Under the pieces are notes generated by a model that saw only the letters and a list, made by a program, of their open reading frames with translations, was not told the DNA's origin and ran no database searches. A stretch of DNA of 64,000 nt from Erythrobacter sp. JK5 (GTDB lineage: Bacteria; Pseudomonadota; Alphaproteobacteria; Sphingomonadales; Sphingomonadaceae): the NCBI RefSeq assembly GCF_018205975.1, contig NZ_CP073577.1, positions 2,666,001-2,730,000 on the forward strand, read 5' to 3'. Positions 1-64,000 of this stretch are shown here, piece by piece (the first letter of the stretch is position 1; the number at the start of each line of letters is the position of its first letter). A program made the translations under genes and the position numbers.

Positions 1-269
1 GGCTTGTCGAACCTTTCGTTCTCGACCACGACCAGCGAATCGCTGCCCAGCACGATCGCGTCCGTGTACTCGGACGCCAGCGCAGCCGCCTTGGCAACGC
101 TCAGCGCCTGGGCGATTTGCGCAGGGGAAGCATCGGTCAGCCCCGCTTCGATCCGGCGCTCGTCGATCTCAGCAGGAATCGCTTCGTAGCGAACTCCCGC
201 CGCATCGAGCATCGCCCGGCGCGACGCCGATTTCGACGCGAGGATCAGCCGCGGGCGCTCATTGCTCAT
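1..269 (-). CDS. maf: Maf-like nucleotide pyrophosphatase, 3' part outside window
   Basis: Only the first 89 residues are visible; the gene runs off the left edge. The N-terminus LILASKSASRRAML and the later GSDSLVVV segment are the signature strands of the Maf/YceF/YhdE family, which hydrolyses non-canonical or modified nucleoside triphosphates in the cytoplasm. The ATG overlaps the stop of the upstream ppsR gene in an ATGA, so the two are translationally coupled. In alphaproteobacteria this pair commonly lies beside the origin. The Maf subfamily cannot be decided without the rest of the protein. Confidence 0.85.
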   Translation of the reverse strand, partial: MSNERPRLILASKSASRRAMLDAAGVRYEAIPAEIDERRIEAGLTDASPAQIAQALSVAKAAALASEYTDAIVLGSDSLVVVENERFDK

Positions 270-1111
270 ATCGGCTTGGATACCCCGTCGACCGGTTTTT
301 CGCGGCGTTTGCGCTCCTGCACCAGGCGGATGATCGCCGCCGCGCTCTCTTCGATCGAACGTCGGGTTACGTCGATCACCGGCCAGCCATTGTCGGCAAA
401 CATCCGCCGCGCGAACTGGATTTCGGCCTTCACCCGCTCGTTGTCGACATAGGATGTCTCGGTCGCTTCGTTGAGCGAGAGCAGGCGGTTGCGCCGGATC
501 TGCACCAGCCGCTCGGGCGCGGTGGTAAGGCCGACGACCAGCGGATTGCGCAAGCGGAACAGGCTGTCGGGCGGCGGGCTTTCGACCACCAGCGGGATGT
601 TCGCCGTCTTGTAGCCGCGATTGGCAAGGTAGATGCTGGTCGGCGTCTTCGAGCTGCGCGACACGCCGGCGAGCACGATGTCGGCTTCTTCCCAGTCGTC
701 GTGCCCGATCCCGTCATCGTGCGCGATCGTGTACTGGATCGCATCGACGCGGCGGAAATAGTCGGCATCCATCAGGTGCTGGCGGCCAGGGCGGCCGTGC
801 GCCTCTTGCCCGAGCTGCGCTTCGAGCGCGGCAGTCACTTGATCGAGCACCGGAACCGCAGGCAGACCCAGCGTGCGACAATGATCTTCGAGCCGTGTGC
901 GGGTATCGGGGTTGACCAGGGTGAACAGCACCAGCCCCGGATTGTCGGCGAGATCGGGGACGATCCGGTCGAGGTGCTGGAGCGATCGCACCATCGGCCA
1001 GAAATGGCGGCTGACGTCGGGTCCGTCGAATTGCGCCAGCGCTGCCTTGGCGATCATTTCGAGCGTCTCGCCGGTCGAATCCGAGACGAGGTGCAGGTTG
1101 AGACGAGGCAT
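266..1111 (-). CDS. ppsR: Pyruvate,water/phosphate dikinase regulatory protein (PpsR/DUF299)
   Basis: A 281-residue bifunctional kinase/pyrophosphorylase of the DUF299 family, which reversibly phosphorylates PEP synthase or pyruvate phosphate dikinase and so controls gluconeogenic PEP formation. It opens with MPRLNLHLVSDSTGETLEMI, the usual LVSDSTGET start, and near residue 150 carries the P-loop-like GVSRSSKTPTSIYLA. The reading frame stays open for 93 further codons upstream, but homology begins at this ATG, and a longer start would invade the putative origin. It is divergent from hemE across that region, and its stop overlaps the maf start by 4 bp. Confidence 0.93.
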   Translation of the reverse strand: MPRLNLHLVSDSTGETLEMIAKAALAQFDGPDVSRHFWPMVRSLQHLDRIVPDLADNPGLVLFTLVNPDTRTRLEDHCRTLGLPAVPVLDQVTAALEAQLGQEAHGRPGRQHLMDADYFRRVDAIQYTIAHDDGIGHDDWEEADIVLAGVSRSSKTPTSIYLANRGYKTANIPLVVESPPPDSLFRLRNPLVVGLTTAPERLVQIRRNRLLSLNEATETSYVDNERVKAEIQFARRMFADNGWPVIDVTRRSIEESAAAIIRLVQERKRREKPVDGVSKPI

Positions 1112-1140
1112 AGGGGTGATTCGGCGGCCCGGTTGCGGCT

Positions 1141-1149
1141 TGTGGATAC
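1141..1149 (-). promoter_or_regulatory. DnaA-box-like site
   Basis: TGTGGATAC on the plus strand is GTATCCACA on the minus strand, one mismatch (first base) from the DnaA box TTATCCACA. It lies 30 bp inside the putative origin from the ppsR start. Confidence 0.5.
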
Positions 1150-1374
1150 GCGTGGGCATAAACCACGGGACAGGATCGTCGACAAGCGGGGTATGGATTT
1201 TCCTGCGCGCTGCCGGCGATTCCGCGAGCGCGTTTCTCGACACGAAGCAGAAGAATTCGACAGGCTGGGGACAGTGGGGATAGATCGTGCTTGACCGCGC
1301 AATCGCTCGGATTCGCATCGGTCGGCTGGGGGTGTTCGGGACGGGAGAAATCGGGCAGGAGCCGGGAATTCCCG

Positions 1375-1383
1375 CTATCCACA
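1375..1383 (+). promoter_or_regulatory. DnaA-box-like site next to A/T block
   Basis: CTATCCACA matches the DnaA box TTATCCACA at 8 of 9 positions. It lies 24 bp from the A/T-rich block, the usual layout of a DnaA box next to a DNA unwinding element. Confidence 0.55.
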
Positions 1384-1406
1384 GGGCCAACAGACTCCTT
1401 CAACCC

Positions 1407-1432
1407 ATTTATAAATAATTATTAATTGTTTA
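1407..1432. other. A/T-rich block, candidate DNA unwinding element
   Basis: Twenty-six bases containing only one G and no C, in a region otherwise above 60 percent GC by eye, immediately before the hemE ribosome-binding site (GAGGA, 6 bp before the ATG). It could serve both as origin unwinding element and as a flexible hemE promoter or leader region. Confidence 0.5.
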
Positions 1433-1442
1433 GAGGAACGCA

Positions 1443-2462
1443 ATGCCCGGTCCGCTGCTCGATACATTGAAGGGTGCGAAGCCCGATATCGCCCCCGTCT
1501 GGCTCATGCGCCAAGCGGGGCGATACCTGCCGGAATATCGCGAACTGCGCGCGGAAAAGGGCGGGTTTCTCGAACTGGTCTATGACAGCGAAGCCGCGGC
1601 CGAAATCACCGTCCAGCCGATCCGGCGGTTCGGGTTCGATGGCGCGATCCTGTTTTCCGATATCCTGATCGTCCCGCATGCGATGGGGCAAGGGCTTGCG
1701 TTTCTCGCCGGAGAGGGGCCGAAGCTGAGCCCGACCCTGCTCGAAGCGGAACTGAACGATTTCACCGCCACCCCCGCGAGGTTCGATCCGATCTACGAGA
1801 CGGTGCGGCTCACCCGCCGGCAGATCGGCGACGCGGTGACGATGCTCGGCTTTGCAGGATCGCCCTGGACGGTCGCAACCTACATGATCGCGGGCGAAGG
1901 TTCGAAGGATCAGGGCCCCGCGCGGCTGCTCGCCTACCGCGATCCGGCCCGCATGCAGGCAATCCTCGATGCGATCATCGAGGTGTCGGTTACCTATCTG
2001 CGGGGTCAGATCGATGCGGGTGCCGAGGCGGTGCAATTGTTCGACAGCTGGGCGGGGAGCCTCGCACCCGACGAGTTCGAGCGCTGGGTGATCGCTCCCA
2101 ATGCCGCGATCGTCGCGCAGATCGGGCAATCGCATTCGGATACGCCGGTGATCGGCTTTCCCAAGGGGGCAGGGGCGAAACTGCCCGCTTATGCCCGCGA
2201 GACCGGGGTCGATGCGATCGGGCTCGACGAGACGCTCGATCCGGTCTGGGCGCATGAAGTGCTGCCCGACGGCATGCCGGTTCAGGGCAATCTCGATCCC
2301 CTGCTGGTCGAAGCCGGCGGTCCGATGCTGCCGAACCGCGTTCGAGCGATCCTCGACGCGTTCGAGGATCGCCCCCATATCTTCAACCTCGGGCATGGCA
2401 TCGGCCAATTCACGCCGATCGAGCATGTCGAGCGGTTGCTCGCCGCTGTCAGGGGAGGGTAG
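1443..2462 (+). CDS. hemE: Uroporphyrinogen decarboxylase
   Basis: A 339-residue cytoplasmic enzyme that converts uroporphyrinogen III to coproporphyrinogen III in heme synthesis. The active-site N-terminal motif PVWLMRQAGRYLPEYR is intact near residue 20, followed by LFSDILIVPHAMGQGL, GFAGSPWTVATYM and, near the end, FNLGHGIGQFTP, all family hallmarks. Length is normal. The ATG is preceded by GAGGA. It is the first gene to the right of the putative origin, as in Caulobacter, and is followed after 9 bp by hemJ, the second of three heme genes in the window (hemB is at 31 kb). Confidence 0.97.
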   Translation: MPGPLLDTLKGAKPDIAPVWLMRQAGRYLPEYRELRAEKGGFLELVYDSEAAAEITVQPIRRFGFDGAILFSDILIVPHAMGQGLAFLAGEGPKLSPTLLEAELNDFTATPARFDPIYETVRLTRRQIGDAVTMLGFAGSPWTVATYMIAGEGSKDQGPARLLAYRDPARMQAILDAIIEVSVTYLRGQIDAGAEAVQLFDSWAGSLAPDEFERWVIAPNAAIVAQIGQSHSDTPVIGFPKGAGAKLPAYARETGVDAIGLDETLDPVWAHEVLPDGMPVQGNLDPLLVEAGGPMLPNRVRAILDAFEDRPHIFNLGHGIGQFTPIEHVERLLAAVRGG

Positions 2463-2471
2463 GGCACCACC

Positions 2472-2915
2472 ATGCAGACCACGCTTCTTTCGCTCTATCC
2501 CTGGTTGAAGATCGGGCACGTCATCTTCATGACCTTCTGGCTTGCCGGATTGTTCATGCTGCCGCGCCAGTGCATCTATATGCTCGACCACGCGCCGGGC
2601 AGCGCGGGCGAGGCCAAGTGGGCCGAGCGGATGGGCAAGCTGCGCACCATCATCCTCACGCCCAGCCTGACTGCGGTGTGGGTGCTGGGACTGACGCTGG
2701 CGGTGACGATCGGGGCGTTCAGCGAGGGTTGGTTTCATGCCAAGCTGACGCTGGTTGTGCTGCTGTCGGGCTATCACGGCTGGCTGGTTGCACAGACCAG
2801 GAAAATGGCGCGGGGCGAGCGACCGCTGAGTGAAAAGCGCCTGCGCATGGTCGGCGAGGTGCCGGGCCTCCTGCTCGTCCTGATCGTCGCGCTCGTCTAC
2901 CTGAAGCCGTTCTGA
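2472..2915 (+). CDS. hemJ: Protoporphyrinogen IX oxidase HemJ (membrane protein)
   Basis: A 147-residue inner-membrane protein with about four hydrophobic segments (near 8-30, 57-80, 86-104 and 128-146). KIGHVIFMTFWLAGLFMLPR carries the conserved His and the LPR motif of HemJ, the oxygen-independent oxidase that makes protoporphyrin IX in bacteria lacking HemG or HemY. Its place directly after hemE supports this over a generic CopD-like membrane protein. The two genes are close enough to share a transcript. Confidence 0.9.
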   Translation: MQTTLLSLYPWLKIGHVIFMTFWLAGLFMLPRQCIYMLDHAPGSAGEAKWAERMGKLRTIILTPSLTAVWVLGLTLAVTIGAFSEGWFHAKLTLVVLLSGYHGWLVAQTRKMARGERPLSEKRLRMVGEVPGLLLVLIVALVYLKPF

Positions 2916-2947
2916 GACGATAAGCGGGTCACCGCGCGCTTTCCCGA

Positions 2948-2976
2948 TTGACCTTCGTGCAACCGGGACATATTTT
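2948..2976 (+). promoter_or_regulatory. Candidate sigma-70-type promoter for rho, with long leader
   Basis: TTGACC (2948-2953) and TATTTT (2971-2976) are separated by exactly 17 bp, a good housekeeping promoter. Transcription would start near 2983 and leave an untranslated leader of about 150 nt before rho. That leader is rich in C and T (around 2985-3050) and has no obvious ORF, as expected if Rho loads there to terminate its own message. Autoregulation is inference from other rho genes. The rest of the 221-bp hemJ-rho gap shows nothing else. Confidence 0.45.
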
Positions 2977-3136
2977 CCCTGACATCACCTCCGGTTTGAC
3001 GGCGCGGCTTCCGCCCCGTCGGTCTGCTTTCTCCAAGCCCAGCCCTGCCGACCAGTCTGGTCGCGACACCAACAGGGCGCCTCGTTCACAGAGGTACTGA
3101 CCTGCCGGCCATCCAACTATCTGGAATATTTACACA

Positions 3137-4402
3137 ATGCATCTTAAAGACCTGAAACAGAAAACCCCGGCCGAGCTGGTTGCCATGGCCGAAGAGCTTG
3201 GGGTCGAGGGCGCTTCGACCATGCGGCGGCAGGACCTGCTGTTCAGCATTCTGCGCGAACTCGCCGAAGACGATGAATACGACGACAAGATCATGGGAAT
3301 CGGCACGATCGAGGTGCTGCAGGATGGATTCGGCTTCCTCCGCTCGCCCGAGGCGAATTATCTTGCCGGACCCGATGATATCTACGTGTCGCCCAACCAG
3401 ATCCGCAAATGGGGCCTGCGCACCGGCGATACGGTCGAAGGCGAAATTCGCGCGCCGCGGGATGGGGAGCGGTATTTTGCCCTGACCAGCCTCAGTTCGG
3501 TCAATTTCGAGGATCCCTCGGCGGTGCGGATGCGCACCAATTTCGACAACCTGACCCCGCTCTATCCCGATCAGAAACTCAATCTCGATACCGCCGATCC
3601 GACGGTGAAGGACAAGTCGGCGCGGGTGATCGACATCATTTCACCGCAGGGCAAGGGCCAGCGTGCGCTGATCGTCGCGCCGCCGCGAACCGGCAAGACG
3701 GTGCTGCTGCAGAACATCGCCAAGGCGATCACCGACAATCATCCCGAAGTGTTCCTGCTGGTGTTGCTGGTCGATGAGCGACCCGAGGAAGTGACCGACA
3801 TGCAGCGCAGCGTGAAGGGCGAGGTGATCTCCTCGACTTTCGATGAGCCGGCCAATCGCCACGTCCAGGTCGCTGAAATGGTGATCGAAAAGGCCAAGCG
3901 GCTGGTCGAACACAAGCACGACGTGGTGATCCTGCTCGATTCGATCACGCGTCTCGGTCGGGCCTACAACACCGTGGTTCCAAGCTCGGGCAAGGTGCTG
4001 ACCGGCGGTGTCGATGCCAACGCGCTCCAGCGGCCCAAGCGCTTCTTCGGCGCGGCGCGCAATATCGAAGAAGGCGGTTCGCTTTCGATCATCGCAACCG
4101 CGCTGATCGATACCGGGAGCCGGATGGACGAAGTGATCTTCGAGGAATTCAAAGGCACCGGTAACTCGGAAATCGTGCTCGACCGCAAGGTTTCGGATAA
4201 GCGCATCTTCCCCGCGCTCGATGTCGGCAAATCCGGCACCCGCAAGGAAGAACTGCTGGTCGAGAAGGACAAGCTGTCGAAGATGTGGGTGCTGCGCCGG
4301 ATCCTGATGCAGATGGGCACGGTCGACGCGATGGAATTCCTGCTCGACAAGATGAAGGACTCGAAAACCAACGAGGATTTCTTCGAGACGATGAACCAGT
4401 AA
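3137..4402 (+). CDS. rho: Transcription termination factor Rho
   Basis: A 421-residue hexameric RNA helicase that terminates transcription. The protein begins [20 protein letters not shown] (Rho N-terminal helical domain), continues with the cold-shock-like RNA-binding domain (about 48-125, including GFGFLRSP), then the RecA-like ATPase with Walker [12 protein letters not shown] (Lys near 187) and Walker [34 protein letters not shown] matches the Q and R loops. Length is typical for alphaproteobacteria, without the insertion domains of actinobacterial Rho. Confidence 0.98.
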
Positions 4403-4484
4403 GTGATTGCAATAAGGCGATTTCAACGGACATTGCGGCTGGAATGTTGGCAATTGCGGTGCCCGCGGCTAAGGCTCCGATCGT

Positions 4485-4877
4485 ATGCTGAGTCAGTATC
4501 TCTACATTAGCACTGCGCCGAGCCTGTCGCGCGAAGAGGTCGAGAAGATTCTCGAAACGAGTACGCGCAACAATCCGGCACACGGGATCACCGGGCTATT
4601 GCTCTATAACGGGCGGAATTTCCTGCAATTGCTCGAGGGTGAGGAAAACGAACTGGTCGGGCTGATGATGCGGATCGGCAGCGACAAGCGGCATACCGGC
4701 GTGTCGCTGCTGTCGAGCACGCAAATCGACGCCCGCAGCTGTCCGGATTGGGCGATGAAGCGCATGTTCATCGCGGAATCGGTCCAGAGCCGACGCGATA
4801 CGCTGGACGACGAGTTGCCCCAGGCGCTCGACCCGGAGATCCGCAAGATGATCGTCAATTTCGCGGTCTTGAACTAG
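4485..4877 (+). CDS. BLUF-domain blue-light sensor (single-domain)
   Basis: A 130-residue protein that is almost entirely one BLUF domain, binding FAD to sense blue light. Visible signatures are the N-terminal YLYIS with the photocycle Tyr (residue 7), NNPAHGITGLLLYNGRN, FLQLLEGEE with the conserved Gln, and PDWAMKRMF with the semi-conserved Trp. A short helical C-terminus follows but no output domain is fused, so it must signal through a partner. It stands alone between rho and a convergent gene. Its target is unknown. Confidence 0.92.
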   Translation: MLSQYLYISTAPSLSREEVEKILETSTRNNPAHGITGLLLYNGRNFLQLLEGEENELVGLMMRIGSDKRHTGVSLLSSTQIDARSCPDWAMKRMFIAESVQSRRDTLDDELPQALDPEIRKMIVNFAVLN

Positions 4878-4883
4878 CCGGCG

Positions 4884-5285
4884 CTACATCTCTCTTGCGC
4901 GTTCCAGCTGCGCAGCCATCATTTCCCAGACCTTGTTCACAGCCTTCAGCGGTCGAACCATGACTTTGAAATCGATGATCAGCCCGCTTTCGTCGAAGGT
5001 GATCATGTCGACGCCGTTGACGTGGATGCCGTCCATGTCGGTGGTGAACTCGAGTACCGCCGTACCGTTTCCAAGGACTTCGCGTATGTAGCGAAAGCTG
5101 TCGTTCCCAAGGGTTTGGCTGGCTGCTGCGAGATAGGCGATGACAATTGGTCTGCCGATCTGCGGGGTGTGGACGACCGGCGAATGGAACACTGCATCCT
5201 CGTGCATGATCGCGATCAGATCGTCGGGCCTGCTCCCGTTGTCGACCACTTCATGCCATCGGGCGAGTGCACGTTCTGTATTCAT
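4884..5285 (-). CDS. SnoaL-like / NTF2-fold protein
   Basis: A 133-residue small cytosolic protein with the cone-shaped NTF2 fold pattern: an N-terminal helix (RALARWHEVVDNGSRPDDLIAI), the short segment HEDAVFHSPV typical of SnoaL-like polyketide-cyclase-related proteins, and a C-terminal beta strand with FKVMVRPLKAV. Many such proteins have no known substrate, and none can be inferred here. It begins 9 bp after the stop of the dienelactone hydrolase gene, so the two probably form an operon. Confidence 0.8.
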   Translation of the reverse strand: MNTERALARWHEVVDNGSRPDDLIAIMHEDAVFHSPVVHTPQIGRPIVIAYLAAASQTLGNDSFRYIREVLGNGTAVLEFTTDMDGIHVNGVDMITFDESGLIIDFKVMVRPLKAVNKVWEMMAAQLERAREM

Positions 5286-5294
5286 AACAGATAC

Positions 5295-5993
5295 TTAGGA
5301 AAGATTCGCAGCAAAGAACGCCGATGTCCGCCGATCGGCCAGCTGCGCGGCCTGTTCATTGCGGCGCTTGCCGACTTCGGTCGCAAAGCCGTGGTCCAGA
5401 CCTTCGTAGTCGTGCAGCGTCACCTTCGGGTGATCGTCCAGCCCCTCATGCATCGCCGCCTGAGTGTCCTTGTCGACAAAGCCGTCCTCGGTCGGGATGT
5501 GGAGCATGAGCGGATGGGCGATCGCATGCTTTTCTCGCAGCAGGCCATCGATCCCGACGCCATAATAGCCGACCGAAGCGTCGATATCGGTGCGCGCCGC
5601 GGTCATGTAGGCGAGCCGGCCGCCGAGGCAGTAACCGACGCAGCCGACCTTCGTGATCCCCATGTCGCGGCGAATATGATGGATCGTCGCCTCGATATCG
5701 CGGATCCCCTGATCTTGATCGAACTTGCCCATCAGATCGAGTGCGCGCTCGAATTCCTGTTCGACATCGGGATCGAGCTCGACCCCCGGCTCAAGCCGCC
5801 AGAACAGGTCCGGCGCGACCGCCAGATACCCTTCGGCAGCGAGTTTGTCGCATTTCTGCCGGATACCCGGATTGACCCCGAAAATCTCCTGAATCACGAT
5901 TATCGCGGCCTTCGCGCCGCCAGCCGGGCGCGCAACATAGGCGGAGAATTGCGCGTCGCCGGAAAGAGTGGGGATCGAAACGGTCTCGGTCAT
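5295..5993 (-). CDS. Dienelactone hydrolase family protein
   Basis: A 232-residue alpha/beta hydrolase. The nucleophile Cys is in GYCLGG (near residue 121), the acid Asp in PTEDGFVD, and the His in GLDHGF, the Cys-Asp-His triad of dienelactone hydrolases. The early VIQEIFGVNPGIRQKCDKLA is also characteristic. The family hydrolyses dienelactone in chlorocatechol breakdown, but many members act on other esters, so the substrate stays open. It is transcribed with the SnoaL-like gene, away from DUF6489. Confidence 0.9.
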   Translation of the reverse strand: MTETVSIPTLSGDAQFSAYVARPAGGAKAAIIVIQEIFGVNPGIRQKCDKLAAEGYLAVAPDLFWRLEPGVELDPDVEQEFERALDLMGKFDQDQGIRDIEATIHHIRRDMGITKVGCVGYCLGGRLAYMTAARTDIDASVGYYGVGIDGLLREKHAIAHPLMLHIPTEDGFVDKDTQAAMHEGLDDHPKVTLHDYEGLDHGFATEVGKRRNEQAAQLADRRTSAFFAANLS

Positions 5994-6112
5994 CGCGGAT
6001 TTCCTCTTGAATGGGTGGATTGCGACTCCGGTCTATCCATTGCGTTCGGTTCATGCCAATCCCAAATGACAGGCGAGCGAAGGAACATCGCGCCATTGCG
6101 GGAGGACGCCCA

Positions 6113-6388
6113 ATGAAGATCAATGTCGAAATCGATTGTACGCCCGAGGAAGCGCGCACCTTCATGGGTTTGCCCGACGTGAGTCAGGCCAACAGCATCT
6201 ATGTCGACAACATCGCCAAGGCGATGAAGGGCGTCAGCAGTCCGGACCAGCTGCAGGAGTATGCCCAGGCGCTGGCGCCGATGGGGCAGGTGGGTCTCAA
6301 ACTGTTCCAGAGCTTCGTCGAGGGCGGAATGCGTGCGAGCCAGGGCGGCGCGGGCGGCAAGGGGAGCTCGAAGAAGGACGACGACTGA
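6113..6388 (+). CDS. DUF6489 family small protein
   Basis: A 91-residue protein beginning MKINVEIDCTPEEARTFMGL and ending in a Gly/Lys/Asp-rich tail (GGAGGKGSSKKDDD). I recognise it as the DUF6489 type found upstream of mnmE in sphingomonads; it has no known function. The ATG chosen has an SD-like GGAGGA 7 bp upstream; the frame stays open further 5' but that extension lacks family character. The hydrophobic middle with SFVEGGMRAS suggests a small amphipathic helical protein. It lies 21 bp before mnmE and is probably cotranscribed. Confidence 0.82.
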   Translation: MKINVEIDCTPEEARTFMGLPDVSQANSIYVDNIAKAMKGVSSPDQLQEYAQALAPMGQVGLKLFQSFVEGGMRASQGGAGGKGSSKKDDD

Positions 6389-6409
6389 CCTGAGGGGCTG
6401 ATTCGGCGC

Positions 6410-7687
6410 ATGTCGGACACGATTTTCGCGGTTTCCAGCGGCGCTCCTCCGGCAGCCATCGGGGTAATCCGGGTTTCGGGCCCCGCAGCACGTCATGCGG
6501 TGAAGACTCTGGCTGGTCGGGTGCCCGAGCCGCGGCGCGCTTCCCTTGCAGAATTGCGCGATGTTGAAGAGCGACTGCTCGATCAGGCGTTGATCCTGTG
6601 GTTTCCCGGTCCCGCCACTGCGACGGGAGAGGATCTCGCCGAATTCCACTGCCACGGGGGCCGGGCGGTGCTGAGGGCGGTCGAGCGCGCTCTGGAGAGC
6701 CTTGAAGGGGTGCGAGCGGCGGAACCCGGCGAGTTCACCCGGCGCGCCTTCGCCAACGGTCGGATTGATCTTGCCGAGGCGGAAGGTTTGGCCGATCTGC
6801 TGGCGGCGGAGACCGAGCTTCAGCGCGCGTCGGCCATCGCCAATGCCAGCGGAGCCATGTCGGCCAAAGTCGAAAGCTGGCGCGAACAGGTCCTTCACCT
6901 GTCGGCTCAGGTTGAGGCTGCTCTCGATTTTTCGGACGAGGACGACGTCGAGCAGCTGCCGGAGGGTTTCACGTGGAACATGGCCCGGCTGGGCAGTGAG
7001 ATTGCCGAGTGGCTCGGCAGACCCCGCTCCGATCGCCTGGGAGAAGGGTTCCGCGTCGTGCTCGCCGGACCGCCAAACTCGGGTAAGTCCACGCTTTTCA
7101 ACGCCTTGATCGAAAGCGAAGCGGCCATCACTTCGGCGATCGCGGGGACCACTCGCGATGTGATCGAACGATCCGTGGCGATTGCGGGTGTGCCGTTTAC
7201 TTTCGTCGACACTGCGGGTTTGCGCGTGAAAGGATCGGACGAGATCGAGGCGATCGGGATCGACCGGGCGCGCGAGCAGCTGCGGCGCGCCGATGTCGTG
7301 CTTTGGCTCGGTGATGAGGAAGAAGGGCCGGAAAACGCGTGGGAAATCGCAGCGCGCATGGACGCTCCGGATTTTGCACCCAAATCGCGCGCCATGTCTA
7401 CGCTTTCCGCCGTATCCGGTGAGGGGGTTGCGGCACTCAAGGCGCTGTTGGTCGATACGGCACGCGAGCGATTGCCCAAGCCGGGCGAGGCCGCGCTCAA
7501 CGCTCGCCAGCATGATCGGTTGAGCGAGGCAGCGACCGCGCTCAGGGCTGCGCAGGCGCATAGCGATCTGCTGCTCGTGGGCGAAGAGTTGCGCCGCGCG
7601 CGGCTCGCATTCGACCGGTTGATCGGCAGGGCAACGACGGAAGACATGCTCGACGCCCTGTTCGGACGATTTTGCATCGGGAAATAG
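6410..7687 (+). CDS. mnmE: tRNA modification GTPase MnmE (TrmE)
   Basis: A 425-residue GTPase that with MnmG installs the 5-carboxymethylaminomethyl group on wobble U34 of certain tRNAs. It has the N-terminal formyl-THF-binding domain, the GTPase domain with G1 GPPNSGKST, TTRD and DTAG, and the invariant C-terminal FCIGK whose Cys is needed for activity. The G4 position, usually NKxD, reads as ARMD, so guanine recognition is degenerate here. The coding sequence contains one parS site. A second lies between this gene and mnmG. Confidence 0.96.
   Translation: MSDTIFAVSSGAPPAAIGVIRVSGPAARHAVKTLAGRVPEPRRASLAELRDVEERLLDQALILWFPGPATATGEDLAEFHCHGGRAVLRAVERALESLEGVRAAEPGEFTRRAFANGRIDLAEAEGLADLLAAETELQRASAIANASGAMSAKVESWREQVLHLSAQVEAALDFSDEDDVEQLPEGFTWNMARLGSEIAEWLGRPRSDRLGEGFRVVLAGPPNSGKSTLFNALIESEAAITSAIAGTTRDVIERSVAIAGVPFTFVDTAGLRVKGSDEIEAIGIDRAREQLRRADVVLWLGDEEEGPENAWEIAARMDAPDFAPKSRAMSTLSAVSGEGVAALKALLVDTARERLPKPGEAALNARQHDRLSEAATALRAAQAHSDLLLVGEELRRARLAFDRLIGRATTEDMLDALFGRFCIGK
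6965..6980. promoter_or_regulatory. parS: parS centromere site 1 (inside mnmE)
   Basis: GGTTTCACGTGGAACA matches the parS consensus TGTTTCACGTGGAACA at 15 of 16 positions. In the protein it becomes the Thr-Trp-Asn after GF in the GTPase linker, so the site is embedded in coding sequence. Confidence 0.88.
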
Positions 7688-7707
7688 CCGGTCACCCTGT
7701 TCGGCCC

Positions 7708-7723
7708 CGTTTCACGTGGAACA
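7708..7723. promoter_or_regulatory. parS: parS centromere site 2 (mnmE-mnmG gap)
   Basis: CGTTTCACGTGGAACA, 15 of 16 to the parS consensus, in the 75-bp gap between mnmE and mnmG. ParB bound here could influence mnmG transcription. Confidence 0.9.
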
Positions 7724-7762
7724 GCTTTGACGCGGCGCGGATCAGACCCTATTTGCCCCGCC

Positions 7763-9625
7763 ATGCATCGTTTCGACGTTCTCGTGATCGGCGGGGGGCA
7801 CGCCGGCGTCGAGGCTGCCTGTGCGGCGGCCCGGATGGGCGCGCATACCGGATTGGTGAGCTTCGACCTCGAAGCGATCGGAGCGATGAGCTGCAACCCG
7901 GCGATCGGCGGGCTGGGCAAGGGGCATCTGGTTCGCGAGGTCGACGCACTCGACGGCGTGATCGGACGCGCGGCCGATGCCGGGGCGATCCACTACCGCA
8001 TGCTCAACCGCTCGAAGGGCAGCGCCGTCTGGGGTCCGCGCGTGCAGGCCGATCGCAGGTTGTTCAAGGCGTCGGTCCAGGCGCAGGTGAGGGCGCAGGC
8101 CAGGCTCGACCTGATCGAGGGCGAAGCCGCCGCCCTGGTGCTCGAGGGCGGCGCGGTCGCCGGGCTGGATCTTGCCGACGGCACAGTCCTTCGCGCGCGC
8201 CGCGTCATCCTGTGCACAGGGACTTTTCTCGGGGGCGTGCTGTTCCGCGGCGAAGAGCGGTTTGAGGGGGGGCGCATCGGTGAAAACGCCGCGATCCGGC
8301 TCGCCGAGCAATTGCACGGTGCGAATTTGCCGATGGCGCGGCTCAAGACCGGCACCCCGCCACGGCTGGATGGGCGCACGATCGACTGGGCGGCTCTACC
8401 CGAGCAGCCTTCCGACGCCGAGCCATGGACGATGTCGCCTCTGACGCCGAACCGCCTGAATCCGCAGGTTTTTTGCGCGATCACACGGACGACGCAGGTG
8501 GCCCATGATGCGATTCGCGCCAACCTGCACCGATCGCCGCTGTTTTCCGGCGCCATCGGCGCGGCCGGTCCGCGGTATTGTCCGTCGATCGAGGACAAGA
8601 TCCACCGGTTCGGCGATCGCGACGGACATCAGGTGTTTCTCGAACCCGAGGGGCTGGCGAGTCATCTCGTCTACCCGAACGGCATCAGCACGTCGCTGCC
8701 GGTCGATGTGCAGGAGACTGTGGTGCGCGCCATGCCGGGGCTCGAACGCGTTACCATCGTCGAACCCGGTTACGCGGTGGAATACGATCACATCGATCCG
8801 CGCGCGCTGACTCCCGACCTGCAGTTGCGTGCCATTCCCGGCCTGTATTGTGCCGGGCAGATCAACGGGACCACGGGATACGAAGAAGCGGCGGCGCAGG
8901 GTCTTGTCGCAGGGCTCGAGGCGGCGGCTGCGGAACTGGGCAGGGACGCGCCGCGGCTCGACCGTGCGAACTCGTATATCGCTGTAATGCTGGATGATTT
9001 GACGCTGCAGGGTGTCAGCGAGCCGTACCGGATGTTGACCGCGCGCGCGGAGTATCGCTTGCGCCTCCGGGCAAACAATGCGGCCACCCGCCTGACCGCT
9101 ATCGGTGTTGCGGCCGGTTGCGTTGGAGAGCAGCGCCGCAGGTGGATGGAGCAGCGCGAAACGGCCCGTGCCGAACTCACTGCCGCGTTTGCCCGGACAG
9201 TGCACGCCCGGGAACTGGTGGACGCTGGCCTGTCTGTACGGCGCGACAGCGGCGAGAAACCGGTGGCGGAGTGGCTGCGACACGACGGGATCGATTTCGA
9301 TGCCGTTCGTCCCTGGATGGGCGCGTTGCCGGAATTCGACCTATCGCTTGCGGAAGAGATGGCCGAGGATGCCGCGTACGCACCCTATCTCGCGCGTCAG
9401 GATGCCGAACTGCGCGATTTGCGGGCCAGCGAAGAGCTGCCGCTGCCGGGTGACTTCCCCTATGCGGCGGTGCCCGGCCTGTCGAACGAGATGATCGAGC
9501 GGCTGTCTGCCGCGGCACCGACGACGCTCGCGGCGGCGAGCCGTGTTCCGGGCGTCACCCCGGCGGCGCTGTCGGCCTTGCTGGTGCATGCTCGACGCCA
9601 CCAGTCCAGCCAGCGCGCCGCGTGA
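7763..9625 (+). CDS. mnmG: tRNA U34 carboxymethyltransferase subunit MnmG (GidA)
   Basis: A 620-residue FAD-dependent partner of MnmE. The N-terminal dinucleotide-binding motif [19 protein letters not shown], the [19 protein letters not shown] block and GTFLGGVLF are intact, as is the C-terminal helical domain with [11 protein letters not shown]. The ATG at 7763 places the FAD motif at residue 6 as in other MnmG proteins; the 12 codons before it in frame belong to the intergenic stretch. Its stop overlaps the GTG of rsmG. Confidence 0.97.
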
Positions 9626-10263
9626 GCGCGCCCACAATAATCCGAACCGAGAGCGAGGCACGTGAGTACACCGCGCGCTGGGCCGATGACGCGGCGATGG
9701 CGCGGCTCGAACGGTTTTCAGACTTGTTGCTCGCCGAAAACCAGGCTCAGAACCTGATCAGCAAGCCTTCCGAAGCGGCGCTGTGGCAGCGGCACATCGC
9801 CGACAGCGCGCAATTGCTCGAACATGTTCCACGTGAAACAATTGCGGGCACGGCGCCGGGGCCCTGGCTCGACCTCGGAACGGGTGCGGGATTCCCCGGA
9901 TTGGTCATCGCGGCGATCTGCCCGCACCTTGATGTCGTTCTGGTCGAATCGCGGCCCCGCCGCAGCGCGTTCTTGCGCGACAGTGTCGACAATCTCGGCC
10001 TGCGAAACTGCCGGGTAGTTGGTGAGCGGCTCGAACGGGTCAAACCTTTCAAAAGCTGGGTCATTTCGGCACGCGCCTTCGCTCCGCTGGAAAAGCTCCT
10101 CCGTTTATCCGCACCGTTCTCCACAAACCGGACCCTCTACCTCTTGCCCAAAGGGCGCTCGGCAACGCACGAACTGAATGCACTCAAGCCGTCGATTCGC
10201 GCGATGTTTCACGTGGAACGGTCTCTGACCGACGACGAAGCGGGCATCATCACCCGTGCCTGA
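9622..10263 (+). CDS. rsmG: 16S rRNA (guanine527-N7)-methyltransferase RsmG (GidB)
   Basis: A 213-residue Rossmann-fold methyltransferase that makes m7G527 in 16S rRNA using SAM. The SAM loop [15 protein letters not shown] is near residue 80, preceded by [19 protein letters not shown], the usual RsmG segment. The GTG start overlaps the mnmG stop as GTGA, implying translational coupling. The coding sequence carries two parS sites, read as FHVE and MFHV-type stretches near the middle and end. Confidence 0.95.
9825..9840. promoter_or_regulatory. parS: parS centromere site 3 (inside rsmG)
   Basis: TGTTCCACGTGAAACA, a perfect 16-of-16 match to the parS consensus TGTTNCACGTGAAACA, inside rsmG about 480 bp before parA. 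Confidence 0.95.
10205..10220. promoter_or_regulatory. parS: parS centromere site 4 (3' end of rsmG)
   Basis: TGTTTCACGTGGAACG, 15 of 16 to the parS consensus, 89 bp before the parA start. ParB binding so close may also autoregulate parAB. Confidence 0.92.
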
Positions 10264-10308
10264 GAGTGCGAAGCGCGCTATAGGTCGCGCATAAGAGAAG
10301 GAATTTCC

Positions 10309-11085
10309 ATGCTGACGATCGCCATTGCGAACCAGAAGGGCGGGGTGGGCAAGACGACCACCGCGATCAATATCGCCACCGCAATGGCTGCGACCGGATG
10401 GAAAACCCTCCTGATCGACCTCGACCCCCAAGGCAACGCTTCGACCGGGATGGGTGTTGGCGCGGGCGCGCGAGGATTCTCGAGCTACGACGTTGTGGTC
10501 GACCAACTGCCGCTGACCGAGGCGATCGGCCCGACCGGCATTCCCGGACTGGATATTGTCCCGGCAACTCAGGACCTTAGCGGAGCCGAAGTGGAGCTGG
10601 TTTCGGTCGAGGAGCGTACCGCCCGGCTCGCGCAAGCCCTTGAAGGGCACCGCGGTCATGAAATCTGCTTCATCGATTGCCCGCCGTCGCTCGGGTTGCT
10701 GACTCTCAACGCGCTGTGCGCGGCCGATACGCTACTGGTGCCGCTGCAATGCGAGTTCTTCGCGCTCGAAGGGCTGAGCCAGCTGCTGCAGACCGTTGAG
10801 CGGGTCCAGCAGCGGTTCAATCCCGCACTCGGGATTATTGGCGTGGCGCTGACGATGTTCGATCGCCGTAACCGCCTGACCGACCAGGTTGCCGACGATG
10901 TGCGCGATTGCCTCGGCAATCTCGTGTTCGAAACGGTCATCCCGCGCAACGTGCGCCTGTCCGAAGCGCCGAGCCACGGGCTCCCGGCGCTGGTTTACGA
11001 CAAGGATTGCATGGGAAGTCGCGCCTATATGGGGCTTGCGCGCGAGCTGATCGGCCGGTTTCCGCCCGAAAGGCAGGCGGCATGA
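10309..11085 (+). CDS. parA: Chromosome partitioning ATPase ParA
   Basis: A 258-residue Walker-type ATPase that positions ParB-parS complexes and drives origin segregation. The deviant Walker A KGGVGKTTTAINIA is at residues 10-20, the A' region LIDLDPQGNASTGMG follows, and FIDCPPSLGLLT is Walker B. Downstream LTMFDRRNRLTDQVADDVR is typical of chromosomal (Soj-type) ParA. It has no N-terminal DNA-binding extension, so it is not a plasmid type Ia ParA. The gene overlaps parB by ATGA. Confidence 0.97.
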   Translation: MLTIAIANQKGGVGKTTTAINIATAMAATGWKTLLIDLDPQGNASTGMGVGAGARGFSSYDVVVDQLPLTEAIGPTGIPGLDIVPATQDLSGAEVELVSVEERTARLAQALEGHRGHEICFIDCPPSLGLLTLNALCAADTLLVPLQCEFFALEGLSQLLQTVERVQQRFNPALGIIGVALTMFDRRNRLTDQVADDVRDCLGNLVFETVIPRNVRLSEAPSHGLPALVYDKDCMGSRAYMGLARELIGRFPPERQAA

Positions 11086-12071
11086 CCGAAAAACCGACCG
11101 ATCCGATCCGCTTTACCGTGCCGCAGCGCGGCCCCGCCGATCGCAAGATGAAGCTGGGCAAGGGGCTGGGCGCGCTGCTGGGCGAGAGCCGGCGCGAAGA
11201 GCCGCTGGTGCATCCGGACGCTTCCGAAGACCCGCAGACAACCGATGGGACGGTGCCGCGCGGCACTACTCCTCTGAAAACACTGTCGATTGCGTCGATC
11301 GAACCGCTGCCGAACAACCCGCGCAAGCATTTCGACGAGGCGGCGCTCGACGAACTCGCTTCGTCGATCGCGGTGCGCGGGGTGATCCAGCCGATCATCG
11401 TTCGCCCAAAGGGCAATGGCCGGTTCGAGCTGGTGGCTGGCGAGCGCCGTTGGCGGGCCGCGCAAAAGGCGCGCCTGCACGAGATCCCAGCACTGGTGCG
11501 CGAACTCGACGACCGCGAGGTCATGGCGCTCGCGCTGATCGAGAACCTGCAACGCGAAGATCTGAATCCGGTAGAAGAAGCACGGGCTTATCAGACGCTT
11601 AGCGACGACGAAGGGATGACCCAGGCGGAAATCGCCCGGATGGTTGAAAAGTCGCGCAGCCATGTCGCAAATATCCAGCGCTTGCTCAATCTCCCTGGCG
11701 AAGTGCTCGATCTGGTCGAGAGCGGGAGCTTGTCGATGGGGCACGCCCGGGCGCTGATCGGACAGGACGATGCGGCGTCGCTCGCGCAGCGCGCCGTCAA
11801 CGACAACCTGTCGGTGCGCGACATCGAAAAGCTGGTTCGCCAGCTGAACCGCAAAGCCGGCGACACTGTGTCCCGCGGCTCTGCCAACCGCGCCACTTCG
11901 ACCGAAAACGCCGATATTGCTGCGGTCCAGAGCCATCTCGAGGAATTTCTCGGGCTGAGAGTGCGAATCAAGGCCGATGCAGACCCCCGCTCGGGAGCGA
12001 TCACGATCCGCTACAACACGCTCGATCAGCTCGATCTCGTGTGCCAGCGACTGACCGGCGGCGACATTTAG
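11082..12071 (+). CDS. parB: Chromosome partitioning protein ParB
   Basis: A 329-residue parS-binding CTPase. The N-terminal ParA-contacting segment KLGKGLGALLGE starts near residue 24. The CTP-binding GERRWRAA and ENLQREDLNPVEEA boxes follow, then the helix-turn-helix MTQAEIARMVEKSRSHVANI and a C-terminal dimerisation domain. The ATG overlapping the parA stop was chosen because it gives the standard N-terminus; a longer in-frame extension would read through parA. Four matching parS sites lie 0.9-4 kb upstream. Confidence 0.97.
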   Translation: MTEKPTDPIRFTVPQRGPADRKMKLGKGLGALLGESRREEPLVHPDASEDPQTTDGTVPRGTTPLKTLSIASIEPLPNNPRKHFDEAALDELASSIAVRGVIQPIIVRPKGNGRFELVAGERRWRAAQKARLHEIPALVRELDDREVMALALIENLQREDLNPVEEARAYQTLSDDEGMTQAEIARMVEKSRSHVANIQRLLNLPGEVLDLVESGSLSMGHARALIGQDDAASLAQRAVNDNLSVRDIEKLVRQLNRKAGDTVSRGSANRATSTENADIAAVQSHLEEFLGLRVRIKADADPRSGAITIRYNTLDQLDLVCQRLTGGDI

Positions 12072-12103
12072 TCGAACTTAACCGAGCGACAAGCGACCAG
12101 GAG

Positions 12104-12126
12104 CGCGCAAATGCGCGTTTTGCGCG
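12104..12126 (+). terminator. Weak hairpin after parB; gap before DUF4402 gene
   Basis: CGCGCAAA and TTTGCGCG form 8-bp arms around a 7-nt loop 33 bp after parB. There is no T run, so it may be a processing hairpin or a Rho-independent terminator of low strength. The remainder of the 230-bp gap holds a TTAACCAT motif (12155-12162) resembling a CtrA half site and a GC-rich stretch with several possible stems before the DUF4402 gene. No riboswitch class could be recognised. Confidence 0.35.
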
Positions 12127-12301
12127 GGATTCCGCGCCAATTCCTACTGCGCTGTTAACCATACCTAAAAACGAACTCTGAACCCGGTGATCCTACTTAG
12201 GCGAGGCGAACGGGCGGCTATGCCCGCTCGGCAGGCTCCCCCGGGCAAAATCGGATCGGGGTGCCTGCAACGGGATATGACCACGCTTGGAAGGACCAAT
12301 A

Positions 12302-12850
12302 ATGACTAAGACTCTTCGCTTCGGGGCCGCCGGCATCACGATGTTTGCCGCCCTCGGAATGGGCACCGCAGCCCACGCCGACACCGCCACTGCCGATGCA
12401 TCGGCCGAGGTTCTCGACGCACTCGTTCTCACCAACACTGCCGCGCTCGATTTCGGCGCGATGGTCGTGAGCGGCGCCGGCACCGTGGTTCTCGACCCGG
12501 CCAACTCGCTGACCTGCACCGATCCGGACATCGTCTGCTCGGGCACCACTTCGGCGGCCGCGTTCACCGTTGAAGGCACCGCCAACAAGGCCGTGACCAT
12601 CAACCTGCCGACCGGCACCGTGAACCTGCGTCACCCGAACTACAACGCCGCGACCAGCGCCGGCGAGCACACGATCGAACTCGACACCTTCACGTCGAGC
12701 GACAACAACGCGACGTCGGGCGATCCCGAAGTTACGCTCGACGGGACGGGCGATGGCAGCTTCACCGTGGGCGGCACGATCACCATCGACGGCAGCGAAG
12801 AAGCCGGCCTGTTCGAAGCGACCTTCGACGTATCGGTCGAATATTCGTAA
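12302..12850 (+). CDS. DUF4402 domain secreted protein (putative pilin-like subunit)
   Basis: A 182-residue protein with a signal peptide (MTKTLRFGAAGITMFAALGM, cleavage likely after AHA near residue 29) and a beta-rich mature domain of the DUF4402 type. ALDFGAMVVSGAGTVVLDP and the Thr/Asp-rich later strands are characteristic. The family occurs beside chaperones and ushers and is thought to resemble fimbrial subunits, but no member here is characterised. There is one Cys pair (TCTDPDIVC). Its own terminator follows directly, so it can be made in excess of the chaperone and usher, as subunit genes usually are. Confidence 0.85.
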   Translation: MTKTLRFGAAGITMFAALGMGTAAHADTATADASAEVLDALVLTNTAALDFGAMVVSGAGTVVLDPANSLTCTDPDIVCSGTTSAAAFTVEGTANKAVTINLPTGTVNLRHPNYNAATSAGEHTIELDTFTSSDNNATSGDPEVTLDGTGDGSFTVGGTITIDGSEEAGLFEATFDVSVEYS

Positions 12851-12896
12851 TAACGCACCGGGTTGCGCCTGATCCAGGCGCCCCGCTGAAATCAGG

Positions 12897-12928
12897 AAAG
12901 CCGCGCCTCTCCCCGGGGCGCGGCTTTT
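12897..12928 (+). terminator. Rho-independent terminator after DUF4402 gene
   Basis: AAAGCCGCGCC (12897-12907) pairs perfectly with GGCGCGGCTTT (12917-12927), a 9-nt loop and a following T give a strong hairpin 46 bp after the stop. It would decouple or attenuate transcription into the chaperone gene. Confidence 0.85.
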
Positions 12929-12959
12929 CGCATGCGCGGCCCGGATTTGCGCGCGCGAT

Positions 12960-12974
12960 TTAATCATCCTTAAC
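12960..12974 (+). promoter_or_regulatory. CtrA-like TTAA repeat upstream of chaperone gene
   Basis: TTAA-N6-TTAAC lies 83 bp before the chaperone ATG. The alphaproteobacterial CtrA consensus is TTAA-N7-TTAA, so the spacing is one short. A TTAACCAT half-site-like motif also lies before the DUF4402 gene. Regulation by CtrA is inference only. Confidence 0.3.
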
Positions 12975-13056
12975 CCTATCCGCTTACCACACTCGGTGAA
13001 ACCACGCAGGTCCGCGCGCAGGCGCGGGCTGCGACTTACCGGGGGTCTCACTGTCG

Positions 13057-13893
13057 ATGTCATTCAAATCGTTCCGTAAATGCGCTCGCAGGGCAATGAC
13101 CGCCGCCGTGTTGGCCGCAGCTGCATTCGCAGCCCCGGTTAACGCCCAGGGCGACTTGCTGGTGGCGCCGACCCGCGTGATTCTCGATGGCAGTCGCGGA
13201 ACCGAGGTGATCCTCAGCAATATCGGCAGCGAGGAAGCGACTTACCGGATCGGGCTCGAACTGCGGCGGATGGAAGAGAACGGGCGGCTCGTTCCGGTCG
13301 AGAAGGCCGAGGCCAATGCGACCGAGGAAGCTGCACTCGGCATGATCCGCTATGCCCCGCGGCGAATCACCCTGCCGCCGGGCCAGCCGCAGGCGGTGCG
13401 CCTGGCCGCGCGTCCGGGCGCCGACCTGCCCGACGGCGAGTACCGGGTGCACATGTCGTTCAAGGCAATTCCCAAGCCGCGCTCGGTGACCGAGCAGCAA
13501 ACCCAGGCACAGGGCGTTTCGATCCAGCTGATCCCGATTTACGGAGTGACGATCCCGATCATCGTGCGCCACGGTCGTCTCGAGGCGCAGGTCGCGATCA
13601 ACCAGCCGAAAATCGTCGCCGGAGAGAACGGCCCCGAACTCGCGGTCACCATGAGCCGCGCGGGCGACAGCTCGGTCTATGGCGAACTGCGCATCACCAA
13701 GCCGGGGCTGGACGATCCGATCGCGCTGCTGCGCGGCGTTGCGATCTATCCCGAGATCGGCACCCGCGAATTGCGCATCCAGCTGACCGAGCAGCAGGCC
13801 GCCAGCATCACCGGCCAGCTGCGTTTCGAATATCGCGAGATGCCCGAAGCCGGCGGCGGCCTGATCGCCGCAGTCGACGCCTTCGTCGGCTGA
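13057..13893 (+). CDS. Periplasmic PapD-like fimbrial chaperone
   Basis: A 278-residue protein with a signal peptide ending in VNAQ near residue 31. The mature N-terminus GDLLVAPTRVILDGSRGTEVIL, the conserved Tyr/Arg strand ATYRIGLELRRM and the proline-rich segment LPPGQPQAVRLAAR fit the immunoglobulin-like first domain of pilus chaperones, which hold subunits by donor-strand complementation. The second domain (about 165-278) is less typical. It lies between the DUF4402 gene and the usher-like gene, which supports a chaperone role. Confidence 0.85.
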   Translation: MSFKSFRKCARRAMTAAVLAAAAFAAPVNAQGDLLVAPTRVILDGSRGTEVILSNIGSEEATYRIGLELRRMEENGRLVPVEKAEANATEEAALGMIRYAPRRITLPPGQPQAVRLAARPGADLPDGEYRVHMSFKAIPKPRSVTEQQTQAQGVSIQLIPIYGVTIPIIVRHGRLEAQVAINQPKIVAGENGPELAVTMSRAGDSSVYGELRITKPGLDDPIALLRGVAIYPEIGTRELRIQLTEQQAASITGQLRFEYREMPEAGGGLIAAVDAFVG

Positions 13894-13931
13894 GGCGACG
13901 GATTGGCGGCTTGAGGGCTGCACACAAGACC

Positions 13932-16760
13932 ATGACCAAGCGTCGATCCCGGATCCTGAACGCCGCCGCAAGACTTGCGGTGGCGCTTGGCGCATCCGCG
14001 CTCGGCGCGCTTGCATTGCCCCCTCCGGCCCTGGCGCAGCAGGACGATGTCGCGCGCTTGCCTGCCGGGTGGCAGGCAAACGAGGACGATTTCCTTTTTC
14101 TCCAGCTGGTTATCGAAAACTACAAGCTCACCTACGACGTGCGCGGATACCAGACCGATCGCGGCGTGTGCCTCGATCTTGCCGACGTCATTCAGTCGCT
14201 CGACCTGCCGGTGCGGATCGACAAGAAGTCGCGCCGCGCAACTGGCTGGCTGTTCAGCGAGGACCAGACATTCACCCTCGACCGCGAGCAGAATACAGTA
14301 CAAAACGTGAACACAGGGCGCGCGCCGGTTGCGCGCGACATTTACGATACGCCCGAAGGGTGGTGTGTCGATACCGCTGCCCTGTCGCGCTGGTTCGGGA
14401 TCGATTTCCGGCCCGATCTGTACAACGCGGTGGTGCGGCTCAAGACCGACCGCGAACTGCCGTTCATCAAGGCGATCGAGCGCAGAAGTCGTGCCGCGCG
14501 ACTTCGTGCCAAGCCGAAACAGTTCGACCTGACCAAATTCCCCAACGCAGAAATGGAATATCGCCCGTGGCGGACCCCGTCGCTCGATGTGGTGGCGCAG
14601 GCTGGCTACCGCACCGGCAATGCGATCGGCGGGCGCGACGGGGGTTCGGGTCGGCTTGAACTCTATGCCGCGGGCGAGGCGCTCGGGGCCAGCTACACCG
14701 CGCGGATTGCGACCGACGACCAGCTATCTCCGCAGACGGTGCGTCTGCGCGCCTATCGCAACGATCCAGACGGCAATCTGCTCGGACCGCTCAAGGCCAC
14801 GCAGGTCGCCGCTGGCGATGTCGAAACCGTCGCGGGGCGGCTGACCGGGCAGACGGCGATCGGTCGCGGTGCCTTCGTCAGCAATCGCCCGCTGGGGCAG
14901 ACATCGCGGTTCGATACGACGACGCTGCGCGGCACCCTGCCTGCCGGCTGGGATGCAGAGCTTTACCGCAACGGTCAGCTGATCGGATTCCAGGACGATC
15001 GCGGCGACGGGCGCTACGAATTCATCGATGTCGAGCTGTTCTATGGCCGCAATGATCTGGAAGTCGTGCTGTACGGACCGCAGGGCCAGATCCGGCGCGA
15101 AACCTCATCGGTCCCGGTCGGATTCAACCAGATCGAGCCCGGCCAGACGTATTATTGGGCGGGAGTGGTCCAGAACCAGCGCGATCTGTTCGATCTCGGC
15201 AACGGGATCGAGCGCGCGCCGCAGAAGTGGCGCTGGGGCGTCGGGGTCGAACGCGGGCTGGATCAGAGGACAAGCGCCGCGATCGGCGTGCAGAACCTGT
15301 TTTTTGCCGGAGCCCGCCGCACCTATGCGGAGGGTTCTGTCGCACGCAGTTTCGGGCGGATGCAGCTCGAACTGGTCGGCGCGCATGAATTCGGCGCGGG
15401 CAGCGTCGCCGAACTGAATGCGGCAGGCCGGTTCGGTCGCTTGAATTTCGGTGCCAACACTCTGATTTCGTTCGGTAACTTTACCAGCGAATTCGTTACC
15501 CAGGATCTCGATTACCGAGCCGGCTTTACCGTCGACACGTCGCTTGCGCTTGGCCGGTTTGGATTGCCGATCCAGGCCGAGGCGGTGCATTCGAAGCTCA
15601 AGGACGAGTCCGAGGTCAACGAATTCCTGCTGACCACCTCGGTCAATGCCGGCCGTGCGGCGTTTTCCGCGCAGCTCGACCACCGCGAACGATCGGCCAG
15701 CCCGACCGCGCGGGCCTCGGCCGATACGCGGTTGCGGCTGCTCGCCAATGCGCGGTTCAAGGGCCTGCGGGTGCGTGGCAATGCCGCATTCCTGCTCAAT
15801 GGCCGACAAAAGGGGTTCGACAATGCGACGGTGCGGGTCGACAAGGACATCGATGACGTATCCGACCTCCAGGCCGAGGTCGAGTATACGGCACGGCAGG
15901 ACGAATTCCGTTTCGCTGCGGGTTATACGCGGCGGTTCGACAAGTTCTCGCTGCGCAGCGATGCCTACGTCACCTCTAGCGGCGGGATCGGGGCGAACAT
16001 CCAGCTCGCCTTCAGCCTCGGGCCCGATCCGGTCGGGGGCGGGGTCCGCGTGACTCATTCCAAGCTCGCGCGCAGCGGCCAGGCCGCGGTCACGGTGTTC
16101 CGCGACGACGACGGCAACGGCGTGCGCGATCCGGGCGAGGAATTGCTCAAGGACGTGCTGGTCGAAGCCGGGTTGCGCCGCACCGATGCCATCACCGGCG
16201 AGAATGGCCGCGCGATCGTCGACGATCTGCGACCTTTCCGCCCGGTGCTGGTCGGGGTCGACGAAAGCTCGCTGGGCGATCCGTTCCTCGCCCCGGCGGT
16301 CAAGGGGATCGTGCTGACCCCGCGCCCCGGCGTCGTCGCGCAGATCGAGCTACCGGTATCGCCGACCGGCGAGGTCGAGGGCATGCTGCTCAATCCCGCC
16401 GGGGTCGAACAGCCGGGCGTCGCGCTCGAGCTGGTCGATCTGCGCGGCAACCTCGTTGCGACCACGATCAGCGAATTCGACGGCTTCTTCCTGCTGCAGA
16501 AGGTGCCCTATGGCGAATACCGCCTGCGCGTGGCCGAGGCCGCGGCGAACACGCTGTCAGTGGCAAGCGATCTGACGAGCGCAAGGCCGGGGGGCACTCT
16601 GACGGTCAACCGCGCCAACGACATCGTGCGGCTCGGCCCGATCAAACTCCGCCGAAACGATCCGCCCGAGCGCAATCGCGCGGGCGAAACGACCATCGCC
16701 GCTGCGCCGGTCGGCCCGGCGAGCGGCGATCCCCTGGCCGACGATACCCCGCTTCCCTGA
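13932..16760 (+). CDS. Large usher-like outer-membrane protein with C-terminal carboxypeptidase-regulatory-like domains
   Basis: A 942-residue protein with a signal peptide (ending LALPPPALAQ). An N-terminal globular domain (about 30-200) precedes a beta-rich barrel region with the usher signatures PLGQTSRFDTTTLRGTLPAG, AELYRNGQLIGFQ and VVLYGPQGQIR. Residues of about 710-860 read as repeated CarboxypepD/SpaA-like beta sandwiches (VFRDDDGNGVRDPGEE; SEFDGFFLLQKVPYGEYRLRV). ATG at 13932 was preferred to an upstream TTG because it starts the signal peptide. It fits secretion and assembly of the DUF4402 protein, yet is longer and differently arranged than classical FimD. Confidence 0.82.
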   Translation: MTKRRSRILNAAARLAVALGASALGALALPPPALAQQDDVARLPAGWQANEDDFLFLQLVIENYKLTYDVRGYQTDRGVCLDLADVIQSLDLPVRIDKKSRRATGWLFSEDQTFTLDREQNTVQNVNTGRAPVARDIYDTPEGWCVDTAALSRWFGIDFRPDLYNAVVRLKTDRELPFIKAIERRSRAARLRAKPKQFDLTKFPNAEMEYRPWRTPSLDVVAQAGYRTGNAIGGRDGGSGRLELYAAGEALGASYTARIATDDQLSPQTVRLRAYRNDPDGNLLGPLKATQVAAGDVETVAGRLTGQTAIGRGAFVSNRPLGQTSRFDTTTLRGTLPAGWDAELYRNGQLIGFQDDRGDGRYEFIDVELFYGRNDLEVVLYGPQGQIRRETSSVPVGFNQIEPGQTYYWAGVVQNQRDLFDLGNGIERAPQKWRWGVGVERGLDQRTSAAIGVQNLFFAGARRTYAEGSVARSFGRMQLELVGAHEFGAGSVAELNAAGRFGRLNFGANTLISFGNFTSEFVTQDLDYRAGFTVDTSLALGRFGLPIQAEAVHSKLKDESEVNEFLLTTSVNAGRAAFSAQLDHRERSASPTARASADTRLRLLANARFKGLRVRGNAAFLLNGRQKGFDNATVRVDKDIDDVSDLQAEVEYTARQDEFRFAAGYTRRFDKFSLRSDAYVTSSGGIGANIQLAFSLGPDPVGGGVRVTHSKLARSGQAAVTVFRDDDGNGVRDPGEELLKDVLVEAGLRRTDAITGENGRAIVDDLRPFRPVLVGVDESSLGDPFLAPAVKGIVLTPRPGVVAQIELPVSPTGEVEGMLLNPAGVEQPGVALELVDLRGNLVATTISEFDGFFLLQKVPYGEYRLRVAEAAANTLSVASDLTSARPGGTLTVNRANDIVRLGPIKLRRNDPPERNRAGETTIAAAPVGPASGDPLADDTPLP

Positions 16761-16781
16761 GGGATCGCGGGCGACAGACCG

Positions 16782-17714
16782 TTACTGCTTGATCATCTTG
16801 ACCGGGCGCGGTGCCGGGGCCGGGACCGGACGCGGCGTCTGCTTGATCAGTTTGGGCGAGGGCGCCGGAGGAATGATCCGGGCACCCGGAATGCGTTCTT
16901 CGCGCACCGTTTCGCGCACGATCACGCGCTGGCGGATCTCGGTTTGCACCGGCACCCACGCGACCTGCGGTTGCTGGCACCCGCAGCCATACCCGTAATA
17001 GCCTGCATGCGCCGGTGCGTAGCCGTAACCCTGATATCCGTATCCCGCCGCCGGATAAGGCATCACGCGCGCGGCGCCCGGCTGCCCGTATTGCGACAGG
17101 TATCCGTCGAGCGCTGCTTCGCAATCGTAGCGGTCGTTCATTTTCCCGCCGCCGACGAGGTTTCCGAGCAGCACTCCGGCAAGTCCCCCGGTACCGGCAC
17201 CGATCAGCGTCCCGGCAAGGCGATCACCATCGGCGACACGATTGCCGATCAACCCGCCGGCGACCGCGCCGAGCAGGCCGCCGATGATTCCGCCCTTGTC
17301 GCCTTCGCTGCGCCCGGCAGTCCGCCGCTCGCATTCCGCAAGCCACTGGTCGCGTTCGAACACCAACGGTGCGGCCGCTGCCGGACCGCCGGGATACGGT
17401 GCATACCCCTGCTGTAGGTAAGGACCGCGCTGGACCGCATCGGGATACGGCGCCGGTCGCTCGATCCGGCGGGTGCGCGTGATCGTCTCCACCCCGTCGG
17501 GACCGACCGTGTATTCCTCCTCGAACAGCTGCTGTCGGGTCGTCTGCGGAACCGGCACGGGCGGAACCGTGCGAACTTCGGGCGGACCGGGCTGAACCGG
17601 CACCGGCAGCGGCGGAAGCTCATCCTGCGCGAGCGCGGGCGCGGCGAGTCCCAGAGCCGGGAGCGCAATGGCCAGGCCGGACATGGCGCGGAGCGGGTGG
17701 CGACGTTTCGACAT
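16782..17714 (-). CDS. Glycine-zipper 2TM domain envelope protein
   Basis: A 310-residue exported protein: signal peptide ending near residue 29 (APALAQ), Pro-rich linker, then a glycine-zipper segment GGIIGGLLGAVAGGLIGNRV repeated as GTLIGAGTGGLAGVLLGNLV (about 143-188), a Tyr/Gly-rich stretch with four Cys-Gly turns, and a Pro/Lys-rich tail. Such zippers insert in or span membranes in SlyB/OmpA-like envelope proteins. No specific role is known. It converges on the usher-like gene, with 21 bp between stops. Confidence 0.82.
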   Translation of the reverse strand: MSKRRHPLRAMSGLAIALPALGLAAPALAQDELPPLPVPVQPGPPEVRTVPPVPVPQTTRQQLFEEEYTVGPDGVETITRTRRIERPAPYPDAVQRGPYLQQGYAPYPGGPAAAAPLVFERDQWLAECERRTAGRSEGDKGGIIGGLLGAVAGGLIGNRVADGDRLAGTLIGAGTGGLAGVLLGNLVGGGKMNDRYDCEAALDGYLSQYGQPGAARVMPYPAAGYGYQGYGYAPAHAGYYGYGCGCQQPQVAWVPVQTEIRQRVIVRETVREERIPGARIIPPAPSPKLIKQTPRPVPAPAPRPVKMIKQ

Positions 17715-17871
17715 GGAATTCCCCCAGGACTTGGACGCGTGGCAGTGCCGAATCGCACCGCAGGTTGCACATTTCGTTAGCTAAATGTTTACCACTCCGC
17801 CGGGCGAGCGACCAAGCCGGGCCTTGCCCCTGTCTCGTTTCGGGGCGTTTGAGCGCGACAGGGTGTGCGCG

Positions 17872-18369
17872 TCAGATACGGTTCGAAAGCAGCGCCGCCA
17901 GCTGCTCGAGCCCTTCGGCGTCCGCCGGGGAAAAGCGCGCCGGGCTGGGGCTGTCGAGATCGATCACGGCGATCACCTCGCCTTCGCGCACCACCGGCAC
18001 GACCAGCTCCGATCGGCTGGCGGCGTCGCAGGCGATGTGGCCGGGGAAGGCGTGCACGTCTTCGACCAGCTGGGTTTCGCCCGATTGCGCCGCCACGCCG
18101 CACACGCCGGCCCCGATCGGGATCCGGATGCAAGCGGGCCGCCCCACGAACGGGCCGAGCACCAGTTCGCGTCCGCCCGATTTCGCCTCGCCCACGCGGT
18201 AGAACCCCGCCCAGTTGAGATCGGGCACGAATTCCCGAATCAGCGCCGCGACATTGGCCATGTTGGCGACTGCATCGGGCTCGTCGGCGGTGAGCGCATC
18301 GGCGGCGTCGACCAGCTGGCGATAGCGCTCCGCTGTGTCGAGACCGGTTTCGGGTTGGAAATCGTACAT
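17872..18369 (-). CDS. msrC: Free methionine-(R)-sulfoxide reductase (GAF type, fRMsr)
   Basis: A 165-residue GAF-domain enzyme that reduces free methionine-R-sulfoxide. The three conserved cysteines are present: ACIRIPIGAGVCG gives two and FPGHIACDAASRSELVVPV the third. The N-terminal LNWAGFYRV and the C-terminal VIDLDSPSPARFSPAD match the family throughout. Length is as expected. The 157-bp gap on its 3' side holds only the glycine-zipper gene's upstream region. Confidence 0.93.
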   Translation of the reverse strand: MYDFQPETGLDTAERYRQLVDAADALTADEPDAVANMANVAALIREFVPDLNWAGFYRVGEAKSGGRELVLGPFVGRPACIRIPIGAGVCGVAAQSGETQLVEDVHAFPGHIACDAASRSELVVPVVREGEVIAVIDLDSPSPARFSPADAEGLEQLAALLSNRI

Positions 18370-18433
18370 CGCTCAACCCCTTGGCGCGAACGCCCTGTTG
18401 CCGCAAGCTCCGGCGCGGCTTATCTCGGCGGAC

Positions 18434-19903
18434 ATGGCTATTCTTCGCAAACTCGCAATCGCCCTGGTCGTCTTTCTCGCGATCGCCGGAATCGGCTTCT
18501 ACGTCCTGTCGCGTGGTGACACCGCGGACCTTTCGGTCGAGGCGGTTGCCGGGACCGACCCGACCCTGCAGGAACCCGAAGCGGAGAGCTTTCCCACGGT
18601 GCAGATCGCCACGCCGGTCGGCTGGGGGCAGGACCAGCTGCCCGACGCCGCCGAAGGCCTGACGGTCAACCGCTTCGCCGATGGGCTGGATCATCCGCGT
18701 GTGCTCTATGCGCTGCCCAACGGCGACGTGCTGGTGACGCTGACCCGCGCACCCGAAGAGGAACAGGGCGGCGGTATCATGGACACGATCCGCGGCTGGG
18801 TCGCCTCCTACCTGTTTTCGCAGGCCGGCGCGGCCGGGACGTCGCCCAACCAGATCGTGCTGCTGCGCGACGCCGATGGCGACGGTGTGGCCGAAGTGAA
18901 GACGGTGATCCGCGAGGAGGGGCTCGATTCCCCTTCGGGCATGAGCTGGCATGACGGCACGCTCTATGTCGCCAATCACAACGCCGTGCTCGCCTTCGAC
19001 TACGCGCTGGGAAGCGACAAGGTGAGCGGCGAACCGCGCAAGCTGATGGATCTGCCTCCGGGAGGCGGTCACTGGATGCGCAACGTGGAAATTCACCCGG
19101 ACGGCGACCGGCTATTCGTCGCGGTCGGATCGGTCAGCAATATCGGCGAAAGCGGAATGGCGGTCGAAGAAGGCCGGGCGATGATCTGGGAATACAATCT
19201 CGAGACCAATCGCCAGCGCAAGTTTGCCGAGGGGCTGCGCAATCCCAACGGCATGGATTTCAGCCCGTGGAGCGGAGAACTGTGGACCACGGTGAATGAG
19301 CGCGACATGCTCGGATCCGACCTGGTGCCCGATTACCTCACCAACGTTCCGGTCGGCGCGCATTACGGCTGGCCGTGGATCTACTTCAAGGACAATTTCG
19401 ATCGCCGGGTCGATGCGCCGATGCCGGCCTATCTGCAGGAATATACCCGCAAGCCCGAATTCGCGATGGGTCCGCACGTCGCCGCGCTTGGGCTGGTGTT
19501 CAGCCGCGAAGGCCACCGGATGGGCGGCCGCATGGCGAGGGGGGCGTTCATCGCTCGCCACGGCTCGTGGAACCGCAAGCCGCCCTCGGGTTACGACGTG
19601 GTCTATGTCGCGTTCGACGAACGCGGGAACCCCACCGGCAAGCCTCAGCCGGTGCTGACCGGATTCCTCAATGCCGACGGCACCACCAAGGGGCGCCCGA
19701 CCTGGGTCGAGTGGGCGGGCGATGGATCGCTGCTGGTGTCGGACGATACCGCCGGGATCATCTGGCGTGCGGTCGCGCCCGGCGCCGAACCCGGCGCGGC
19801 GATTGCACGGGTAAGGGGCAATGCCCTGCCGCCGCAGCGCGAGCTGCGCGATCCGCGGGCGACTTTCGAAGAGGATTACCTGCGCCGCCAGTCGCAGCAA
19901 TAG
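18434..19903 (+). CDS. PQQ-dependent sugar dehydrogenase / L-sorbosone dehydrogenase family
   Basis: A 489-residue six-bladed beta-propeller protein with an N-terminal membrane anchor (MAILRKLAIALVVFLAIAGI). The motifs GLDHPRVLYALPNGDVLVT, GLRNPNGMDFSPWSGELWTT, HYGWPWIYFKDN and RHGSWNRKPPSGYDVVYV are standard for the sorbosone/soluble glucose dehydrogenase family, which binds PQQ and oxidises sugars or aldehydes in the periplasm. Substrate is not predictable. ATG at 18434 starts the membrane anchor and is the natural start; the frame is open further upstream. Confidence 0.9.
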   Translation: MAILRKLAIALVVFLAIAGIGFYVLSRGDTADLSVEAVAGTDPTLQEPEAESFPTVQIATPVGWGQDQLPDAAEGLTVNRFADGLDHPRVLYALPNGDVLVTLTRAPEEEQGGGIMDTIRGWVASYLFSQAGAAGTSPNQIVLLRDADGDGVAEVKTVIREEGLDSPSGMSWHDGTLYVANHNAVLAFDYALGSDKVSGEPRKLMDLPPGGGHWMRNVEIHPDGDRLFVAVGSVSNIGESGMAVEEGRAMIWEYNLETNRQRKFAEGLRNPNGMDFSPWSGELWTTVNERDMLGSDLVPDYLTNVPVGAHYGWPWIYFKDNFDRRVDAPMPAYLQEYTRKPEFAMGPHVAALGLVFSREGHRMGGRMARGAFIARHGSWNRKPPSGYDVVYVAFDERGNPTGKPQPVLTGFLNADGTTKGRPTWVEWAGDGSLLVSDDTAGIIWRAVAPGAEPGAAIARVRGNALPPQRELRDPRATFEEDYLRRQSQQ

Positions 19904-19950
19904 CGGCTGCCAGAGGGGCGTGGCCTCGGCTCGCCCGGTCGGCAGCGCTG

Positions 19951-20817
19951 CTACTTGCACTTGCTGTCGAAGATGCGCCCCATCAGGTCGATGACGTATT
20001 GATACGCCGTTCGCCCGGAAAGATTGCCGCGCGCGATCGACCAGGCAAGTGCGTCCTCTTCGTCCACTTCCAGTTTCAGCGGATCGGTGTAGGCGCGAAC
20101 CATGTCGAGGTAGGCTTCCCGGTCGCACGGATGAAAGCCGAGCCTCAACCCGAACCGGTCGGCAAGCGCCAGAGCATTGTCGCGCTCGTCGCGCTCGTGC
20201 AGTGCGTTCGCTCCGTCTGCCTCGCGGGCGACAATCGAGCGGCGATTGGAGGTCACGGCAACCAGCAGATTTGGCGGACGTGCCACCGCTCCGCCATCAA
20301 GCAGGCTGCGCAGCATCAGGTTTTCGCGCATGTCATCCTGGCCAAAGCCGAGATCGTCGAGGAACAGGATGAACCCTCGATGCTGAGCTGCGAGAAGCTC
20401 GATCAGCTGCGGCAGAGTCGCAAGCGAAGGAGAGAGATATTCGACCAGCGCGATCTCGCCTCCGCTGACTTCATGCGCTTCTGCTGCGGCAGCGCGCACG
20501 AGCGACGATTTACCCATCCCGCGTGCGCCCCACAGCAACATGTCGTGGCACGGCATCAATCTCCCGAACCGCTCCAGATTGGCCACGACCGCCCGCTTCT
20601 GCTCGTCGATCCCGCGCAACACGTCGAGCGAAGTCGCGTTGGGCGAGGCAATGCCGCGAATCTCCACCAACGGGTCGGGCCATTCCACCGCTCGCACGCG
20701 CTCCCCATCCCAGACATAGGCGGGGGACTCATTCCAATCGACCGGCGGCGTGACGGCAGGTGCCAGGCGCTCCAGCGCGTCGGCGATTCTCTCGATCGGA
20801 TCGCGAGGTTCGGTCAT
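19951..20817 (-). CDS. DUF815 AAA-type ATP-binding protein
   Basis: A 288-residue P-loop ATPase: Walker A LLWGARGMGKSSLV near residue 98, Walker B ILFLDDLGF, and a sensor-like AVTSNRRSI. The family (DUF815) is widespread in alphaproteobacteria and cyanobacteria, without an established role. Start at 20817 gives MTEPRDPIERI; an alternative ATG five codons upstream exists. It is followed by nothing on its strand for 47 bp, and the acyl-CoA dehydrogenase gene lies 26 bp upstream, so it may be the second gene of that transcript. Confidence 0.85.
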   Translation of the reverse strand: MTEPRDPIERIADALERLAPAVTPPVDWNESPAYVWDGERVRAVEWPDPLVEIRGIASPNATSLDVLRGIDEQKRAVVANLERFGRLMPCHDMLLWGARGMGKSSLVRAAAAEAHEVSGGEIALVEYLSPSLATLPQLIELLAAQHRGFILFLDDLGFGQDDMRENLMLRSLLDGGAVARPPNLLVAVTSNRRSIVAREADGANALHERDERDNALALADRFGLRLGFHPCDREAYLDMVRAYTDPLKLEVDEEDALAWSIARGNLSGRTAYQYVIDLMGRIFDSKCK

Positions 20818-20843
20818 AGTTGCGCCGCGCAACCCTGCATCGC

Positions 20844-22586
20844 TCAGCCTGCGAGCTTTTCGACGGGGAGGGTGTAGAGCAGATCGGCCCCGGCGGTTGC
20901 GCCCGCCTTAAGCCCGTGGGCTTCGGGGACGATCCGGTCGAGGAAAAACCGCACCGTGACCGGCTTGGTCTCGGCGAGCGAGGGTGCCGCGCCATTCGCG
21001 ACCGCCTGCGCCTGTTTCATCAGCTGCCATCCCGCAACCGCCACGGCCGCCATGGTGCAGAACGGGACGCTGCCGGCAAGCCGATCGTCGAAGCTCGCCT
21101 CATCGCGCATCCAGCGCGCGATATTGGCACAATCGTTGGCGAGCGCGGTGAGGCTGGCTTCGCCCGAAGCATCGCGCGCGATGTCCTCGAACAGCGCGAT
21201 CATCGCTTCGCCGCCATCGAGGCCGAGTTTGCGGGTGACGAGGTCTGCGGCCTGGATGCCGTTGGTGCCTTCGTAGATCGGGGCGATCCTGGAATCGCGC
21301 CAGTGCTGCGCCGCGCCGGTCTCCTCGACAAAGCCCATTCCACCGTGGACCTGGATTCCGATCCCGGCGACTTCGACGCCGGCATCGGTGCCCCACGCCT
21401 TGACCAGCGGGACTAGGATATCGGCTCGGTGCTTGGCCGCCTCATTGCCGATCGTGCCGCGATCGACCTGTCCGGCGCAGTAATACAGCAGCGCGCGCAC
21501 GCCCTCGGTCAGCGCCTTCATCCGCAGGATCATGCGACGCACGTCGGGATGCTCGATGATCGCCACCGGGTTCTTGTCGGGCGAGCCGGCGCGCGCCGAT
21601 TGCACCCGGTCGATGGCATAGGCCAGCGCCTGCTGCGTCGCGCGCTCGGCGATCTGGTTGCCCTGGTTGCCGACATTGATCCGCGCGTTGTTCATCATCG
21701 TGAACATCGCCATCAGGCCGCGATTGGGCTCACCGACCAGTTCGCCGACGCATCCGCCATTGTCGCCATAGGACATGACGCAGGTCGGCGAGGCGTTGAT
21801 GCCGAGCTTGTGCTCGAGGCTGACGCAGCGCAGATCGTTGCGGTTGCCGAGCGAGCCGTCTTCGTTGACGTGATACTTGGGCACGAGGAACAGCGAGATG
21901 CCGCGCGAGCCCTCGGGCGCATCGGGCAGGCGTGCGAGGACGAGGTGGATGATGTTCTCGGCGAGTTCGTGCTCGCCCCAGGTGATGTAGATTTTCTGGC
22001 CCTGGATCAGGTACTTGCCCGCATGCTCGCCCGTCTCGACAGGCGTTGCGGTCGAGCGCAGCGCGCCGACATCGCTCCCGGCGGCGGGTTCGGTGAGGTT
22101 CATCGTCCCCGACCATTTGCCGCTGACCAGATCGGGCAGGTATTTGGCCTGCTGGTCCTTGCTGCCATGGTGTTCGAGCGCCTCGATCGCGCCGACCGAC
22201 AGCATCGGCAGCAGGTTGAACGCCATGTTCGCCGCGCCAAGATTTTCGAGCACGTTGCAGGCGAGCGTGAACGGCAGGCCCTGTCCGCCGAATTCCTCCG
22301 GTGAGGCGATCGCGTTCCAGCCCTGCTCGACATAGGCGTCATAGGCTTCCTTGAACCCGTCGGGCAGGCGGACCACGCCGTTTTCGAGCTTTGCCCCTTC
22401 GAGATCGCCGATCCGGTTGAGCGGTGCGAATTCCCCCGCCGCGAATTGTCCGACTCCCTCGACGATCGCTTCGACCAGATCGGGCTCGGCATGCGCGAAT
22501 TTCTCCGACTGGGCAAGTTCCTCGATCCCGGCATTGACGCGGATGGCGAGCAGCTGGTCCTGGGTCGGCGGAGTGTAGGGTGTCAC
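20844..22586 (-). CDS. Acyl-CoA dehydrogenase, DmdC-like
   Basis: A 580-residue flavoprotein, longer than classical acyl-CoA dehydrogenases and of the size of DmdC (methylmercaptopropionyl-CoA dehydrogenase) and relatives. The substrate-binding NLTEPAAGSDVGALRS and the catalytic base in PIYEGTNGIQAADLV (Glu) are intact; a C-terminal domain of about 120 residues follows. Members oxidise a range of short or medium acyl-CoAs, so the DmdC role is only suggestive. The GTG start follows an SD-like AAGGA in the chosen position; the frame is open 34 codons further. Confidence 0.9.
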   Translation of the reverse strand: MTPYTPPTQDQLLAIRVNAGIEELAQSEKFAHAEPDLVEAIVEGVGQFAAGEFAPLNRIGDLEGAKLENGVVRLPDGFKEAYDAYVEQGWNAIASPEEFGGQGLPFTLACNVLENLGAANMAFNLLPMLSVGAIEALEHHGSKDQQAKYLPDLVSGKWSGTMNLTEPAAGSDVGALRSTATPVETGEHAGKYLIQGQKIYITWGEHELAENIIHLVLARLPDAPEGSRGISLFLVPKYHVNEDGSLGNRNDLRCVSLEHKLGINASPTCVMSYGDNGGCVGELVGEPNRGLMAMFTMMNNARINVGNQGNQIAERATQQALAYAIDRVQSARAGSPDKNPVAIIEHPDVRRMILRMKALTEGVRALLYYCAGQVDRGTIGNEAAKHRADILVPLVKAWGTDAGVEVAGIGIQVHGGMGFVEETGAAQHWRDSRIAPIYEGTNGIQAADLVTRKLGLDGGEAMIALFEDIARDASGEASLTALANDCANIARWMRDEASFDDRLAGSVPFCTMAAVAVAGWQLMKQAQAVANGAAPSLAETKPVTVRFFLDRIVPEAHGLKAGATAGADLLYTLPVEKLAG

Positions 22587-22677
22587 GGGCGAATCTCGTC
22601 CTTGTCTGTGGTGTCCGGCAATGCGGGGGTGCGCGTTTTGCTTGGCAGCGCCTAGGTTAGAATATAGCGCGCCTGGG

Positions 22678-23631
22678 ATGAGCGGCAAGAACGTTACGGA
22701 AGTGCTGCCGGCCGACGCCGATGGAATCGCGCGGGCGGCACGAATCCTCGAATCCGGTGGGCTGGTCGCGGTGCCGACCGAAACCGTCTACGGGCTCGCC
22801 GCGCGCGCCGACAGCGCCGAAGCCGTGGCGAAGATCTACGCCGCCAAGGGCCGCCCCGATTTCAACCCGCTGATCGTGCACGTCCGCGACCTGGAGCAGG
22901 CCCTGTCGCTGGCCGAGTTCGACGAGCGCGCGCTCGATCTGGCCGAACGGTTCTGGCCCGGCCCGCTGACGCTGGTCCTGCCGCTGCGGGCCGATGCCCG
23001 GGTGACGAAAGCGGTGACTGCCGGGCTTCCCACGATCGCGCTGCGACAGCCCTCGCACCGGGTAATGCGCGATGTGCTTTCCCATACCGGCTTTGCGCTG
23101 GCGGCGCCTTCGGCCAACCGCAGCGAGGAAATCAGCCCGACCTGTGCCGAACATGTGACGGCCTCGCTCGGAAACGATTGCCCGCTGGTGCTCGACGGAG
23201 GGTCCAGTACGAAAGGGCTCGAATCGACCATCGTGTCCCTGCGCGAAGGCGGGCGCTGGTCGCTCTTGCGGCCCGGGCCGGTGACGCTGGAAACCCTCAA
23301 TCGCCTGCTGGGCGCCGATGCGCATGTCGATCAGGATGCGATCGAAGCGCCCGGCCAGCTCGAACGGCACTATTCGCCGGGCAAGCCGCTGCGGCTGAGC
23401 GCGAAGGTCGCCGAAGACGGCGAATTCCTGATCGGGTTCGGCGCGATTGCCGGTGACTGCAATCTGTCACCCTCGGGCGATCTCAACGAAGCCGCTGCAC
23501 GGCTCTACGAATGCCTGCATCTGGGCGCGAATTCGGACATGCCGCGGATTGCGGTCGCACCGGTGCCCTACGGCGAAGTCGGGATGGCGATCAACGACCG
23601 GCTGAGGCGCGCGGCAAGCCAGCCCGACTAA
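22678..23631 (+). CDS. tsaC: Threonylcarbamoyl-AMP synthase (Sua5/TsaC, two-domain)
   Basis: A 317-residue enzyme that makes threonylcarbamoyl-adenylate for the universal t6A37 tRNA modification. The YrdC/Sua5 core has VPTETVYGLAARAD, KGRPDFNPLIVHV, FWPGPLTLVLP and SANRSEEISPT; the C-terminal 100 residues form the Sua5 domain (LERHYSPGKPLRL start). This longer form is the Sua5 rather than the TsaC type. Divergent from the acyl-CoA dehydrogenase gene; its stop overlaps the last bases of a small gene on the other strand. Confidence 0.95.
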   Translation: MSGKNVTEVLPADADGIARAARILESGGLVAVPTETVYGLAARADSAEAVAKIYAAKGRPDFNPLIVHVRDLEQALSLAEFDERALDLAERFWPGPLTLVLPLRADARVTKAVTAGLPTIALRQPSHRVMRDVLSHTGFALAAPSANRSEEISPTCAEHVTASLGNDCPLVLDGGSSTKGLESTIVSLREGGRWSLLRPGPVTLETLNRLLGADAHVDQDAIEAPGQLERHYSPGKPLRLSAKVAEDGEFLIGFGAIAGDCNLSPSGDLNEAAARLYECLHLGANSDMPRIAVAPVPYGEVGMAINDRLRRAASQPD

Positions 23632-23960
23632 TCGTCCTCCGGTTCGGCCGGGATCGTCGGCAGGGTTTGCCGCAGCTCGGCATAGGTCGCCCGCGCCGCG
23701 TCGCAGGCGGCATCGTCACCGTCGCGACACCGCGTGATCTCCTGGTCATAGCGCCGTTCCAGCGTGCCGAGCCGTTCCTCGCGCTTGCGGATTTCGCGCC
23801 CGCGCTTCTCGTCGGCTTCCGACTGGCTGGTGGTGGCGAGATCGACCGCCTTGCTTCCGACCCTGACCGGTGCCGTCACGACTTCGGCGGCGGTGCGCAC
23901 CAGGCATGCGGATAGCGCGAAACTGCCGATGCAAACGAACAAGGGGGCTGCGATCCGCAT
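23628..23960 (-). CDS. Small putative lipoprotein
   Basis: A 110-residue protein with a lipoprotein signal peptide: hydrophobic FVCIGSFALSAC with the lipobox Cys near residue 19. The mature part is highly charged and helical, with EADEKRGREIRKREERLGTL resembling a coiled coil, and one Cys pair (CRDGDDAACDAA). I do not recognise a family. Its start region lies in a hairpin (AAGGGGGC at 23941 with GCCCCCTT at 23961), which also pairs the SD. It may be cotranscribed with the DUF2807 gene, 51 bp upstream. Confidence 0.7.
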   Translation of the reverse strand: MRIAAPLFVCIGSFALSACLVRTAAEVVTAPVRVGSKAVDLATTSQSEADEKRGREIRKREERLGTLERRYDQEITRCRDGDDAACDAARATYAELRQTLPTIPAEPEDD

Positions 23961-24011
23961 GCCCCCTTTTCGCCTGACGGGATTCGCTTGGCAACCGGCG
24001 TTGCGCCGCGC

Positions 24012-24806
24012 CTATTCCTCGGCGGCGGCATCCGCTGCGGTTTCGCTTGCATCCGGCTCAGCCGCGGCGGTCGCAGCTGGACGGCAGCTCAGCGAGCCCG
24101 ATCCGGCTGTTTCGACCGAGCAGGTAGCACTCCCGGTGACGACGACATTGCCCGATCCGGCGATCTCCGCATCGACCGTGCCGTCGGAGGCGAGGGCGAC
24201 ATTGCCCGATCCGGCTATTTCGACCGTGACCGTATCGGCGGTGAGTTCGGCCAGCTTGACGTCACCCGATCCGGCTATTTCGACCGAAAGCATCTTTGCG
24301 GTGCCTGCGGCGGTGACTTCGCCCGACCCCGCGATTTCGATCGCGAGCTTTTCGGCTTCGACATTCTTGATCGTCACATCGCCCGAACCGGCGATCTCGA
24401 TCACGGCCTCGCTCGCGACACCATCGGCTTCGATCGTGCCGCTTCCCGCGATCGCCAGAGTGCTCGCCGCAGGCATGCCAACCCGCACGATCGCTTCGCC
24501 CGACCCATCGAAGATCTTGCGATCGCGAGCGATGACAAGCCGGTTTTCGTCGCGATCGAAACGCAGCGCTTCGCCCGCTGCGGCGTCGCCTTCGAGAGTA
24601 ATCGTCAGGGTTTCGCTCTCGGTGATGATCACCCGGTCGGGTCCGGCCAGTTCGAGCTTGGTCGGCGGCGGCCCCGACATGTCGAATTCCGCCAGCGGGA
24701 CACCGGAAACCTCGTCCCAGTCATCCATGTAGGCACACCCCGAGAGCGCGGCACCCAATGCGAGCGCGGCGAGGGGAGCGATATTCTTCGCCAACCAGCG
24801 GACCAT
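24012..24806 (-). CDS. DUF2807 (GIN-domain) lipoprotein with internal repeats
   Basis: A 264-residue lipoprotein (lipobox ALSGCAYM) whose mature part is almost only beta repeats. The unit EIAGSGDV or EIAGSGNV occurs about seven times between residues 125 and 240 (each repeat 18-24 residues), the layout of GIN/DUF2807 parallel beta-helix proteins. The DNA shows matching near-identical repeats. A Ala/Glu-rich acidic tail follows. Function is unknown; a surface or periplasmic scaffold is plausible. A palindromic operator-like site overlaps its promoter region (24840-24859). Confidence 0.85.
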   Translation of the reverse strand: MVRWLAKNIAPLAALALGAALSGCAYMDDWDEVSGVPLAEFDMSGPPPTKLELAGPDRVIITESETLTITLEGDAAAGEALRFDRDENRLVIARDRKIFDGSGEAIVRVGMPAASTLAIAGSGTIEADGVASEAVIEIAGSGDVTIKNVEAEKLAIEIAGSGEVTAAGTAKMLSVEIAGSGDVKLAELTADTVTVEIAGSGNVALASDGTVDAEIAGSGNVVVTGSATCSVETAGSGSLSCRPAATAAAEPDASETAADAAAEE

Positions 24807-24839
24807 GTGAAACCTCCGTTATTCCCAAACCAGTGCGTA

Positions 24840-24859
24840 TTGGTGACATAATACACCAA
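24840..24859 (-). promoter_or_regulatory. Operator-like inverted repeat over promoter of DUF2807 gene
   Basis: TTGGTG and CACCAA arms flank an 8-nt spacer; on the minus strand the centre contains TATTAT (24853-24848), a plausible -10 box 42 bp before the gene's ATG. The symmetry resembles operators of GntR/YtrA-type repressors, but the regulator is not in this window. Confidence 0.45.
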
Positions 24860-24924
24860 GCCTGTCTACGCAACCGGGGGAAACGGCGGTCGGTCCGTCC
24901 GCATCGGCGGTCGGTCGAATCAGA

Positions 24925-24950
24925 AAGGGCCGCCCTGCGGGGCGGCCCTT
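24925..24950 (-). terminator. Terminator of carD
   Basis: AAGGGCCGCCC and GGGCGGCCCTT form perfect 11-bp arms with a 4-nt loop, 28 bp beyond the carD stop. On the carD strand it is followed by TTTCTG, giving a serviceable T tract. Confidence 0.8.
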
Positions 24951-24977
24951 GCTGGTGACGATCCGTGATCGGACGAC

Positions 24978-25514
24978 CTATTTGTCGTCGTCGTCGTTGT
25001 CGTAATATTGCGGCGCGTGCTCGCGCAGCACGGCGAGGATCTTCTCGAGTGCAGTCGCCTCGTCGGTTTCTTCCATCGCCGCGAGTTCGCGAGCGAGACG
25101 GCTCGAAGCCGCTTCGAAGATCTGCCGCTCAGAATAGCTTTGCTCGGGCTGGTCTTCCGGGCGGAACAGGTCGCGGGTCACTTCGGCGATCAGGACGATC
25201 TCGCCCGAATTGATCTTTGCCTCGTATTCCTGTGCGCGGCGCGACCACATGGTGCGCTTGACCTTCGGCTTGCCCTTGAGCGTTTCCATCGCATCCTTCA
25301 GGGTCTTGTCCGACGACAGCTTGCGCATACCGATCGACTCGACCTTGTTGAGCGGGACGCGCAGCGTCATGCGCTCCTTTTCGAACCGCAGGACATACAG
25401 TTCGAGCTGCATTCCGGCGATTTCCTCGCTCTGCAGTTCGATGACACGACCGACGCCGTGCTTGGGGTAAACAACGTAATCTCCGACCGTGAAGGCGGGC
25501 GCATTGCTAGCCAT
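24978..25514 (-). CDS. carD: CarD family transcriptional regulator (CdnL-like)
   Basis: A 178-residue RNA-polymerase-binding protein. The N-terminal Tudor-like RNAP interaction domain starts FTVGDYVVYPKHGVGRV; the helical DNA-contacting domain follows, with KRTMWSRRAQEYEAKINSGE, which carries the conserved Trp that stabilises open complexes. The acidic C-terminus YYDNDDDDK is unusual. In alphaproteobacteria CdnL/CarD supports rRNA and growth gene transcription. It is preceded by a 356-bp gap with promoter-like and palindromic elements. Confidence 0.93.
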   Translation of the reverse strand: MASNAPAFTVGDYVVYPKHGVGRVIELQSEEIAGMQLELYVLRFEKERMTLRVPLNKVESIGMRKLSSDKTLKDAMETLKGKPKVKRTMWSRRAQEYEAKINSGEIVLIAEVTRDLFRPEDQPEQSYSERQIFEAASSRLARELAAMEETDEATALEKILAVLREHAPQYYDNDDDDK

Positions 25515-25702
25515 GCGAGTTCCTTTCCTGGGGCTTCCCAGCAGCGGACAGGGGGCGAATCATCCCGCAGGCCGGAGCCTCGGCGTGCGAGGTCGGGCAC
25601 CGTGTCGTAACCGTCCGGTTATGTTGCTACTGGTCTGAAGCCTTTCTGCTTTTCGTCACCAACGCCGGGACCAACCGACGCGGTTGATCCATTATATAAC
25701 AT

Positions 25703-25737
25703 ACTCGCAACAATATTGCGAGTCGAAGCTTGCGAGT
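25703..25737. promoter_or_regulatory. Inverted and direct repeats in the carD upstream gap (25515-25870)
   Basis: ACTCGCAA (25703-25710) and TTGCGAGT (25716-25723) are perfect 8-bp arms around 5 nt; a third TTGCGAGT copy occurs at 25730-25737. On the carD strand, TATAAT (25696-25691) lies just downstream, so the palindrome covers the -35 area of a possible carD promoter. A second palindrome, TAACCG-TC-CGGTTA, lies at 25608-25621. The rest of the 356-bp gap shows no convincing gene. Confidence 0.5.
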
Positions 25738-25870
25738 TCCGTTCGCAGCTGGCGGGGCATGTCAAGGGCGTATGTCGCAGTGAGCGGCCAGTGCGTCGGC
25801 AAAAACGGTTCGATGTCCTGGCGAAGATGCGGGACCTGCTGCGAAGCGCGCCGTCGCCGCGCCCGCGGGG

Positions 25871-26209
25871 CTAATCGCCCTCGCCAGGCTCCGCGCTGAA
25901 ATACTTCTCGAACTTGCCCTTCTCGCCCTTGTGCTCGTCGGCATCGGCGGGCGGTTCCTTCTGGCTCGTGATGTTCGGCCACTCGGCAGAAAACTTGGTG
26001 TTGAGCTCGAGCCACTTCTCCAGCCCGTCCTCTGTATCGGGCAGAATCGCTTCGGCCGGGCATTCCGGTTCGCACACGCCGCAATCGATGCATTCGCTGG
26101 GATTGATGACCAGCATGTTCTCGCCTTCGTAGAAGCAATCCACCGGGCACACTTCGACACAGTCGGTATACTTGCAGCGGATGCAGTCATCGGTGACGAC
26201 GTAAGTCAT
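25871..26209 (-). CDS. fdxA: Ferredoxin FdxA (7Fe type)
   Basis: A 112-residue electron carrier with the two cluster motifs [14 protein letters not shown] and [12 protein letters not shown], binding one 3Fe-4S and one 4Fe-4S cluster in FdxA-type proteins. [19 protein letters not shown] is the standard N-terminus, and the C-terminal extension with [16 protein letters not shown] is typical for the alphaproteobacterial branch. Its redox partner is not apparent here. It lies 50 bp downstream of the S4 gene on the same strand. Confidence 0.96.
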
Positions 26210-26259
26210 TGGGCGTCTTTCGGTTCAAATGGCGCGATTCGAAGCGCTGCTATGGCGAT

Positions 26260-26541
26260 TTAGCCGGTGCGGTCAACCTCACGATAATGCGACTTGGCCA
26301 GCGCGGGCGAGGCACGCCGATCGGGCAGCGACACAACCTCGATAATGCGAATCTCGTTCCCGATCATCAGGGTCAGGACATCGCCGATACCGACATTCTC
26401 GCTGGGCCGCAGCACATGTTTTCTGTTGCAGCGTAAAGTGCGCGTCGCGATCATCGCCCGGGCTATCGAGCGGGTGCGGGCGAACCGCAGATAGACGAGC
26501 AGCCGGTCGATCCGGATCGCTGGCGGCCCGGGCACGCTCAC
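26260..26541 (-). CDS. S4-domain RNA-binding protein (Hsp15-like)
   Basis: A 93-residue protein that is essentially one S4 domain: IRIDRLLVYLRFARTRSIAR, then the conserved HxLRPSENVGIGDVLTL strand. It matches Hsp15/YrfH, which rescues stalled 50S subunits carrying nascent chains in E. coli. The best start is the GTG at 26541 (an alternative GTG is two codons in), 10 bp after the helicase stop, so the two genes form an operon; no ATG gives a family-like N-terminus. Confidence 0.82.
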   Translation of the reverse strand: MSVPGPPAIRIDRLLVYLRFARTRSIARAMIATRTLRCNRKHVLRPSENVGIGDVLTLMIGNEIRIIEVVSLPDRRASPALAKSHYREVDRTG

Positions 26542-26551
26542 GCGCTTGCGC

Positions 26552-29200
26552 TCATCCGCCCAGCAGGTCCGCCAGACCATCGAAGGCGCCGGTGCTGCGC
26601 GCCGGGCCGGTGTCGGGCCTCGGGCCGCGAGGCTTGTCGCCGTGCCTGCGGGGCGGTTTCGCGCCTTTGCCCTGCCCTTTGCCCTGACCCTTGCCTTGCG
26701 ATCTGCCGGCCCGGCGATCGGGCTTGCCGACTCGATCGGGGCGTCTCGGCCGCCAGGTCCAGCTGTCGGGCGCGGGCGGGCCGTATGCGCCGTCGGGCAG
26801 GGCGCGCGCGCGCTGCAGGCGGAAGCCTGCGCTGCCGAGCAGCCGCCGCGCGTTCTCCTCCTCGAGCCCGATCGACACCGGCAGCGCCAGGTCGAGCCGG
26901 AAGCGCGGATGGCGGTCCTTTGTGGCACCAGTGGCCTTGGCTCTCGCCTCGAACCCGCCGCGCAGGATCTTCTCGGCCAGGTCGACGCGGATGATCTGGC
27001 TGCCGGCGGGCCGATATCCGGCGGGCAGGCGACTGCTTTCGGCAAGCACCGGCAGCATCGCCGGTTCGAGCGGGCGCGGGTCGAGCCCCAGCGCGTGCAG
27101 CAGCTGGCGCGGCGCGGGCTTGAGCAAGTCGCGCGCGAAGACGTCGAGCGCACCAAAGGTCACGCCGAGCTTGCGCAGGAACGGCCGCATTTCCTTGGGC
27201 AGGTGCTGGAGCCCGGCCTTTTCGCGGCTCACCACCCCGCGCGCATCGATCAGCGTGATCAGCAGCGCGCGCGCCTGCGATCCGGCCTCCGGATCGAGCG
27301 CCGCCGCAGCGAGCTTGCGCAAGGGCGCGAGTGGTTCGAGCTGCTGTTCCAGCCATGTCAGCAGACCGGCTTCGAGCTCCGCACGCGGCGCTTCGGCCAG
27401 CATGGAAATTTCGCGCGCGAGTTCCAGCCGCACCGTACCGAAATCGTCGGTCAGGACGATGTCCGCCAGCGGCTTGTTCTGCCAGCAGATTTTCCCCGAT
27501 GCGATGGCGAGCTCTCCCAGCCCGTCGCCCATCAGCCATTTCGCGCGCTGCGCCAGGATCGCCGGCATTGCCTTCTCACCTGCCGCCAGCAGCATCTTGC
27601 GATCCGCGACGGTGGCATCGGGATCGACCGCGAAGCGGAACCCGTCGAGCCGACCGATCGCCTCCCCTTCGACCGTCACTTGGCCATCGGGCTCGAGCGT
27701 GACGGGCAGCGCGCTGGCATCTTGTCCCAGGGATTTCATCAGTATCGTCGTCCTTCGGTTGACAAAACGCTCGGTCAGTCGCGCATGCAGCGCATCGGAA
27801 AGCTTCGCTTCGACCGCGCGCGCCCGCGCCGCCATCTCGTCGCGCGCCAGCACCCAGTCGGGCCGCTGGCAGATATACGCCCAGGATCGGATCGCGGCTA
27901 TCCTCCCCTGCAGCGTGTCGATATCGCCCTGCATCCGGTCGAGTTCGGCAATCCGTGCCGCGACGAAATCCGCGCCGAGATAGCCCTGCTGGAGGTCTTG
28001 CCACAACCGCGCGACGAACCGGGCATGCGGATCGACGCCGACCTGGCGGAAATCGGGCAGCGAACATGCCTCCCAAAAACGCCGCACCGATCCCGCGCCG
28101 CGCACGGTCCCGCCAATCGGATCGTTCGCCAGCCGCTTCAGCACGGCAAGGTCGATTGATTCCGGAGCAGGGCGAAGCACATCGTGCTGCGGCTTGCTTT
28201 CAAGATCGCCAATCAGGACGTCGAGCGTATCGAAGCGCGGCTCGGCCTCGCGCCAGAACAGGTGCGTGAGCGGAGCGAAATGGTGCTCCTCGATCGCGTA
28301 GACTTCCTCGTCGGTGAATTCGAGCGGAGCGCCCGAGCGATCGCCGCCGCCCGCGAGGGTGCCGAATGTGCCGTCGCGCTGGTGCCTCCCGGCGCGCCCG
28401 GCGATCTGCGCCATCTCTGCCGGGGTCAGCCGCCGTTTGCGCCGGCCGTCGAACTTGGTGAGCGCGGCGAAGGCGACATGGTCGAGATCGAGATTGAGCC
28501 CCATGCCGATTGCATCGGTGGCGACGATATAGTCGACTTCACCATTCTGGAACAATTCGACCTGCTTGTTGCGCGTTTCCGGTGAAAGCGCGCCCATCAC
28601 CACCGCCGCGCCTCCGCGAAAGCGCCGCAAAGCCTCGGCCATGGCGTAGACCTGCTCGACCGAGAAGGCGACGACGGCACTGCGCGGCGGCAGGCGCGAC
28701 AGCTTGGTCGATCCGGCATGCGTGAGCGTCGAGAAGCGCGGACGCTCGACCATTTCGGCGCGGGGGATCAGCGCCCTGACGATCGGTTCGAGCGTCGCCG
28801 AACCGAGGATCATGGTTTCCTCGCGCCCGCGCGCATGCAGCAGCCGGTCGGTAAAGATGTGCCCGCGTTCCGGATCCGCGCCGATCTGCGCCTCGTCGAC
28901 CGCCACGAAGGCATGAGGCCCGCTCTTTCCGGCGCCCAGTCGATCCATCGCCTCGGCAGTGCAGCAGAAATAGCGCGCGTCGGGCGGTTCGATGCGCTCT
29001 TCGCCGGTAATCAACGCAACCGCCTTGTCGCCCTTGATCCCGCGCACCCGGTCGTAGACCTCGCGCGCCAGCAGTCGCAGCGGAAAGCCCATCATGCCGC
29101 TCGAATGCCCGCACATCCGCTCGATCGCGAGATGGGTCTTGCCGGTATTGGTCGGGCCCAGAACGGCTCGCACGGTGCTGTCGGAAGAAGCGGTGTTCAC
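26552..29200 (-). CDS. Suv3-like ATP-dependent RNA/DNA helicase with basic C-terminal tail
   Basis: A helicase of about 882 residues. Motif I GPTNTGKTHLAIERM lies near the N-terminus, the DExH-equivalent DEAQIGADPERGH follows, and the helicase C-domain contains TDAIGMGLNLDL and QIAGRAGRHQRDGTFG. The order and the absence of classic DEAD match the Suv3 branch, bacterial relatives of the mitochondrial degradosome helicase. After position 800 the tail becomes Lys/Gly/Arg-rich (QGKGQGKGQGKG), a likely RNA-binding stretch. The GTG at 29200 is chosen because homology starts there; the frame is open to a TTG at 29275. Confidence 0.88.
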   Translation of the reverse strand: MNTASSDSTVRAVLGPTNTGKTHLAIERMCGHSSGMMGFPLRLLAREVYDRVRGIKGDKAVALITGEERIEPPDARYFCCTAEAMDRLGAGKSGPHAFVAVDEAQIGADPERGHIFTDRLLHARGREETMILGSATLEPIVRALIPRAEMVERPRFSTLTHAGSTKLSRLPPRSAVVAFSVEQVYAMAEALRRFRGGAAVVMGALSPETRNKQVELFQNGEVDYIVATDAIGMGLNLDLDHVAFAALTKFDGRRKRRLTPAEMAQIAGRAGRHQRDGTFGTLAGGGDRSGAPLEFTDEEVYAIEEHHFAPLTHLFWREAEPRFDTLDVLIGDLESKPQHDVLRPAPESIDLAVLKRLANDPIGGTVRGAGSVRRFWEACSLPDFRQVGVDPHARFVARLWQDLQQGYLGADFVAARIAELDRMQGDIDTLQGRIAAIRSWAYICQRPDWVLARDEMAARARAVEAKLSDALHARLTERFVNRRTTILMKSLGQDASALPVTLEPDGQVTVEGEAIGRLDGFRFAVDPDATVADRKMLLAAGEKAMPAILAQRAKWLMGDGLGELAIASGKICWQNKPLADIVLTDDFGTVRLELAREISMLAEAPRAELEAGLLTWLEQQLEPLAPLRKLAAAALDPEAGSQARALLITLIDARGVVSREKAGLQHLPKEMRPFLRKLGVTFGALDVFARDLLKPAPRQLLHALGLDPRPLEPAMLPVLAESSRLPAGYRPAGSQIIRVDLAEKILRGGFEARAKATGATKDRHPRFRLDLALPVSIGLEEENARRLLGSAGFRLQRARALPDGAYGPPAPDSWTWRPRRPDRVGKPDRRAGRSQGKGQGKGQGKGAKPPRRHGDKPRGPRPDTGPARSTGAFDGLADLLGG

Positions 29201-29395
29201 CGGCGCGCTTGTGTCAAACTTGCCCGACAGAGGCAATGGCGCGACCGGCACTGGACGCTTGCCGGACCGACGCAAAACACCCTATCGCGCGCTGGACTCG
29301 TCTGGTCGCTTGGTTAACGGCAAGTTTACCTTGATCGGGCAGAGCGGAAGGCCGAAAATAGCCGGACGAAGGACTTGTGCGCGCAGGGGCGGCAC

Positions 29396-31063
29396 GTGCG
29401 GGGAAGCGGATTGGATAAAACAAGCGAAACGAAGCGGGACCAGGACGGCACGGACGATTCCGTGTCTTCCACCTCGCTCGCCCCCTATTTCCGCAATGCG
29501 GCACGGCATGCGCCGCCCACCAGGCCGCAGGTCTACAAGCGCCAGGCCCTCGCGCGGGTGCGCGGTTTCAGCGATCGCTACGACGAGTGGAAGCTTTCGG
29601 TCGGAACGTGGTTCGACCGGCTCGACCTCGCTCCCGACCTTGCCGAAAACATCGGCAGCCGCCGCTGGTTTCGCGGGCTCGGGACGATGCTGGGCCTCGG
29701 CGCAGCTGCGTTGGCGTTCTGGCCCAGCTGGACGCCGCTCGAAGCGCGCCCGGCCATGCCGCAGGGCGAGGAAATCCGCGACGAGTTTCGCAGCCAGATG
29801 ATCATGCCGCTGGCGCTCGGCGCCGATAGCGGGCGGCGAATGGGTCCGACAGCGCAGGTCAAACCGCTCGCCAGCGCCCCCGAACGCCCGCAGATCGAGC
29901 TGGTCGCGACGCTTGCCGACGGCGACAGTTTCGCAGCCATGTTGCGCCGCGCCGGCGTGGCAGGCGGCGACATCGGCCGGGTCAGCGCGCTGATCGGCGA
30001 AGCGATGTCGCTGTCCGAAATCATGCCCGGCACGCAGATGGACATCACGCTCGGCCGGCGCCCCGGCCCAGGCGCGCCGCGCCCGCTCGATGCACTTGCG
30101 TTCCGAGCCCGGTTCGATCTTGAACTCCAGGTCAAGCGTCCCGGCGAAAATGGCGAAGGGCCGCTCACGCTCGAGCGCAAGGTCATTCGCGTCGACGACA
30201 CCCCGTTGCGCCTGCGTGGCCCGGTCGGATCGAGCCTCTACCGCTCGATGCGCGCCGCCGGGGTTCCCGCCAGCGCGGTCCAGGATTACCTGCGCACGGT
30301 CGACGAACATCTCGATCTCGATCGCGAAGTGCGCTCGACCGACGAATTCGATATCGTCATCGCCTATCGCCGCGCGGCCACCGGGGAACGCCAGGCCGGG
30401 CAGCTGCTGTTTGCCGGGATCGACCGGGGGGGCAAGCCGCGGACCCAGCTGATGCGCTGGGGCAGCGAGGGCCGCTTTTTCGAAGCTTCCGGCGTGGGCG
30501 AGCAGCGCCGCGGCCTGCTGGCTCCGGTACCCGGCGCGATATCGTCGCGCTACGGCATGCGGCGCCACCCGATCCTGGGCTACCGCAGGATGCACGCTGG
30601 GCTCGATTTCCGCGCCGGGCGCGGCACCCCGATCGTGGCGGTGACCGACGGTCAGGTCGTATCGGCCGGTCGCGCGGGCGGCTGCGGAATCGCGGTCAAA
30701 CTCTCGCACGGCAACGGGCTTCAGACCCGCTATTGCCACATGAGCCGGATGGCAGTGAGCAGCGGGCAGAGCGTGCGGCGCGGCCAGGTGATCGGCTATG
30801 TCGGATCGACCGGGCTTTCGACCGGGCCGCACCTGCACTACGAAATGTATCGCAACGGGCAATCGGTCAATCCGGCCAGCGTTTCGTTCGTCACCCGCTC
30901 CCAGCTCGAAGGCACCGAACTGCTCGATTTCCGCCAGCAATTGATTCGGCTGCGCGAGATCGAACCGGGCGCGGCGCTCGAGGATCTCGAGGTGTTGCAA
31001 TCCGAGAAAGATGAGCCGGAGCGCGAGATCGAGAAGATCGACAGCCGTCAGGCGCTCCGCTGA
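29396..31063 (+). CDS. M23 family metallopeptidase (membrane-anchored)
   Basis: A roughly 555-residue protein with a hydrophobic segment near residue 90 (GLGTMLGLGAAALAFWP), then a long linker and a LysM/SPOR-like accessory region before the LytM domain. The zinc ligands are present: HAGLDF and HLHYE, preceded by SSRYGMRRHPILGYRRM. An active endopeptidase cutting peptidoglycan cross-links is likely. Start is uncertain between GTG 29396 and TTG 29411, the latter preceded by a GGGGAAGCGG SD. It is divergent from the helicase. Confidence 0.9.
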   Translation: MRGSGLDKTSETKRDQDGTDDSVSSTSLAPYFRNAARHAPPTRPQVYKRQALARVRGFSDRYDEWKLSVGTWFDRLDLAPDLAENIGSRRWFRGLGTMLGLGAAALAFWPSWTPLEARPAMPQGEEIRDEFRSQMIMPLALGADSGRRMGPTAQVKPLASAPERPQIELVATLADGDSFAAMLRRAGVAGGDIGRVSALIGEAMSLSEIMPGTQMDITLGRRPGPGAPRPLDALAFRARFDLELQVKRPGENGEGPLTLERKVIRVDDTPLRLRGPVGSSLYRSMRAAGVPASAVQDYLRTVDEHLDLDREVRSTDEFDIVIAYRRAATGERQAGQLLFAGIDRGGKPRTQLMRWGSEGRFFEASGVGEQRRGLLAPVPGAISSRYGMRRHPILGYRRMHAGLDFRAGRGTPIVAVTDGQVVSAGRAGGCGIAVKLSHGNGLQTRYCHMSRMAVSSGQSVRRGQVIGYVGSTGLSTGPHLHYEMYRNGQSVNPASVSFVTRSQLEGTELLDFRQQLIRLREIEPGAALEDLEVLQSEKDEPEREIEKIDSRQALR

Positions 31064-31119
31064 CGCCCGGTCACAGGTGCGATTGCGCGACCTTTGAAAT
31101 TGCGGCAACACACCGCGCC

Positions 31120-32115
31120 ATGACTGGCAGCTATCCCAACACCCGCCTGCGCCGCACCCGCGCACACGGCTGGAGCCGCGCGCTCCACCGCGAAACTGTG
31201 TTGACTCCTGCGGACCTGATCTGGCCGTTGTTCGTCACCGAGGGTGACGGCGTGGAAGAGCCGATCGCCACCCTGCCGGGCGTCTCGCGCTGGTCGGTCG
31301 ACGGGATCGTGGCGCGGGCAAGGGAAGCGGTGGATCTCGGCATTCCGGTCGTGGCGCTGTTCCCCAACACGCCCGCAGGCCGGCGCTCCGACGACGGCGC
31401 CGAGGCGCACAATCCCGACAATCTTATGTGCCGCGCGATTCGGGCGATCAAGGACGCCTGCGGCAACGATATCGGCGTGCTGACCGATGTCGCGCTCGAT
31501 CCCTACACCAGCCACGGGCAGGACGGGCTGCTCGATGCCAGTGGCTACGTCACCAACGACGAAACCGTCGCGGCATTGGTCGACCAGGCGATCAACCAGG
31601 CCGAGGCCGGGGCCGACATCATCGCCCCGTCGGACATGATGGACGGCCGCATCCACGCGATCCGGATGGCGCTGGAGATGGGCAATCACCCCAACGTCCA
31701 GATCATGAGCTATGCCGCGAAGTATGCGAGCGCGTTCTACGGACCGTTTCGCGATGCCGTGGGCTCGGGCGGGCTGCTGAAGGGCGACAAGAAGACCTAC
31801 CAGATGGACCCGGCCAACGGCGACGAGGCCCTGCGCGAAGTCGAACTCGACATTGCGGAAGGAGCCGACAGCGTCATGGTCAAGCCCGGGCTCGCATATC
31901 TCGACATCATCTACCGGGTGAAGCAGGCGTTCGGCGTCCCCGTCTTCGCGTACCAGGTGAGCGGCGAATACGCGATGATCGAGGCCGCGCAGGCAGCCGG
32001 CGCGGGCGACCGCGATGCGTTGCTGATGGAAAAGCTGATCGCGTTCAAGCGCGCCGGGTGCAACGGCGTGCTGACCTATCACGCGCCGGTTGCCGCGCGC
32101 CTGCTCGATGGCTGA
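31120..32115 (+). CDS. hemB: Porphobilinogen synthase (delta-aminolevulinic acid dehydratase)
   Basis: A 331-residue enzyme that condenses two aminolevulinic acids into porphobilinogen. The Schiff-base lysines are in MVKPGLAYLD and YQMDPANGDE; the metal loop reads DVALDPYTSHGQDG. Zinc enzymes have Cys at these sites, whereas Asp/Ala here is the Mg-type pattern known from Bradyrhizobium. Length is normal. The stop overlaps the start of the next (broken) acetyltransferase gene by 8 bp, so translation is coupled. Confidence 0.97.
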   Translation: MTGSYPNTRLRRTRAHGWSRALHRETVLTPADLIWPLFVTEGDGVEEPIATLPGVSRWSVDGIVARAREAVDLGIPVVALFPNTPAGRRSDDGAEAHNPDNLMCRAIRAIKDACGNDIGVLTDVALDPYTSHGQDGLLDASGYVTNDETVAALVDQAINQAEAGADIIAPSDMMDGRIHAIRMALEMGNHPNVQIMSYAAKYASAFYGPFRDAVGSGGLLKGDKKTYQMDPANGDEALREVELDIAEGADSVMVKPGLAYLDIIYRVKQAFGVPVFAYQVSGEYAMIEAAQAAGAGDRDALLMEKLIAFKRAGCNGVLTYHAPVAARLLDG

Positions 32116-32664
32116 CTTCCGGACGGAAACCGAACGACTGATCCTGCGCGACTGGCGCGAGGCGGATTGGGCGCCGTTCTGGGGGGCACCAACACGCCCA
32201 CTGTCATGCGGTGGCTTGGCGGAGTGATGGACGACGAGGCCATGGCGAAAAGCCGCATCCGCATGGAGGGCTATCGCGCGCAGTTTGGCCACACGTTCTG
32301 GGTGGTCGAGCGCAAAGCCGACGGCGCGGTGCTGGGCTTTTGCGGGCTCAAGCGCTGCACCGAGGAAGCCGGCCCGCTGGGCATGATGGAAGCGGGCTGG
32401 CGGCTGCGCGAAGATGCATGGGGCAAGGGCTATGCAAAGGAAGCCGCCGAAGCGACCCTCGACCTGGGTTTCACGCGCTTCGATGCCGACGAGATCATTG
32501 CCCTGACGGTCGAGAAGAACACCGCGAGCTGGGGGCTGATGCTGCGGCTGGGCATGGAGCGCCGCCGCGACCTCGATTTCGGCCAGACGCACTGGTCCGG
32601 CACCGAGCGCGACACCATCGTGCATGCGATCACCCGCCGGCAATGGCAGGCGCGGCATGGGTGA
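32108..32664 (+). pseudogene. GNAT family acetyltransferase, frameshifted by one missing G
   Basis: The first 25 codons from the ATG at 32108 (start ADFRTETERLILRDWREADW) are RimJ/RimL-type, but at the GGGGGG run (32181-32186) the frame ends early, while GTNTPTVMRWLGGVMDDEAM and the acetyl-CoA-binding remainder (GLKRCTEEAGPLGMMEAGWR, YAKEAAEATLDLGF) continue in the next frame. Adding one G gives FWGGTNTP and a 185-residue protein of the usual size. It could be a true pseudogene or, more likely, a base-calling error. It overlaps hemB by 8 bp and the second GNAT gene by 8 bp. Confidence 0.75.
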
Positions 32665-33244
32665 TCTCGTGCTCGAAACCGAGCGGCTCGTGTTGCGAAA
32701 GATCGACGAAGACGATGCCGCGTTGCAATTCAGGATACTCAACACGCCAGCGGTCATGCGCCACCTTGGCGGAGTGAAGGAATTGCACGAGATCGAGGCC
32801 AAGCACGCCCGGGCGATGGCCAGCTTTGCGCGCGAGGGCTTCGGTTTCATGATGATGATCGAGAAAGCCCATAACGGTCTTCCCGGCGGCGAGCTGGTCG
32901 GTCATTGCGGGATCAAGCGGGTCGACAATCCGCTCGCCCCCAATGGCGGCGATCACGAGATCGGCTGGCTGGTGCGCGAGGACCGCTGGCGACGCGGCTA
33001 CGCTTTCGAGGCGATGGAAGCGGTGATCGAGTGGGGCTTCGGCCGGGTCGGAGCGCCGCACCTGGTGGCGCTCACCTGCGAGACCAACACCGGAAGCTGG
33101 CGGTTGATGGAAAAGCTCGGCATGGTCCGCCGGAAGGATCTCGACTTCGTCGATCCGGCTTTTCCGGACAAGGACAATCCGACCATCCAGTATTCGATCA
33201 CCAAGGCTCAATGGGAGGAGCGCACATGTACCGCCCCGGCGTGA
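32657..33244 (+). CDS. GNAT family N-acetyltransferase (RimJ/RimL type)
   Basis: A 195-residue acetyltransferase. It opens GDLVLETERLVLRKI, the RimJ/RimL N-terminal pattern, and has the acetyl-CoA loop region DHEIGWLVREDRWRRGYAFE and NTGSWRLMEKLGM. It may act on a ribosomal protein N-terminus or a small molecule. It is a paralogue of the broken gene upstream, sharing VLRK, MRxLGG and GSW-LMEKLG motifs, and probably arose from a tandem duplication. Its ATG overlaps the preceding stop. Confidence 0.88.
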   Translation: MGDLVLETERLVLRKIDEDDAALQFRILNTPAVMRHLGGVKELHEIEAKHARAMASFAREGFGFMMMIEKAHNGLPGGELVGHCGIKRVDNPLAPNGGDHEIGWLVREDRWRRGYAFEAMEAVIEWGFGRVGAPHLVALTCETNTGSWRLMEKLGMVRRKDLDFVDPAFPDKDNPTIQYSITKAQWEERTCTAPA

Positions 33245-33792
33245 ACATTATCCCGATCCACGGCAAAACCCCGCGCATCCACGACACCGCCTTCGTCGCG
33301 CCCGGCTGCACGATCATCGGCGATGTCGAGATCGGGGCGGGCAGCTCGATCTGGTACAATTGCGTGCTGCGCGCCGACGTGTCCTCGATCACGATCGGGG
33401 AGCGCACCAATGTCCAGGATGGCAGCGTGCTGCATTGCGATCCGCCGCGTCCGGGTGATCCCGACGGGTCGCCGCTGGTGATCGGCGACGACGTGCTGAT
33501 CGGCCACATGGCGATGGTGCATGGCTGCACGATCCGCGATCGCGGGTTCGTCGGTCTGGGCGCGATCGCGATGAACAAGTCGGTAATCGGTTCGGACGCG
33601 ATGCTGGCGGCGGGCGCGATGCTGACCGAAGGCAAGGTGATGGAAGACCGCATGCTATGGGCCGGTCGACCCGCCAAACCGATGAAGGAACTGTCCGATG
33701 CGGCGATCGCGGGAATGCGGATGGGGGTCGCGCATTATGCGGAGAACGCCAGGCATCACGCGCTCGCCGTGTTCGAATGCGGGTTGAAGTGA
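33226..33792 (+). CDS. Gamma-class carbonic anhydrase-like hexapeptide protein
   Basis: A 188-residue left-handed beta-helix protein with hexapeptide repeats (GCTIIGDVEIGAGSSIWYN; IGERTNVQDGSVLH). Conserved metal-binding histidines appear in VLHCD, IGHMAMVHG. The family includes the gamma-carbonic anhydrases and YrdA/CaiE-type proteins. The ATG is preceded by a strong GGGAGGAG SD inside the end of the GNAT gene and overlaps it by 19 bp. Catalysis of CO2 hydration is plausible, not shown. Confidence 0.88.
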   Translation: MYRPGVNIIPIHGKTPRIHDTAFVAPGCTIIGDVEIGAGSSIWYNCVLRADVSSITIGERTNVQDGSVLHCDPPRPGDPDGSPLVIGDDVLIGHMAMVHGCTIRDRGFVGLGAIAMNKSVIGSDAMLAAGAMLTEGKVMEDRMLWAGRPAKPMKELSDAAIAGMRMGVAHYAENARHHALAVFECGLK

Positions 33793-33802
33793 GCGCCGCG
33801 CA

Positions 33803-33893
33803 AAGTTGACACACCTGACACTGTGTCAGGCACGATTGCGCGCGCATATTCCTTTTCCGCTAATGGTTTGAGCCGAAAAAGCGAAGTTGACAC
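33803..33893. repeat. Repeat element: two AAGTTGACAC copies and an 8-bp inverted repeat
   Basis: AAGTTGACAC occurs at 33803-33812 and 33884-33893. Between them, CCTGACAC-T-GTGTCAGG (33814-33830) is a perfect inverted repeat. The 186-bp gap lies between two convergent genes, so a promoter role is unlikely although TTGACA resembles a -35 box. It may be a dispersed palindromic repeat of this genome. Confidence 0.5.
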
Positions 33894-33978
33894 TTCTCCA
33901 ACCCGAAACACGGTCGGGGATGCGATTTTCAAAGAGCCGCGCGGATTATGGCGCGCGGCCGGCGTGTAGGAAAGCGCG

Positions 33979-34494
33979 TCAGGCGGTCGCGGGCTGGCGC
34001 ATGTAGCGCAGCATGTAGGGCACGAAGTCGATCTTGCCGATTGCCAGCCCTTCCTTTCGCAGGATCGCATAGGCGGTGGTGAGGTGGAAATAGAACTGCG
34101 CCAGCGCCCAGTCGCGGACGTATTCCTGCGCATTGAGATCAAACGTCATGCCATTGGGCAGGACCAGTTCGATCGCGGCGTCGTCCGCGACAAAATCGAG
34201 CTTGCTCCACTCCTCGATGGCCTTTCGCCTCGTCGCGATCCATTCGCGCGCTTCGGCGAGAGTGCCGGGGTTCTCTTCGGTCGAAGTGAACGCGATGCCG
34301 GCCAGCCGCGCGACCGCTTCGCCGGGCATGTTGCAGAGAAACCGGACCTGAACCGAAAGATCATGCATGTCTTCGGCCAGCTTCGCGCCCAGCAGCGCAT
34401 CCCCCTGCGGGTCGGCTTCTGCTTTCGCCAGCAGCCCGTCGAGCGCAGCCAGCATCTGGCTCCAGACCGGTACGATTTGTTCCTTGATCGACAT
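33979..34494 (-). CDS. DUF1993 family protein
   Basis: A 171-residue helical protein. MSIKEQIVPVWSQMLAALDG, HDLSVQVRFLCNMP and VRDWALAQFYFHLTTAYAIL match DUF1993, a family related to DinB-like four-helix bundles. No function is established. It stands alone between a repeat element and the carbonic anhydrase-like gene, with no operon partner. Confidence 0.87.
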   Translation of the reverse strand: MSIKEQIVPVWSQMLAALDGLLAKAEADPQGDALLGAKLAEDMHDLSVQVRFLCNMPGEAVARLAGIAFTSTEENPGTLAEAREWIATRRKAIEEWSKLDFVADDAAIELVLPNGMTFDLNAQEYVRDWALAQFYFHLTTAYAILRKEGLAIGKIDFVPYMLRYMRQPATA

Positions 34495-34560
34495 CGCGAT
34501 TCTCCCGTTTCAAATTGAAACCTAAAGGAGTGGAGAGAAAAGGCAAGCGCGACTATGCAC

Positions 34561-34670
34561 TCGTCATGGCGAGCCGCAGGCGAAGCAATCCATCACCCAA
34601 CCTTTCGCCGACTTGACGCGCTGGTCGATGGATTGCCGCGTCGCCTCTTCGAGGCTCCTCGCAATGACGA
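34561..34670. repeat. REP-like palindromic element
   Basis: Left arm 34561-34594 (TCGTCATGGCGAG ... GCAATCCATC) and right arm 34627-34670 (GATGGATTGCC ... GCAATGACGA) are imperfect reverse complements, able to form a long hairpin around about 32 nt. The CGTCATTGCGAG ... GCAATCCA motif is a common intergenic palindrome type in many alphaproteobacterial genomes. It lies between the ligase stop and the DUF1993 start, both on the minus strand, so it may end or stabilise the ligase message. Confidence 0.75.
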
Positions 34671-34674
34671 ATCT

Positions 34675-36267
34675 CTAATCCCGCACCAGCGCCCGCAGAC
34701 TCTCGATCCGGTCGGCTTCGTGCACCGGCTTGTCCCAGCGGATGCGGTGGATGCGGGGGAAGCGCATGGCGAGGCCCGACTTGTGCCGTTTCGACGAATG
34801 GACGCTGTCGAACGCGACTTCGAACACGAGGCTACGCTCGACTTCGCGCACCGGGCCGAAGCGGTTGAGCGTCGTCTGCCGCACCAGCCGGTCGAGCTTT
34901 TTGAGTTCCGCGTCGGTGAAGCCCGAATAGGCCTTGCCCACCGGCAGCAGTTCCGCGCCCGCATCCGGGTCGCCGTCCCAGCAGCCGAAAGTGTAGTCGG
35001 AATAGAAGCTCGAGCGTTTGCCGCTGCCGCGCTGCGCATACATCAGCACCGCGTCGATCAGCAGCGGATCGCGCTTCCACTTGTACCACAGCCCGACCTT
35101 GCGCCCGGCGATATACGCACTGTCGCGGCGCTTGAGCATCAGCCCTTCGATCGCATCGTCGCGCGCGCCTTCGCGAATCTCGGCGAGGTGGTCGAAATCG
35201 CGCGCTTCGACGATGCTGGAGATATCGAATTGGCTGTCCGGCAAGCGCGGCATCAGCGTTTCGAGCGCGTCGCGGCGGAGGGTCCATGCGCGCTCGCGCA
35301 GGTCCTCGCCTTCGACGATGAGCGCGTCGTAGAGCCGTACGAAAGCCGGGAACTCGGCCAGCATTTTCTTGCTCACCGTCTTGCGCCCGAGCCTTTGCTG
35401 GAGCGCATTGAAACTCGCCGCGCCGCCTGCCTCTCCGCCCTGCGCCGAGCCGCGCACCAGCAACTCGCCATCGAGCACCGCATCGAGCGGCAGCACGTCG
35501 AGCAATTCCGGGAATGTCGCCGAGATATCGTCGCCCGATCGCGAATAGAGCCGTGTCTCTCCGCCCACGCGCACCAGCTGTACGCGGATGCCGTCCCACT
35601 TCCATTCGGCGGCATAGTCGGCGAGGTCGACCACCGTATCCTCGAGCGGATGCGCCAGCATGAACGGGCGAAAGCGCGGCATGTTGGCGACATCGGGCGG
35701 ATCGCCGCCTTCGGCGGCCCAGTGAAACAGATCGGCATAGGGCGGGGAGAGCGCGTGCCAGTATTCCTCGACCTCCTCGACCGGAACCTCGAAGGCCAGC
35801 GCGAAGGCGGTCTTGGCGAGCCGCGCCGAAACGCCGATCCGCATGCCGCCGGTCGCCAGCTTGATCAGCGCGAACCGGCCGTTGGCGTCGAGCCGGTCGA
35901 GCAGCTTGGGCAGCTCGTTCGGCGCGGTGGCGCGGGTGAGGCCGGACAGCAGTTCGACCACCTGCGAAACGCTCGGTGGATCGTCGTCGACCTCACCTCC
36001 GGGCCACAACAGGCTCGCGGTCTCGGCCGTGTCGCCGACGAAATCGCGGCTCAGCGTCCACAGTACCGGATCGACCCGCTCCTTCATCAGGTTGCGGATC
36101 GTCGAGCTTTTCACCGCCGGAAAATCGAGCTCTCCGGTCAGCGCCGCCAGCGCCCAGCCGCGATCGGGATCGGGCGTTTCGCGCAAATACTCGGCGATAA
36201 GCGCAAGCTTGCGGTTGCGGCTGGTGGTGTAGACGAGGGTGTCGAGCAGGGCAGAGAAGCGTTTCAC
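34675..36267 (-). CDS. ATP-dependent DNA ligase (LigB/PP_1105 type)
   Basis: A 530-residue ligase with the catalytic adenylation motif EWKWDGIRVQ (Lys near 223), the nucleotide-binding DGELLVRG and the C-terminal OB-fold region (RFPRIHRIRWDK). It belongs to the bacterial clade that travels with an MBL-fold exonuclease and a large Lhr-type helicase in DNA repair sets. Its ATG overlaps the exonuclease stop by ATGA, confirming coupling. Helicase and phosphoesterase partners are not in this window. Confidence 0.93.
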   Translation of the reverse strand: MKRFSALLDTLVYTTSRNRKLALIAEYLRETPDPDRGWALAALTGELDFPAVKSSTIRNLMKERVDPVLWTLSRDFVGDTAETASLLWPGGEVDDDPPSVSQVVELLSGLTRATAPNELPKLLDRLDANGRFALIKLATGGMRIGVSARLAKTAFALAFEVPVEEVEEYWHALSPPYADLFHWAAEGGDPPDVANMPRFRPFMLAHPLEDTVVDLADYAAEWKWDGIRVQLVRVGGETRLYSRSGDDISATFPELLDVLPLDAVLDGELLVRGSAQGGEAGGAASFNALQQRLGRKTVSKKMLAEFPAFVRLYDALIVEGEDLRERAWTLRRDALETLMPRLPDSQFDISSIVEARDFDHLAEIREGARDDAIEGLMLKRRDSAYIAGRKVGLWYKWKRDPLLIDAVLMYAQRGSGKRSSFYSDYTFGCWDGDPDAGAELLPVGKAYSGFTDAELKKLDRLVRQTTLNRFGPVREVERSLVFEVAFDSVHSSKRHKSGLAMRFPRIHRIRWDKPVHEADRIESLRALVRD

Positions 36268-37295
36268 TCGTCTTCATCCTCACGACCCACCAATGCCAGC
36301 GCGCGCGCTTTGCGCTGGCCGAGTTCGCACCAGCGCAGCAGCGCTTCCTCGCGGCCGTGAGTGATCCACGTTTCCGCCGGGTCGACCTCGTCGATCGTGC
36401 GGGTCAGCTCGTTCCAGTCGGCGTGGTCGGAGATTACCAGCGGCAGTTGCACGTTGCGCTGGCGGGCGCGCTGGCGCACCCGCATCCAGCCGCTCGCCAT
36501 CGCGGTGATCGGATCGGGCAGGCGGCGCGACCAGCGATCGTTGAGCGCGCTGGGCGGGCAGACGACGATGTGACCGCGCATGTCGTCCTTGTCGTGATCG
36601 CTGACCAGCCGCAGTTCGCCCAGGTCGACGCCGTGCTCTTCGTAGAGCCGGCACATCTTCTCCATCGCACCATGGAGGTAGATCTGCTCGACGTGACCCG
36701 CCGCGCGCAGTTCGGCGATCACCCGCTGCGCCTTGCCGAGCGCGTAGGCGCCGACGGCGACACACTGGTCCGGGTGATTGTTTAGAGCCGTCAGCAGCTT
36801 GCCGATCTCGTCCGCGATTGGCGGGTGCGTGAACAGCGGCAGGCCGAAGGTGGCCTCGGTGATGAAGATGTCGCACGGTGTCACTTCGAACGGCGCACAG
36901 GTGGGATCGGGCCGGCGCTTGTAATCGCCGGTGATGACCACGCGCTCGCCTGCATGTTCGAGCAGAATCTGCGCCGAGCCGAGCACATGGCCGGCGGGGA
37001 TGTAGGTCGCCTCGACCCCGCCCGCGAGCCTGATCGTCTCGCCATATTCAACCGGCACGGCCCTGTGCGGGATTGCGCCCGCGTCGTCCTCGGCCCCGGT
37101 ACGATAGCGCAGTTCCATGATCGCCAGCGTCTCGGGCGTGGCGATGGTCTCGCCATGCCCGCCGCGCGCATGATCGGCGTGGCCGTGGGTCACGAGCGCG
37201 CGCTCGACCGCGCGTCCGGGATCGACCCAGCAATCGGCGGGGACGATGTGCACGCCCCACGGTTCGGGCCGGATCCAGGAAAAGGGTGCGGTCAT
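36264..37295 (-). CDS. Ligase-associated MBL-fold exonuclease
   Basis: A 343-residue metallo-beta-lactamase-fold nuclease. Metal motif 1 is THGHADHARGG (near residue 38), the second His is in AGHVLGSAQI, the Asp in VITGDYKRR. It matches the DNA-ligase-associated exonuclease subfamily in length and order. Coupled with the ligase, it probably processes DNA ends before sealing. The start codon ATG lies 65 bp after the clpA stop. Confidence 0.92.
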   Translation of the reverse strand: MTAPFSWIRPEPWGVHIVPADCWVDPGRAVERALVTHGHADHARGGHGETIATPETLAIMELRYRTGAEDDAGAIPHRAVPVEYGETIRLAGGVEATYIPAGHVLGSAQILLEHAGERVVITGDYKRRPDPTCAPFEVTPCDIFITEATFGLPLFTHPPIADEIGKLLTALNNHPDQCVAVGAYALGKAQRVIAELRAAGHVEQIYLHGAMEKMCRLYEEHGVDLGELRLVSDHDKDDMRGHIVVCPPSALNDRWSRRLPDPITAMASGWMRVRQRARQRNVQLPLVISDHADWNELTRTIDEVDPAETWITHGREEALLRWCELGQRKARALALVGREDEDE

Positions 37296-37362
37296 ACAGG
37301 ATCAACGAAAAGGGCGCGGGTGAGTTTCCTCAACCGCGCCCCCCTTTCGATTTCGCAGCGGT

Positions 37363-39767
37363 TCAGCTGTCCTTGTCGCTGTCCGAAGCTTCCGGCTTGG
37401 CATCGCCCTTTTGACCGGCATTCTTGGCCGGCGACGCCTTCTTCGCGGCGGGCTTCTTCTTCGCCGGAGCCTTGCGCTTGGGTTTCGCTTTCGGCGGGGC
37501 CGGAGTCAGCTCGAACGCGGGCTTGCCGTCCTTGATGCTGACATGCACCTCGCCGCCATCGGACAGCTTGCCGAACAGCAGCTCTTCGGCGAGCGGCTGC
37601 TTGATCCGCTCCTGGATCAGGCGGCTCATCGGGCGCGCGCCGTAGAGCTTGTCGTAGCCCTTGTCGGCCAGCCAGCTCCGCGCGTCGCTGTCGAACTGGA
37701 TGTGGACGTTCTGTTCGGCCAGCTGCAGTTCGAGCTCGAGGATGAACTTGTCGACCACGCGGGCAACGGTGCTCTTGCCGAGATAGGCGAACGGCACGAT
37801 CGCATCGAGGCGGTTGCGGAATTCCGGGGTGAACATCTTGTTCACCGCTTCGGTCCCGGCGTCTTCCTTGGACACGTCGCCAAACCCGATGCCGCTGCGC
37901 GCCATGTCGGACGCGCCGGCATTGGTCGTCATGATCAGCACGACGTTGCGGAAATCGACCGTCTTGCCGTGATGATCGGTCAGGCGGCCGTTATCCATCA
38001 CCTGCAGCAGGATGTTGAACAGGTCCGGGTGCGCCTTCTCGATCTCGTCGAGCAGCAGCACGCAGTGCGGGTTCTGGTCGATCGCATCGGTGAGCAGGCC
38101 GCCCTGGTCGTATCCGACATAGCCCGGAGGCGCGCCGATCAGGCGGCTGACCGAATGGCGCTCCATATATTCGGACATGTCGAACCGCTTGAGATCGATC
38201 CCCATGATGCTGGCAAGCTGGCGCGCGACCTCGGTCTTGCCCACGCCGGTCGGGCCGGAGAACAGGAACGAGCCGATCGGTTTGTCCGGATCGCGCAAGC
38301 CCGCGCGGCTCAGCTTCATCGCGGTTGACAGACGGTGGATCGCCTCGTCCTGCCCGAACACGACATGCTTGAGATCGCGTTCGAGATTTTCGAGCGCCTT
38401 CTTGTCGTCCTTGCTGACCGATTTCGGCGGAATCCGCGCCATCGTCGCGATCACCTGCTCGATCTCCTTGGCGGTGATCTTCTTCTTGCGACGGCTCGGC
38501 GGCACCAGCATCTGCATCGCGCCGACCTCGTCGATCACGTCGATCGCCTTGTCGGGCAGCTTGCGGTCGTTGATGTAGCGCGCCGACAGCTCGACCGCGG
38601 TCTTGATCGCGTCGGGCGTGTACTTGACGTTGTGATGCTCCTCGAAGGCGCTGCGCAGGCCCCTGAGAATCTTCACCGTATCCTCGATCGTCGGTTCGTT
38701 GACGTCGATCTTCTGGAACCGCCGCAGCAGCGCGCGGTCCTTTTCGAAATGGTTGCGGAATTCCTTGTAGGTGGTCGAGCCGATGCAGCGGATCGTCCCG
38801 CCCGACAGCGCCGGCTTGAGCAGGTTGGAGGCGTCCATCGCCCCGCCGCTGGTCGCGCCCGCGCCGATCACCGTGTGGATCTCGTCGATGAACAGGATCG
38901 CATCGGGCATGCCCTCGAGCTCGGAAACGACCTGTTTCAGCCGCTCTTCGAAATCGCCGCGATAGCGCGTACCCGCCAGCAGCGCGCCCATGTCGAGCGA
39001 GTAGATCACCGCGTCCTTGAGCACGTCGGGTACGTCGCCTTCGACGATCTTGCGCGCGAGCCCTTCGGCGATCGCGGTCTTGCCGACGCCGGGATCGCCG
39101 ACATAGAGCGGGTTGTTCTTCGAGCGGCGGCACAGGATCTGGACCGTGCGATCGACTTCGGGCCCGCGACCGATCAGCGGATCGATCCGCCCGCTTTCCG
39201 CCTTGGCATTGAGGTTGACGGTGAATTGATCGAGCGCGGTTTCCTTCTTGTTGCCGCCCTCCTTGGTCTGTTCGGGGCCTCTCCGCTTTCGTCGTTGCCC
39301 TGCGGCGCTTTCGATTCGAGCTGTCGCCCGCCCTTGCCGATGCCGTGGCTGATATAGCTCACCGCGTCGAGGCGGCTCATGTCCTGCTGTTGCAGGAAAT
39401 AGACCGCGTACGAATCGCGTTCGGAAAACAGCGCGACCAGCACGTTCGCGCCGGTCACCGTGTCCTTGCCGGAAGATTGCACGTGCAGGATGGCGCGCTG
39501 GATCACCCGCTGGAACCCGGCGGTGGGCTGGGGATCGGCGTCGTCCTCGGTCTTGAGACTCTGATACTCCTGATCGAGATATTGCTTCACCACCTCGCCC
39601 AGCTCGGCCAGGTCGACCCCGCACGCCGCCATCACCTGCGCGGCGTCTTCGTCATCGATCAGCGCAAGCAGCAGGTGCTCGAGCGTTGCATACTCGTGCC
39701 GACGTTCGGACGCGTTGCCGAGCGCATTGTGGAGGGTTCGTTCGAGGTTCTGGGCGAAGCTAGGCAT
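37363..39767 (-). pseudogene. clpA: ATP-dependent Clp protease ATPase subunit ClpA, frameshifted by one missing C/G
   Basis: The N-domain part (39767 to about 39280, starting PSFAQNLERTLHNALGNASE) and the rest (LDQFTVNLNAKAESGRIDPL onwards) lie in different frames. Adding one base to the G4 run at 39274-39277 restores ESGEAPEQTKEGGNKKE and an 801-residue protein. Both AAA domains are intact (GDPGVGKTAIAEG; GPTGVGKTEVARQLA). The C-terminus has a roughly 45-residue Lys/Ala/Pro-rich tail not seen in E. coli ClpA. A frameshift in this conserved gene is most likely a sequence error. Confidence 0.85.
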
Positions 39768-39887
39768 GAAGCGATCTCTGGGAGGGGGCGAAGGGGGCTC
39801 GGAAAAACCGAGCGCGCGAGGGGGTACAGCGGCTATATGGGTCGCAGCCGAAAGATTGCGAATCCGGATTGAGGAAATGCCGTGACG

Positions 39888-40091
39888 TCACCTCGCGGAT
39901 TTCCCGAACAGCGCGTCGGCAGCGGCGCGGTGCGCGGATGCCTTGTCGCGATGCGCTTTCACTCGGGCAATCTCGGCTTCGAGCAATGCGACGCGCTCGT
40001 CGAGCTCGTCCCGCGAATAGGGCGAAAGGTCCTCCCTCGCGAGCCGGCTCGCTGCGTCGCCCTTGGGCCGGGGAAGGTCGTGCTCTTCCAT
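39888..40091 (-). CDS. DUF1192 family small protein
   Basis: A 67-residue protein: EEHDLPRPKGDAASRLARED, then LSPYSRDELDERVALLEAEI and a short charged C-terminus. This is the DUF1192 pattern (a short Pro-rich start and a helix with ELxERxxxLExEI), a small alphaproteobacterial protein of unknown role. It sits between clpA and the quinone oxidoreductase, divergent from the latter across 125 bp. Confidence 0.82.
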   Translation of the reverse strand: MEEHDLPRPKGDAASRLAREDLSPYSRDELDERVALLEAEIARVKAHRDKASAHRAAADALFGKSAR

Positions 40092-40216
40092 CGCTGCGAC
40101 ATTCGCAAGGCGACCGGGTTGCTGTCAATCCACGACAACGGTATTTGCGCCATCTGGATGCGGGGGGTTGCCGATGCGCGACACCCGGATCGCAACGCGG
40201 CGAGAACGGGGCGGAC

Positions 40217-41244
40217 ATGGTAGAACAGGCAATGGCCGAGCGGGTAATTCCCGCGACGATGGATGCGATCGGCTTCGACGATCCCGGCGCACCGGAGGTT
40301 CTCGCGCTGGAACAGGCCGATGTTCCACCGCCCGGCGCGCAGGATGTCCTGATCAAGGTCGCCTATGCCGGGGTCAATCGCCCCGACTGCCTCCAGCGCG
40401 CCGGGGCCTACCCGCCGCCGCCGGGCGCCTCGCCGATCCTCGGGCTCGAAGTCGCGGGCGAGGTCGTCGCCGTCGGCAGCGCAGTGCCGGGCGAGCTGCT
40501 CGGCAGCCGGGTCGCGGCGCTGACCCCGGGCGGGGGCTACGCGCAATTCTGCGCCGCGCCGTGGCAACACTGCCTGCCGGTGCCCGACAGCATGCGGCTC
40601 GACCATGCGGCGGCGCTGCCCGAAACGCTGTTCACGGTGTGGCACAACGTGTTCGAGCGCGGGATGGCCGCGAAGGCGAGCGGTTGCTGGTCCATGGCGG
40701 CACCAGCGGAATCGGAACGATGGCGATCATGCTTGCCAAGGCATTCGACATCGAGGTGATCGTGACCTGCGGCGACGACGCGAAATGCGCCGCCGCGCGC
40801 AAGATCGGAGCCGATCTGGCGATCAATTACAACAGCGCGGATTTCGTCGGGGCCGTAAAGGGGCGCACCGGCGGCAGGGGCGTCGATGTGGTGCTCGATA
40901 TGGTCTCGGGCGATTACGTACCGCGCAACCTGCAATGTCTCGCCGAAGACGGACGGCACGTCACCATTGCGGTGCTGGGCGGGGCCAAGGCGGAGCTGTT
41001 CATGCCGATGGTCATGATGCGGCGGCTGACCCTGACCGGATCGACCCTGCGCCCGCGATCGGATGCGTTCAAGGCCGCACTGGCAGACGAGATCGCGGCC
41101 AATGCCTGGCCGCTGTTCACCGACGGAGAGCTCGCGCCGATCATGGACCGGACCTTCCCTCTTGATCAGGCCGCCGCCGCCCACGCGCGGATGGAAGCGG
41201 GCGAACATATTGGCAAGATCGTGCTGGAGGTGTTCGGTGGCTGA
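40217..41244 (+). pseudogene. NAD(P)H quinone oxidoreductase (zinc-less MDR), frameshifted by one missing G
   Basis: The first part (DAIGFDDPGAPEVLALEQ, VNRPDCLQRAGAYPPPPGAS, PETLFTVWHNVFERGMAAK) and the cofactor domain (GERLLVHGGTSGIGTMAIML onwards) are in different frames. One extra G in the GG at 40675-40676 gives MAAKGERLLVHGG and a 342-residue protein like other QOR/PIG3-type medium-chain reductases. The ATG at 40217 is preferred; another is at 40232. A base error is likelier than decay because the rest is fully conserved. Confidence 0.8.
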
Positions 41245-41866
41245 CGAACTGACCCTTCACGAGGACCCGCGCAGCGGCAATTGCTACAAGATCAAGCTGA
41301 CCGCGGCGCTGCTCGGCCTGCCGCTGGCAACCCGGCAGTACGACATCATGCAGGGCGAAACGCGCACGCCCGAATTCCTCGCCCGCGTAAACCCCAACGG
41401 CCGCATCCCGGTGTTGCAGATCGGCGAGGGAGAACAAGCGCGGTTTCTCCCCGAAAGCAACGCCGCGTGCTGGTATCTCGGGGCGGGGACCGATCTGGTG
41501 CCGCAGGATCGCTTTGGTCAGGCCGACATGTTGCGCTGGATGTTCTTCGAACAGTACAGTCACGAACCCAATGTCGCGACGCTGCGCTTCTGGCTGCGGT
41601 TCGTGGGGGAGGCCAACCTTTCGAACGAGCAGCGCGCGCAGATCATGGCCAAACGGGTGGCGGGCTGCGCTGCGCTCGAGCTGATGGACGGGCACCTGGC
41701 GGGCCGCGAATTCCTCTGCGGCGAGCGGGTGACGCTCGCCGACATCGCGCTGTTTCCCTACACCCATGTCGCCGAGGAAGGCGGTTTCGGGCTCGACGAT
41801 TACGCGAACATCCGGGGCTGGATCGCGCGGATCGGGAAGCTGCCCGGGTTTACCCCGATGGAATGA
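41237..41866 (+). CDS. Glutathione S-transferase family protein
   Basis: A 209-residue protein with the thioredoxin-like N-domain (LTLHEDPRSGNCYKIKLTA, RVNPNGRIPVLQI, PESNAACWYL) and a helical C-domain with RVTLADIALFPYTHVA. It probably conjugates or reduces small electrophiles with glutathione. The GTG start overlaps the end of the quinone oxidoreductase gene by 8 bp, so the two are likely coupled; the remaining in-frame extension belongs to that gene. Confidence 0.88.
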   Translation: MADELTLHEDPRSGNCYKIKLTAALLGLPLATRQYDIMQGETRTPEFLARVNPNGRIPVLQIGEGEQARFLPESNAACWYLGAGTDLVPQDRFGQADMLRWMFFEQYSHEPNVATLRFWLRFVGEANLSNEQRAQIMAKRVAGCAALELMDGHLAGREFLCGERVTLADIALFPYTHVAEEGGFGLDDYANIRGWIARIGKLPGFTPME

Positions 41867-41931
41867 CGGGCGCGCGCGGACGGCTTTCGCTTGCCCCTCG
41901 GGCGTTCATCGCCTATCTGGATCGGTGCAAC

Positions 41932-41956
41932 GGCCGCTCCGCAAGGGGCGGCCCTT
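41932..41956 (+). terminator. Terminator after glutathione transferase gene
   Basis: GGCCGCTCC and GGGGCGGCC pair as 9-bp arms (one G-T pair) around GCAA and are followed by CTTCTATTTTG. It lies 66 bp after the GST stop, just before the trcR leader, so it probably ends that operon. Confidence 0.65.
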
Positions 41957-41978
41957 CTATTTTGAACGGAGATTACCC

Positions 41979-42743
41979 TTGGCCCAGTCCAAGACACAGC
42001 CCACCCCGCTGATGCCGCATGCGACCGCCACTTGGCTGGTCGATCACACCGGTCTGTCGTTCGAGCAGATCGCCGAATTCTGCGGGCTTCACATCCTCGA
42101 AGTGCAGGCCATGGCCGATGATCTGGCGGGCAGCAAATACACCGGTCGCGATCCGGTTCATGCCGGCGAGCTGACGCTCGGGGAGATCAAGACCGGCGAA
42201 GAAAACCCCGAATACAGCCTCAAGATGCACAAGGCACCGGTCGAGGTCACCCGCACCAAGGGCCCGCGCTACACTCCGGTGTCGAAGCGTCAGGACAAGC
42301 CCGATGGCATTGCCTGGATCCTGCGCAATCATCCCGAAGTGTCGGACGCGCAGATTTCCAAGCTGATCGGCACCACCCGCAACACGATCGGCGCGATCCG
42401 CGAGCGTACGCACTGGAACATCCAGAACATCCAGCCCAAGGATCCGGTGACGCTGGGCCTGTGCTCGCAGCGCGAGCTTGATGCAGTCGTCGCCAAGGCG
42501 GCCAAGCGTGCAGGGATCACCGAAGAGGCCGAAGCCCCGGTCGACGGCGATACGCGTTCGGACAAGGACAAGCTGATCGAGGAATTGCGCGCCGAGCGCG
42601 AGGCCAACGTCAAGGCGGCGGCCGAAGCGGCACAGGAAGCCGAAGCGGAAGCGTGGCTGGCGGCGAAGCGCGCTGCCGAGGAACAGGGCGGCGAAGAACA
42701 AGGCGGCGAAGAACAGCCGACCGAGGAACCGCCCACCGAATAG
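41979..42743 (+). CDS. trcR: Cell-cycle transcriptional regulator TrcR (DUF1013)
   Basis: A 254-residue DNA-binding protein of the alphaproteobacterial DUF1013 family. The core PHATATWLVDHTGLSFEQIA continues with a helix-turn-helix-like DAQISKLIGTTRNTIGAIRE. The TTG at 41979 with an SD-like GGAG 7 bp upstream matches family length; the first ATG is 11 codons later. The C-terminus is Glu/Ala-rich, with a repeated EEQGGEEQGGEEQ motif that may be prone to length change. An autonomous gene with its own terminator before it. Confidence 0.9.
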   Translation: MAQSKTQPTPLMPHATATWLVDHTGLSFEQIAEFCGLHILEVQAMADDLAGSKYTGRDPVHAGELTLGEIKTGEENPEYSLKMHKAPVEVTRTKGPRYTPVSKRQDKPDGIAWILRNHPEVSDAQISKLIGTTRNTIGAIRERTHWNIQNIQPKDPVTLGLCSQRELDAVVAKAAKRAGITEEAEAPVDGDTRSDKDKLIEELRAEREANVKAAAEAAQEAEAEAWLAAKRAAEEQGGEEQGGEEQPTEEPPTE

Positions 42744-42885
42744 GGCGAGCTGCGCCGACGCGTGTGGTGCGTTTGCATCATCGCGCGGCACGATTTGGAC
42801 TGGGCCTGCAAAAACTTGCAAAAACCCTGCATGAGCGGGGTTGTCGCGGTTGTGCGACCAACGCAGAGCGTCCAAGGCTACTTAC

Positions 42886-44573
42886 ATGAATGTCAATTAC
42901 GCCTACCATCACCCGACCCCGTGGGACACCGAGTTCGAGCAGCTGACGCTTCCCGAATTGTTCGAACGGACCGTCCGCCACGACCCCGATGCGCCGTTTC
43001 TGCATTTCCTCGGCCGCACCTATTCCTACCGCGAGATCTTTACCGAAGCGCAGCAGTTCGCTGCCGGCCTGGCGGAGATGGGGATTGGCAAGGGCGATCG
43101 CGTGGGTCTGTTCCTGCCGAACGTCCCGATCTACGCCTCCGCCTATTACGGCGCGATGATGGCGGGTGCGATCGCGGTCAATTTCTCGCCGCTCTACACC
43201 GTCGAGGAGCTGGCCTGGCAGGTCGAGGACAGCGGTACGCGGGTGCTGGTGACGCTCGACGTGCCCGAGCTGTTTGGCACCGCACGAAAGGTTCTGAAGA
43301 CATCGAAACTCGAGCGGCTGGTGGTGGGAACGCTCGCCGACATGCTGCCGTGGTTCAAGGGGCGGCGCTCAAGCTGTTCAAGCGCAGCCAGATCGCCGAT
43401 GTCGGCTATGGCCCCGAAATCCGCCACTGGGCGGGCATGATGGGCGAGTGGGACTGGGCCGCATGGGAGGCAGGCAGTGCGCAGCCGCTGGTCGAGCTCG
43501 ACGCCGTCAAGGACCTCGCGCTGCTGCAATATACCGGCGGCACCACCGGCCGGCCCAAAGGCGCGATGCTCGGCCACAGCCAGCTCGCGACCAACGCGCT
43601 GCAGGTCGCCGCGATCAACCCGTTCGGCAATCCGCGCGAAGAAGTGTTCATGGGGGCGCTGCCGTTCTTCCATGTCTTTGCCAACACCAGCCTGCTCAAC
43701 CACGCCGTCGCCAGCGGCGCCTCGATCGCGATGGTCCCGCGGTTCGACGCGGCGCAGGTGCTGGAGACGATCGAGAAACACCGCGCGACCGGTTTCCCTG
43801 GGGTGCCAACCATGTTTCAGGCGCTGCTTGACCATCCCGACCTCGCCAGGACCGACCTGTCATCGCTCAAGGTCTGCATTTCGGGCGGAGCGCCGATGCC
43901 GGCGCAGGTCCATGAGCGGTTCGAGGAAGCGACCGGCGTGCGCCTGGTCGAAGGCTACGGCCTGACCGAAAGCTCGGGCGTCGTCTCGGTCAACCCCTAT
44001 GCCGGGACCCGCAAGCGCGGGACGATCGGGCAGGTGCTGGCCCGGACCGAAGTGATCCTGCTCGACAAGGAAGACCCGTCGCGGCTTGCGCCCGACGGCG
44101 AGCCCGGAGAGCTGGCGATCCACGGACCGCAGATCATGCGCGGCTACTGGAACCGGCCCGAGGCCGCCGCCGAGGTCTTTGTCGAGCGCGACGGAAAGCG
44201 ATACCTGCGCACCGGCGATGTCGCGGCGATCGATGCGGACGGGTTCCTGTCGATCGTCGACCGGATCAAGGACATGATCGCGGTCGGCGGGTTCAAGGTG
44301 TTCCCGAGCGTGGTCGAGGATGCGATCCTCAAGCACGAGGCGGTGAAGGAAGCTCTGGTTATCGGCGTGCCCGACGCATATCGCGGCGAAAGCCCGCGCG
44401 CCTATGTCACGCTCGAGGACGGCGCCGATATCGCTGCCGAGGCCCTCAAGGGCTGGCTCAACGAGCGGGTCGGCAAGCACGAACGGGTTGACCGGGTCGT
44501 GATCCGCGAAGAACTGCCGAAAACGATCATCGGCAAGCTCGATCGCAAGGCGCTGCGCGCCGAAGTGCTGTGA
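42886..44573 (+). pseudogene. AMP-dependent acyl-CoA synthetase (long-chain fatty acid), frameshifted by one missing G
   Basis: The N-terminal part (NVNYAYHHPTPWDTEFEQLT to PWFKG) and the rest (ALKLFKRSQIADVGYGPEIR onwards) are in different frames. One G added to the G4 run at 43359-43362 gives PWFKGAALKLFKR and 562 residues, the normal family size. The AMP-binding P-loop LLQYTGGTTGRPKGAM and the later GYGLTESSG and RTGDVAAIDADG motifs are intact. It probably activates long-chain fatty acids in the cytoplasm or at the membrane. A sequence error is likely. Confidence 0.82.
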
Positions 44574-44603
44574 GGTGATCGCTGCCGGTTCGTCGGCTGC
44601 GGA

Positions 44604-45092
44604 TCAGGTCGCGATCTTCAGCTGCGCCTGATCACCGTTTTCGGGCTTCTGTTCCGCCGGACGTGCGGCGGGGTTGGGCGCGGTCGCCGCTTTGCGCTGC
44701 GCATTCGGAGCGAAGCGCCCGTCGACTTGCGCACCCTGCTCGATCGTCAGCGCGTCGTAATGCACGTCGCCCTGGATCTCGGCGGTCTTCAGGATCACCA
44801 GTTCACGCGCCGTGATCGAGCCGTTCACCCGGCCCGAGAAGCGCGCGCTCTCGGCGTGGACGCCGCCCATGATCTGGCTCGATTCGCCCTGGACGAGCGA
44901 GGCGCACTTGATGTCGCCCTCGATGGTGCCGTCGACATGCAGATCGGCGGAGGCGGTGATGTCGCCCTTGATCTTGATGTCGGAGCCGATGACGGAAAAT
45001 GTCGAGTTGGAACCGTTTGGCATGGCTTTACCCTGCGATCGCTGTGGTGGTGGGGCGGGCCGATCCGGCTCCGCGGACTTCTTTGAGAACAT
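44604..45092 (-). CDS. Bactofilin
   Basis: A 162-residue beta-helical cytoskeletal protein: FSVIGSDIKIKGDI, DLHVDGTIEGDIKC and GSITARELVILKTAEI are the bactofilin repeats. The proline-rich N-terminus and C-terminal Pro/Ala tail are typical. The ATG at 45092 has a strong GGAGG SD 9 bp upstream; a second ATG at 45023 also has AGGG. The longer start overlaps the M23 gene by 65 bp. It probably polymerises at the membrane to place the adjacent peptidase. Confidence 0.93.
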   Translation of the reverse strand: MFSKKSAEPDRPAPPPQRSQGKAMPNGSNSTFSVIGSDIKIKGDITASADLHVDGTIEGDIKCASLVQGESSQIMGGVHAESARFSGRVNGSITARELVILKTAEIQGDVHYDALTIEQGAQVDGRFAPNAQRKAATAPNPAARPAEQKPENGDQAQLKIAT

Positions 45093-46212
45093 CGGGGGCG
45101 GCCTCCAGGAATTTGCGCGGATTGACGGGGCGTTCGTTGATACGGACTTCGAAATGCAGGTGCGGGCCGGTCGAACGGCCGGTGCTGCCGATCCCGCCGA
45201 TGGTCGCGCCGGCCTCGACCGACTGGCCGACCGCGACCGAGAAACGCGACATGTGCGCGTAGCGGGTCATCATGCCGTTGCCGTGGCGAATTTCGATCAC
45301 CTTGCCATAGCCGGATTTCCAGCCGGCAAAGGTCACCACACCCTTGGCCGCGGCATAGATCGGCGATCCGACCGGACCCTTGAAATCGATCCCGCTGTGC
45401 ATCGCGCCGCCGCCGGTGAACGGATCGCGGCGATAGCCGAAGCCGGACGAAATGTTCTGCCCTGCCGGGACCACCTGCGGAATACCTTCGAGTGCACGTT
45501 CAAGCGCCGCCATGCGCGCCAGGCTAAGGCCGAGCCGCTCGAAACGCGGATCGAGATCGCCATTGGTCGAGGTCGCCAGCACTTCGAGCGGACCACCGAT
45601 CGCGGCGCTGGCGTTGCGCGTCATCGCGCGAGGATCGAGGTCGAGCTTGCGCATCGCCTCTTCGGCTTTCCGGGCGCGATAGTCGGCGAAGCGGGTGATG
45701 CGCTCGACAAAGGCCAGCTGTCGCGCTTCGACTTCGGCAAGTCCGCGCGCCTGCGGAACCATCGCGCCGACTTTCTTGACGGTCTCGGTGGTTTCCTGGG
45801 ACGAATCGGTGACGTTTACGCCGGCGTCGCGAATTTCCTCGGGCAGCATCGGCAGCATCGCGTCGAGGAACTTCTGGCGTTCGTCGAGCTCGTCGATCAC
45901 GCGCTCGAGATCGTTGCCGTAGGCATCGATCCGTTCCTGGGCCGAGGCAACCTTGGCCTTGTCCTGCTCGAACGATGCGAGCTCGGCTTCGGCCTGATAC
46001 TGGCTCCAGGCCATGACGCTCATCGAACCGGCCCAGCCGAGCAACAGAGCCGCTGCGCAGGCGGCACCGGTCATCTGGATCTTCGACGAAATCTTGATGA
46101 AGCGAACCTGACCCTGGGAGCGCATAAAAAATTCGCGATCGGGAAACCAATCGCGAACGCGCTCGATCCACGGTCGTTTGGTGGATTTATCTGACAAAGC
46201 GGCCCCGTCCAT
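45028..46212 (-). CDS. LmdC-like M23 peptidoglycan endopeptidase
   Basis: A 394-residue protein with one transmembrane helix (near 48-72, ACAAALLLGWAGSMSVMAW), a coiled-coil periplasmic region (residues 75-190), and an M23 domain with ligands HSGIDF and HLHFE after GYRRDPFTGGGA. All zinc ligands are present. The layout (membrane anchor, coiled coil, LytM) and overlap with the bactofilin gene match the LmdC-bactofilin pair that controls local growth in stalked alphaproteobacteria. Confidence 0.9.
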   Translation of the reverse strand: MDGAALSDKSTKRPWIERVRDWFPDREFFMRSQGQVRFIKISSKIQMTGAACAAALLLGWAGSMSVMAWSQYQAEAELASFEQDKAKVASAQERIDAYGNDLERVIDELDERQKFLDAMLPMLPEEIRDAGVNVTDSSQETTETVKKVGAMVPQARGLAEVEARQLAFVERITRFADYRARKAEEAMRKLDLDPRAMTRNASAAIGGPLEVLATSTNGDLDPRFERLGLSLARMAALERALEGIPQVVPAGQNISSGFGYRRDPFTGGGAMHSGIDFKGPVGSPIYAAAKGVVTFAGWKSGYGKVIEIRHGNGMMTRYAHMSRFSVAVGQSVEAGATIGGIGSTGRSTGPHLHFEVRINERPVNPRKFLEAAPDVLKEVRGAGSARPTTTAIAG

Positions 46213-46307
46213 TTCTTATCTTGTGAGGGGAGGCGCTACCAATCACCGACCTGCGCGTCGAATCGATGCGTTAACGGAACCGCCGAGTCGATACGGAATC
46301 GCGGTGA

Positions 46308-46388
46308 AACGTTCTCAACCCCGGAACGAATCCCGGAATCGCCGGAGAATCGCGGGAAACCGCCGGTTCTGACCCCTTCGAGAACGTT
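46308..46388. other. Gap between M23 peptidase and proA with inverted repeat
   Basis: In this 236-bp divergent region AACGTTCTC (46308-46316) and GAGAACGTT (46380-46388) are perfect 9-bp inverted copies 63 bp apart, and AATCGCGGNGAAAC occurs twice between them. This could be a looped operator or a hairpin in the transcript; no gene is evident. Confidence 0.35.
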
Positions 46389-46448
46389 AACAAATCCCGC
46401 GATTCGGAGCACCTGACAGGCCCTTTCATCGCTGCTAATGCGCAGGTC

Positions 46449-47726
46449 ATGACGCTGCATTCCCCCGTTTCTGCCGAAGACCCGATCGCGCTGGTCGCGA
46501 ATCTTGCGGGTGCCGGCCGCGCGGCCCAGCGCAGGCTGGCGGCGATGTCGAGCGCGGCCCGCGCGGCGGCGCTTCGCCGCGCTGCAAACACCCTGCGCGC
46601 GGCATCGACGACGGTGCTCGAGGCGAACGCGCGCGACATGGCTGCGGGCGAGGCGCGCGGCCTTACCGCAGCGATGCTCGACCGGCTGATGCTCGATGCC
46701 GGGCGGATCGAGGGGATCGCGACCGGAATCGAGGCGGTGGCGGCGCTGCCCGATCCGGTCGGCCAGGTGATCGACCGGACCGAACCGCCCAACGGCCTCA
46801 AGCTCAGCCGGGTGCGGGTGCCGATCGGGCTGATCGGGATCATCTACGAAAGCCGCCCCAACGTCACCGCCGACACCGCCGCGTTGTGCGTGCGCGCGGG
46901 CAATGCGGTGCTGCTGCGCGGGGGCAGCGAGGCGGTCCATTCCAACCGCGCGATCCACGCCGCGCTGGTCGCCGGCCTGGTCGAAGGCGGAGTGCCCGAG
47001 GCTGCCGTCCAGCTGATGCCGACGCAGGATCGCGCGGCGGTCGGCGCGATGCTGCAGGCGCACGGGGCGATCGACATGATCGTGCCGCGCGGCGGGCGCG
47101 GACTGGTCGAACGGGTTCAGGCCGATGCCCGGGTCCCGGTGCTCGCGCATCTCGACGGGCTGTGCCACACCTACATCCACTCTGCGGCGGATCCTGCAAT
47201 GGCGAGGGCGATCGCGCTCAACGCCAAGCTGCGCCGCACCGGCATTTGCGGGGCGATGGAAACGCTGCTGATCGATGCCGGGTTCGCGCAGGCGGGCGAG
47301 ATCGTCGGCGCGCTGATCGATGCGGGCTGCGAGGTGCGCGGCGACGCCCGGATTTGCGCGCTCGATCCGCGCGTGATCGCCGCGAGCGACGCGGACTGGG
47401 ACACCGAATATCTCGATGCGATCCTGTCGGTGGCGATGGTCGACGATCTCGAAGGCGCACTGGCGCACATTGCCGGACATTCGTCCGACCACACCGAGGC
47501 GATCATCACCGAAGACGCCGCTGCCGCGGATGCGTTCTTCGCCGGGGTCGACAGCGCGATCGTGATGCACAACGCCTCGACGCAATTCGCCGACGGCGGC
47601 GAATTCGGGCTCGGCGCGGAGATCGGGATCGCCACCGGGCGGCTGCACGCGCGCGGGCCGGTCGCGCTCGAAGGGCTGACGACCTACAAGTGGCTGGTGC
47701 GCGGCACCGGTCAGTCGCGGCCCTGA
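46449..47726 (+). CDS. proA: Gamma-glutamyl phosphate reductase
   Basis: A 425-residue enzyme of proline synthesis that reduces gamma-glutamyl phosphate with NADPH. The catalytic Cys is in [11 protein letters not shown], and [17 protein letters not shown] and [17 protein letters not shown] are characteristic. It shows the usual length. No proB gene is adjacent; nadD follows after 12 bp, and then rsfS, so it heads a housekeeping transcript. Confidence 0.97.
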
Positions 47727-47738
47727 CGCCGCGCGCCG

Positions 47739-48386
47739 ATGGGCACCCGCACCGGACTTCTCGGCGGCAGTTTCAATCCCGCGCACGGGGGGCATCGCCG
47801 CATCACCCGGTTCGCGATCGACGCGCTGGGACTGGACGAGGCGTGGTGGCTGGTATCGCCTGGCAACCCGTTGAAATCCGGCAAGACCATGGCCCCGCTG
47901 ACCGCGCGGCTCAGATCCGCAGAGCTCCAATCCCGGCGCGCGCCGATCGTCCCGACCGCGATCGAGGCGCAGCTCGGCACCCGCTACACGGTGGATACGC
48001 TGCGTCAGCTCAGGCAGCGCTATCCCAAGCGCGATTTCGTGTGGCTGATGGGCTCAGACAACCTTGCCCAGTTCCACCAATGGAAGGATTGGCGCGGCAT
48101 AGCGCGGACAATGCCGATTGCGGTCATCGCCCGGCCCGGCTATAACGCGGAAGCCATGACGAGCCCCGCCATGGCCTGGCTGCGACGCTATCGAGTGCCG
48201 CTCGCCAGCTTTCGGAAACGGGGGCAAAGGAGCGCACCGGCACTGGTGTTCATGCGTTTCGATCCGGACCCGAGATCGGCCACGGCCATCCGCCGTGACA
48301 ACGCCGATTGGGCTTCCCGCTATCACGACGCAGCGGTGCGCGATCGGCTGACATTTCGTCGGATTACCGCCAGGGAGGATGCATGA
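47739..48386 (+). CDS. nadD: Nicotinate-nucleotide adenylyltransferase
   Basis: A 215-residue enzyme that turns nicotinate mononucleotide plus ATP into deamido-NAD. The nucleotide-binding GGSFNPAHGGHRRI lies at the N-terminus (canonical form has GSFDPxHxGH), followed by WWLVSPGNPLK and the C-terminal SATAIRRD (usual SxTxIR). It is transcribed after proA and before rsfS, as in other alphaproteobacteria. Confidence 0.95.
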   Translation: MGTRTGLLGGSFNPAHGGHRRITRFAIDALGLDEAWWLVSPGNPLKSGKTMAPLTARLRSAELQSRRAPIVPTAIEAQLGTRYTVDTLRQLRQRYPKRDFVWLMGSDNLAQFHQWKDWRGIARTMPIAVIARPGYNAEAMTSPAMAWLRRYRVPLASFRKRGQRSAPALVFMRFDPDPRSATAIRRDNADWASRYHDAAVRDRLTFRRITAREDA

Positions 48387-48464
48387 GGCGCTTGTCTCGC
48401 GCACCTTGCTCCCTATTTGCTGACCAGCAACACTTCCCCGCAAATCGGAGACTATTGCTTGCCT

Positions 48465-48878
48465 ATGACTCAGGCACAGACGGCGTCGGCTTCGGCTGGT
48501 GCGACAGAAAACGCGGCCATCATGGCTGCTAGGATGACCGCCGAGGATCTGCACGAACTGGTGCTGAGCCAGCTCGACGACGATCAGGCGCAGGATGTCG
48601 TCTCGATCCCGCTCGAGGGCAAGAGCTCGATCGCCGATCACATGGTGATCGCGAGCGGGCGTTCGACCCGGCAGGTCGCAGCGATCGCGCAGAAGCTGGC
48701 GGAGAAGGTCAAGCAGGCCGGGTTCGGACCGGTGCGGGTCGAAGGCCTGCCCGCCGCCGACTGGGTGCTGATCGACGCCGGCGACGTGGTGGTCCACCTG
48801 TTCCGCCCGGAGGTGCGCAGTTTCTACAACCTCGAACGGATGTGGTCGTTCGAGGGCGGGGAAGCGGCGGCTTCCTAG
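48465..48878 (+). CDS. rsfS: Ribosomal silencing factor RsfS
   Basis: A 137-residue protein that binds L14 and blocks subunit joining when nutrients are scarce. It carries ALMVIASGRSTRQV-type core (DHMVIASGRSTRQVAAIA), LPAADWVLIDAGDVVVHLF and RSFYNLERMWSFE, all typical. The ATG at 48465 is preferred; the frame extends to a TTG at 48417. The nadD-rsfS-rlmH order is conserved. Confidence 0.9.
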   Translation: MTQAQTASASAGATENAAIMAARMTAEDLHELVLSQLDDDQAQDVVSIPLEGKSSIADHMVIASGRSTRQVAAIAQKLAEKVKQAGFGPVRVEGLPAADWVLIDAGDVVVHLFRPEVRSFYNLERMWSFEGGEAAAS

Positions 48879-48972
48879 ATTCGCGCACCCTGTCCGGGGT
48901 GAGCGCTCCGCAGGCCACGCCCCGCTGCGGCCAGCTGCGCCGGTCGAGGTCCGAGCATGGGGGTTATTCACG

Positions 48973-49395
48973 ATTCTCCTTCACGTCATCGCCCGCGGAA
49001 AGATTGCCCGATCGCCCGAGGCGGCGCTGGTCGACCGCTACGAAAAGCGGCTGACCTGGCCGGTCAGGCTCACCGAATTGCCCGAGACGGGCGGGAAGAC
49101 TCCCGATCCGCAAACCCCGTGCAAAACGGTGCTGCTCGACGAACGCGGGCGGACGCTGACTTCGGAAGATTTTGCCGCACTGCTGGAGCGGTGGCGTGAC
49201 GATGGCGTGCGCGAGGCGCGCTTCGTGCTGGGCGCGGCGGACGGCCATTCGCCGCAGGAGCGCGCCGACGCCGACCTGCTGCTTGCCTTCGGCCCGGCGA
49301 CCTGGCCGCACCTGCTGGCCCGCGCGATGCTGATGGAGCAGCTTTATCGTGCGACGAGCATTCTTGCCGGGCACCCCTATCATCGGGCAGGGTAG
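48973..49395 (+). CDS. rlmH: 23S rRNA pseudouridine1915-N3 methyltransferase RlmH, start codon not canonical
   Basis: A 140-residue SPOUT methyltransferase reading ILLHVIARGKIARSPEAALV to GHPYHRAG. The domain has LTWPVRLTELPETG and VLGAADGHSPQER. No ATG, GTG or TTG lies in frame at the homologous start; the codon at the expected Met is ATT (48973). An ATG 16 bp upstream (48957) has a good GAGGT SD but is one base out of frame across a GGGGG run; removing one G would join them. So either a rare ATT start or a base error. Confidence 0.85.
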   Translation: MLLHVIARGKIARSPEAALVDRYEKRLTWPVRLTELPETGGKTPDPQTPCKTVLLDERGRTLTSEDFAALLERWRDDGVREARFVLGAADGHSPQERADADLLLAFGPATWPHLLARAMLMEQLYRATSILAGHPYHRAG

Positions 49396-49399
49396 CGGC

Positions 49400-50665
49400 G
49401 TGAACCATCGCGCGATTTTCCTTTATGCAATCACAGCGGCGGTGCTGGCTCCGGTTGCGATCGGCATCTCCGACAGCATCGCCCAGCGCGATGTGTCGGT
49501 GATCGAACCCGACCAGGCCCAGGCCGAGTTGCAGCGCGCCACGCGCGAGAGCCAGCGCGCCGAAGCGCGTGCCGAGCGTTTCGAGCGACAGGCCGAAGCT
49601 GCGACCGAGGCCGCCGACAAGACCGCGCGCGAGGCCGCAGCGCTCGCCGCCCGGATCCAGAGCGCCGAGGCCGATATCGTCGCCGCCCAGGCACGCTATT
49701 CGCTGGCGCAGTCGGCGCGCGAACGGCTGTCGGCGCGGTTGTCCGAGCGGCGCAGACCGCTGGTGCGGCTGACCGGGGCGCTGCAGACCACCGCGCGCCG
49801 CCCGCTCGCCCTCTCGGCGCTGCAGCCGGGCTCGCTGAAGGACGTCGTCTATGTCCGTGCGGTGCTCGCCAGTGCCGTGCCCCAGATCCGCGAGCGCACC
49901 GCAGCCCTGCGCGGCGAGCTCGAACAGGGGCGGCGGCTCGAGCGGCAGGCGCGCCTGGCGCTCGTCTCGCTGCGCGAGAGCGAGACCGACCTGCAGGCGC
50001 GCCGAGCCGAACTGGCCCGGCTGGAAACCCGGCAACGGCTGGCATCGCGCGCGGCACGCGGTACCGCCGTGCGCGAAAATGAGCGCGCACTGGCGCTGGC
50101 CGAGGAAGCGCGCGATCTCGACGGGCTGATCGAGCAGATCGATGCGGCGGCGGGCCTGCGGCGCGAGCTGGCGGCCTTGCCGGGCCCCGTTCCGCGTCCC
50201 GCAGGGCTGAAACCGGCGGATCGGGCGGCAATCGCGGAAGCGGCATCGGTGACTGGCGATCAGGCCGACGGTGCATCGCGGGAAACCGCCAGTGCGGCGC
50301 CTCCTGGCGATTTCCAGCTGCCGGTGCAGGGCCGCACACTCACCGGTTTCGGTGAAATGCGGGCCAGCGGGCTGCGCAGCACCGGGCTTTCGCTCGCCCC
50401 GGCTCCGGGGGCGCAGATCGTCGCTCCGGCCAGCGGTCGAATCGCCTTCGCCGGACCGTATCGCGGATTCGGACAGATCGTCATCATCGAACACGACGGC
50501 GGCTGGACCTCGCTCGTCACCGGCCTCGCCCGCAGCGAGGTGGCGGTGGGCACGCGGGTGTTCGGCGGCAGTCCGCTCGGCGTCGCCGCACGGGAGAATC
50601 CGGTCATTTCGGTCGAATTGCGGCGTGCCGGGGAGCCGGTCAACCCGCTGCGATTCATCGGCTAG
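49400..50665 (+). CDS. EnvC-like murein hydrolase activator (degenerate M23 domain)
   Basis: A 421-residue protein with an N-terminal signal or anchor (FLYAITAAVLAPVAIGI), a long coiled coil (about 35-270, Ala/Arg/Glu-rich) and a LytM-like C-domain. The zinc-site His and Asp pairs are not visible: the expected HxGxD region reads STGLSLAPAPG. This matches EnvC-type activators, which stimulate amidases rather than cut peptidoglycan. GTG at 49400 is chosen, 5 bp after rlmH. Confidence 0.85.
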   Translation: MNHRAIFLYAITAAVLAPVAIGISDSIAQRDVSVIEPDQAQAELQRATRESQRAEARAERFERQAEAATEAADKTAREAAALAARIQSAEADIVAAQARYSLAQSARERLSARLSERRRPLVRLTGALQTTARRPLALSALQPGSLKDVVYVRAVLASAVPQIRERTAALRGELEQGRRLERQARLALVSLRESETDLQARRAELARLETRQRLASRAARGTAVRENERALALAEEARDLDGLIEQIDAAAGLRRELAALPGPVPRPAGLKPADRAAIAEAASVTGDQADGASRETASAAPPGDFQLPVQGRTLTGFGEMRASGLRSTGLSLAPAPGAQIVAPASGRIAFAGPYRGFGQIVIIEHDGGWTSLVTGLARSEVAVGTRVFGGSPLGVAARENPVISVELRRAGEPVNPLRFIG

Positions 50666-50823
50666 CGGCGCCGCCGTCGAGACAATCGGGCGCTTCGACG
50701 AAATTAGCGCCCGCCCGCTCGCGTGCCCCGCTACGGGACGCCGGATGCGTGCGCTGCGCCAATCATCTGGCGTTAAGCCGCGCAAAGCTATACGAACGGG
50801 TTCGAAAGGAGCCTCTCTTTCCC

Positions 50824-52161
50824 ATGAAAATCGCCGGATTTCTGCGCAGCGCAGCGCTCGTGACCGCAGTCGCCCTGATTCCCGCCACCACCGCTTCGAT
50901 GGCGCAGATCGATGGCCGTGCCGGTCCCGAATTCTCGAAACTGTTCGCCACCTACCAGCGGATCAAGGCGAGCTATGTCGAGGACGTGAAGGACGAAGTG
51001 CTGGTGCGCGGCGCGATCGACGGGATGCTGGCCGCGCTCGATCCGCATTCCGCCTATCTCGACGGCAGCGACCTGCAGCGGCTCGAAACCATGATCGACG
51101 GCAATTATTCCGGGCTCGGCCTGTCGGTCGTGATGGAAGACGGCGCGGTCAAGGTGATCTCGCCGTTCCGCGGCAGCCCGGCCGACGAGGCCGGTATCAA
51201 GGCCGGCGACTTCATCACCCATCTCGATGGCGATCTGATCTATGGCGGCAGTCTCGACGATGCGGTGGCGCGGATGCGCGGTCAGGCCGGGACGTCGATC
51301 ACGCTGACGATCTTCCGCCCCGGTCGCGACGAACCGCTCGAAGTGCCGGTAACGCGCGGTGTGATCGAGCTCGAGCCGGTCACGTATTCGCTCGAAGCGG
51401 GCAATATCGGGGTGATCTCGGTCAACGAATTCTCCGCCGATGTCGGCGCCGATGTCTACAACGCGTGGACCGACATCCAGAAGGAGGCCACCGGACGCGT
51501 GAGCGGACTGGTGCTGGACCTGCGCTCCAACCCGGGTGGTTCGCTCGACGAGGCGGTGGCGCTGTCCGACCTGTTCCTCGACAAGGGCCGGATCGTCTCG
51601 CAACGCGGCCGTGCGCGGGGCGAAACGCTGCTCTACGATGCGGAAACGGTGTTTCGGGGCGACATGGCCGAAGGTGTGCCGGTGATCGTGCTGATCGATG
51701 CCGGCTCGGCTTCGGCATCGGAAATCGTCGCGGGCGCGCTTCAGGATCATCGCCGGGCGCTGATCATGGGCGATCGCAGCTTCGGCAAGGGCTCGGTCCA
51801 GTCGCTGCTGCCGCTGGGCGCGGATGCGGCGCTCAAGCTGACCACCGCACGCTATTTCACGCCCATGGGCAAATCGGTGCAGGAAGGCGGGATCAAGCCC
51901 GACATCAAGGTACCGCAGCTGTCCGATCCCGATCTCGCGCTGCGGCAGAAATACCTGACCCGCGAATCCGACCTGCGCGGCCATCTCATCAACGAGCTCG
52001 GCGTGAAGGACGAGGAGATGGAGAGCGACAAGGTCGACGATCCGCGCTTCCGTCTCACCGCCGAACAGCTCGAGGAGCAGGGGATCGAGGATTTCCAGCT
52101 GCACTATGCGCTCGAAACCCTGCGCCGGACCACCAGAAGCTCGGTGGCGCTGCGCCGGTAA
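50824..52161 (+). CDS. C-terminal processing protease CtpA (S41)
   Basis: A 445-residue periplasmic protease. After a signal peptide (ALVTAVALIPATTASMAQ) it has the PDZ domain (NYSGLGLSVVMEDGAVKV to IKAGDFI) and the S41 core with the Ser in GSASASEIVAGAL and the Lys in FGKGSVQSLLP. It trims secreted or peptidoglycan-linked proteins. ATG at 50824 is chosen; the frame is open 25 codons upstream. In alphaproteobacteria this gene regularly follows the EnvC-like gene. Confidence 0.95.
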   Translation: MKIAGFLRSAALVTAVALIPATTASMAQIDGRAGPEFSKLFATYQRIKASYVEDVKDEVLVRGAIDGMLAALDPHSAYLDGSDLQRLETMIDGNYSGLGLSVVMEDGAVKVISPFRGSPADEAGIKAGDFITHLDGDLIYGGSLDDAVARMRGQAGTSITLTIFRPGRDEPLEVPVTRGVIELEPVTYSLEAGNIGVISVNEFSADVGADVYNAWTDIQKEATGRVSGLVLDLRSNPGGSLDEAVALSDLFLDKGRIVSQRGRARGETLLYDAETVFRGDMAEGVPVIVLIDAGSASASEIVAGALQDHRRALIMGDRSFGKGSVQSLLPLGADAALKLTTARYFTPMGKSVQEGGIKPDIKVPQLSDPDLALRQKYLTRESDLRGHLINELGVKDEEMESDKVDDPRFRLTAEQLEEQGIEDFQLHYALETLRRTTRSSVALRR

Positions 52162-52179
52162 AGCGCGTAGGGGCGCGAC

Positions 52180-52641
52180 ATGGCTGGATCGATCAAGGCC
52201 CGCCTCCTCGCGCTAGCCCTTCCGGCGGCGCTGCTGGGCGGGGCCTATATTTCGCAATACGTGTTCGGGCTGTACCCGTGCGAGATGTGCTGGTGGCAGC
52301 GCTGGCCGCATTTCGCTGCGCTGGGCTTCGCGCTGCTCGGCCTGGCGATCCCGCCGCCACGTTTGTGGACCGGTCTTGCGGCGCTGGCGATCATCGCCTC
52401 CGGGCTGATCGGCGGTTTCCATGCCGGGGTCGAATATGGCTGGTGGCAGGGGATTACCGGCTGCGCGACCACCCAAATCGGCGCGATCGACGTGATGGAT
52501 CCGACGGCCGCCCCCCTGATCCGCTGCGACGTCGCGCCGTGGACCCTGTTCGGGATATCGCTGGCAGGGTGGAATTTCCTCTTTTCAACGCTTGGCGGGC
52601 TCACCATCTTGGCCCTGATGCTGAAACAGGAGCGAGCATGA
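52180..52641 (+). CDS. Disulfide bond formation protein DsbB family
   Basis: A 153-residue inner-membrane protein with four hydrophobic segments. The two Cys pairs are CEMC after GLYP (near residue 34) and the pair in GCATTQIG/IRCDV (about 97 and 114). It reoxidises DsbA by passing electrons to quinone. Its stop overlaps the coq7 start by ATGA, a natural pairing because coq7 makes ubiquinone. Confidence 0.92.
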   Translation: MAGSIKARLLALALPAALLGGAYISQYVFGLYPCEMCWWQRWPHFAALGFALLGLAIPPPRLWTGLAALAIIASGLIGGFHAGVEYGWWQGITGCATTQIGAIDVMDPTAAPLIRCDVAPWTLFGISLAGWNFLFSTLGGLTILALMLKQERA

Positions 52642-53159
52642 ACCGCGATGAACTACACCGGATGATCCGGGTCGATCAGGCCGGAGAATTCGGTGCGACG
52701 CGGATTTACGAAGGCCAGCTCGCGGTGATGGGCGATCGCGGACCGCATTCCGCCGAAATCCGCCACATGGCCGAACAGGAAGAGGGCCACCGCGCCAAAT
52801 TCGATGCCTTGATGGCCCGGCGCGGCGTGCGCCCTACCGCACTGCAGCCGTTCTGGTCGGCGGCGGGCTATGCGCTGGGAGCGGGAACGGCGTTGCTCGG
52901 CCCCGAAGCCGCGATGGCCTGCACCGCGGCGGTCGAGGAAGAGATCGACAGGCACTATTCCGAACAGCTCGATCGGCTGGTGGAATCCGGCGAAGATCCG
53001 GAACTGGCCGAAATGATCGAGGATTTCCGCGAAGACGAGCGCGAGCATCGCGATGCCGCGCTGGCGCACGGGGCCGAGAAAGCCCCGGCCTATCCGCTGC
53101 TGTCGGGCGCAATCCGGCTCGGCTGCCGGATCGCGATCAAAGTCAGCGAACGCTTGTGA
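52638..53159 (+). CDS. coq7: Demethoxyubiquinone hydroxylase Coq7
   Basis: A 173-residue diiron hydroxylase that performs the last ring hydroxylation before the final methylation of ubiquinone. The ligands appear as VDQAGEFGATRIYEGQ, AEQEEGHRAKF, VEEEIDRHY and EDEREHRD, two ExxH-type sets. A C-terminal amphipathic helix would seat it on the membrane. Coupled to dsbB by ATGA. Confidence 0.95.
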   Translation: MNRDELHRMIRVDQAGEFGATRIYEGQLAVMGDRGPHSAEIRHMAEQEEGHRAKFDALMARRGVRPTALQPFWSAAGYALGAGTALLGPEAAMACTAAVEEEIDRHYSEQLDRLVESGEDPELAEMIEDFREDEREHRDAALAHGAEKAPAYPLLSGAIRLGCRIAIKVSERL

Positions 53160-53180
53160 CATTCAGTGATTTGTGGTGAT

Positions 53181-53274
53181 CGGCGTCAGAGACGCCGCAA
53201 GGCCGACTGGCCGCCCGCAGCGACGCGATCTTTGATCGCATGAGCGAGGAAGTCGCGCGCCCGGATGGGCGTGC
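53181..53274. repeat. Cluster of three short hairpins in the coq7 - dehydrogenase gap
   Basis: CGGCGTC-AGA-GACGCCG (53181-53197), GCGATC-TTT-GATCGC (53225-53239) and a GCGCGCCC / GGGCGTGC near-palindrome (53255-53274) follow one another in the 124-bp gap between convergent genes. This looks like a REP-type element or a bidirectional terminator; no T run is present. Confidence 0.45.
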
Positions 53275-53283
53275 GGAAACAGA

Positions 53284-54627
53284 TCAAAGCGCCCAGTAGT
53301 TTAGCTCTTTTGGAAGCTGATTCCGATCCAGAGCCGACTTCACGTCGATCAGGACTCCGCTGGACTTGATCCGCTTGGCGAGCTTTGCCCCTTCAGCGAC
53401 GTAGTCGGCGTGATCGACAGCGAGGATCAGCGCGTCCAGATCGGTCAGCGTCTCCATTTCGCTCAACTCGATCCCGTATTCATGCATCGCTTCCGCCGGG
53501 TCGGCCAAGGGATCGGCCACCGTCGGCCCGATCCCGTATTCGCGCAGCTCGGCGATGATGTCGGGCACCTTGGAGTTGCGGATATCCGGAACGTCCTGCT
53601 TGAAGGTCAGCCCGAGCACCCCGACCCGCGCCTCGCCTAGCGGGGAATCCAGCGATTTGAGCAGCTTGATCGTCTTCTGCGCGACCGCCTGTCCCATCGA
53701 ATCGTTGATCCGGCGCCCGGCGAGAATGACTTCGGGGCGGTAGTTCAGGCGTTCGGCGGCGGCCGTCAGGTAATACGGATCGACACCGATGCAGTGCCCG
53801 CCGACGAGGCCGGGCGTGAACGGCAGGAAGTTCCATTTGGTCCCCGCCGCCGCGAGCACGTCGCGGGTCGGGATTTCCATCCGGTCGAAGATCAGCGCGA
53901 TCTCGTTCATCAGCGCAATGTTGAGGTCGCGCTGGGTGTTCTCGATCACTTTCGCCGCTTCGGCGACCTTGATGCTCGGCGCTTCGTGCAGTCCGGCATC
54001 GACGATCGCACCGTAGATCGCGCGCATCCGCGCCAGAGCTTGCGGGTTTTCCGCCGCGATGATCTTGGTAATGCTTTCGAGCCGGTGGACCGTGTCGCCG
54101 GGATTGATCCGTTCCGGGCTGTAGCCGAGCGCAAAGTCGCGCCCCTGCTGCAGGCCCGAATGCTGCGCGAGCAGCGGTCCGCAGAATTCCTCGGTCGCGC
54201 CCGGGAAAACGGTCGATTCGAACACCACCAGCGCGCCTTCGCCGAGCCGCGGGCCGATGGTTTCGCAGGCCGAGCGCAGCGGCGCGAGATCGGGGCGGCG
54301 TTCCTCGGTAATCGGAGTCGGAACGGTGACGATGATCGTGCTCGCCCCGGCCAGCGCCTCGGGATCGTCCGACACGTCCAGCCCGCATTGCGCCAGCCGA
54401 TGATCGTCGATTTCGCGGGTGTAATCGTGCCCGGCGCGCAAGCTTTCAATGCGGCGCTGCGAGATGTCGAAGCCGACGATGCGTCCGCCCGTCTTCCCCA
54501 GCCGTTCCGCCAGCGCCACCGCGACCGGCAGCCCGACATAGCCGAGCCCGACGACCGCGATCGTTTCCGTGATCGCGGCTCCGTGCGCCACCGGCATGGC
54601 GTCGTTCTTGCGGAAAGGTGCATTCAT
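53284..54627 (-). CDS. UDP-N-acetylglucosamine 6-dehydrogenase-like (TviB/WbpA family)
   Basis: A 447-residue nucleotide-sugar dehydrogenase with the NAD motif VVGLGYVGLPVAVALAERLG, the substrate region SIKVAEAAKVIENTQRDLNI and the catalytic Cys in GLVGGHCIGVDPYYL. The overall pattern is close to TviB, which makes UDP-N-acetylglucosaminuronic acid for Vi-type capsules, and the substrate is therefore likely UDP-HexNAc rather than UDP-glucose. It opens the sugar-precursor part of a polysaccharide locus. Confidence 0.92.
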   Translation of the reverse strand: MNAPFRKNDAMPVAHGAAITETIAVVGLGYVGLPVAVALAERLGKTGGRIVGFDISQRRIESLRAGHDYTREIDDHRLAQCGLDVSDDPEALAGASTIIVTVPTPITEERRPDLAPLRSACETIGPRLGEGALVVFESTVFPGATEEFCGPLLAQHSGLQQGRDFALGYSPERINPGDTVHRLESITKIIAAENPQALARMRAIYGAIVDAGLHEAPSIKVAEAAKVIENTQRDLNIALMNEIALIFDRMEIPTRDVLAAAGTKWNFLPFTPGLVGGHCIGVDPYYLTAAAERLNYRPEVILAGRRINDSMGQAVAQKTIKLLKSLDSPLGEARVGVLGLTFKQDVPDIRNSKVPDIIAELREYGIGPTVADPLADPAEAMHEYGIELSEMETLTDLDALILAVDHADYVAEGAKLAKRIKSSGVLIDVKSALDRNQLPKELNYWAL

Positions 54628-54800
54628 GCCAGCCCCTTAACCCCCGGATGCTCTACATTTCGCTAACCATTCGGCGCGCGGCGATTGACATGGAGCAATG
54701 ACGCGGCTTCACACCCGGTTCACTCGCCCGTGCGTATCGCCGCACACGTGGAACAGCGCCCGGCGCATACGCCGCCGCAGCCGATTTGAGAGGTAGGAAG

Positions 54801-55463
54801 ATGCAGCCGTCCCGGTTCAAGACATGGACAAGCGCCCTCGTTGCCGCGGGGTTTGCGCTCGCCACGCCGCTTGCGGCGCAGGACGATTCGCTCACCGACA
54901 ACCGGCCCCCGCTCAGCGACGACGTGCAGATCGCCTATGTCTATGGCGACGACGAGGCCCCGCCCTGCCCCGAAGGCGATATCTGCGTGTTCGCCCGACT
55001 GCCCGAGAACGAACGGTTCCGGATTCCGCCCGCGCTGCGGTTTTCCGACAGCCCGCAGAACAACGCCTGGGCGCGCCGGGTCGAAAGCCTCGAACTGGTC
55101 GGTGCCTTTGGCGCTTTCTCGTGCAGCCCGGCCGGAGCGGGTGGGTTCACCGGCTGCACCCAGCAGCTGATCAACGACGCCTATCGCGACCGCAAGGAAG
55201 GCGAGGACGTGCGGTTCAGCCAGCTGATCGAGCAGGCGCGGCGGGACCGGCTTCAGAGCATCGATGCCGATGCCGCAGCCGAACAGGAGCGGGTCGAGCA
55301 GATCGAGCGCGAATATCTGGAGCGGCTGGAGCGCGAACGCGCCGGAGCGCTTCCGGGTGAGGTGGAAAACGCGGCGGGTCCGCCATCGCTGAATGACGAC
55401 GAGGAAACGCCGTCCGACACGGCAGAGCCCGACGGCAATCCCGACGACACCCCGCTGCGCTAG
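54801..55463 (+). CDS. Unknown secreted protein with Cys-rich N-half
   Basis: A 220-residue protein with a signal peptide (SALVAAGFALATPLAAQ) starting at the ATG after an AGGTAGGAAG SD. The mature part has Cys pairs PPCPEGDICVFARLPENERF and CSPAGAGGFTGC and an acidic, coiled-coil-like tail (EYLERLERERAG). I do not recognise the family. It lies convergent with the epimerase and divergent from the dehydrogenase, so its link to the polysaccharide locus is only positional. Confidence 0.75.
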   Translation: MQPSRFKTWTSALVAAGFALATPLAAQDDSLTDNRPPLSDDVQIAYVYGDDEAPPCPEGDICVFARLPENERFRIPPALRFSDSPQNNAWARRVESLELVGAFGAFSCSPAGAGGFTGCTQQLINDAYRDRKEGEDVRFSQLIEQARRDRLQSIDADAAAEQERVEQIEREYLERLERERAGALPGEVENAAGPPSLNDDEETPSDTAEPDGNPDDTPLR

Positions 55464-55469
55464 GGCCGG

Positions 55470-56483
55470 TCAGACCGCGTAATAATCGCGGTACCAAGCG
55501 ACGAACTGGCGAATGCCCTCGCGCACGTCGGTTTGCGGGGCATAGCCGGTCAATTCCTTCAGCAGCGTCGCATCGGCCCAGGTCGCGGGCACGTCGCCCT
55601 TTTGCATCGGCATGAAGTTCCTGATCGCCTCGCGCCCGCATTCTGCTTCGATCGCTTCGACGAAGTCCATCAGCCGCACCTTGTCCGAATTGCCGATATT
55701 GACGACCCGCCACGGCGCGACCGGTGACAGGCTGTCCCATTCGGGAATATCGTCCTTGCTTTCGGGCCTTTCGGGCGCAGCGTCGATCAGCAGCCGGATG
55801 CCGCGCACCAGATCGCTGACATAGGTGAAGTCGCGGAACATCTCGCCCTGGTTGTAGATGTCGATCGGCGTCCCTTCGAGGATGCCGCGCGTGAACTTGA
55901 ACAGCGCCATGTCCGGCCTGCCCCACGGGCCGTAGACCGTGAAGAAGCGGAACATCGTGGTCGGCAGGTTCCACAGATGGGCATAGGAATGCGCCATCGC
56001 CTCGTTCGCCTTCTTGGTCGCGGCATAGAGCGTCAGCTGCGTGTCGCACTTTTCGCGCTCGTCGAACGGCATGTCCTCGTTCGCGCCGTAGACCGAGCTG
56101 GTCGAAGCCATCAGCAGGTGATCGACCTCCAGCTCGCGCGCGCATTCCATCACGTTGAACGTGCCGATCAGGTTGGCATCGACATAGGCACGCGGATTCT
56201 CGAGACTGTAGCGCACCCCCGCCTGCGCGGCGAGGTGGACGATCACGTCGGGCTGTTCCGCCATGGCGAGCGCGTGCAGCGTCTCCATGTCTTCGAGCAT
56301 GCCGACCGTGCAGGAAAAGTTCGGGTTCTGCAGCAGCATCTGATGCCGCCGCTGCTTTAGCCTTACGTCGTAATAGTCGGTGATCCCGTCATACCCGACC
56401 ACCCGAAAGCCCTCGGCGAGCAGCAGCTGCGCGAGGTGGTAACCGATGAACCCGGCCGAACCGGTGATGAGAACCGTGCGCAT
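55470..56483 (-). CDS. UDP-glucuronate 4-epimerase-like (LpsL-type) protein
   Basis: A 337-residue short-chain epimerase with the NAD motif LITGSAGFIGYHLAQLLLAE and the catalytic YAATKKANE after STSSVYGANEDMPFDE. The stretch AQAGVRYSLENPRAYVDANL and the FFTVYGPWGRPDMALFKF block match LpsL/Cap1J UDP-glucuronate epimerases. ATG at 56483 was chosen; the longer in-frame start adds an atypical basic stretch. Together with the dehydrogenase it may supply an acidic sugar donor. Confidence 0.9.
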   Translation of the reverse strand: MRTVLITGSAGFIGYHLAQLLLAEGFRVVGYDGITDYYDVRLKQRRHQMLLQNPNFSCTVGMLEDMETLHALAMAEQPDVIVHLAAQAGVRYSLENPRAYVDANLIGTFNVMECARELEVDHLLMASTSSVYGANEDMPFDEREKCDTQLTLYAATKKANEAMAHSYAHLWNLPTTMFRFFTVYGPWGRPDMALFKFTRGILEGTPIDIYNQGEMFRDFTYVSDLVRGIRLLIDAAPERPESKDDIPEWDSLSPVAPWRVVNIGNSDKVRLMDFVEAIEAECGREAIRNFMPMQKGDVPATWADATLLKELTGYAPQTDVREGIRQFVAWYRDYYAV

Positions 56484-56578
56484 TGCCCCGTGGGCCTCCC
56501 GTCGCTGTGCCGCGTCCAGTGGGCGCGGGCGTCGCACAAGTTCTGGACAAAGAAAAGCCGCTGCGACAAGAGCGCGCC

Positions 56579-57070
56579 ATGACTATCCCCCTTTCGCGCC
56601 TCCCGATTTCGCTGTTCGCTCCGTGCCTGATCGCGCTCGCCATGACGGCCTGTTCATCCGGCGGAGGGGGCGCTGCCGTGCCCGAGCCGGAAGCGAGCGA
56701 TCCACCCGGTGCCGCGCTGCCGCTGTCGATCGGCGGGCAGGCGGCAGCCGAAGGCGAGGGCACGTTCGAGATCGCGGTGAACTGCGCCGCCGCGCTCGAT
56801 CTCACCGCAGAGCGGCTGGCGCAGATGTCGGCCAATCCGCAATCGCGCGAGATCGCGCTGCTCGGCCGCGCCGAGGATCATTTCGAAACGCGCGCGCAGG
56901 CGGCGCAGGCGGCGGATCCCGACATTATCGTTTCGCCCGCCGCAGCGATCGCACGGCGGCGCACCGAAAAGGCCGAGAGCACCACCGAGCAGGCGCAGCT
57001 GGCAATCGCGTGCCTGCGGCGTTTTGGTGACGATGTCGGCGCCACGACCGGCGTGCAGGCCGCGTCCTAG
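56579..57070 (+). CDS. Putative lipoprotein of unknown function
   Basis: A 163-residue protein with a lipoprotein signal (FAPCLIALAMTACSSGGGG, Cys near residue 25), a Pro/Ala/Gly linker and a helical domain containing NCAAALDLTAERLAQMSA and a second Cys pair position CLRRFG. It does not match a family I recognise. It faces the polysaccharide genes on the other strand and could sit in the outer membrane. Confidence 0.7.
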   Translation: MTIPLSRLPISLFAPCLIALAMTACSSGGGGAAVPEPEASDPPGAALPLSIGGQAAAEGEGTFEIAVNCAAALDLTAERLAQMSANPQSREIALLGRAEDHFETRAQAAQAADPDIIVSPAAAIARRRTEKAESTTEQAQLAIACLRRFGDDVGATTGVQAAS

Positions 57071-57078
57071 CCTGCCGA

Positions 57079-58308
57079 TCAGGAGGCCGGAACCAGGCGC
57101 GCTTCGGCAAGGACGAGCGTGACGTAGCCGCTGCGCACCATCGTGGCGGCAGACACCAGCACCAGCTGCACCGGGCATCCGGCCGGGACCGTGAAGCCGG
57201 CACCGATCTCGATCGTCTCCTCAAAGTCGAACTCGGCATCCACCAGCGGTGCGGCACCGGTTGAGGCGGGGCAGACGATCCGCCAGCTCCCACGGTCCTG
57301 CGTGCCGAAATCGTCGGACCGCAGATTGGCGGTAAAGGCGTAGCGACCGGGTTTCAGAGCGATCAGCTTGCGCGCCACGGGGCCGCTGTAGCCGGCTTCC
57401 ATTTCGGCTTCGATTTCGACCCTGCCCTCGCCTGCGGGTGAGGCGAGCACGAACGGTTCGATCCCCTCGATCGAAAACTGCTGCCAGGTGATCGGACTGT
57501 AGGCTTCCGAGGTCGATTCGCCGGTCAGCGCAAGCGTGCGCGGAACGCTCTGATCGGCCGCCCCTATCCGGGCATAATGCGCGATCGCCGCCTCGTAATC
57601 CTCGCTCGCGACCAGCTGGGTCAGCAGTTCCCGGTCGAGCGAGGAATAGGCCGCACCGTCGGGAAACCCGCCCGAAAGCCGCGCCAGGTCGGCGACGGCG
57701 ACCGGGTCCCTGGTGTTCGACACCGCGAACCGCAGGAAACTTTCGAGCCACGGGGGCGGGGCCTGCATGTAGGGCACGAAGCGCTCCCGGATGGTCTCGC
57801 TTTCGAGCGCGTCGGTCAGCACCGGGTAGAGCACCGCGCGGGTCGACTGTTCGATCCGCAGCGCGGTGTCGTAGTGCCGCAGCGCTGCGGCGACATCGTT
57901 GCGCTGCACCGCGTCCTCGATCAGCCACAATTGCGCGGCGGCGTCGCGCCGCTCCATCCGCTCGGAAACCGCCATCTGCTCGCGCACGCCGGGCAGGTCC
58001 GCGTTGGTCGCGCTGGCGAGGCCGTAGAGCCGGAACGCGGGTGCATTGATCGGCTGGTCGGAAACCGACCGGCGGACGATCCCGAGGATCGCATCGTTGC
58101 CCCCGGCTGGCATGTCGCCCGCGGCGAGATCGATCTGCGCATTGCGGACCAGCGCAACCGGATCGTCGCTATCGATCGACAGCGCGACTGCGGGAAGCTT
58201 GGTATGAAACACGTTGACCGCCGCGCTGGTGGCCGCGCCATAGGCGACCAGCAGGGTGCCGGCGATGAAGCCAAGCAGACGTCCCGAAGGACGGGGCAGG
58301 CGGGCCAT
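57079..58308 (-). CDS. Unknown membrane-anchored protein of the polysaccharide locus
   Basis: A 409-residue protein: an N-terminal hydrophobic anchor (GFIAGTLLVAYGAATSAAV), helical repeat-like middle (about 45-260) and a beta-rich C-terminal half, ending with SGYVTLVLAEARLVPAS. The second half resembles carbohydrate-binding beta-sandwich modules in its strand spacing. It has no named family known to me. Its ATG overlaps the kinase stop (TGATG), so translation is coupled with the polymer-length kinase. Confidence 0.8.
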   Translation of the reverse strand: MARLPRPSGRLLGFIAGTLLVAYGAATSAAVNVFHTKLPAVALSIDSDDPVALVRNAQIDLAAGDMPAGGNDAILGIVRRSVSDQPINAPAFRLYGLASATNADLPGVREQMAVSERMERRDAAAQLWLIEDAVQRNDVAAALRHYDTALRIEQSTRAVLYPVLTDALESETIRERFVPYMQAPPPWLESFLRFAVSNTRDPVAVADLARLSGGFPDGAAYSSLDRELLTQLVASEDYEAAIAHYARIGAADQSVPRTLALTGESTSEAYSPITWQQFSIEGIEPFVLASPAGEGRVEIEAEMEAGYSGPVARKLIALKPGRYAFTANLRSDDFGTQDRGSWRIVCPASTGAAPLVDAEFDFEETIEIGAGFTVPAGCPVQLVLVSAATMVRSGYVTLVLAEARLVPAS

Positions 58309-60521
58309 CAGTCCTCTTCCCGGTCGCGCCCGTAGCCATAGCCGTAGCCATAGCCATAGCCATAGCCTTCGAGCCCGGTGCCTTCGAACTTGGTGAAGAT
58401 CGCCCCGACCAGCGGCGCCTTGCCCGAGCGCAGCCGATCAAGCGAATTGTTGATGCCGCGCGCCGCGACACCGCGCGCTTCGACGACGAACACCACCCCG
58501 TCGACCGCCTGGGCGAGCAGCGGTGCATCGGCGAGGCCGAGCAGCGGGGGTGCGTCGACGATCACATGGTCGAACCGTTCGGTGAGCGACTGGAACAGCG
58601 CCTTGACCTGATCGCCGCTGAGCAGTTCGGCCGCGCTCGGCGGGATGCCACCGGCGGAAATCAGGCTGAGATTGGTGAACGCGGTCGGCTGGATCACGTC
58701 CTCGGCCCGCGACTGACCGGCGAGGACGTTCGAGAACCCGGCCGCGTTGGGCAGGTCGAGCAGCTTGTGCGCCGATGGCGAGCGCATGTCGGCATCGATC
58801 ATCACCACGTTCTTGCCCGTCCGTGCGAGCACCGAAGCGATCGCGAACCCGGTGGTGCTCTTGCCTTCGGCGGGGCGGGTGCTGGTCACCATCAGGGTGC
58901 GGGGAATGCCGTGCGAGGTCGCCAGCGCGAGGTTCGATCGCACGGTGAGATAGGCTTCGGACACGTCGGATTTGGGATCCTGCACCATGTCGATCACGTC
59001 GTCGTGATGCGGCGTGGCCGGAATCACCCCGAGCAGCGGCAAGCCGGTCAGCGGGGTGACCTGCGCCGGATCGCGGATGCCCTCCTCGAACTGTTCGAGC
59101 GCGAACACCGCAGCGCCCGCGACCGCGAGTCCGCCGAACAGCGCTACCAGCAGGTTGAGCGGCAGCCTCGGCGAGGACGGACCGCCGGGCACCTGCGCTT
59201 CGTCGACGAGCGTGATGTTGCTGGCCGAGACACCGGCGACGCCGATCTCCTTGTAGCGCTGGAGCAGCCCGTCGTAGAGCTCGCGGTTGGTGTCCACCTC
59301 GTTCTGGAAGATGGTATACTGGATGCGGTCGCGTTCCTGCAGGTTGAGCCGGTCGGTCAGCGCCGCCACCTTGCCGCGCAGGTCGCGCTCGCGATCGAGC
59401 GCAGCGCGGAAATCGGCCTGGGTGCTGCCGCGCACCCGCGATTCCTCGCGTCCGATCGCCCGTTCGAGCTCGGCGATCTGGACTTCGAGCGCACGAGCGG
59501 CGGGATAGCCGGGCTCGAACTGCACCATCAGCTTGGCGTATTCGGCTTCGGCAGCCGATTTTTCCTGGCGGAGCGCGTTGATGGTCGAATTGTTGACCAG
59601 ATCGGCGTTGGTTCCGCCTGCGGCGCGGGCGCGCGCCTCGAGCTGGACGCGCTGTTCGGTCGCTTCGAGCAGCGCCTGGTTCATCGCCTGCAGATCGACC
59701 TGGACGAGAGTGGGTGCGGCCACCGTACGGCCTTCGCGTTCGACCCGGTCGAGCACGACGATGCCCTTTTCATTGGCGTAATTGACCAGCTGGGTCTGCG
59801 ATTCCTCGACCCGTTGGCGCAGCTCGGCCAGGCGGCGTTCGAGGAAGCTGCGCGCATCGGCGGTCGATTCGAACCGGCGGTCCATGCTGTCGGCCATGAA
59901 CTGCTTGCCCCATTCGTTGGCGACCTGCGCCGCCAGCGTGGGATTGGCGCTGGTGTAGCTGATATCGACCAGCGCCGAGCGCGGGATGGGCGAAATCGCG
60001 ATATGGCCGAGCAGCAGGCCGACCGCCGCCTTGCGCCGCGTCTCGAGCGTTTCGCGGCTGGTCGCAGCGTCGGGCGAGCCCAGCCACGGGGTGGTTTGCG
60101 GATCGATGCCGTGGGCTTCGAAGAACGCGAAATTGTTGGCGAGCCGCAGTTCGCGCGCCACCCGTTCGGCGACGCTGCGCGCGCCGAGCAATTCGTACTG
60201 GGTGTCGTAGAATTCCTGGTCGAACCGCCGATCGGTGTCTTCCAGTCCTTCGACATTGGTGACGCGCTGATCCTGCCGGCTGATCTCGATCCGCGACGTG
60301 GCGGTGAATTGCGGCGTCATCATCAGGGTGCTGACGAGTCCGGCGAGCAGCGCCACCGCGACGATCCCGAGGATCACCCATTTGCGCCGCTCGAGAATGC
60401 CGAGATACTCGCGCACCAGCGGCAGTTCGCGTCCGGCTTGCTCGTAGCCGCCACCGGAATCCGAGGCGGAGAAGATCGCGTCGCCCTGATCGGCGGGTGC
60501 GGCGGGTTGAATGGCGTTCAC
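58308..60521 (-). CDS. Polysaccharide biosynthesis tyrosine autokinase (Wzc/GumC-type)
   Basis: A 737-residue inner-membrane protein combining a Wzz-like chain-length domain (two transmembrane segments near 53 and 450, long periplasmic coiled coil between) with a cytoplasmic BY-kinase. The kinase has Walker A RPAEGKSTTGFAI, MIDADMRSPSAH (A') and VIVDAPPLLGLA (B). It ends with a Gly-Tyr repeat (six GY units) before RDREED, the site of autophosphorylation. It regulates assembly and export with the OPX protein. Confidence 0.94.
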   Translation of the reverse strand: MNAIQPAAPADQGDAIFSASDSGGGYEQAGRELPLVREYLGILERRKWVILGIVAVALLAGLVSTLMMTPQFTATSRIEISRQDQRVTNVEGLEDTDRRFDQEFYDTQYELLGARSVAERVARELRLANNFAFFEAHGIDPQTTPWLGSPDAATSRETLETRRKAAVGLLLGHIAISPIPRSALVDISYTSANPTLAAQVANEWGKQFMADSMDRRFESTADARSFLERRLAELRQRVEESQTQLVNYANEKGIVVLDRVEREGRTVAAPTLVQVDLQAMNQALLEATEQRVQLEARARAAGGTNADLVNNSTINALRQEKSAAEAEYAKLMVQFEPGYPAARALEVQIAELERAIGREESRVRGSTQADFRAALDRERDLRGKVAALTDRLNLQERDRIQYTIFQNEVDTNRELYDGLLQRYKEIGVAGVSASNITLVDEAQVPGGPSSPRLPLNLLVALFGGLAVAGAAVFALEQFEEGIRDPAQVTPLTGLPLLGVIPATPHHDDVIDMVQDPKSDVSEAYLTVRSNLALATSHGIPRTLMVTSTRPAEGKSTTGFAIASVLARTGKNVVMIDADMRSPSAHKLLDLPNAAGFSNVLAGQSRAEDVIQPTAFTNLSLISAGGIPPSAAELLSGDQVKALFQSLTERFDHVIVDAPPLLGLADAPLLAQAVDGVVFVVEARGVAARGINNSLDRLRSGKAPLVGAIFTKFEGTGLEGYGYGYGYGYGYGRDREED
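58331..58366 (-). repeat. 36-bp tandem hexamer repeat coding Gly-Tyr tail
   Basis: Six copies of a CATAGC/CGTAGC hexamer (plus strand) encode the YGYGYG segment of the kinase. Being hexameric it keeps the frame when copies are gained or lost, so the number of phosphorylatable tyrosines could vary between strains. Confidence 0.8.
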
Positions 60522-60536
60522 GGGTTCCAGCCTGGC

Positions 60537-61259
60537 TTAGCGGTTCAAGAGGATGGTCAGCGGGGTGACGAGGATCGTGGCCACGCCGACCACGTCGTCG
60601 AACAGGCGGCGGGCGTCGGAATCGCCGACCACAACGGTATCGTTGGGATAGATCCGGGGATCGTCATACGCCCCGCGACTGATGGCATCGAGGTTGTAGA
60701 GCGTCGCCATGCGTTGCCCGCCGACGGTCCGGAAAACGATCACGTCGCGGGCATTGCTGTATTGCGACAGCCCGCGCGCGGTGGCCACCGCTTCGATCAG
60801 CGTGGCTTCGCCTACCACCGGGAACACGCCGGGCTGGTTGACTTCGCCATAGACCGTGAAGGTGCGGTTTTCCGAGGACACGAGGTTGGTGGTGACCTGC
60901 GGATCGCGGATGAAGCGACCTTTCAGACGACCCTCGATAGCCTGCGAAATCTCGGCCGTCGACAGGCCCGATACGCCGATATTGCCGATCAGCGGAAAGC
61001 CGATTTCGCCGTTGGCATCGACCCGGACCCGGCGATTGCTGAGTTCGGGAATGCCGAACACGTCGATCGTCAGCGTGTCGAACGGGCGAATGCCGCCGAA
61101 ATCGGCGCTGGCATAGAGATCGGCGGGGGTAGGAGGCGGCAACTCGCCCTGCACCACCTGCAGGTTGGGCGAGCCGCCAAGCGGACCCGGCCCCGATTTG
61201 CAGCCAGCGAGCGCCAGCGCGCCGAGCGCCAGGATTGCCGTATTGCGAATTGCCCTCAT
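60537..61259 (-). CDS. Wza-like outer-membrane polysaccharide export lipoprotein (OPX)
   Basis: A 240-residue lipoprotein (lipobox LAGC near residue 20). It carries the polysaccharide-export domain (IRPFDTLTIDVFGIPELSNR; DANGEIGFPLIGNIGVSGLS) and SLBB-like strands (GEVNQPGVFPVVGEATLIEA), without a long C-terminal helix, so it is a short OPX member. It forms the outer-membrane channel for the polymer. Its start overlaps the O-antigen ligase stop by ATGA. Confidence 0.92.
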   Translation of the reverse strand: MRAIRNTAILALGALALAGCKSGPGPLGGSPNLQVVQGELPPPTPADLYASADFGGIRPFDTLTIDVFGIPELSNRRVRVDANGEIGFPLIGNIGVSGLSTAEISQAIEGRLKGRFIRDPQVTTNLVSSENRTFTVYGEVNQPGVFPVVGEATLIEAVATARGLSQYSNARDVIVFRTVGGQRMATLYNLDAISRGAYDDPRIYPNDTVVVGDSDARRLFDDVVGVATILVTPLTILLNR

Positions 61260-62758
61260 CCTACCCGCGTTCCTTCGTTTGCTCTAGTTGACGGGCGCGT
61301 GGCGAACGACCCTTCGGATGACATAAACACAGGCTTTCCAGCGCTTTGTCCAGATTGTGCCCTGCCCAAGCCCTGTAGCGCCTGATTGGCACGAGGGAAA
61401 GCCATCCACACCGATGCCAGAGCGGCGACGACAGCCAGCGCCGGGACGCGCAGGGGGTAATCGACCGCGCTCCAAAGGCCAAGGACAAAAAGGATGATCG
61501 CGCCCGCCAGCCCCAGCTGCACCCCGAACCGCCCGGTATGTGCGAGCGACAGCAGCGCGAACGCACCGCGCACGAACGCGACCAGCGCCACGATCATCAG
61601 CAGGACGGCGGGAATCCCGCCTTCGAGCGTCCATTCGAGCCAGTCGTTGTGCGCGTGGTTCCAGTAGCTCGTGCCGAGCATCGCGCTGGGTTCGTGCACC
61701 TGGAAGATCTCCACGAAGGATCCGATCCCTGAACCGAACGGCAGATATTGCGGCAGGAATTCCACCATCGTCTCCCATACGAGGAACCGGTATTCCTCGA
61801 CCGGGCTGGTGCCGGATATCCGTTCGAAGCTTTGCGAGCGGGTCAGCAGCAGCGCGAAACCGCCCAGCATCGCCGCGCCGAACCCGGCAAACGCGAACGG
61901 CACCCAGCGTTGCCGCTGGTCGCGCCGCCGCAGCGCGTTGTTGTGGCGCGGGCGCGCATTCCAGACCAGCCAGCTTGCCGCGAGCGCGACCAGCGCCAGC
62001 GCGATCCCGGCGCGCGATCCGGTTGCCGCCGCCATCATCACCGCGAGCACCGCGATGGCCGCGCAGGCCGTCTGGATCAGCCGCATGCGCGGCCCCTTGG
62101 CGCGCGCGGCGATCAGCGCCAGCAGCGGCAGGATGCAGACCTGCATCGCGGCCATGTGGTTGCGATTGGCGAAGAAGCCGGTGGGCGAATCCGAATTGGT
62201 CACGTCGTAGAAATACAGGCCCGGCCCGAACCCGCCGATCGCCTGGACCATGCCCCACAGCGCGCTGGCGATAGCTGCCGCGATCAGGACATAGAGCAGC
62301 TTGCGATGATCCTCGCGGTCGATCTGGACCGCCAGCACCATCGCCGCCGCAGGGACGAGCATCGCGTAGAAAGCATTCCACCCGCGATAGGGCACGAGGC
62401 TCAGCTCGCGCCACGGCTGGATGCCGCCGGCCGCTTCGCCTGCCGCAATCGCGAGTTCCCGTCCGGGGATGGCTTGCCAGATTGCAGGCGGCAACGGGAT
62501 CAGGTGAAGCAGGATCAGCCCGATGATCGCCGCCATCATGCCGAGCGGGAGTCTGAACGCCCGCCATTGTTCGCCGGTCAGGCCGTAGAGGCCGATGCCG
62601 AGGCAGATCACCGCGATCGGGCGCAGCGCGATCAGCGAGACGATATCGTCGCGTGATCCGCCGCCGAGCAGGAACGCGCTCGCGAGCAGCACGGCCAGCG
62701 CAACGAAGGGCACATGCGTGCGCAGATAGGCAACGGGGGAGGGGCGCGATCGGGGCAT
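61256..62758 (-). CDS. O-antigen ligase / Wzy-like polymerase family
   Basis: A 500-residue inner-membrane protein with about 11-12 hydrophobic segments. The large periplasmic loop holds RYLVWETMVEFLPQYLPFG-type residues followed by HNDWLEWTLEGGI, a PF04932-type ligase/polymerase signature. It joins or extends an undecaprenyl-linked glycan. Coupled to the OPX gene (ATGA) and preceded by an epimerase with 4 bp between, so the block is one operon. Confidence 0.88.
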   Translation of the reverse strand: MPRSRPSPVAYLRTHVPFVALAVLLASAFLLGGGSRDDIVSLIALRPIAVICLGIGLYGLTGEQWRAFRLPLGMMAAIIGLILLHLIPLPPAIWQAIPGRELAIAAGEAAGGIQPWRELSLVPYRGWNAFYAMLVPAAAMVLAVQIDREDHRKLLYVLIAAAIASALWGMVQAIGGFGPGLYFYDVTNSDSPTGFFANRNHMAAMQVCILPLLALIAARAKGPRMRLIQTACAAIAVLAVMMAAATGSRAGIALALVALAASWLVWNARPRHNNALRRRDQRQRWVPFAFAGFGAAMLGGFALLLTRSQSFERISGTSPVEEYRFLVWETMVEFLPQYLPFGSGIGSFVEIFQVHEPSAMLGTSYWNHAHNDWLEWTLEGGIPAVLLMIVALVAFVRGAFALLSLAHTGRFGVQLGLAGAIILFVLGLWSAVDYPLRVPALAVVAALASVWMAFPRANQALQGLGRAQSGQSAGKPVFMSSEGSFATRPSTRANEGTRVG

Positions 62759-62762
62759 CGGA

Positions 62763-63893
62763 TTACTTCAGCAGGCCCTTTTGCCGCATTTCATCGAGGC
62801 TCGCTTCATAGGCGCTGGCTTGCGGTCCCGACGCCTTGGCCCAGGCGACCAGTTCGGCGATGCCGCGCTCGAAATCGTATTCGCATTCGAAGCCGAGCGC
62901 CGCCTGAATCTTTGCCATGTCGGCGTAATTGTGACGGATGTCGCCGAGGCGGAAATTGCCGGTCACTTCGATCGGCACGTCGGCTGCGAACAGCCGCGCG
63001 AGCGTCTGCGCGACTTCCATCACGCTGACGGGCACGCCGGTGCCGACATTGAACACTTCGTTCGCGGCTGCCGGATGGGTCAGGGCGAGGGCGGTGGCGC
63101 TCACCACGTCCTCGACGAACACGAAATCGCGGCTTTCGGTGCCGTCTTCGAAAATGTTGATCCCCTTGCCCTGCATGATCAGGTTCGAGAAGATCGAGAG
63201 GATGCCAGTGTAGGGGTTGGACAATGACTGACCCGGCCCGAACACGTTCTGGTAGCGCAGCGCGACGCCCTCGATGCCGATCGAGGGACAGACCGTCATC
63301 ACCAATTGCTCCTGCACCTGCTTGGTGATGCCATAGACCGAGCTGGGGTGGATCTTGCTGTCTTCGTCGGTGGCGACGAGTTCGAGTTCGCCTGCGACTC
63401 CGGGATATTTCACCGCGAAATCGCCCGCCTCCATGTCCTCGCCGGAGCGTTCGGTGGGATAGACATATGTGCCTTCGGGCGTGCGATAGCGACCTTCGCC
63501 ATAGATCGAGCGCGAGCTTGCGACCACCACGCGCTTCACGCCGTGTTCCTGGTTGGCAAGGATATCGAGCAGCAGCGCCGTGCCGCCGATATTGACCGAA
63601 TTATACCGCTCGATCTGGTACATCGATTGCCCGGTGCCGGTTTCGGCTGCGAGGTGAACGATGGCGTCGTGGTTGGGGACCAGCTGTTCGAGCGCGGCGC
63701 GGTCGGTCACGTCGCCGCGCACGAGGTTGGTCGAGGCGGCGAGCTTCGCGTAGAGTGCGGTCTCTTCGGGCGCATCGCCGTGGACCTGCGGCAGGAAGTT
63801 GTCGAGCACGGTCACCCCGTGCCCTTCGCCCACGAGGCGAAGCGCCAGCCGCGAGCCGATAAAGCCCGCACCGCCGGTGATCAGGACGTTCAT
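62763..63893 (-). CDS. NAD-dependent nucleotide-sugar epimerase/dehydratase
   Basis: A 376-residue short-chain enzyme with the motif LITGGAGFIGSRLALRLVGE and the catalytic SSVYGITKQVQEQ. The AETGTGQSMYQIERYNSVNI stretch and the GTGVPVSVMEVAQTLARL block fit the extended SDR epimerase/dehydratase family; a precise sugar cannot be fixed. It lies first or second in the polysaccharide operon and overlaps the partial reductase by ATGA. Confidence 0.88.
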   Translation of the reverse strand: MNVLITGGAGFIGSRLALRLVGEGHGVTVLDNFLPQVHGDAPEETALYAKLAASTNLVRGDVTDRAALEQLVPNHDAIVHLAAETGTGQSMYQIERYNSVNIGGTALLLDILANQEHGVKRVVVASSRSIYGEGRYRTPEGTYVYPTERSGEDMEAGDFAVKYPGVAGELELVATDEDSKIHPSSVYGITKQVQEQLVMTVCPSIGIEGVALRYQNVFGPGQSLSNPYTGILSIFSNLIMQGKGINIFEDGTESRDFVFVEDVVSATALALTHPAAANEVFNVGTGVPVSVMEVAQTLARLFAADVPIEVTGNFRLGDIRHNYADMAKIQAALGFECEYDFERGIAELVAWAKASGPQASAYEASLDEMRQKGLLK

Positions 63894-64000
63894 TCAGCCG
63901 CTTCCTTCGCCGCCGGTTCGATCAGCGACACGGTCTGCTTGATATTGCCGGGCGAGGAAGCGCCGAACACCACCGACTGGATGTTGAGCCGGTTGATGTA
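63890..64000 (-). CDS. Aldo/keto reductase, C-terminal end (partial)
   Basis: The last 36 residues are visible, from YINRLNIQSVVFGASSPGNI to EAAE and a TGA that overlaps the next start. The SVVFGASSPxNI pattern is characteristic of the C-terminal region of aldo/keto reductases such as voltage-gated channel beta-like or YghZ-type enzymes. The upstream part is off the window. Confidence 0.6.
   Translation of the reverse strand, partial: YINRLNIQSVVFGASSPGNIKQTVSLIEPAAKEAAE

Follow-up and report, generated by a model that had tools for sequence, protein, structure and literature searches.

In sphingomonads, the chromosomal origin of replication (oriC) has been placed beside hemE, in Sphingopyxis granuli TFA as well as in most Sphingomonadaceae listed in DoriC, and this hemE-side origin is described as having conserved DnaA boxes, a putative unwinding element and a conserved gene order (PMC4741004). 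The hemE gene is reported as an origin neighbour in other alphaproteobacteria as well (PMC1914354). The literature bears out the remark of the initial annotation that the Caulobacter origin adjoins hemE; Cori of Caulobacter crescentus also carries weak DnaA boxes and several GANTC sites (PMC4468827, PMC3973325, PMC1914354). A review describes CtrA sites as absent outside Caulobacter, with Rickettsia as a possible exception (PMC4468827), and dnaA is described as not conserved near the origin in Sphingomonadales (PMC8116508).

The window analysed here, a stretch of 64 kb, comprises bases 2,666,001–2,730,000 of a single-contig genome of 3,340,457 bp. Near its left end, the divergently transcribed genes ppsR and hemE are separated by a gap of 331 bp (window positions 1112–1442, genome positions 2,667,112–2,667,442). 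This gap is almost certainly the chromosomal oriC, a prediction based on position, anatomy, conservation, sampled skew and symmetry. The genes and sites that define the neighbourhood are as follows.

266–1111, minus strand: ppsR, PEP synthase / pyruvate phosphate dikinase regulator (NCBIfam PRK05339, E=6e-98, above cut-off)
1112–1442, no strand: putative oriC, the entire intergenic gap (skew break, dif-like site opposite, parS nearby, footprints in relatives)
1443–2462, plus strand: hemE, uroporphyrinogen decarboxylase (TIGR01464, 376.8 bits versus a cut-off of 302.95)
6965–10220, no strand: four parS sites (6965, 7708, 9825 and 10205) within mnmE-mnmG-rsmG
10309–12071, plus strand: parA (10309–11085) and parB (11082–12071), ParA-type and ParB-type matches, the ParA equivalog cut-off not being reached

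The start codon of ppsR, the divergent left neighbour of the gap, occupies positions 1109–1111 on the minus strand, and hemE is read on the plus strand, so the genes diverge from the gap as initially annotated. The ppsR product scored below the cut-off of the PpsR equivalog model, and the profile matches of HemJ and ParA were likewise below their equivalog cut-offs; HemE was up to 86% identical to its counterparts in Erythrobacter species, which places the host within the Erythrobacter group of the Sphingomonadales. The gene order ppsR-gap-hemE-hemJ-rho, together with mnmE-mnmG-rsmG-parA-parB, represents the conserved origin cluster with hemE. The presence of parS and parAB a few kilobases to the right of the gap, also proposed earlier, was confirmed at 6965–10220 and 10309–12071, respectively. 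The four parS sites, found with zero or one mismatch to TGTTNCACGTGNAACA, are all that the genome contains at that setting and lie 5.5–8.8 kb from the gap. The reading frames following parB (12287–16760) give the impression, from their translations, of three products: one small, secreted and fimbrial-type, one chaperone-like, and one large and usher-like.

The gap thus shares with the sphingomonad oriC its place beside hemE, the DnaA boxes with a putative unwinding element and the conserved gene order (PMC4741004). Like Cori, it neighbours hemE and combines weak DnaA boxes with several GANTC sites. Unlike Cori, the whole 64-kb window contains no TTAA-N7-TTAA CtrA site, in agreement with the initial annotation, and the gap has no TGATCCACA box, which we take to be the Caulobacter G-box sequence. 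A TTAA-N6-8-TTAA pair was present in only one (L029) of 51 other gaps classed as Sphingomonadales. The hemE-side location of the origin is already published for sphingomonads, and the present gap is a new and well supported example.

The objects for comparative analysis were 80 HemE loci from named records, of which 70 had a divergent ppsR-hemE gap of 200–600 bp and ten were dropped since ppsR was not found; with the window, 71 gaps were compared. Thirty of them, with sizes of 276–434 bp, formed the Erythrobacter group, which includes Novosphingobium, Croceicoccus and Citromicrobium and was delimited by hit list and alignment, while 22 were other sphingomonad gaps and 19 were other alphaproteobacterial gaps. 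One of the records, titled Bacillus sp. 2B10 (L045), has a sphingomonad-like hemE-ppsR locus with a HemE 64% identical to the query, and is probably mislabelled or contaminated. A second set of 47 gaps was fetched with the sequence signature described below; it is not independent of the 30-gap set because the 48 fetched stretches overlap partly with the 80 loci. The elements recognized in the gap are listed here with their conservation in the two sets.

1141–1149, minus strand: left DnaA box GTATCCACA, 8/9 (core TGTGGA kept in 27 or more of the 30 aligned gaps and in 35 of the 47 fetched ones)
1158–1168, no strand: ATAAACCACGG block (every base shared by 27 or more of the 30 aligned gaps; ATAAACCAC in 44 of the 47 fetched ones)
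1181–1186, no strand: GACAAG block (no base kept in fewer than 27 of the 30 aligned gaps; found in all 47 fetched gaps, the sets partly overlapping)
1234–1242, plus strand: weak DnaA-box-like site TTCTCGACA, 7/9
1254–1262, plus strand: degenerate box position, where a number of relatives have TTATCGACA or TTGTCGACA
1275–1283, minus strand: weak DnaA box CTATCCCCA, 7/9 (TTATCCCCA or TTATCCTCA, 8/9, in several relatives)
1291–1295, plus strand: TTGAC, -35-like, 14 bp before GATTCG
1310–1315, plus strand: GATTCG, CcrM (GANTC) site, lying 68 bp before the terminal TCCACAGG (all 30 aligned gaps have GANTC here)
1375–1392, plus strand: terminal DnaA box CTATCCACA (8/9, 1375–1383) plus GGGCCAACA, containing the signature TCCACAGGNCCAACA at 1378–1392
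1393–1397, plus strand: second CcrM site, GACTC (GANTC at the aligned column in 21 of 30)
1407–1434, no strand: AT-rich putative duplex-unwinding element (1407–1432: 26 bp with one G and no C)

In the alignment of the Erythrobacter group, 71 of the 331 window positions were common to at least 28 rows. Runs of at least five positions kept in at least 27 of the 30 rows were TGTGGA (1141), ATAAACCACGG (1158), GACAAG (1181), TTGAC (1291), TCCACAGG (1378) and CCAACA (1387), with TGTGGA and TCCACAGG being the cores of the two 8/9 DnaA boxes. The nearly invariant ATAAACCACGG block makes a poor DnaA box, and ATAAACCAC was found in none of the 22 other sphingomonad gaps. The group also differs from other sphingomonads in TCCACAGGNCC, present in all 30 of its gaps versus 1 of the 22 other sphingomonad gaps and none of the 19 other alphaproteobacterial ones.

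The signature TCCACAGGNCCAACA was found in 49 of 149 family genomes, always as a single copy, and a control pattern had no match. Inspection of the stretches fetched from the 48 other genomes showed that 47 matches lie between divergent ppsR and hemE. The remaining one, in G127 (L128), was rejected as an origin, being a chance match within a reading frame of a genome whose hemE is at 775,884. The exact signature was missing from 100 of the 149 genomes, including one of the same genus (G041, hemE at 1,148,169). Besides the origin coordinate, the analysis gives a once-per-genome signature by which the ppsR-hemE origin can be recognized in about one-third of the sampled family genomes and which is useful to orient chromosomes.

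GC skew was sampled rather than computed continuously, in 20 stretches of 20 kb and the window, and later in nine further stretches. It was positive in 9 of 10 samples to the right of the gap (mean +0.018) and negative in 10 of 11 to the left (mean -0.021); the sign was thus wrong in 2 of 21 samples, and an additional left stretch at 2,545,001 was slightly positive against the trend. The initial annotation had named a GC-skew minimum far from this position as the observation that would speak against an origin here, a check that the sampled skew passed. The best two-way split of the circle fell at 2.66–2.68 Mb (difference 0.0384), although the break is placed only roughly because 2.52–2.64 Mb scored nearly as high (0.0379).

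Almost directly opposite, separated from the gap by 0.987 of the half circle, a dif-like site was found at 976,077, with three mismatches to a relaxed dif pattern for which the control had no match. Within one 20-kb stretch around this site the skew changed from +0.018 on the left to -0.043 on the right, and the samples across the terminus region gave +0.011 at 915 kb, then +0.001, -0.009, and -0.022 at 985 kb. A shorter dif core was present without mismatches in 66 of the 149 family genomes, one copy in each. Both the signature and a dif match were available for 25 genomes and lay on one contig in 10; G002 (0.76) and G121 (0.63) were left out of the distance set, their contigs making up 89% and 77% of the genome, respectively. 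In the remaining eight, including the own genome, the distance from signature to dif was 0.895–0.987 of the half circle in seven and 0.57 in G098. The contig of the latter (contig 1) is near-complete, so either its replichores are strongly unbalanced or the dif has moved or is a false match.

The finding of two 8/9 DnaA boxes in the initial annotation was reproduced, while its single 7/9 box was an undercount, as three were found (1153, minus; 1234, plus; 1275, minus). The pattern search revealed no 9/9 box in the gap, which counts against an origin, as does the absence of the TGTGGA core of the left box from 12 of the 47 fetched gaps. Box positions are kept in relatives while the sequence of single boxes varies, and the weak middle boxes are stronger in several relatives, where they read TTATCGACA, TTATCCCCA or TTATCCTCA. 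With up to one mismatch, the window had 4 matches versus 2.77 expected, and 27 of 100 shuffles reached 4; the whole genome had 160 versus 282 for the reversed control pattern, from which about 1.9 box pairs within 243 bp are expected by chance somewhere in the genome. The number of DnaA boxes alone is not significant and is no proof of an origin, and box counting was dropped as such.

Four perfect TTATCCACA boxes occur in the genome, all outside the gap, which also counts against it, and all as singletons. They were rejected as origins: the 2 kb around them contain neither a second box with up to one mismatch nor a comparable AT block. Another rejected candidate was the pair of near-boxes at 339,213 and 339,226, flanked by two reading frames that diverge, on an arm where the sampled skew mostly keeps one sign; this pair was found among 100 listed of the 160 near-boxes, so further ones may exist. 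Two 8/9 boxes 12 bp apart, at window positions 10105–10125, lie inside rsmG between parS sites and may be there by chance.

The block with one G and no C noted earlier before hemE was found at 1407–1432, 10 bp ahead of the hemE start. It provides the sole 28-mer with at most two G/C among 640,190 in a 641-kb sample of the own genome. A 28-mer with at most six G/C was present near hemE in 29 of the 30 Erythrobacter-group gaps, and nine G/C were counted in the other (L025). Matches with one mismatch to WATCAANNNNTTR, presumably the IHF consensus, start at 1401, at the edge of the AT block, and at 1420, inside it; AT-rich sequence yields such matches easily. DnaA-trios, the repeats with a central A that begin within 16 bp of a DnaA box, are described as part of a basal unwinding system (PMC8287927). 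In a crude test of our own on the 30 gaps, used in place of the published program, DnaA-trio runs were not above shuffles (mean 1.2 and 2.2 per strand versus 2.3 and 2.2).

In the predicted origin, DnaA-ATP would load on the stronger end boxes, reversed at 1141–1149 and forward at 1375–1383, and on the weaker boxes between them, and would bend the DNA or form filaments across about 240 bp. The AT-rich block at 1407–1434, just past the forward terminal box, could then melt and admit the helicase. Replication would proceed bidirectionally as far as the dif-like site at 976,077, and ParB bound to the four parS sites 5.5–8.8 kb to the right may separate the new origins.

An alternative is that the gap serves only as a conserved bidirectional promoter region from which ppsR and hemE are transcribed, DnaA being a transcription factor there, and that the origin lies elsewhere, for example at dnaA. 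The two genes do diverge at the gap, TTGAC-N14-GATTCG resembles a -35 element with a CcrM site, and the box number alone is not significant. The spacing TTGAC-N12-16-GAKTCG was found in 25 of the 30 Erythrobacter-group gaps and 37 of the 47 fetched ones, but no conserved -10 follows TTGAC in the aligned gaps, and a promoter would not need so extreme an AT block. The extended GcrA motif is given as YGAKTCG (PMC7987155); it was present in 17 of the 47 fetched gaps and absent from the window, where a purine precedes GA (GGATTCG). In the own genome, TTGAC-N14-GAKTCG occurred 10 times versus 7 for the reversed control, with no clear enrichment. A GcrA promoter was thus not accepted as proven, given the lack of a conserved -10 and the absence of YGAKTCG from the window and from 30 of the 47 relatives. 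An origin at dnaA was also rejected: dnaA is at 3,174,675, 507 kb from the gap, and the sampled skew has no lasting sign change there (+0.019 before it, +0.015 in its own stretch, -0.004 in the next at 1–20,000, then +0.026), while the skew break, the opposite dif-like site and parS all indicate the gap. We regard the promoter-only explanation as very unlikely.

Even less probable, to the point of being hardly credible, is an origin nearby but outside the gap, for instance in the rsmG-parA stretch. It has two 8/9 boxes within 21 bp near parS, and sampled skew is too coarse to separate places 9 kb apart. These boxes, however, are inside the rsmG reading frame (9622–10263), and it is at hemE that the footprinted architecture and the single-copy signature are located. 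Moreover, among the 30 most AT-rich 28-mers listed for the window, 27 start at 1392–1418 and the others at 5279 and 25690–25691. The reading of the ppsR-hemE gap as oriC, as initially proposed, agrees with the sampled skew, the opposite dif-like site, the footprints in relatives and the published sphingomonad location.

Four GANTC sites, the number given in the initial annotation, were found in the gap at 1118, 1218, 1310 and 1393. Such a density is uncommon, since at least four sites per 331 bp were seen in 86 of 12,640 windows of the 641-kb own-genome sample. The site at 1310 is fixed in position: searched for at 62–76 bp upstream of TCCACAGG, a GANTC started at 66–69 bp in all 47 fetched gaps (68 bp in the window), and three of them had a further GANTC at 74–76 bp. 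The GAKTCG form of this site accounted for 43 of 47 fetched gaps versus 235 of 1,113 GANTC in the own-genome sample, and in the alignment N was T or G with the other bases fixed in 30 of 30 rows; given the partial overlap of the two sets and the non-independence of the relatives, these counts are not probabilities. Of the 22 other sphingomonad gaps, 19 had GANTC at one column, in every case as GAMTC (GAKTC on the opposite strand), and 13 had it at a second column, while no GANTC column reached 40% in the 19 other alphaproteobacterial gaps.

The Erythrobacter-group, other sphingomonad and other alphaproteobacterial gaps contained 9.8, 16.0 and 8.0 GANTC sites per kb, respectively, with 1.8–2.5 in the rest of the loci, and totals of 97, 122 and 65 versus 38.4, 31.7 and 38.6 expected from gap dinucleotides. 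A more than 1.5-fold intergenic enrichment of GANTC is reported as general in such bacteria (PMC3973325), and therefore part of the gap enrichment is expected. The Sphingomonas gaps L043, L044 and L058 each contain 12 GANTC in about 311 bp, where about 2 per kb is usual for the loci. Such density is reminiscent of the dense GATC sites in the Escherichia coli origin. Dam uses GATC, and both Dam/SeqA at E. coli oriC and ori2 of Agrobacterium tumefaciens resemble the gap in having methylation sites within the origin. For ori2, a second origin of the repABC and not the DnaA type, a CcrM methylation brake reminiscent of Dam/SeqA has been proposed (PMC11514494).

The own genome encodes GcrA and one CcrM-type protein with a RAMA domain (at 1,693,934). 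The GANTC at 1310 is a conserved putative methylation target, and that it times initiation is a guess. A more specific proposal, which we consider rather unlikely, is that in this group the CcrM site could be a built-in part of the initiation complex, at a nearly constant 66–69 bp from the box beside the melting site, and that its state, fully or half methylated, would be sensed by GcrA or another protein and would take over from CtrA the gating of re-initiation. If so, the GAMTC column kept by 19 of the 22 other sphingomonad gaps would be the same switch in the opposite orientation. In Caulobacter, according to a review, initiation does not depend on CcrM, although overexpressing the enzyme disturbs chromosome number (PMC6090056). 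A limited literature search (Erythrobacter origins; GANTC with oriC and CcrM) turned up no description of a CcrM site fixed in position for these origins. The locked site makes GANTC-timed initiation outside Caulobacter, an old question, directly testable. One of the genome's four perfect TTATCCACA boxes, at 1,695,093–1,695,101 (G000; L114:894–902), lies in approximately the first 13 codons of a ccrM-like methyltransferase frame, and this placement hints at a possible control of ccrM by DnaA.
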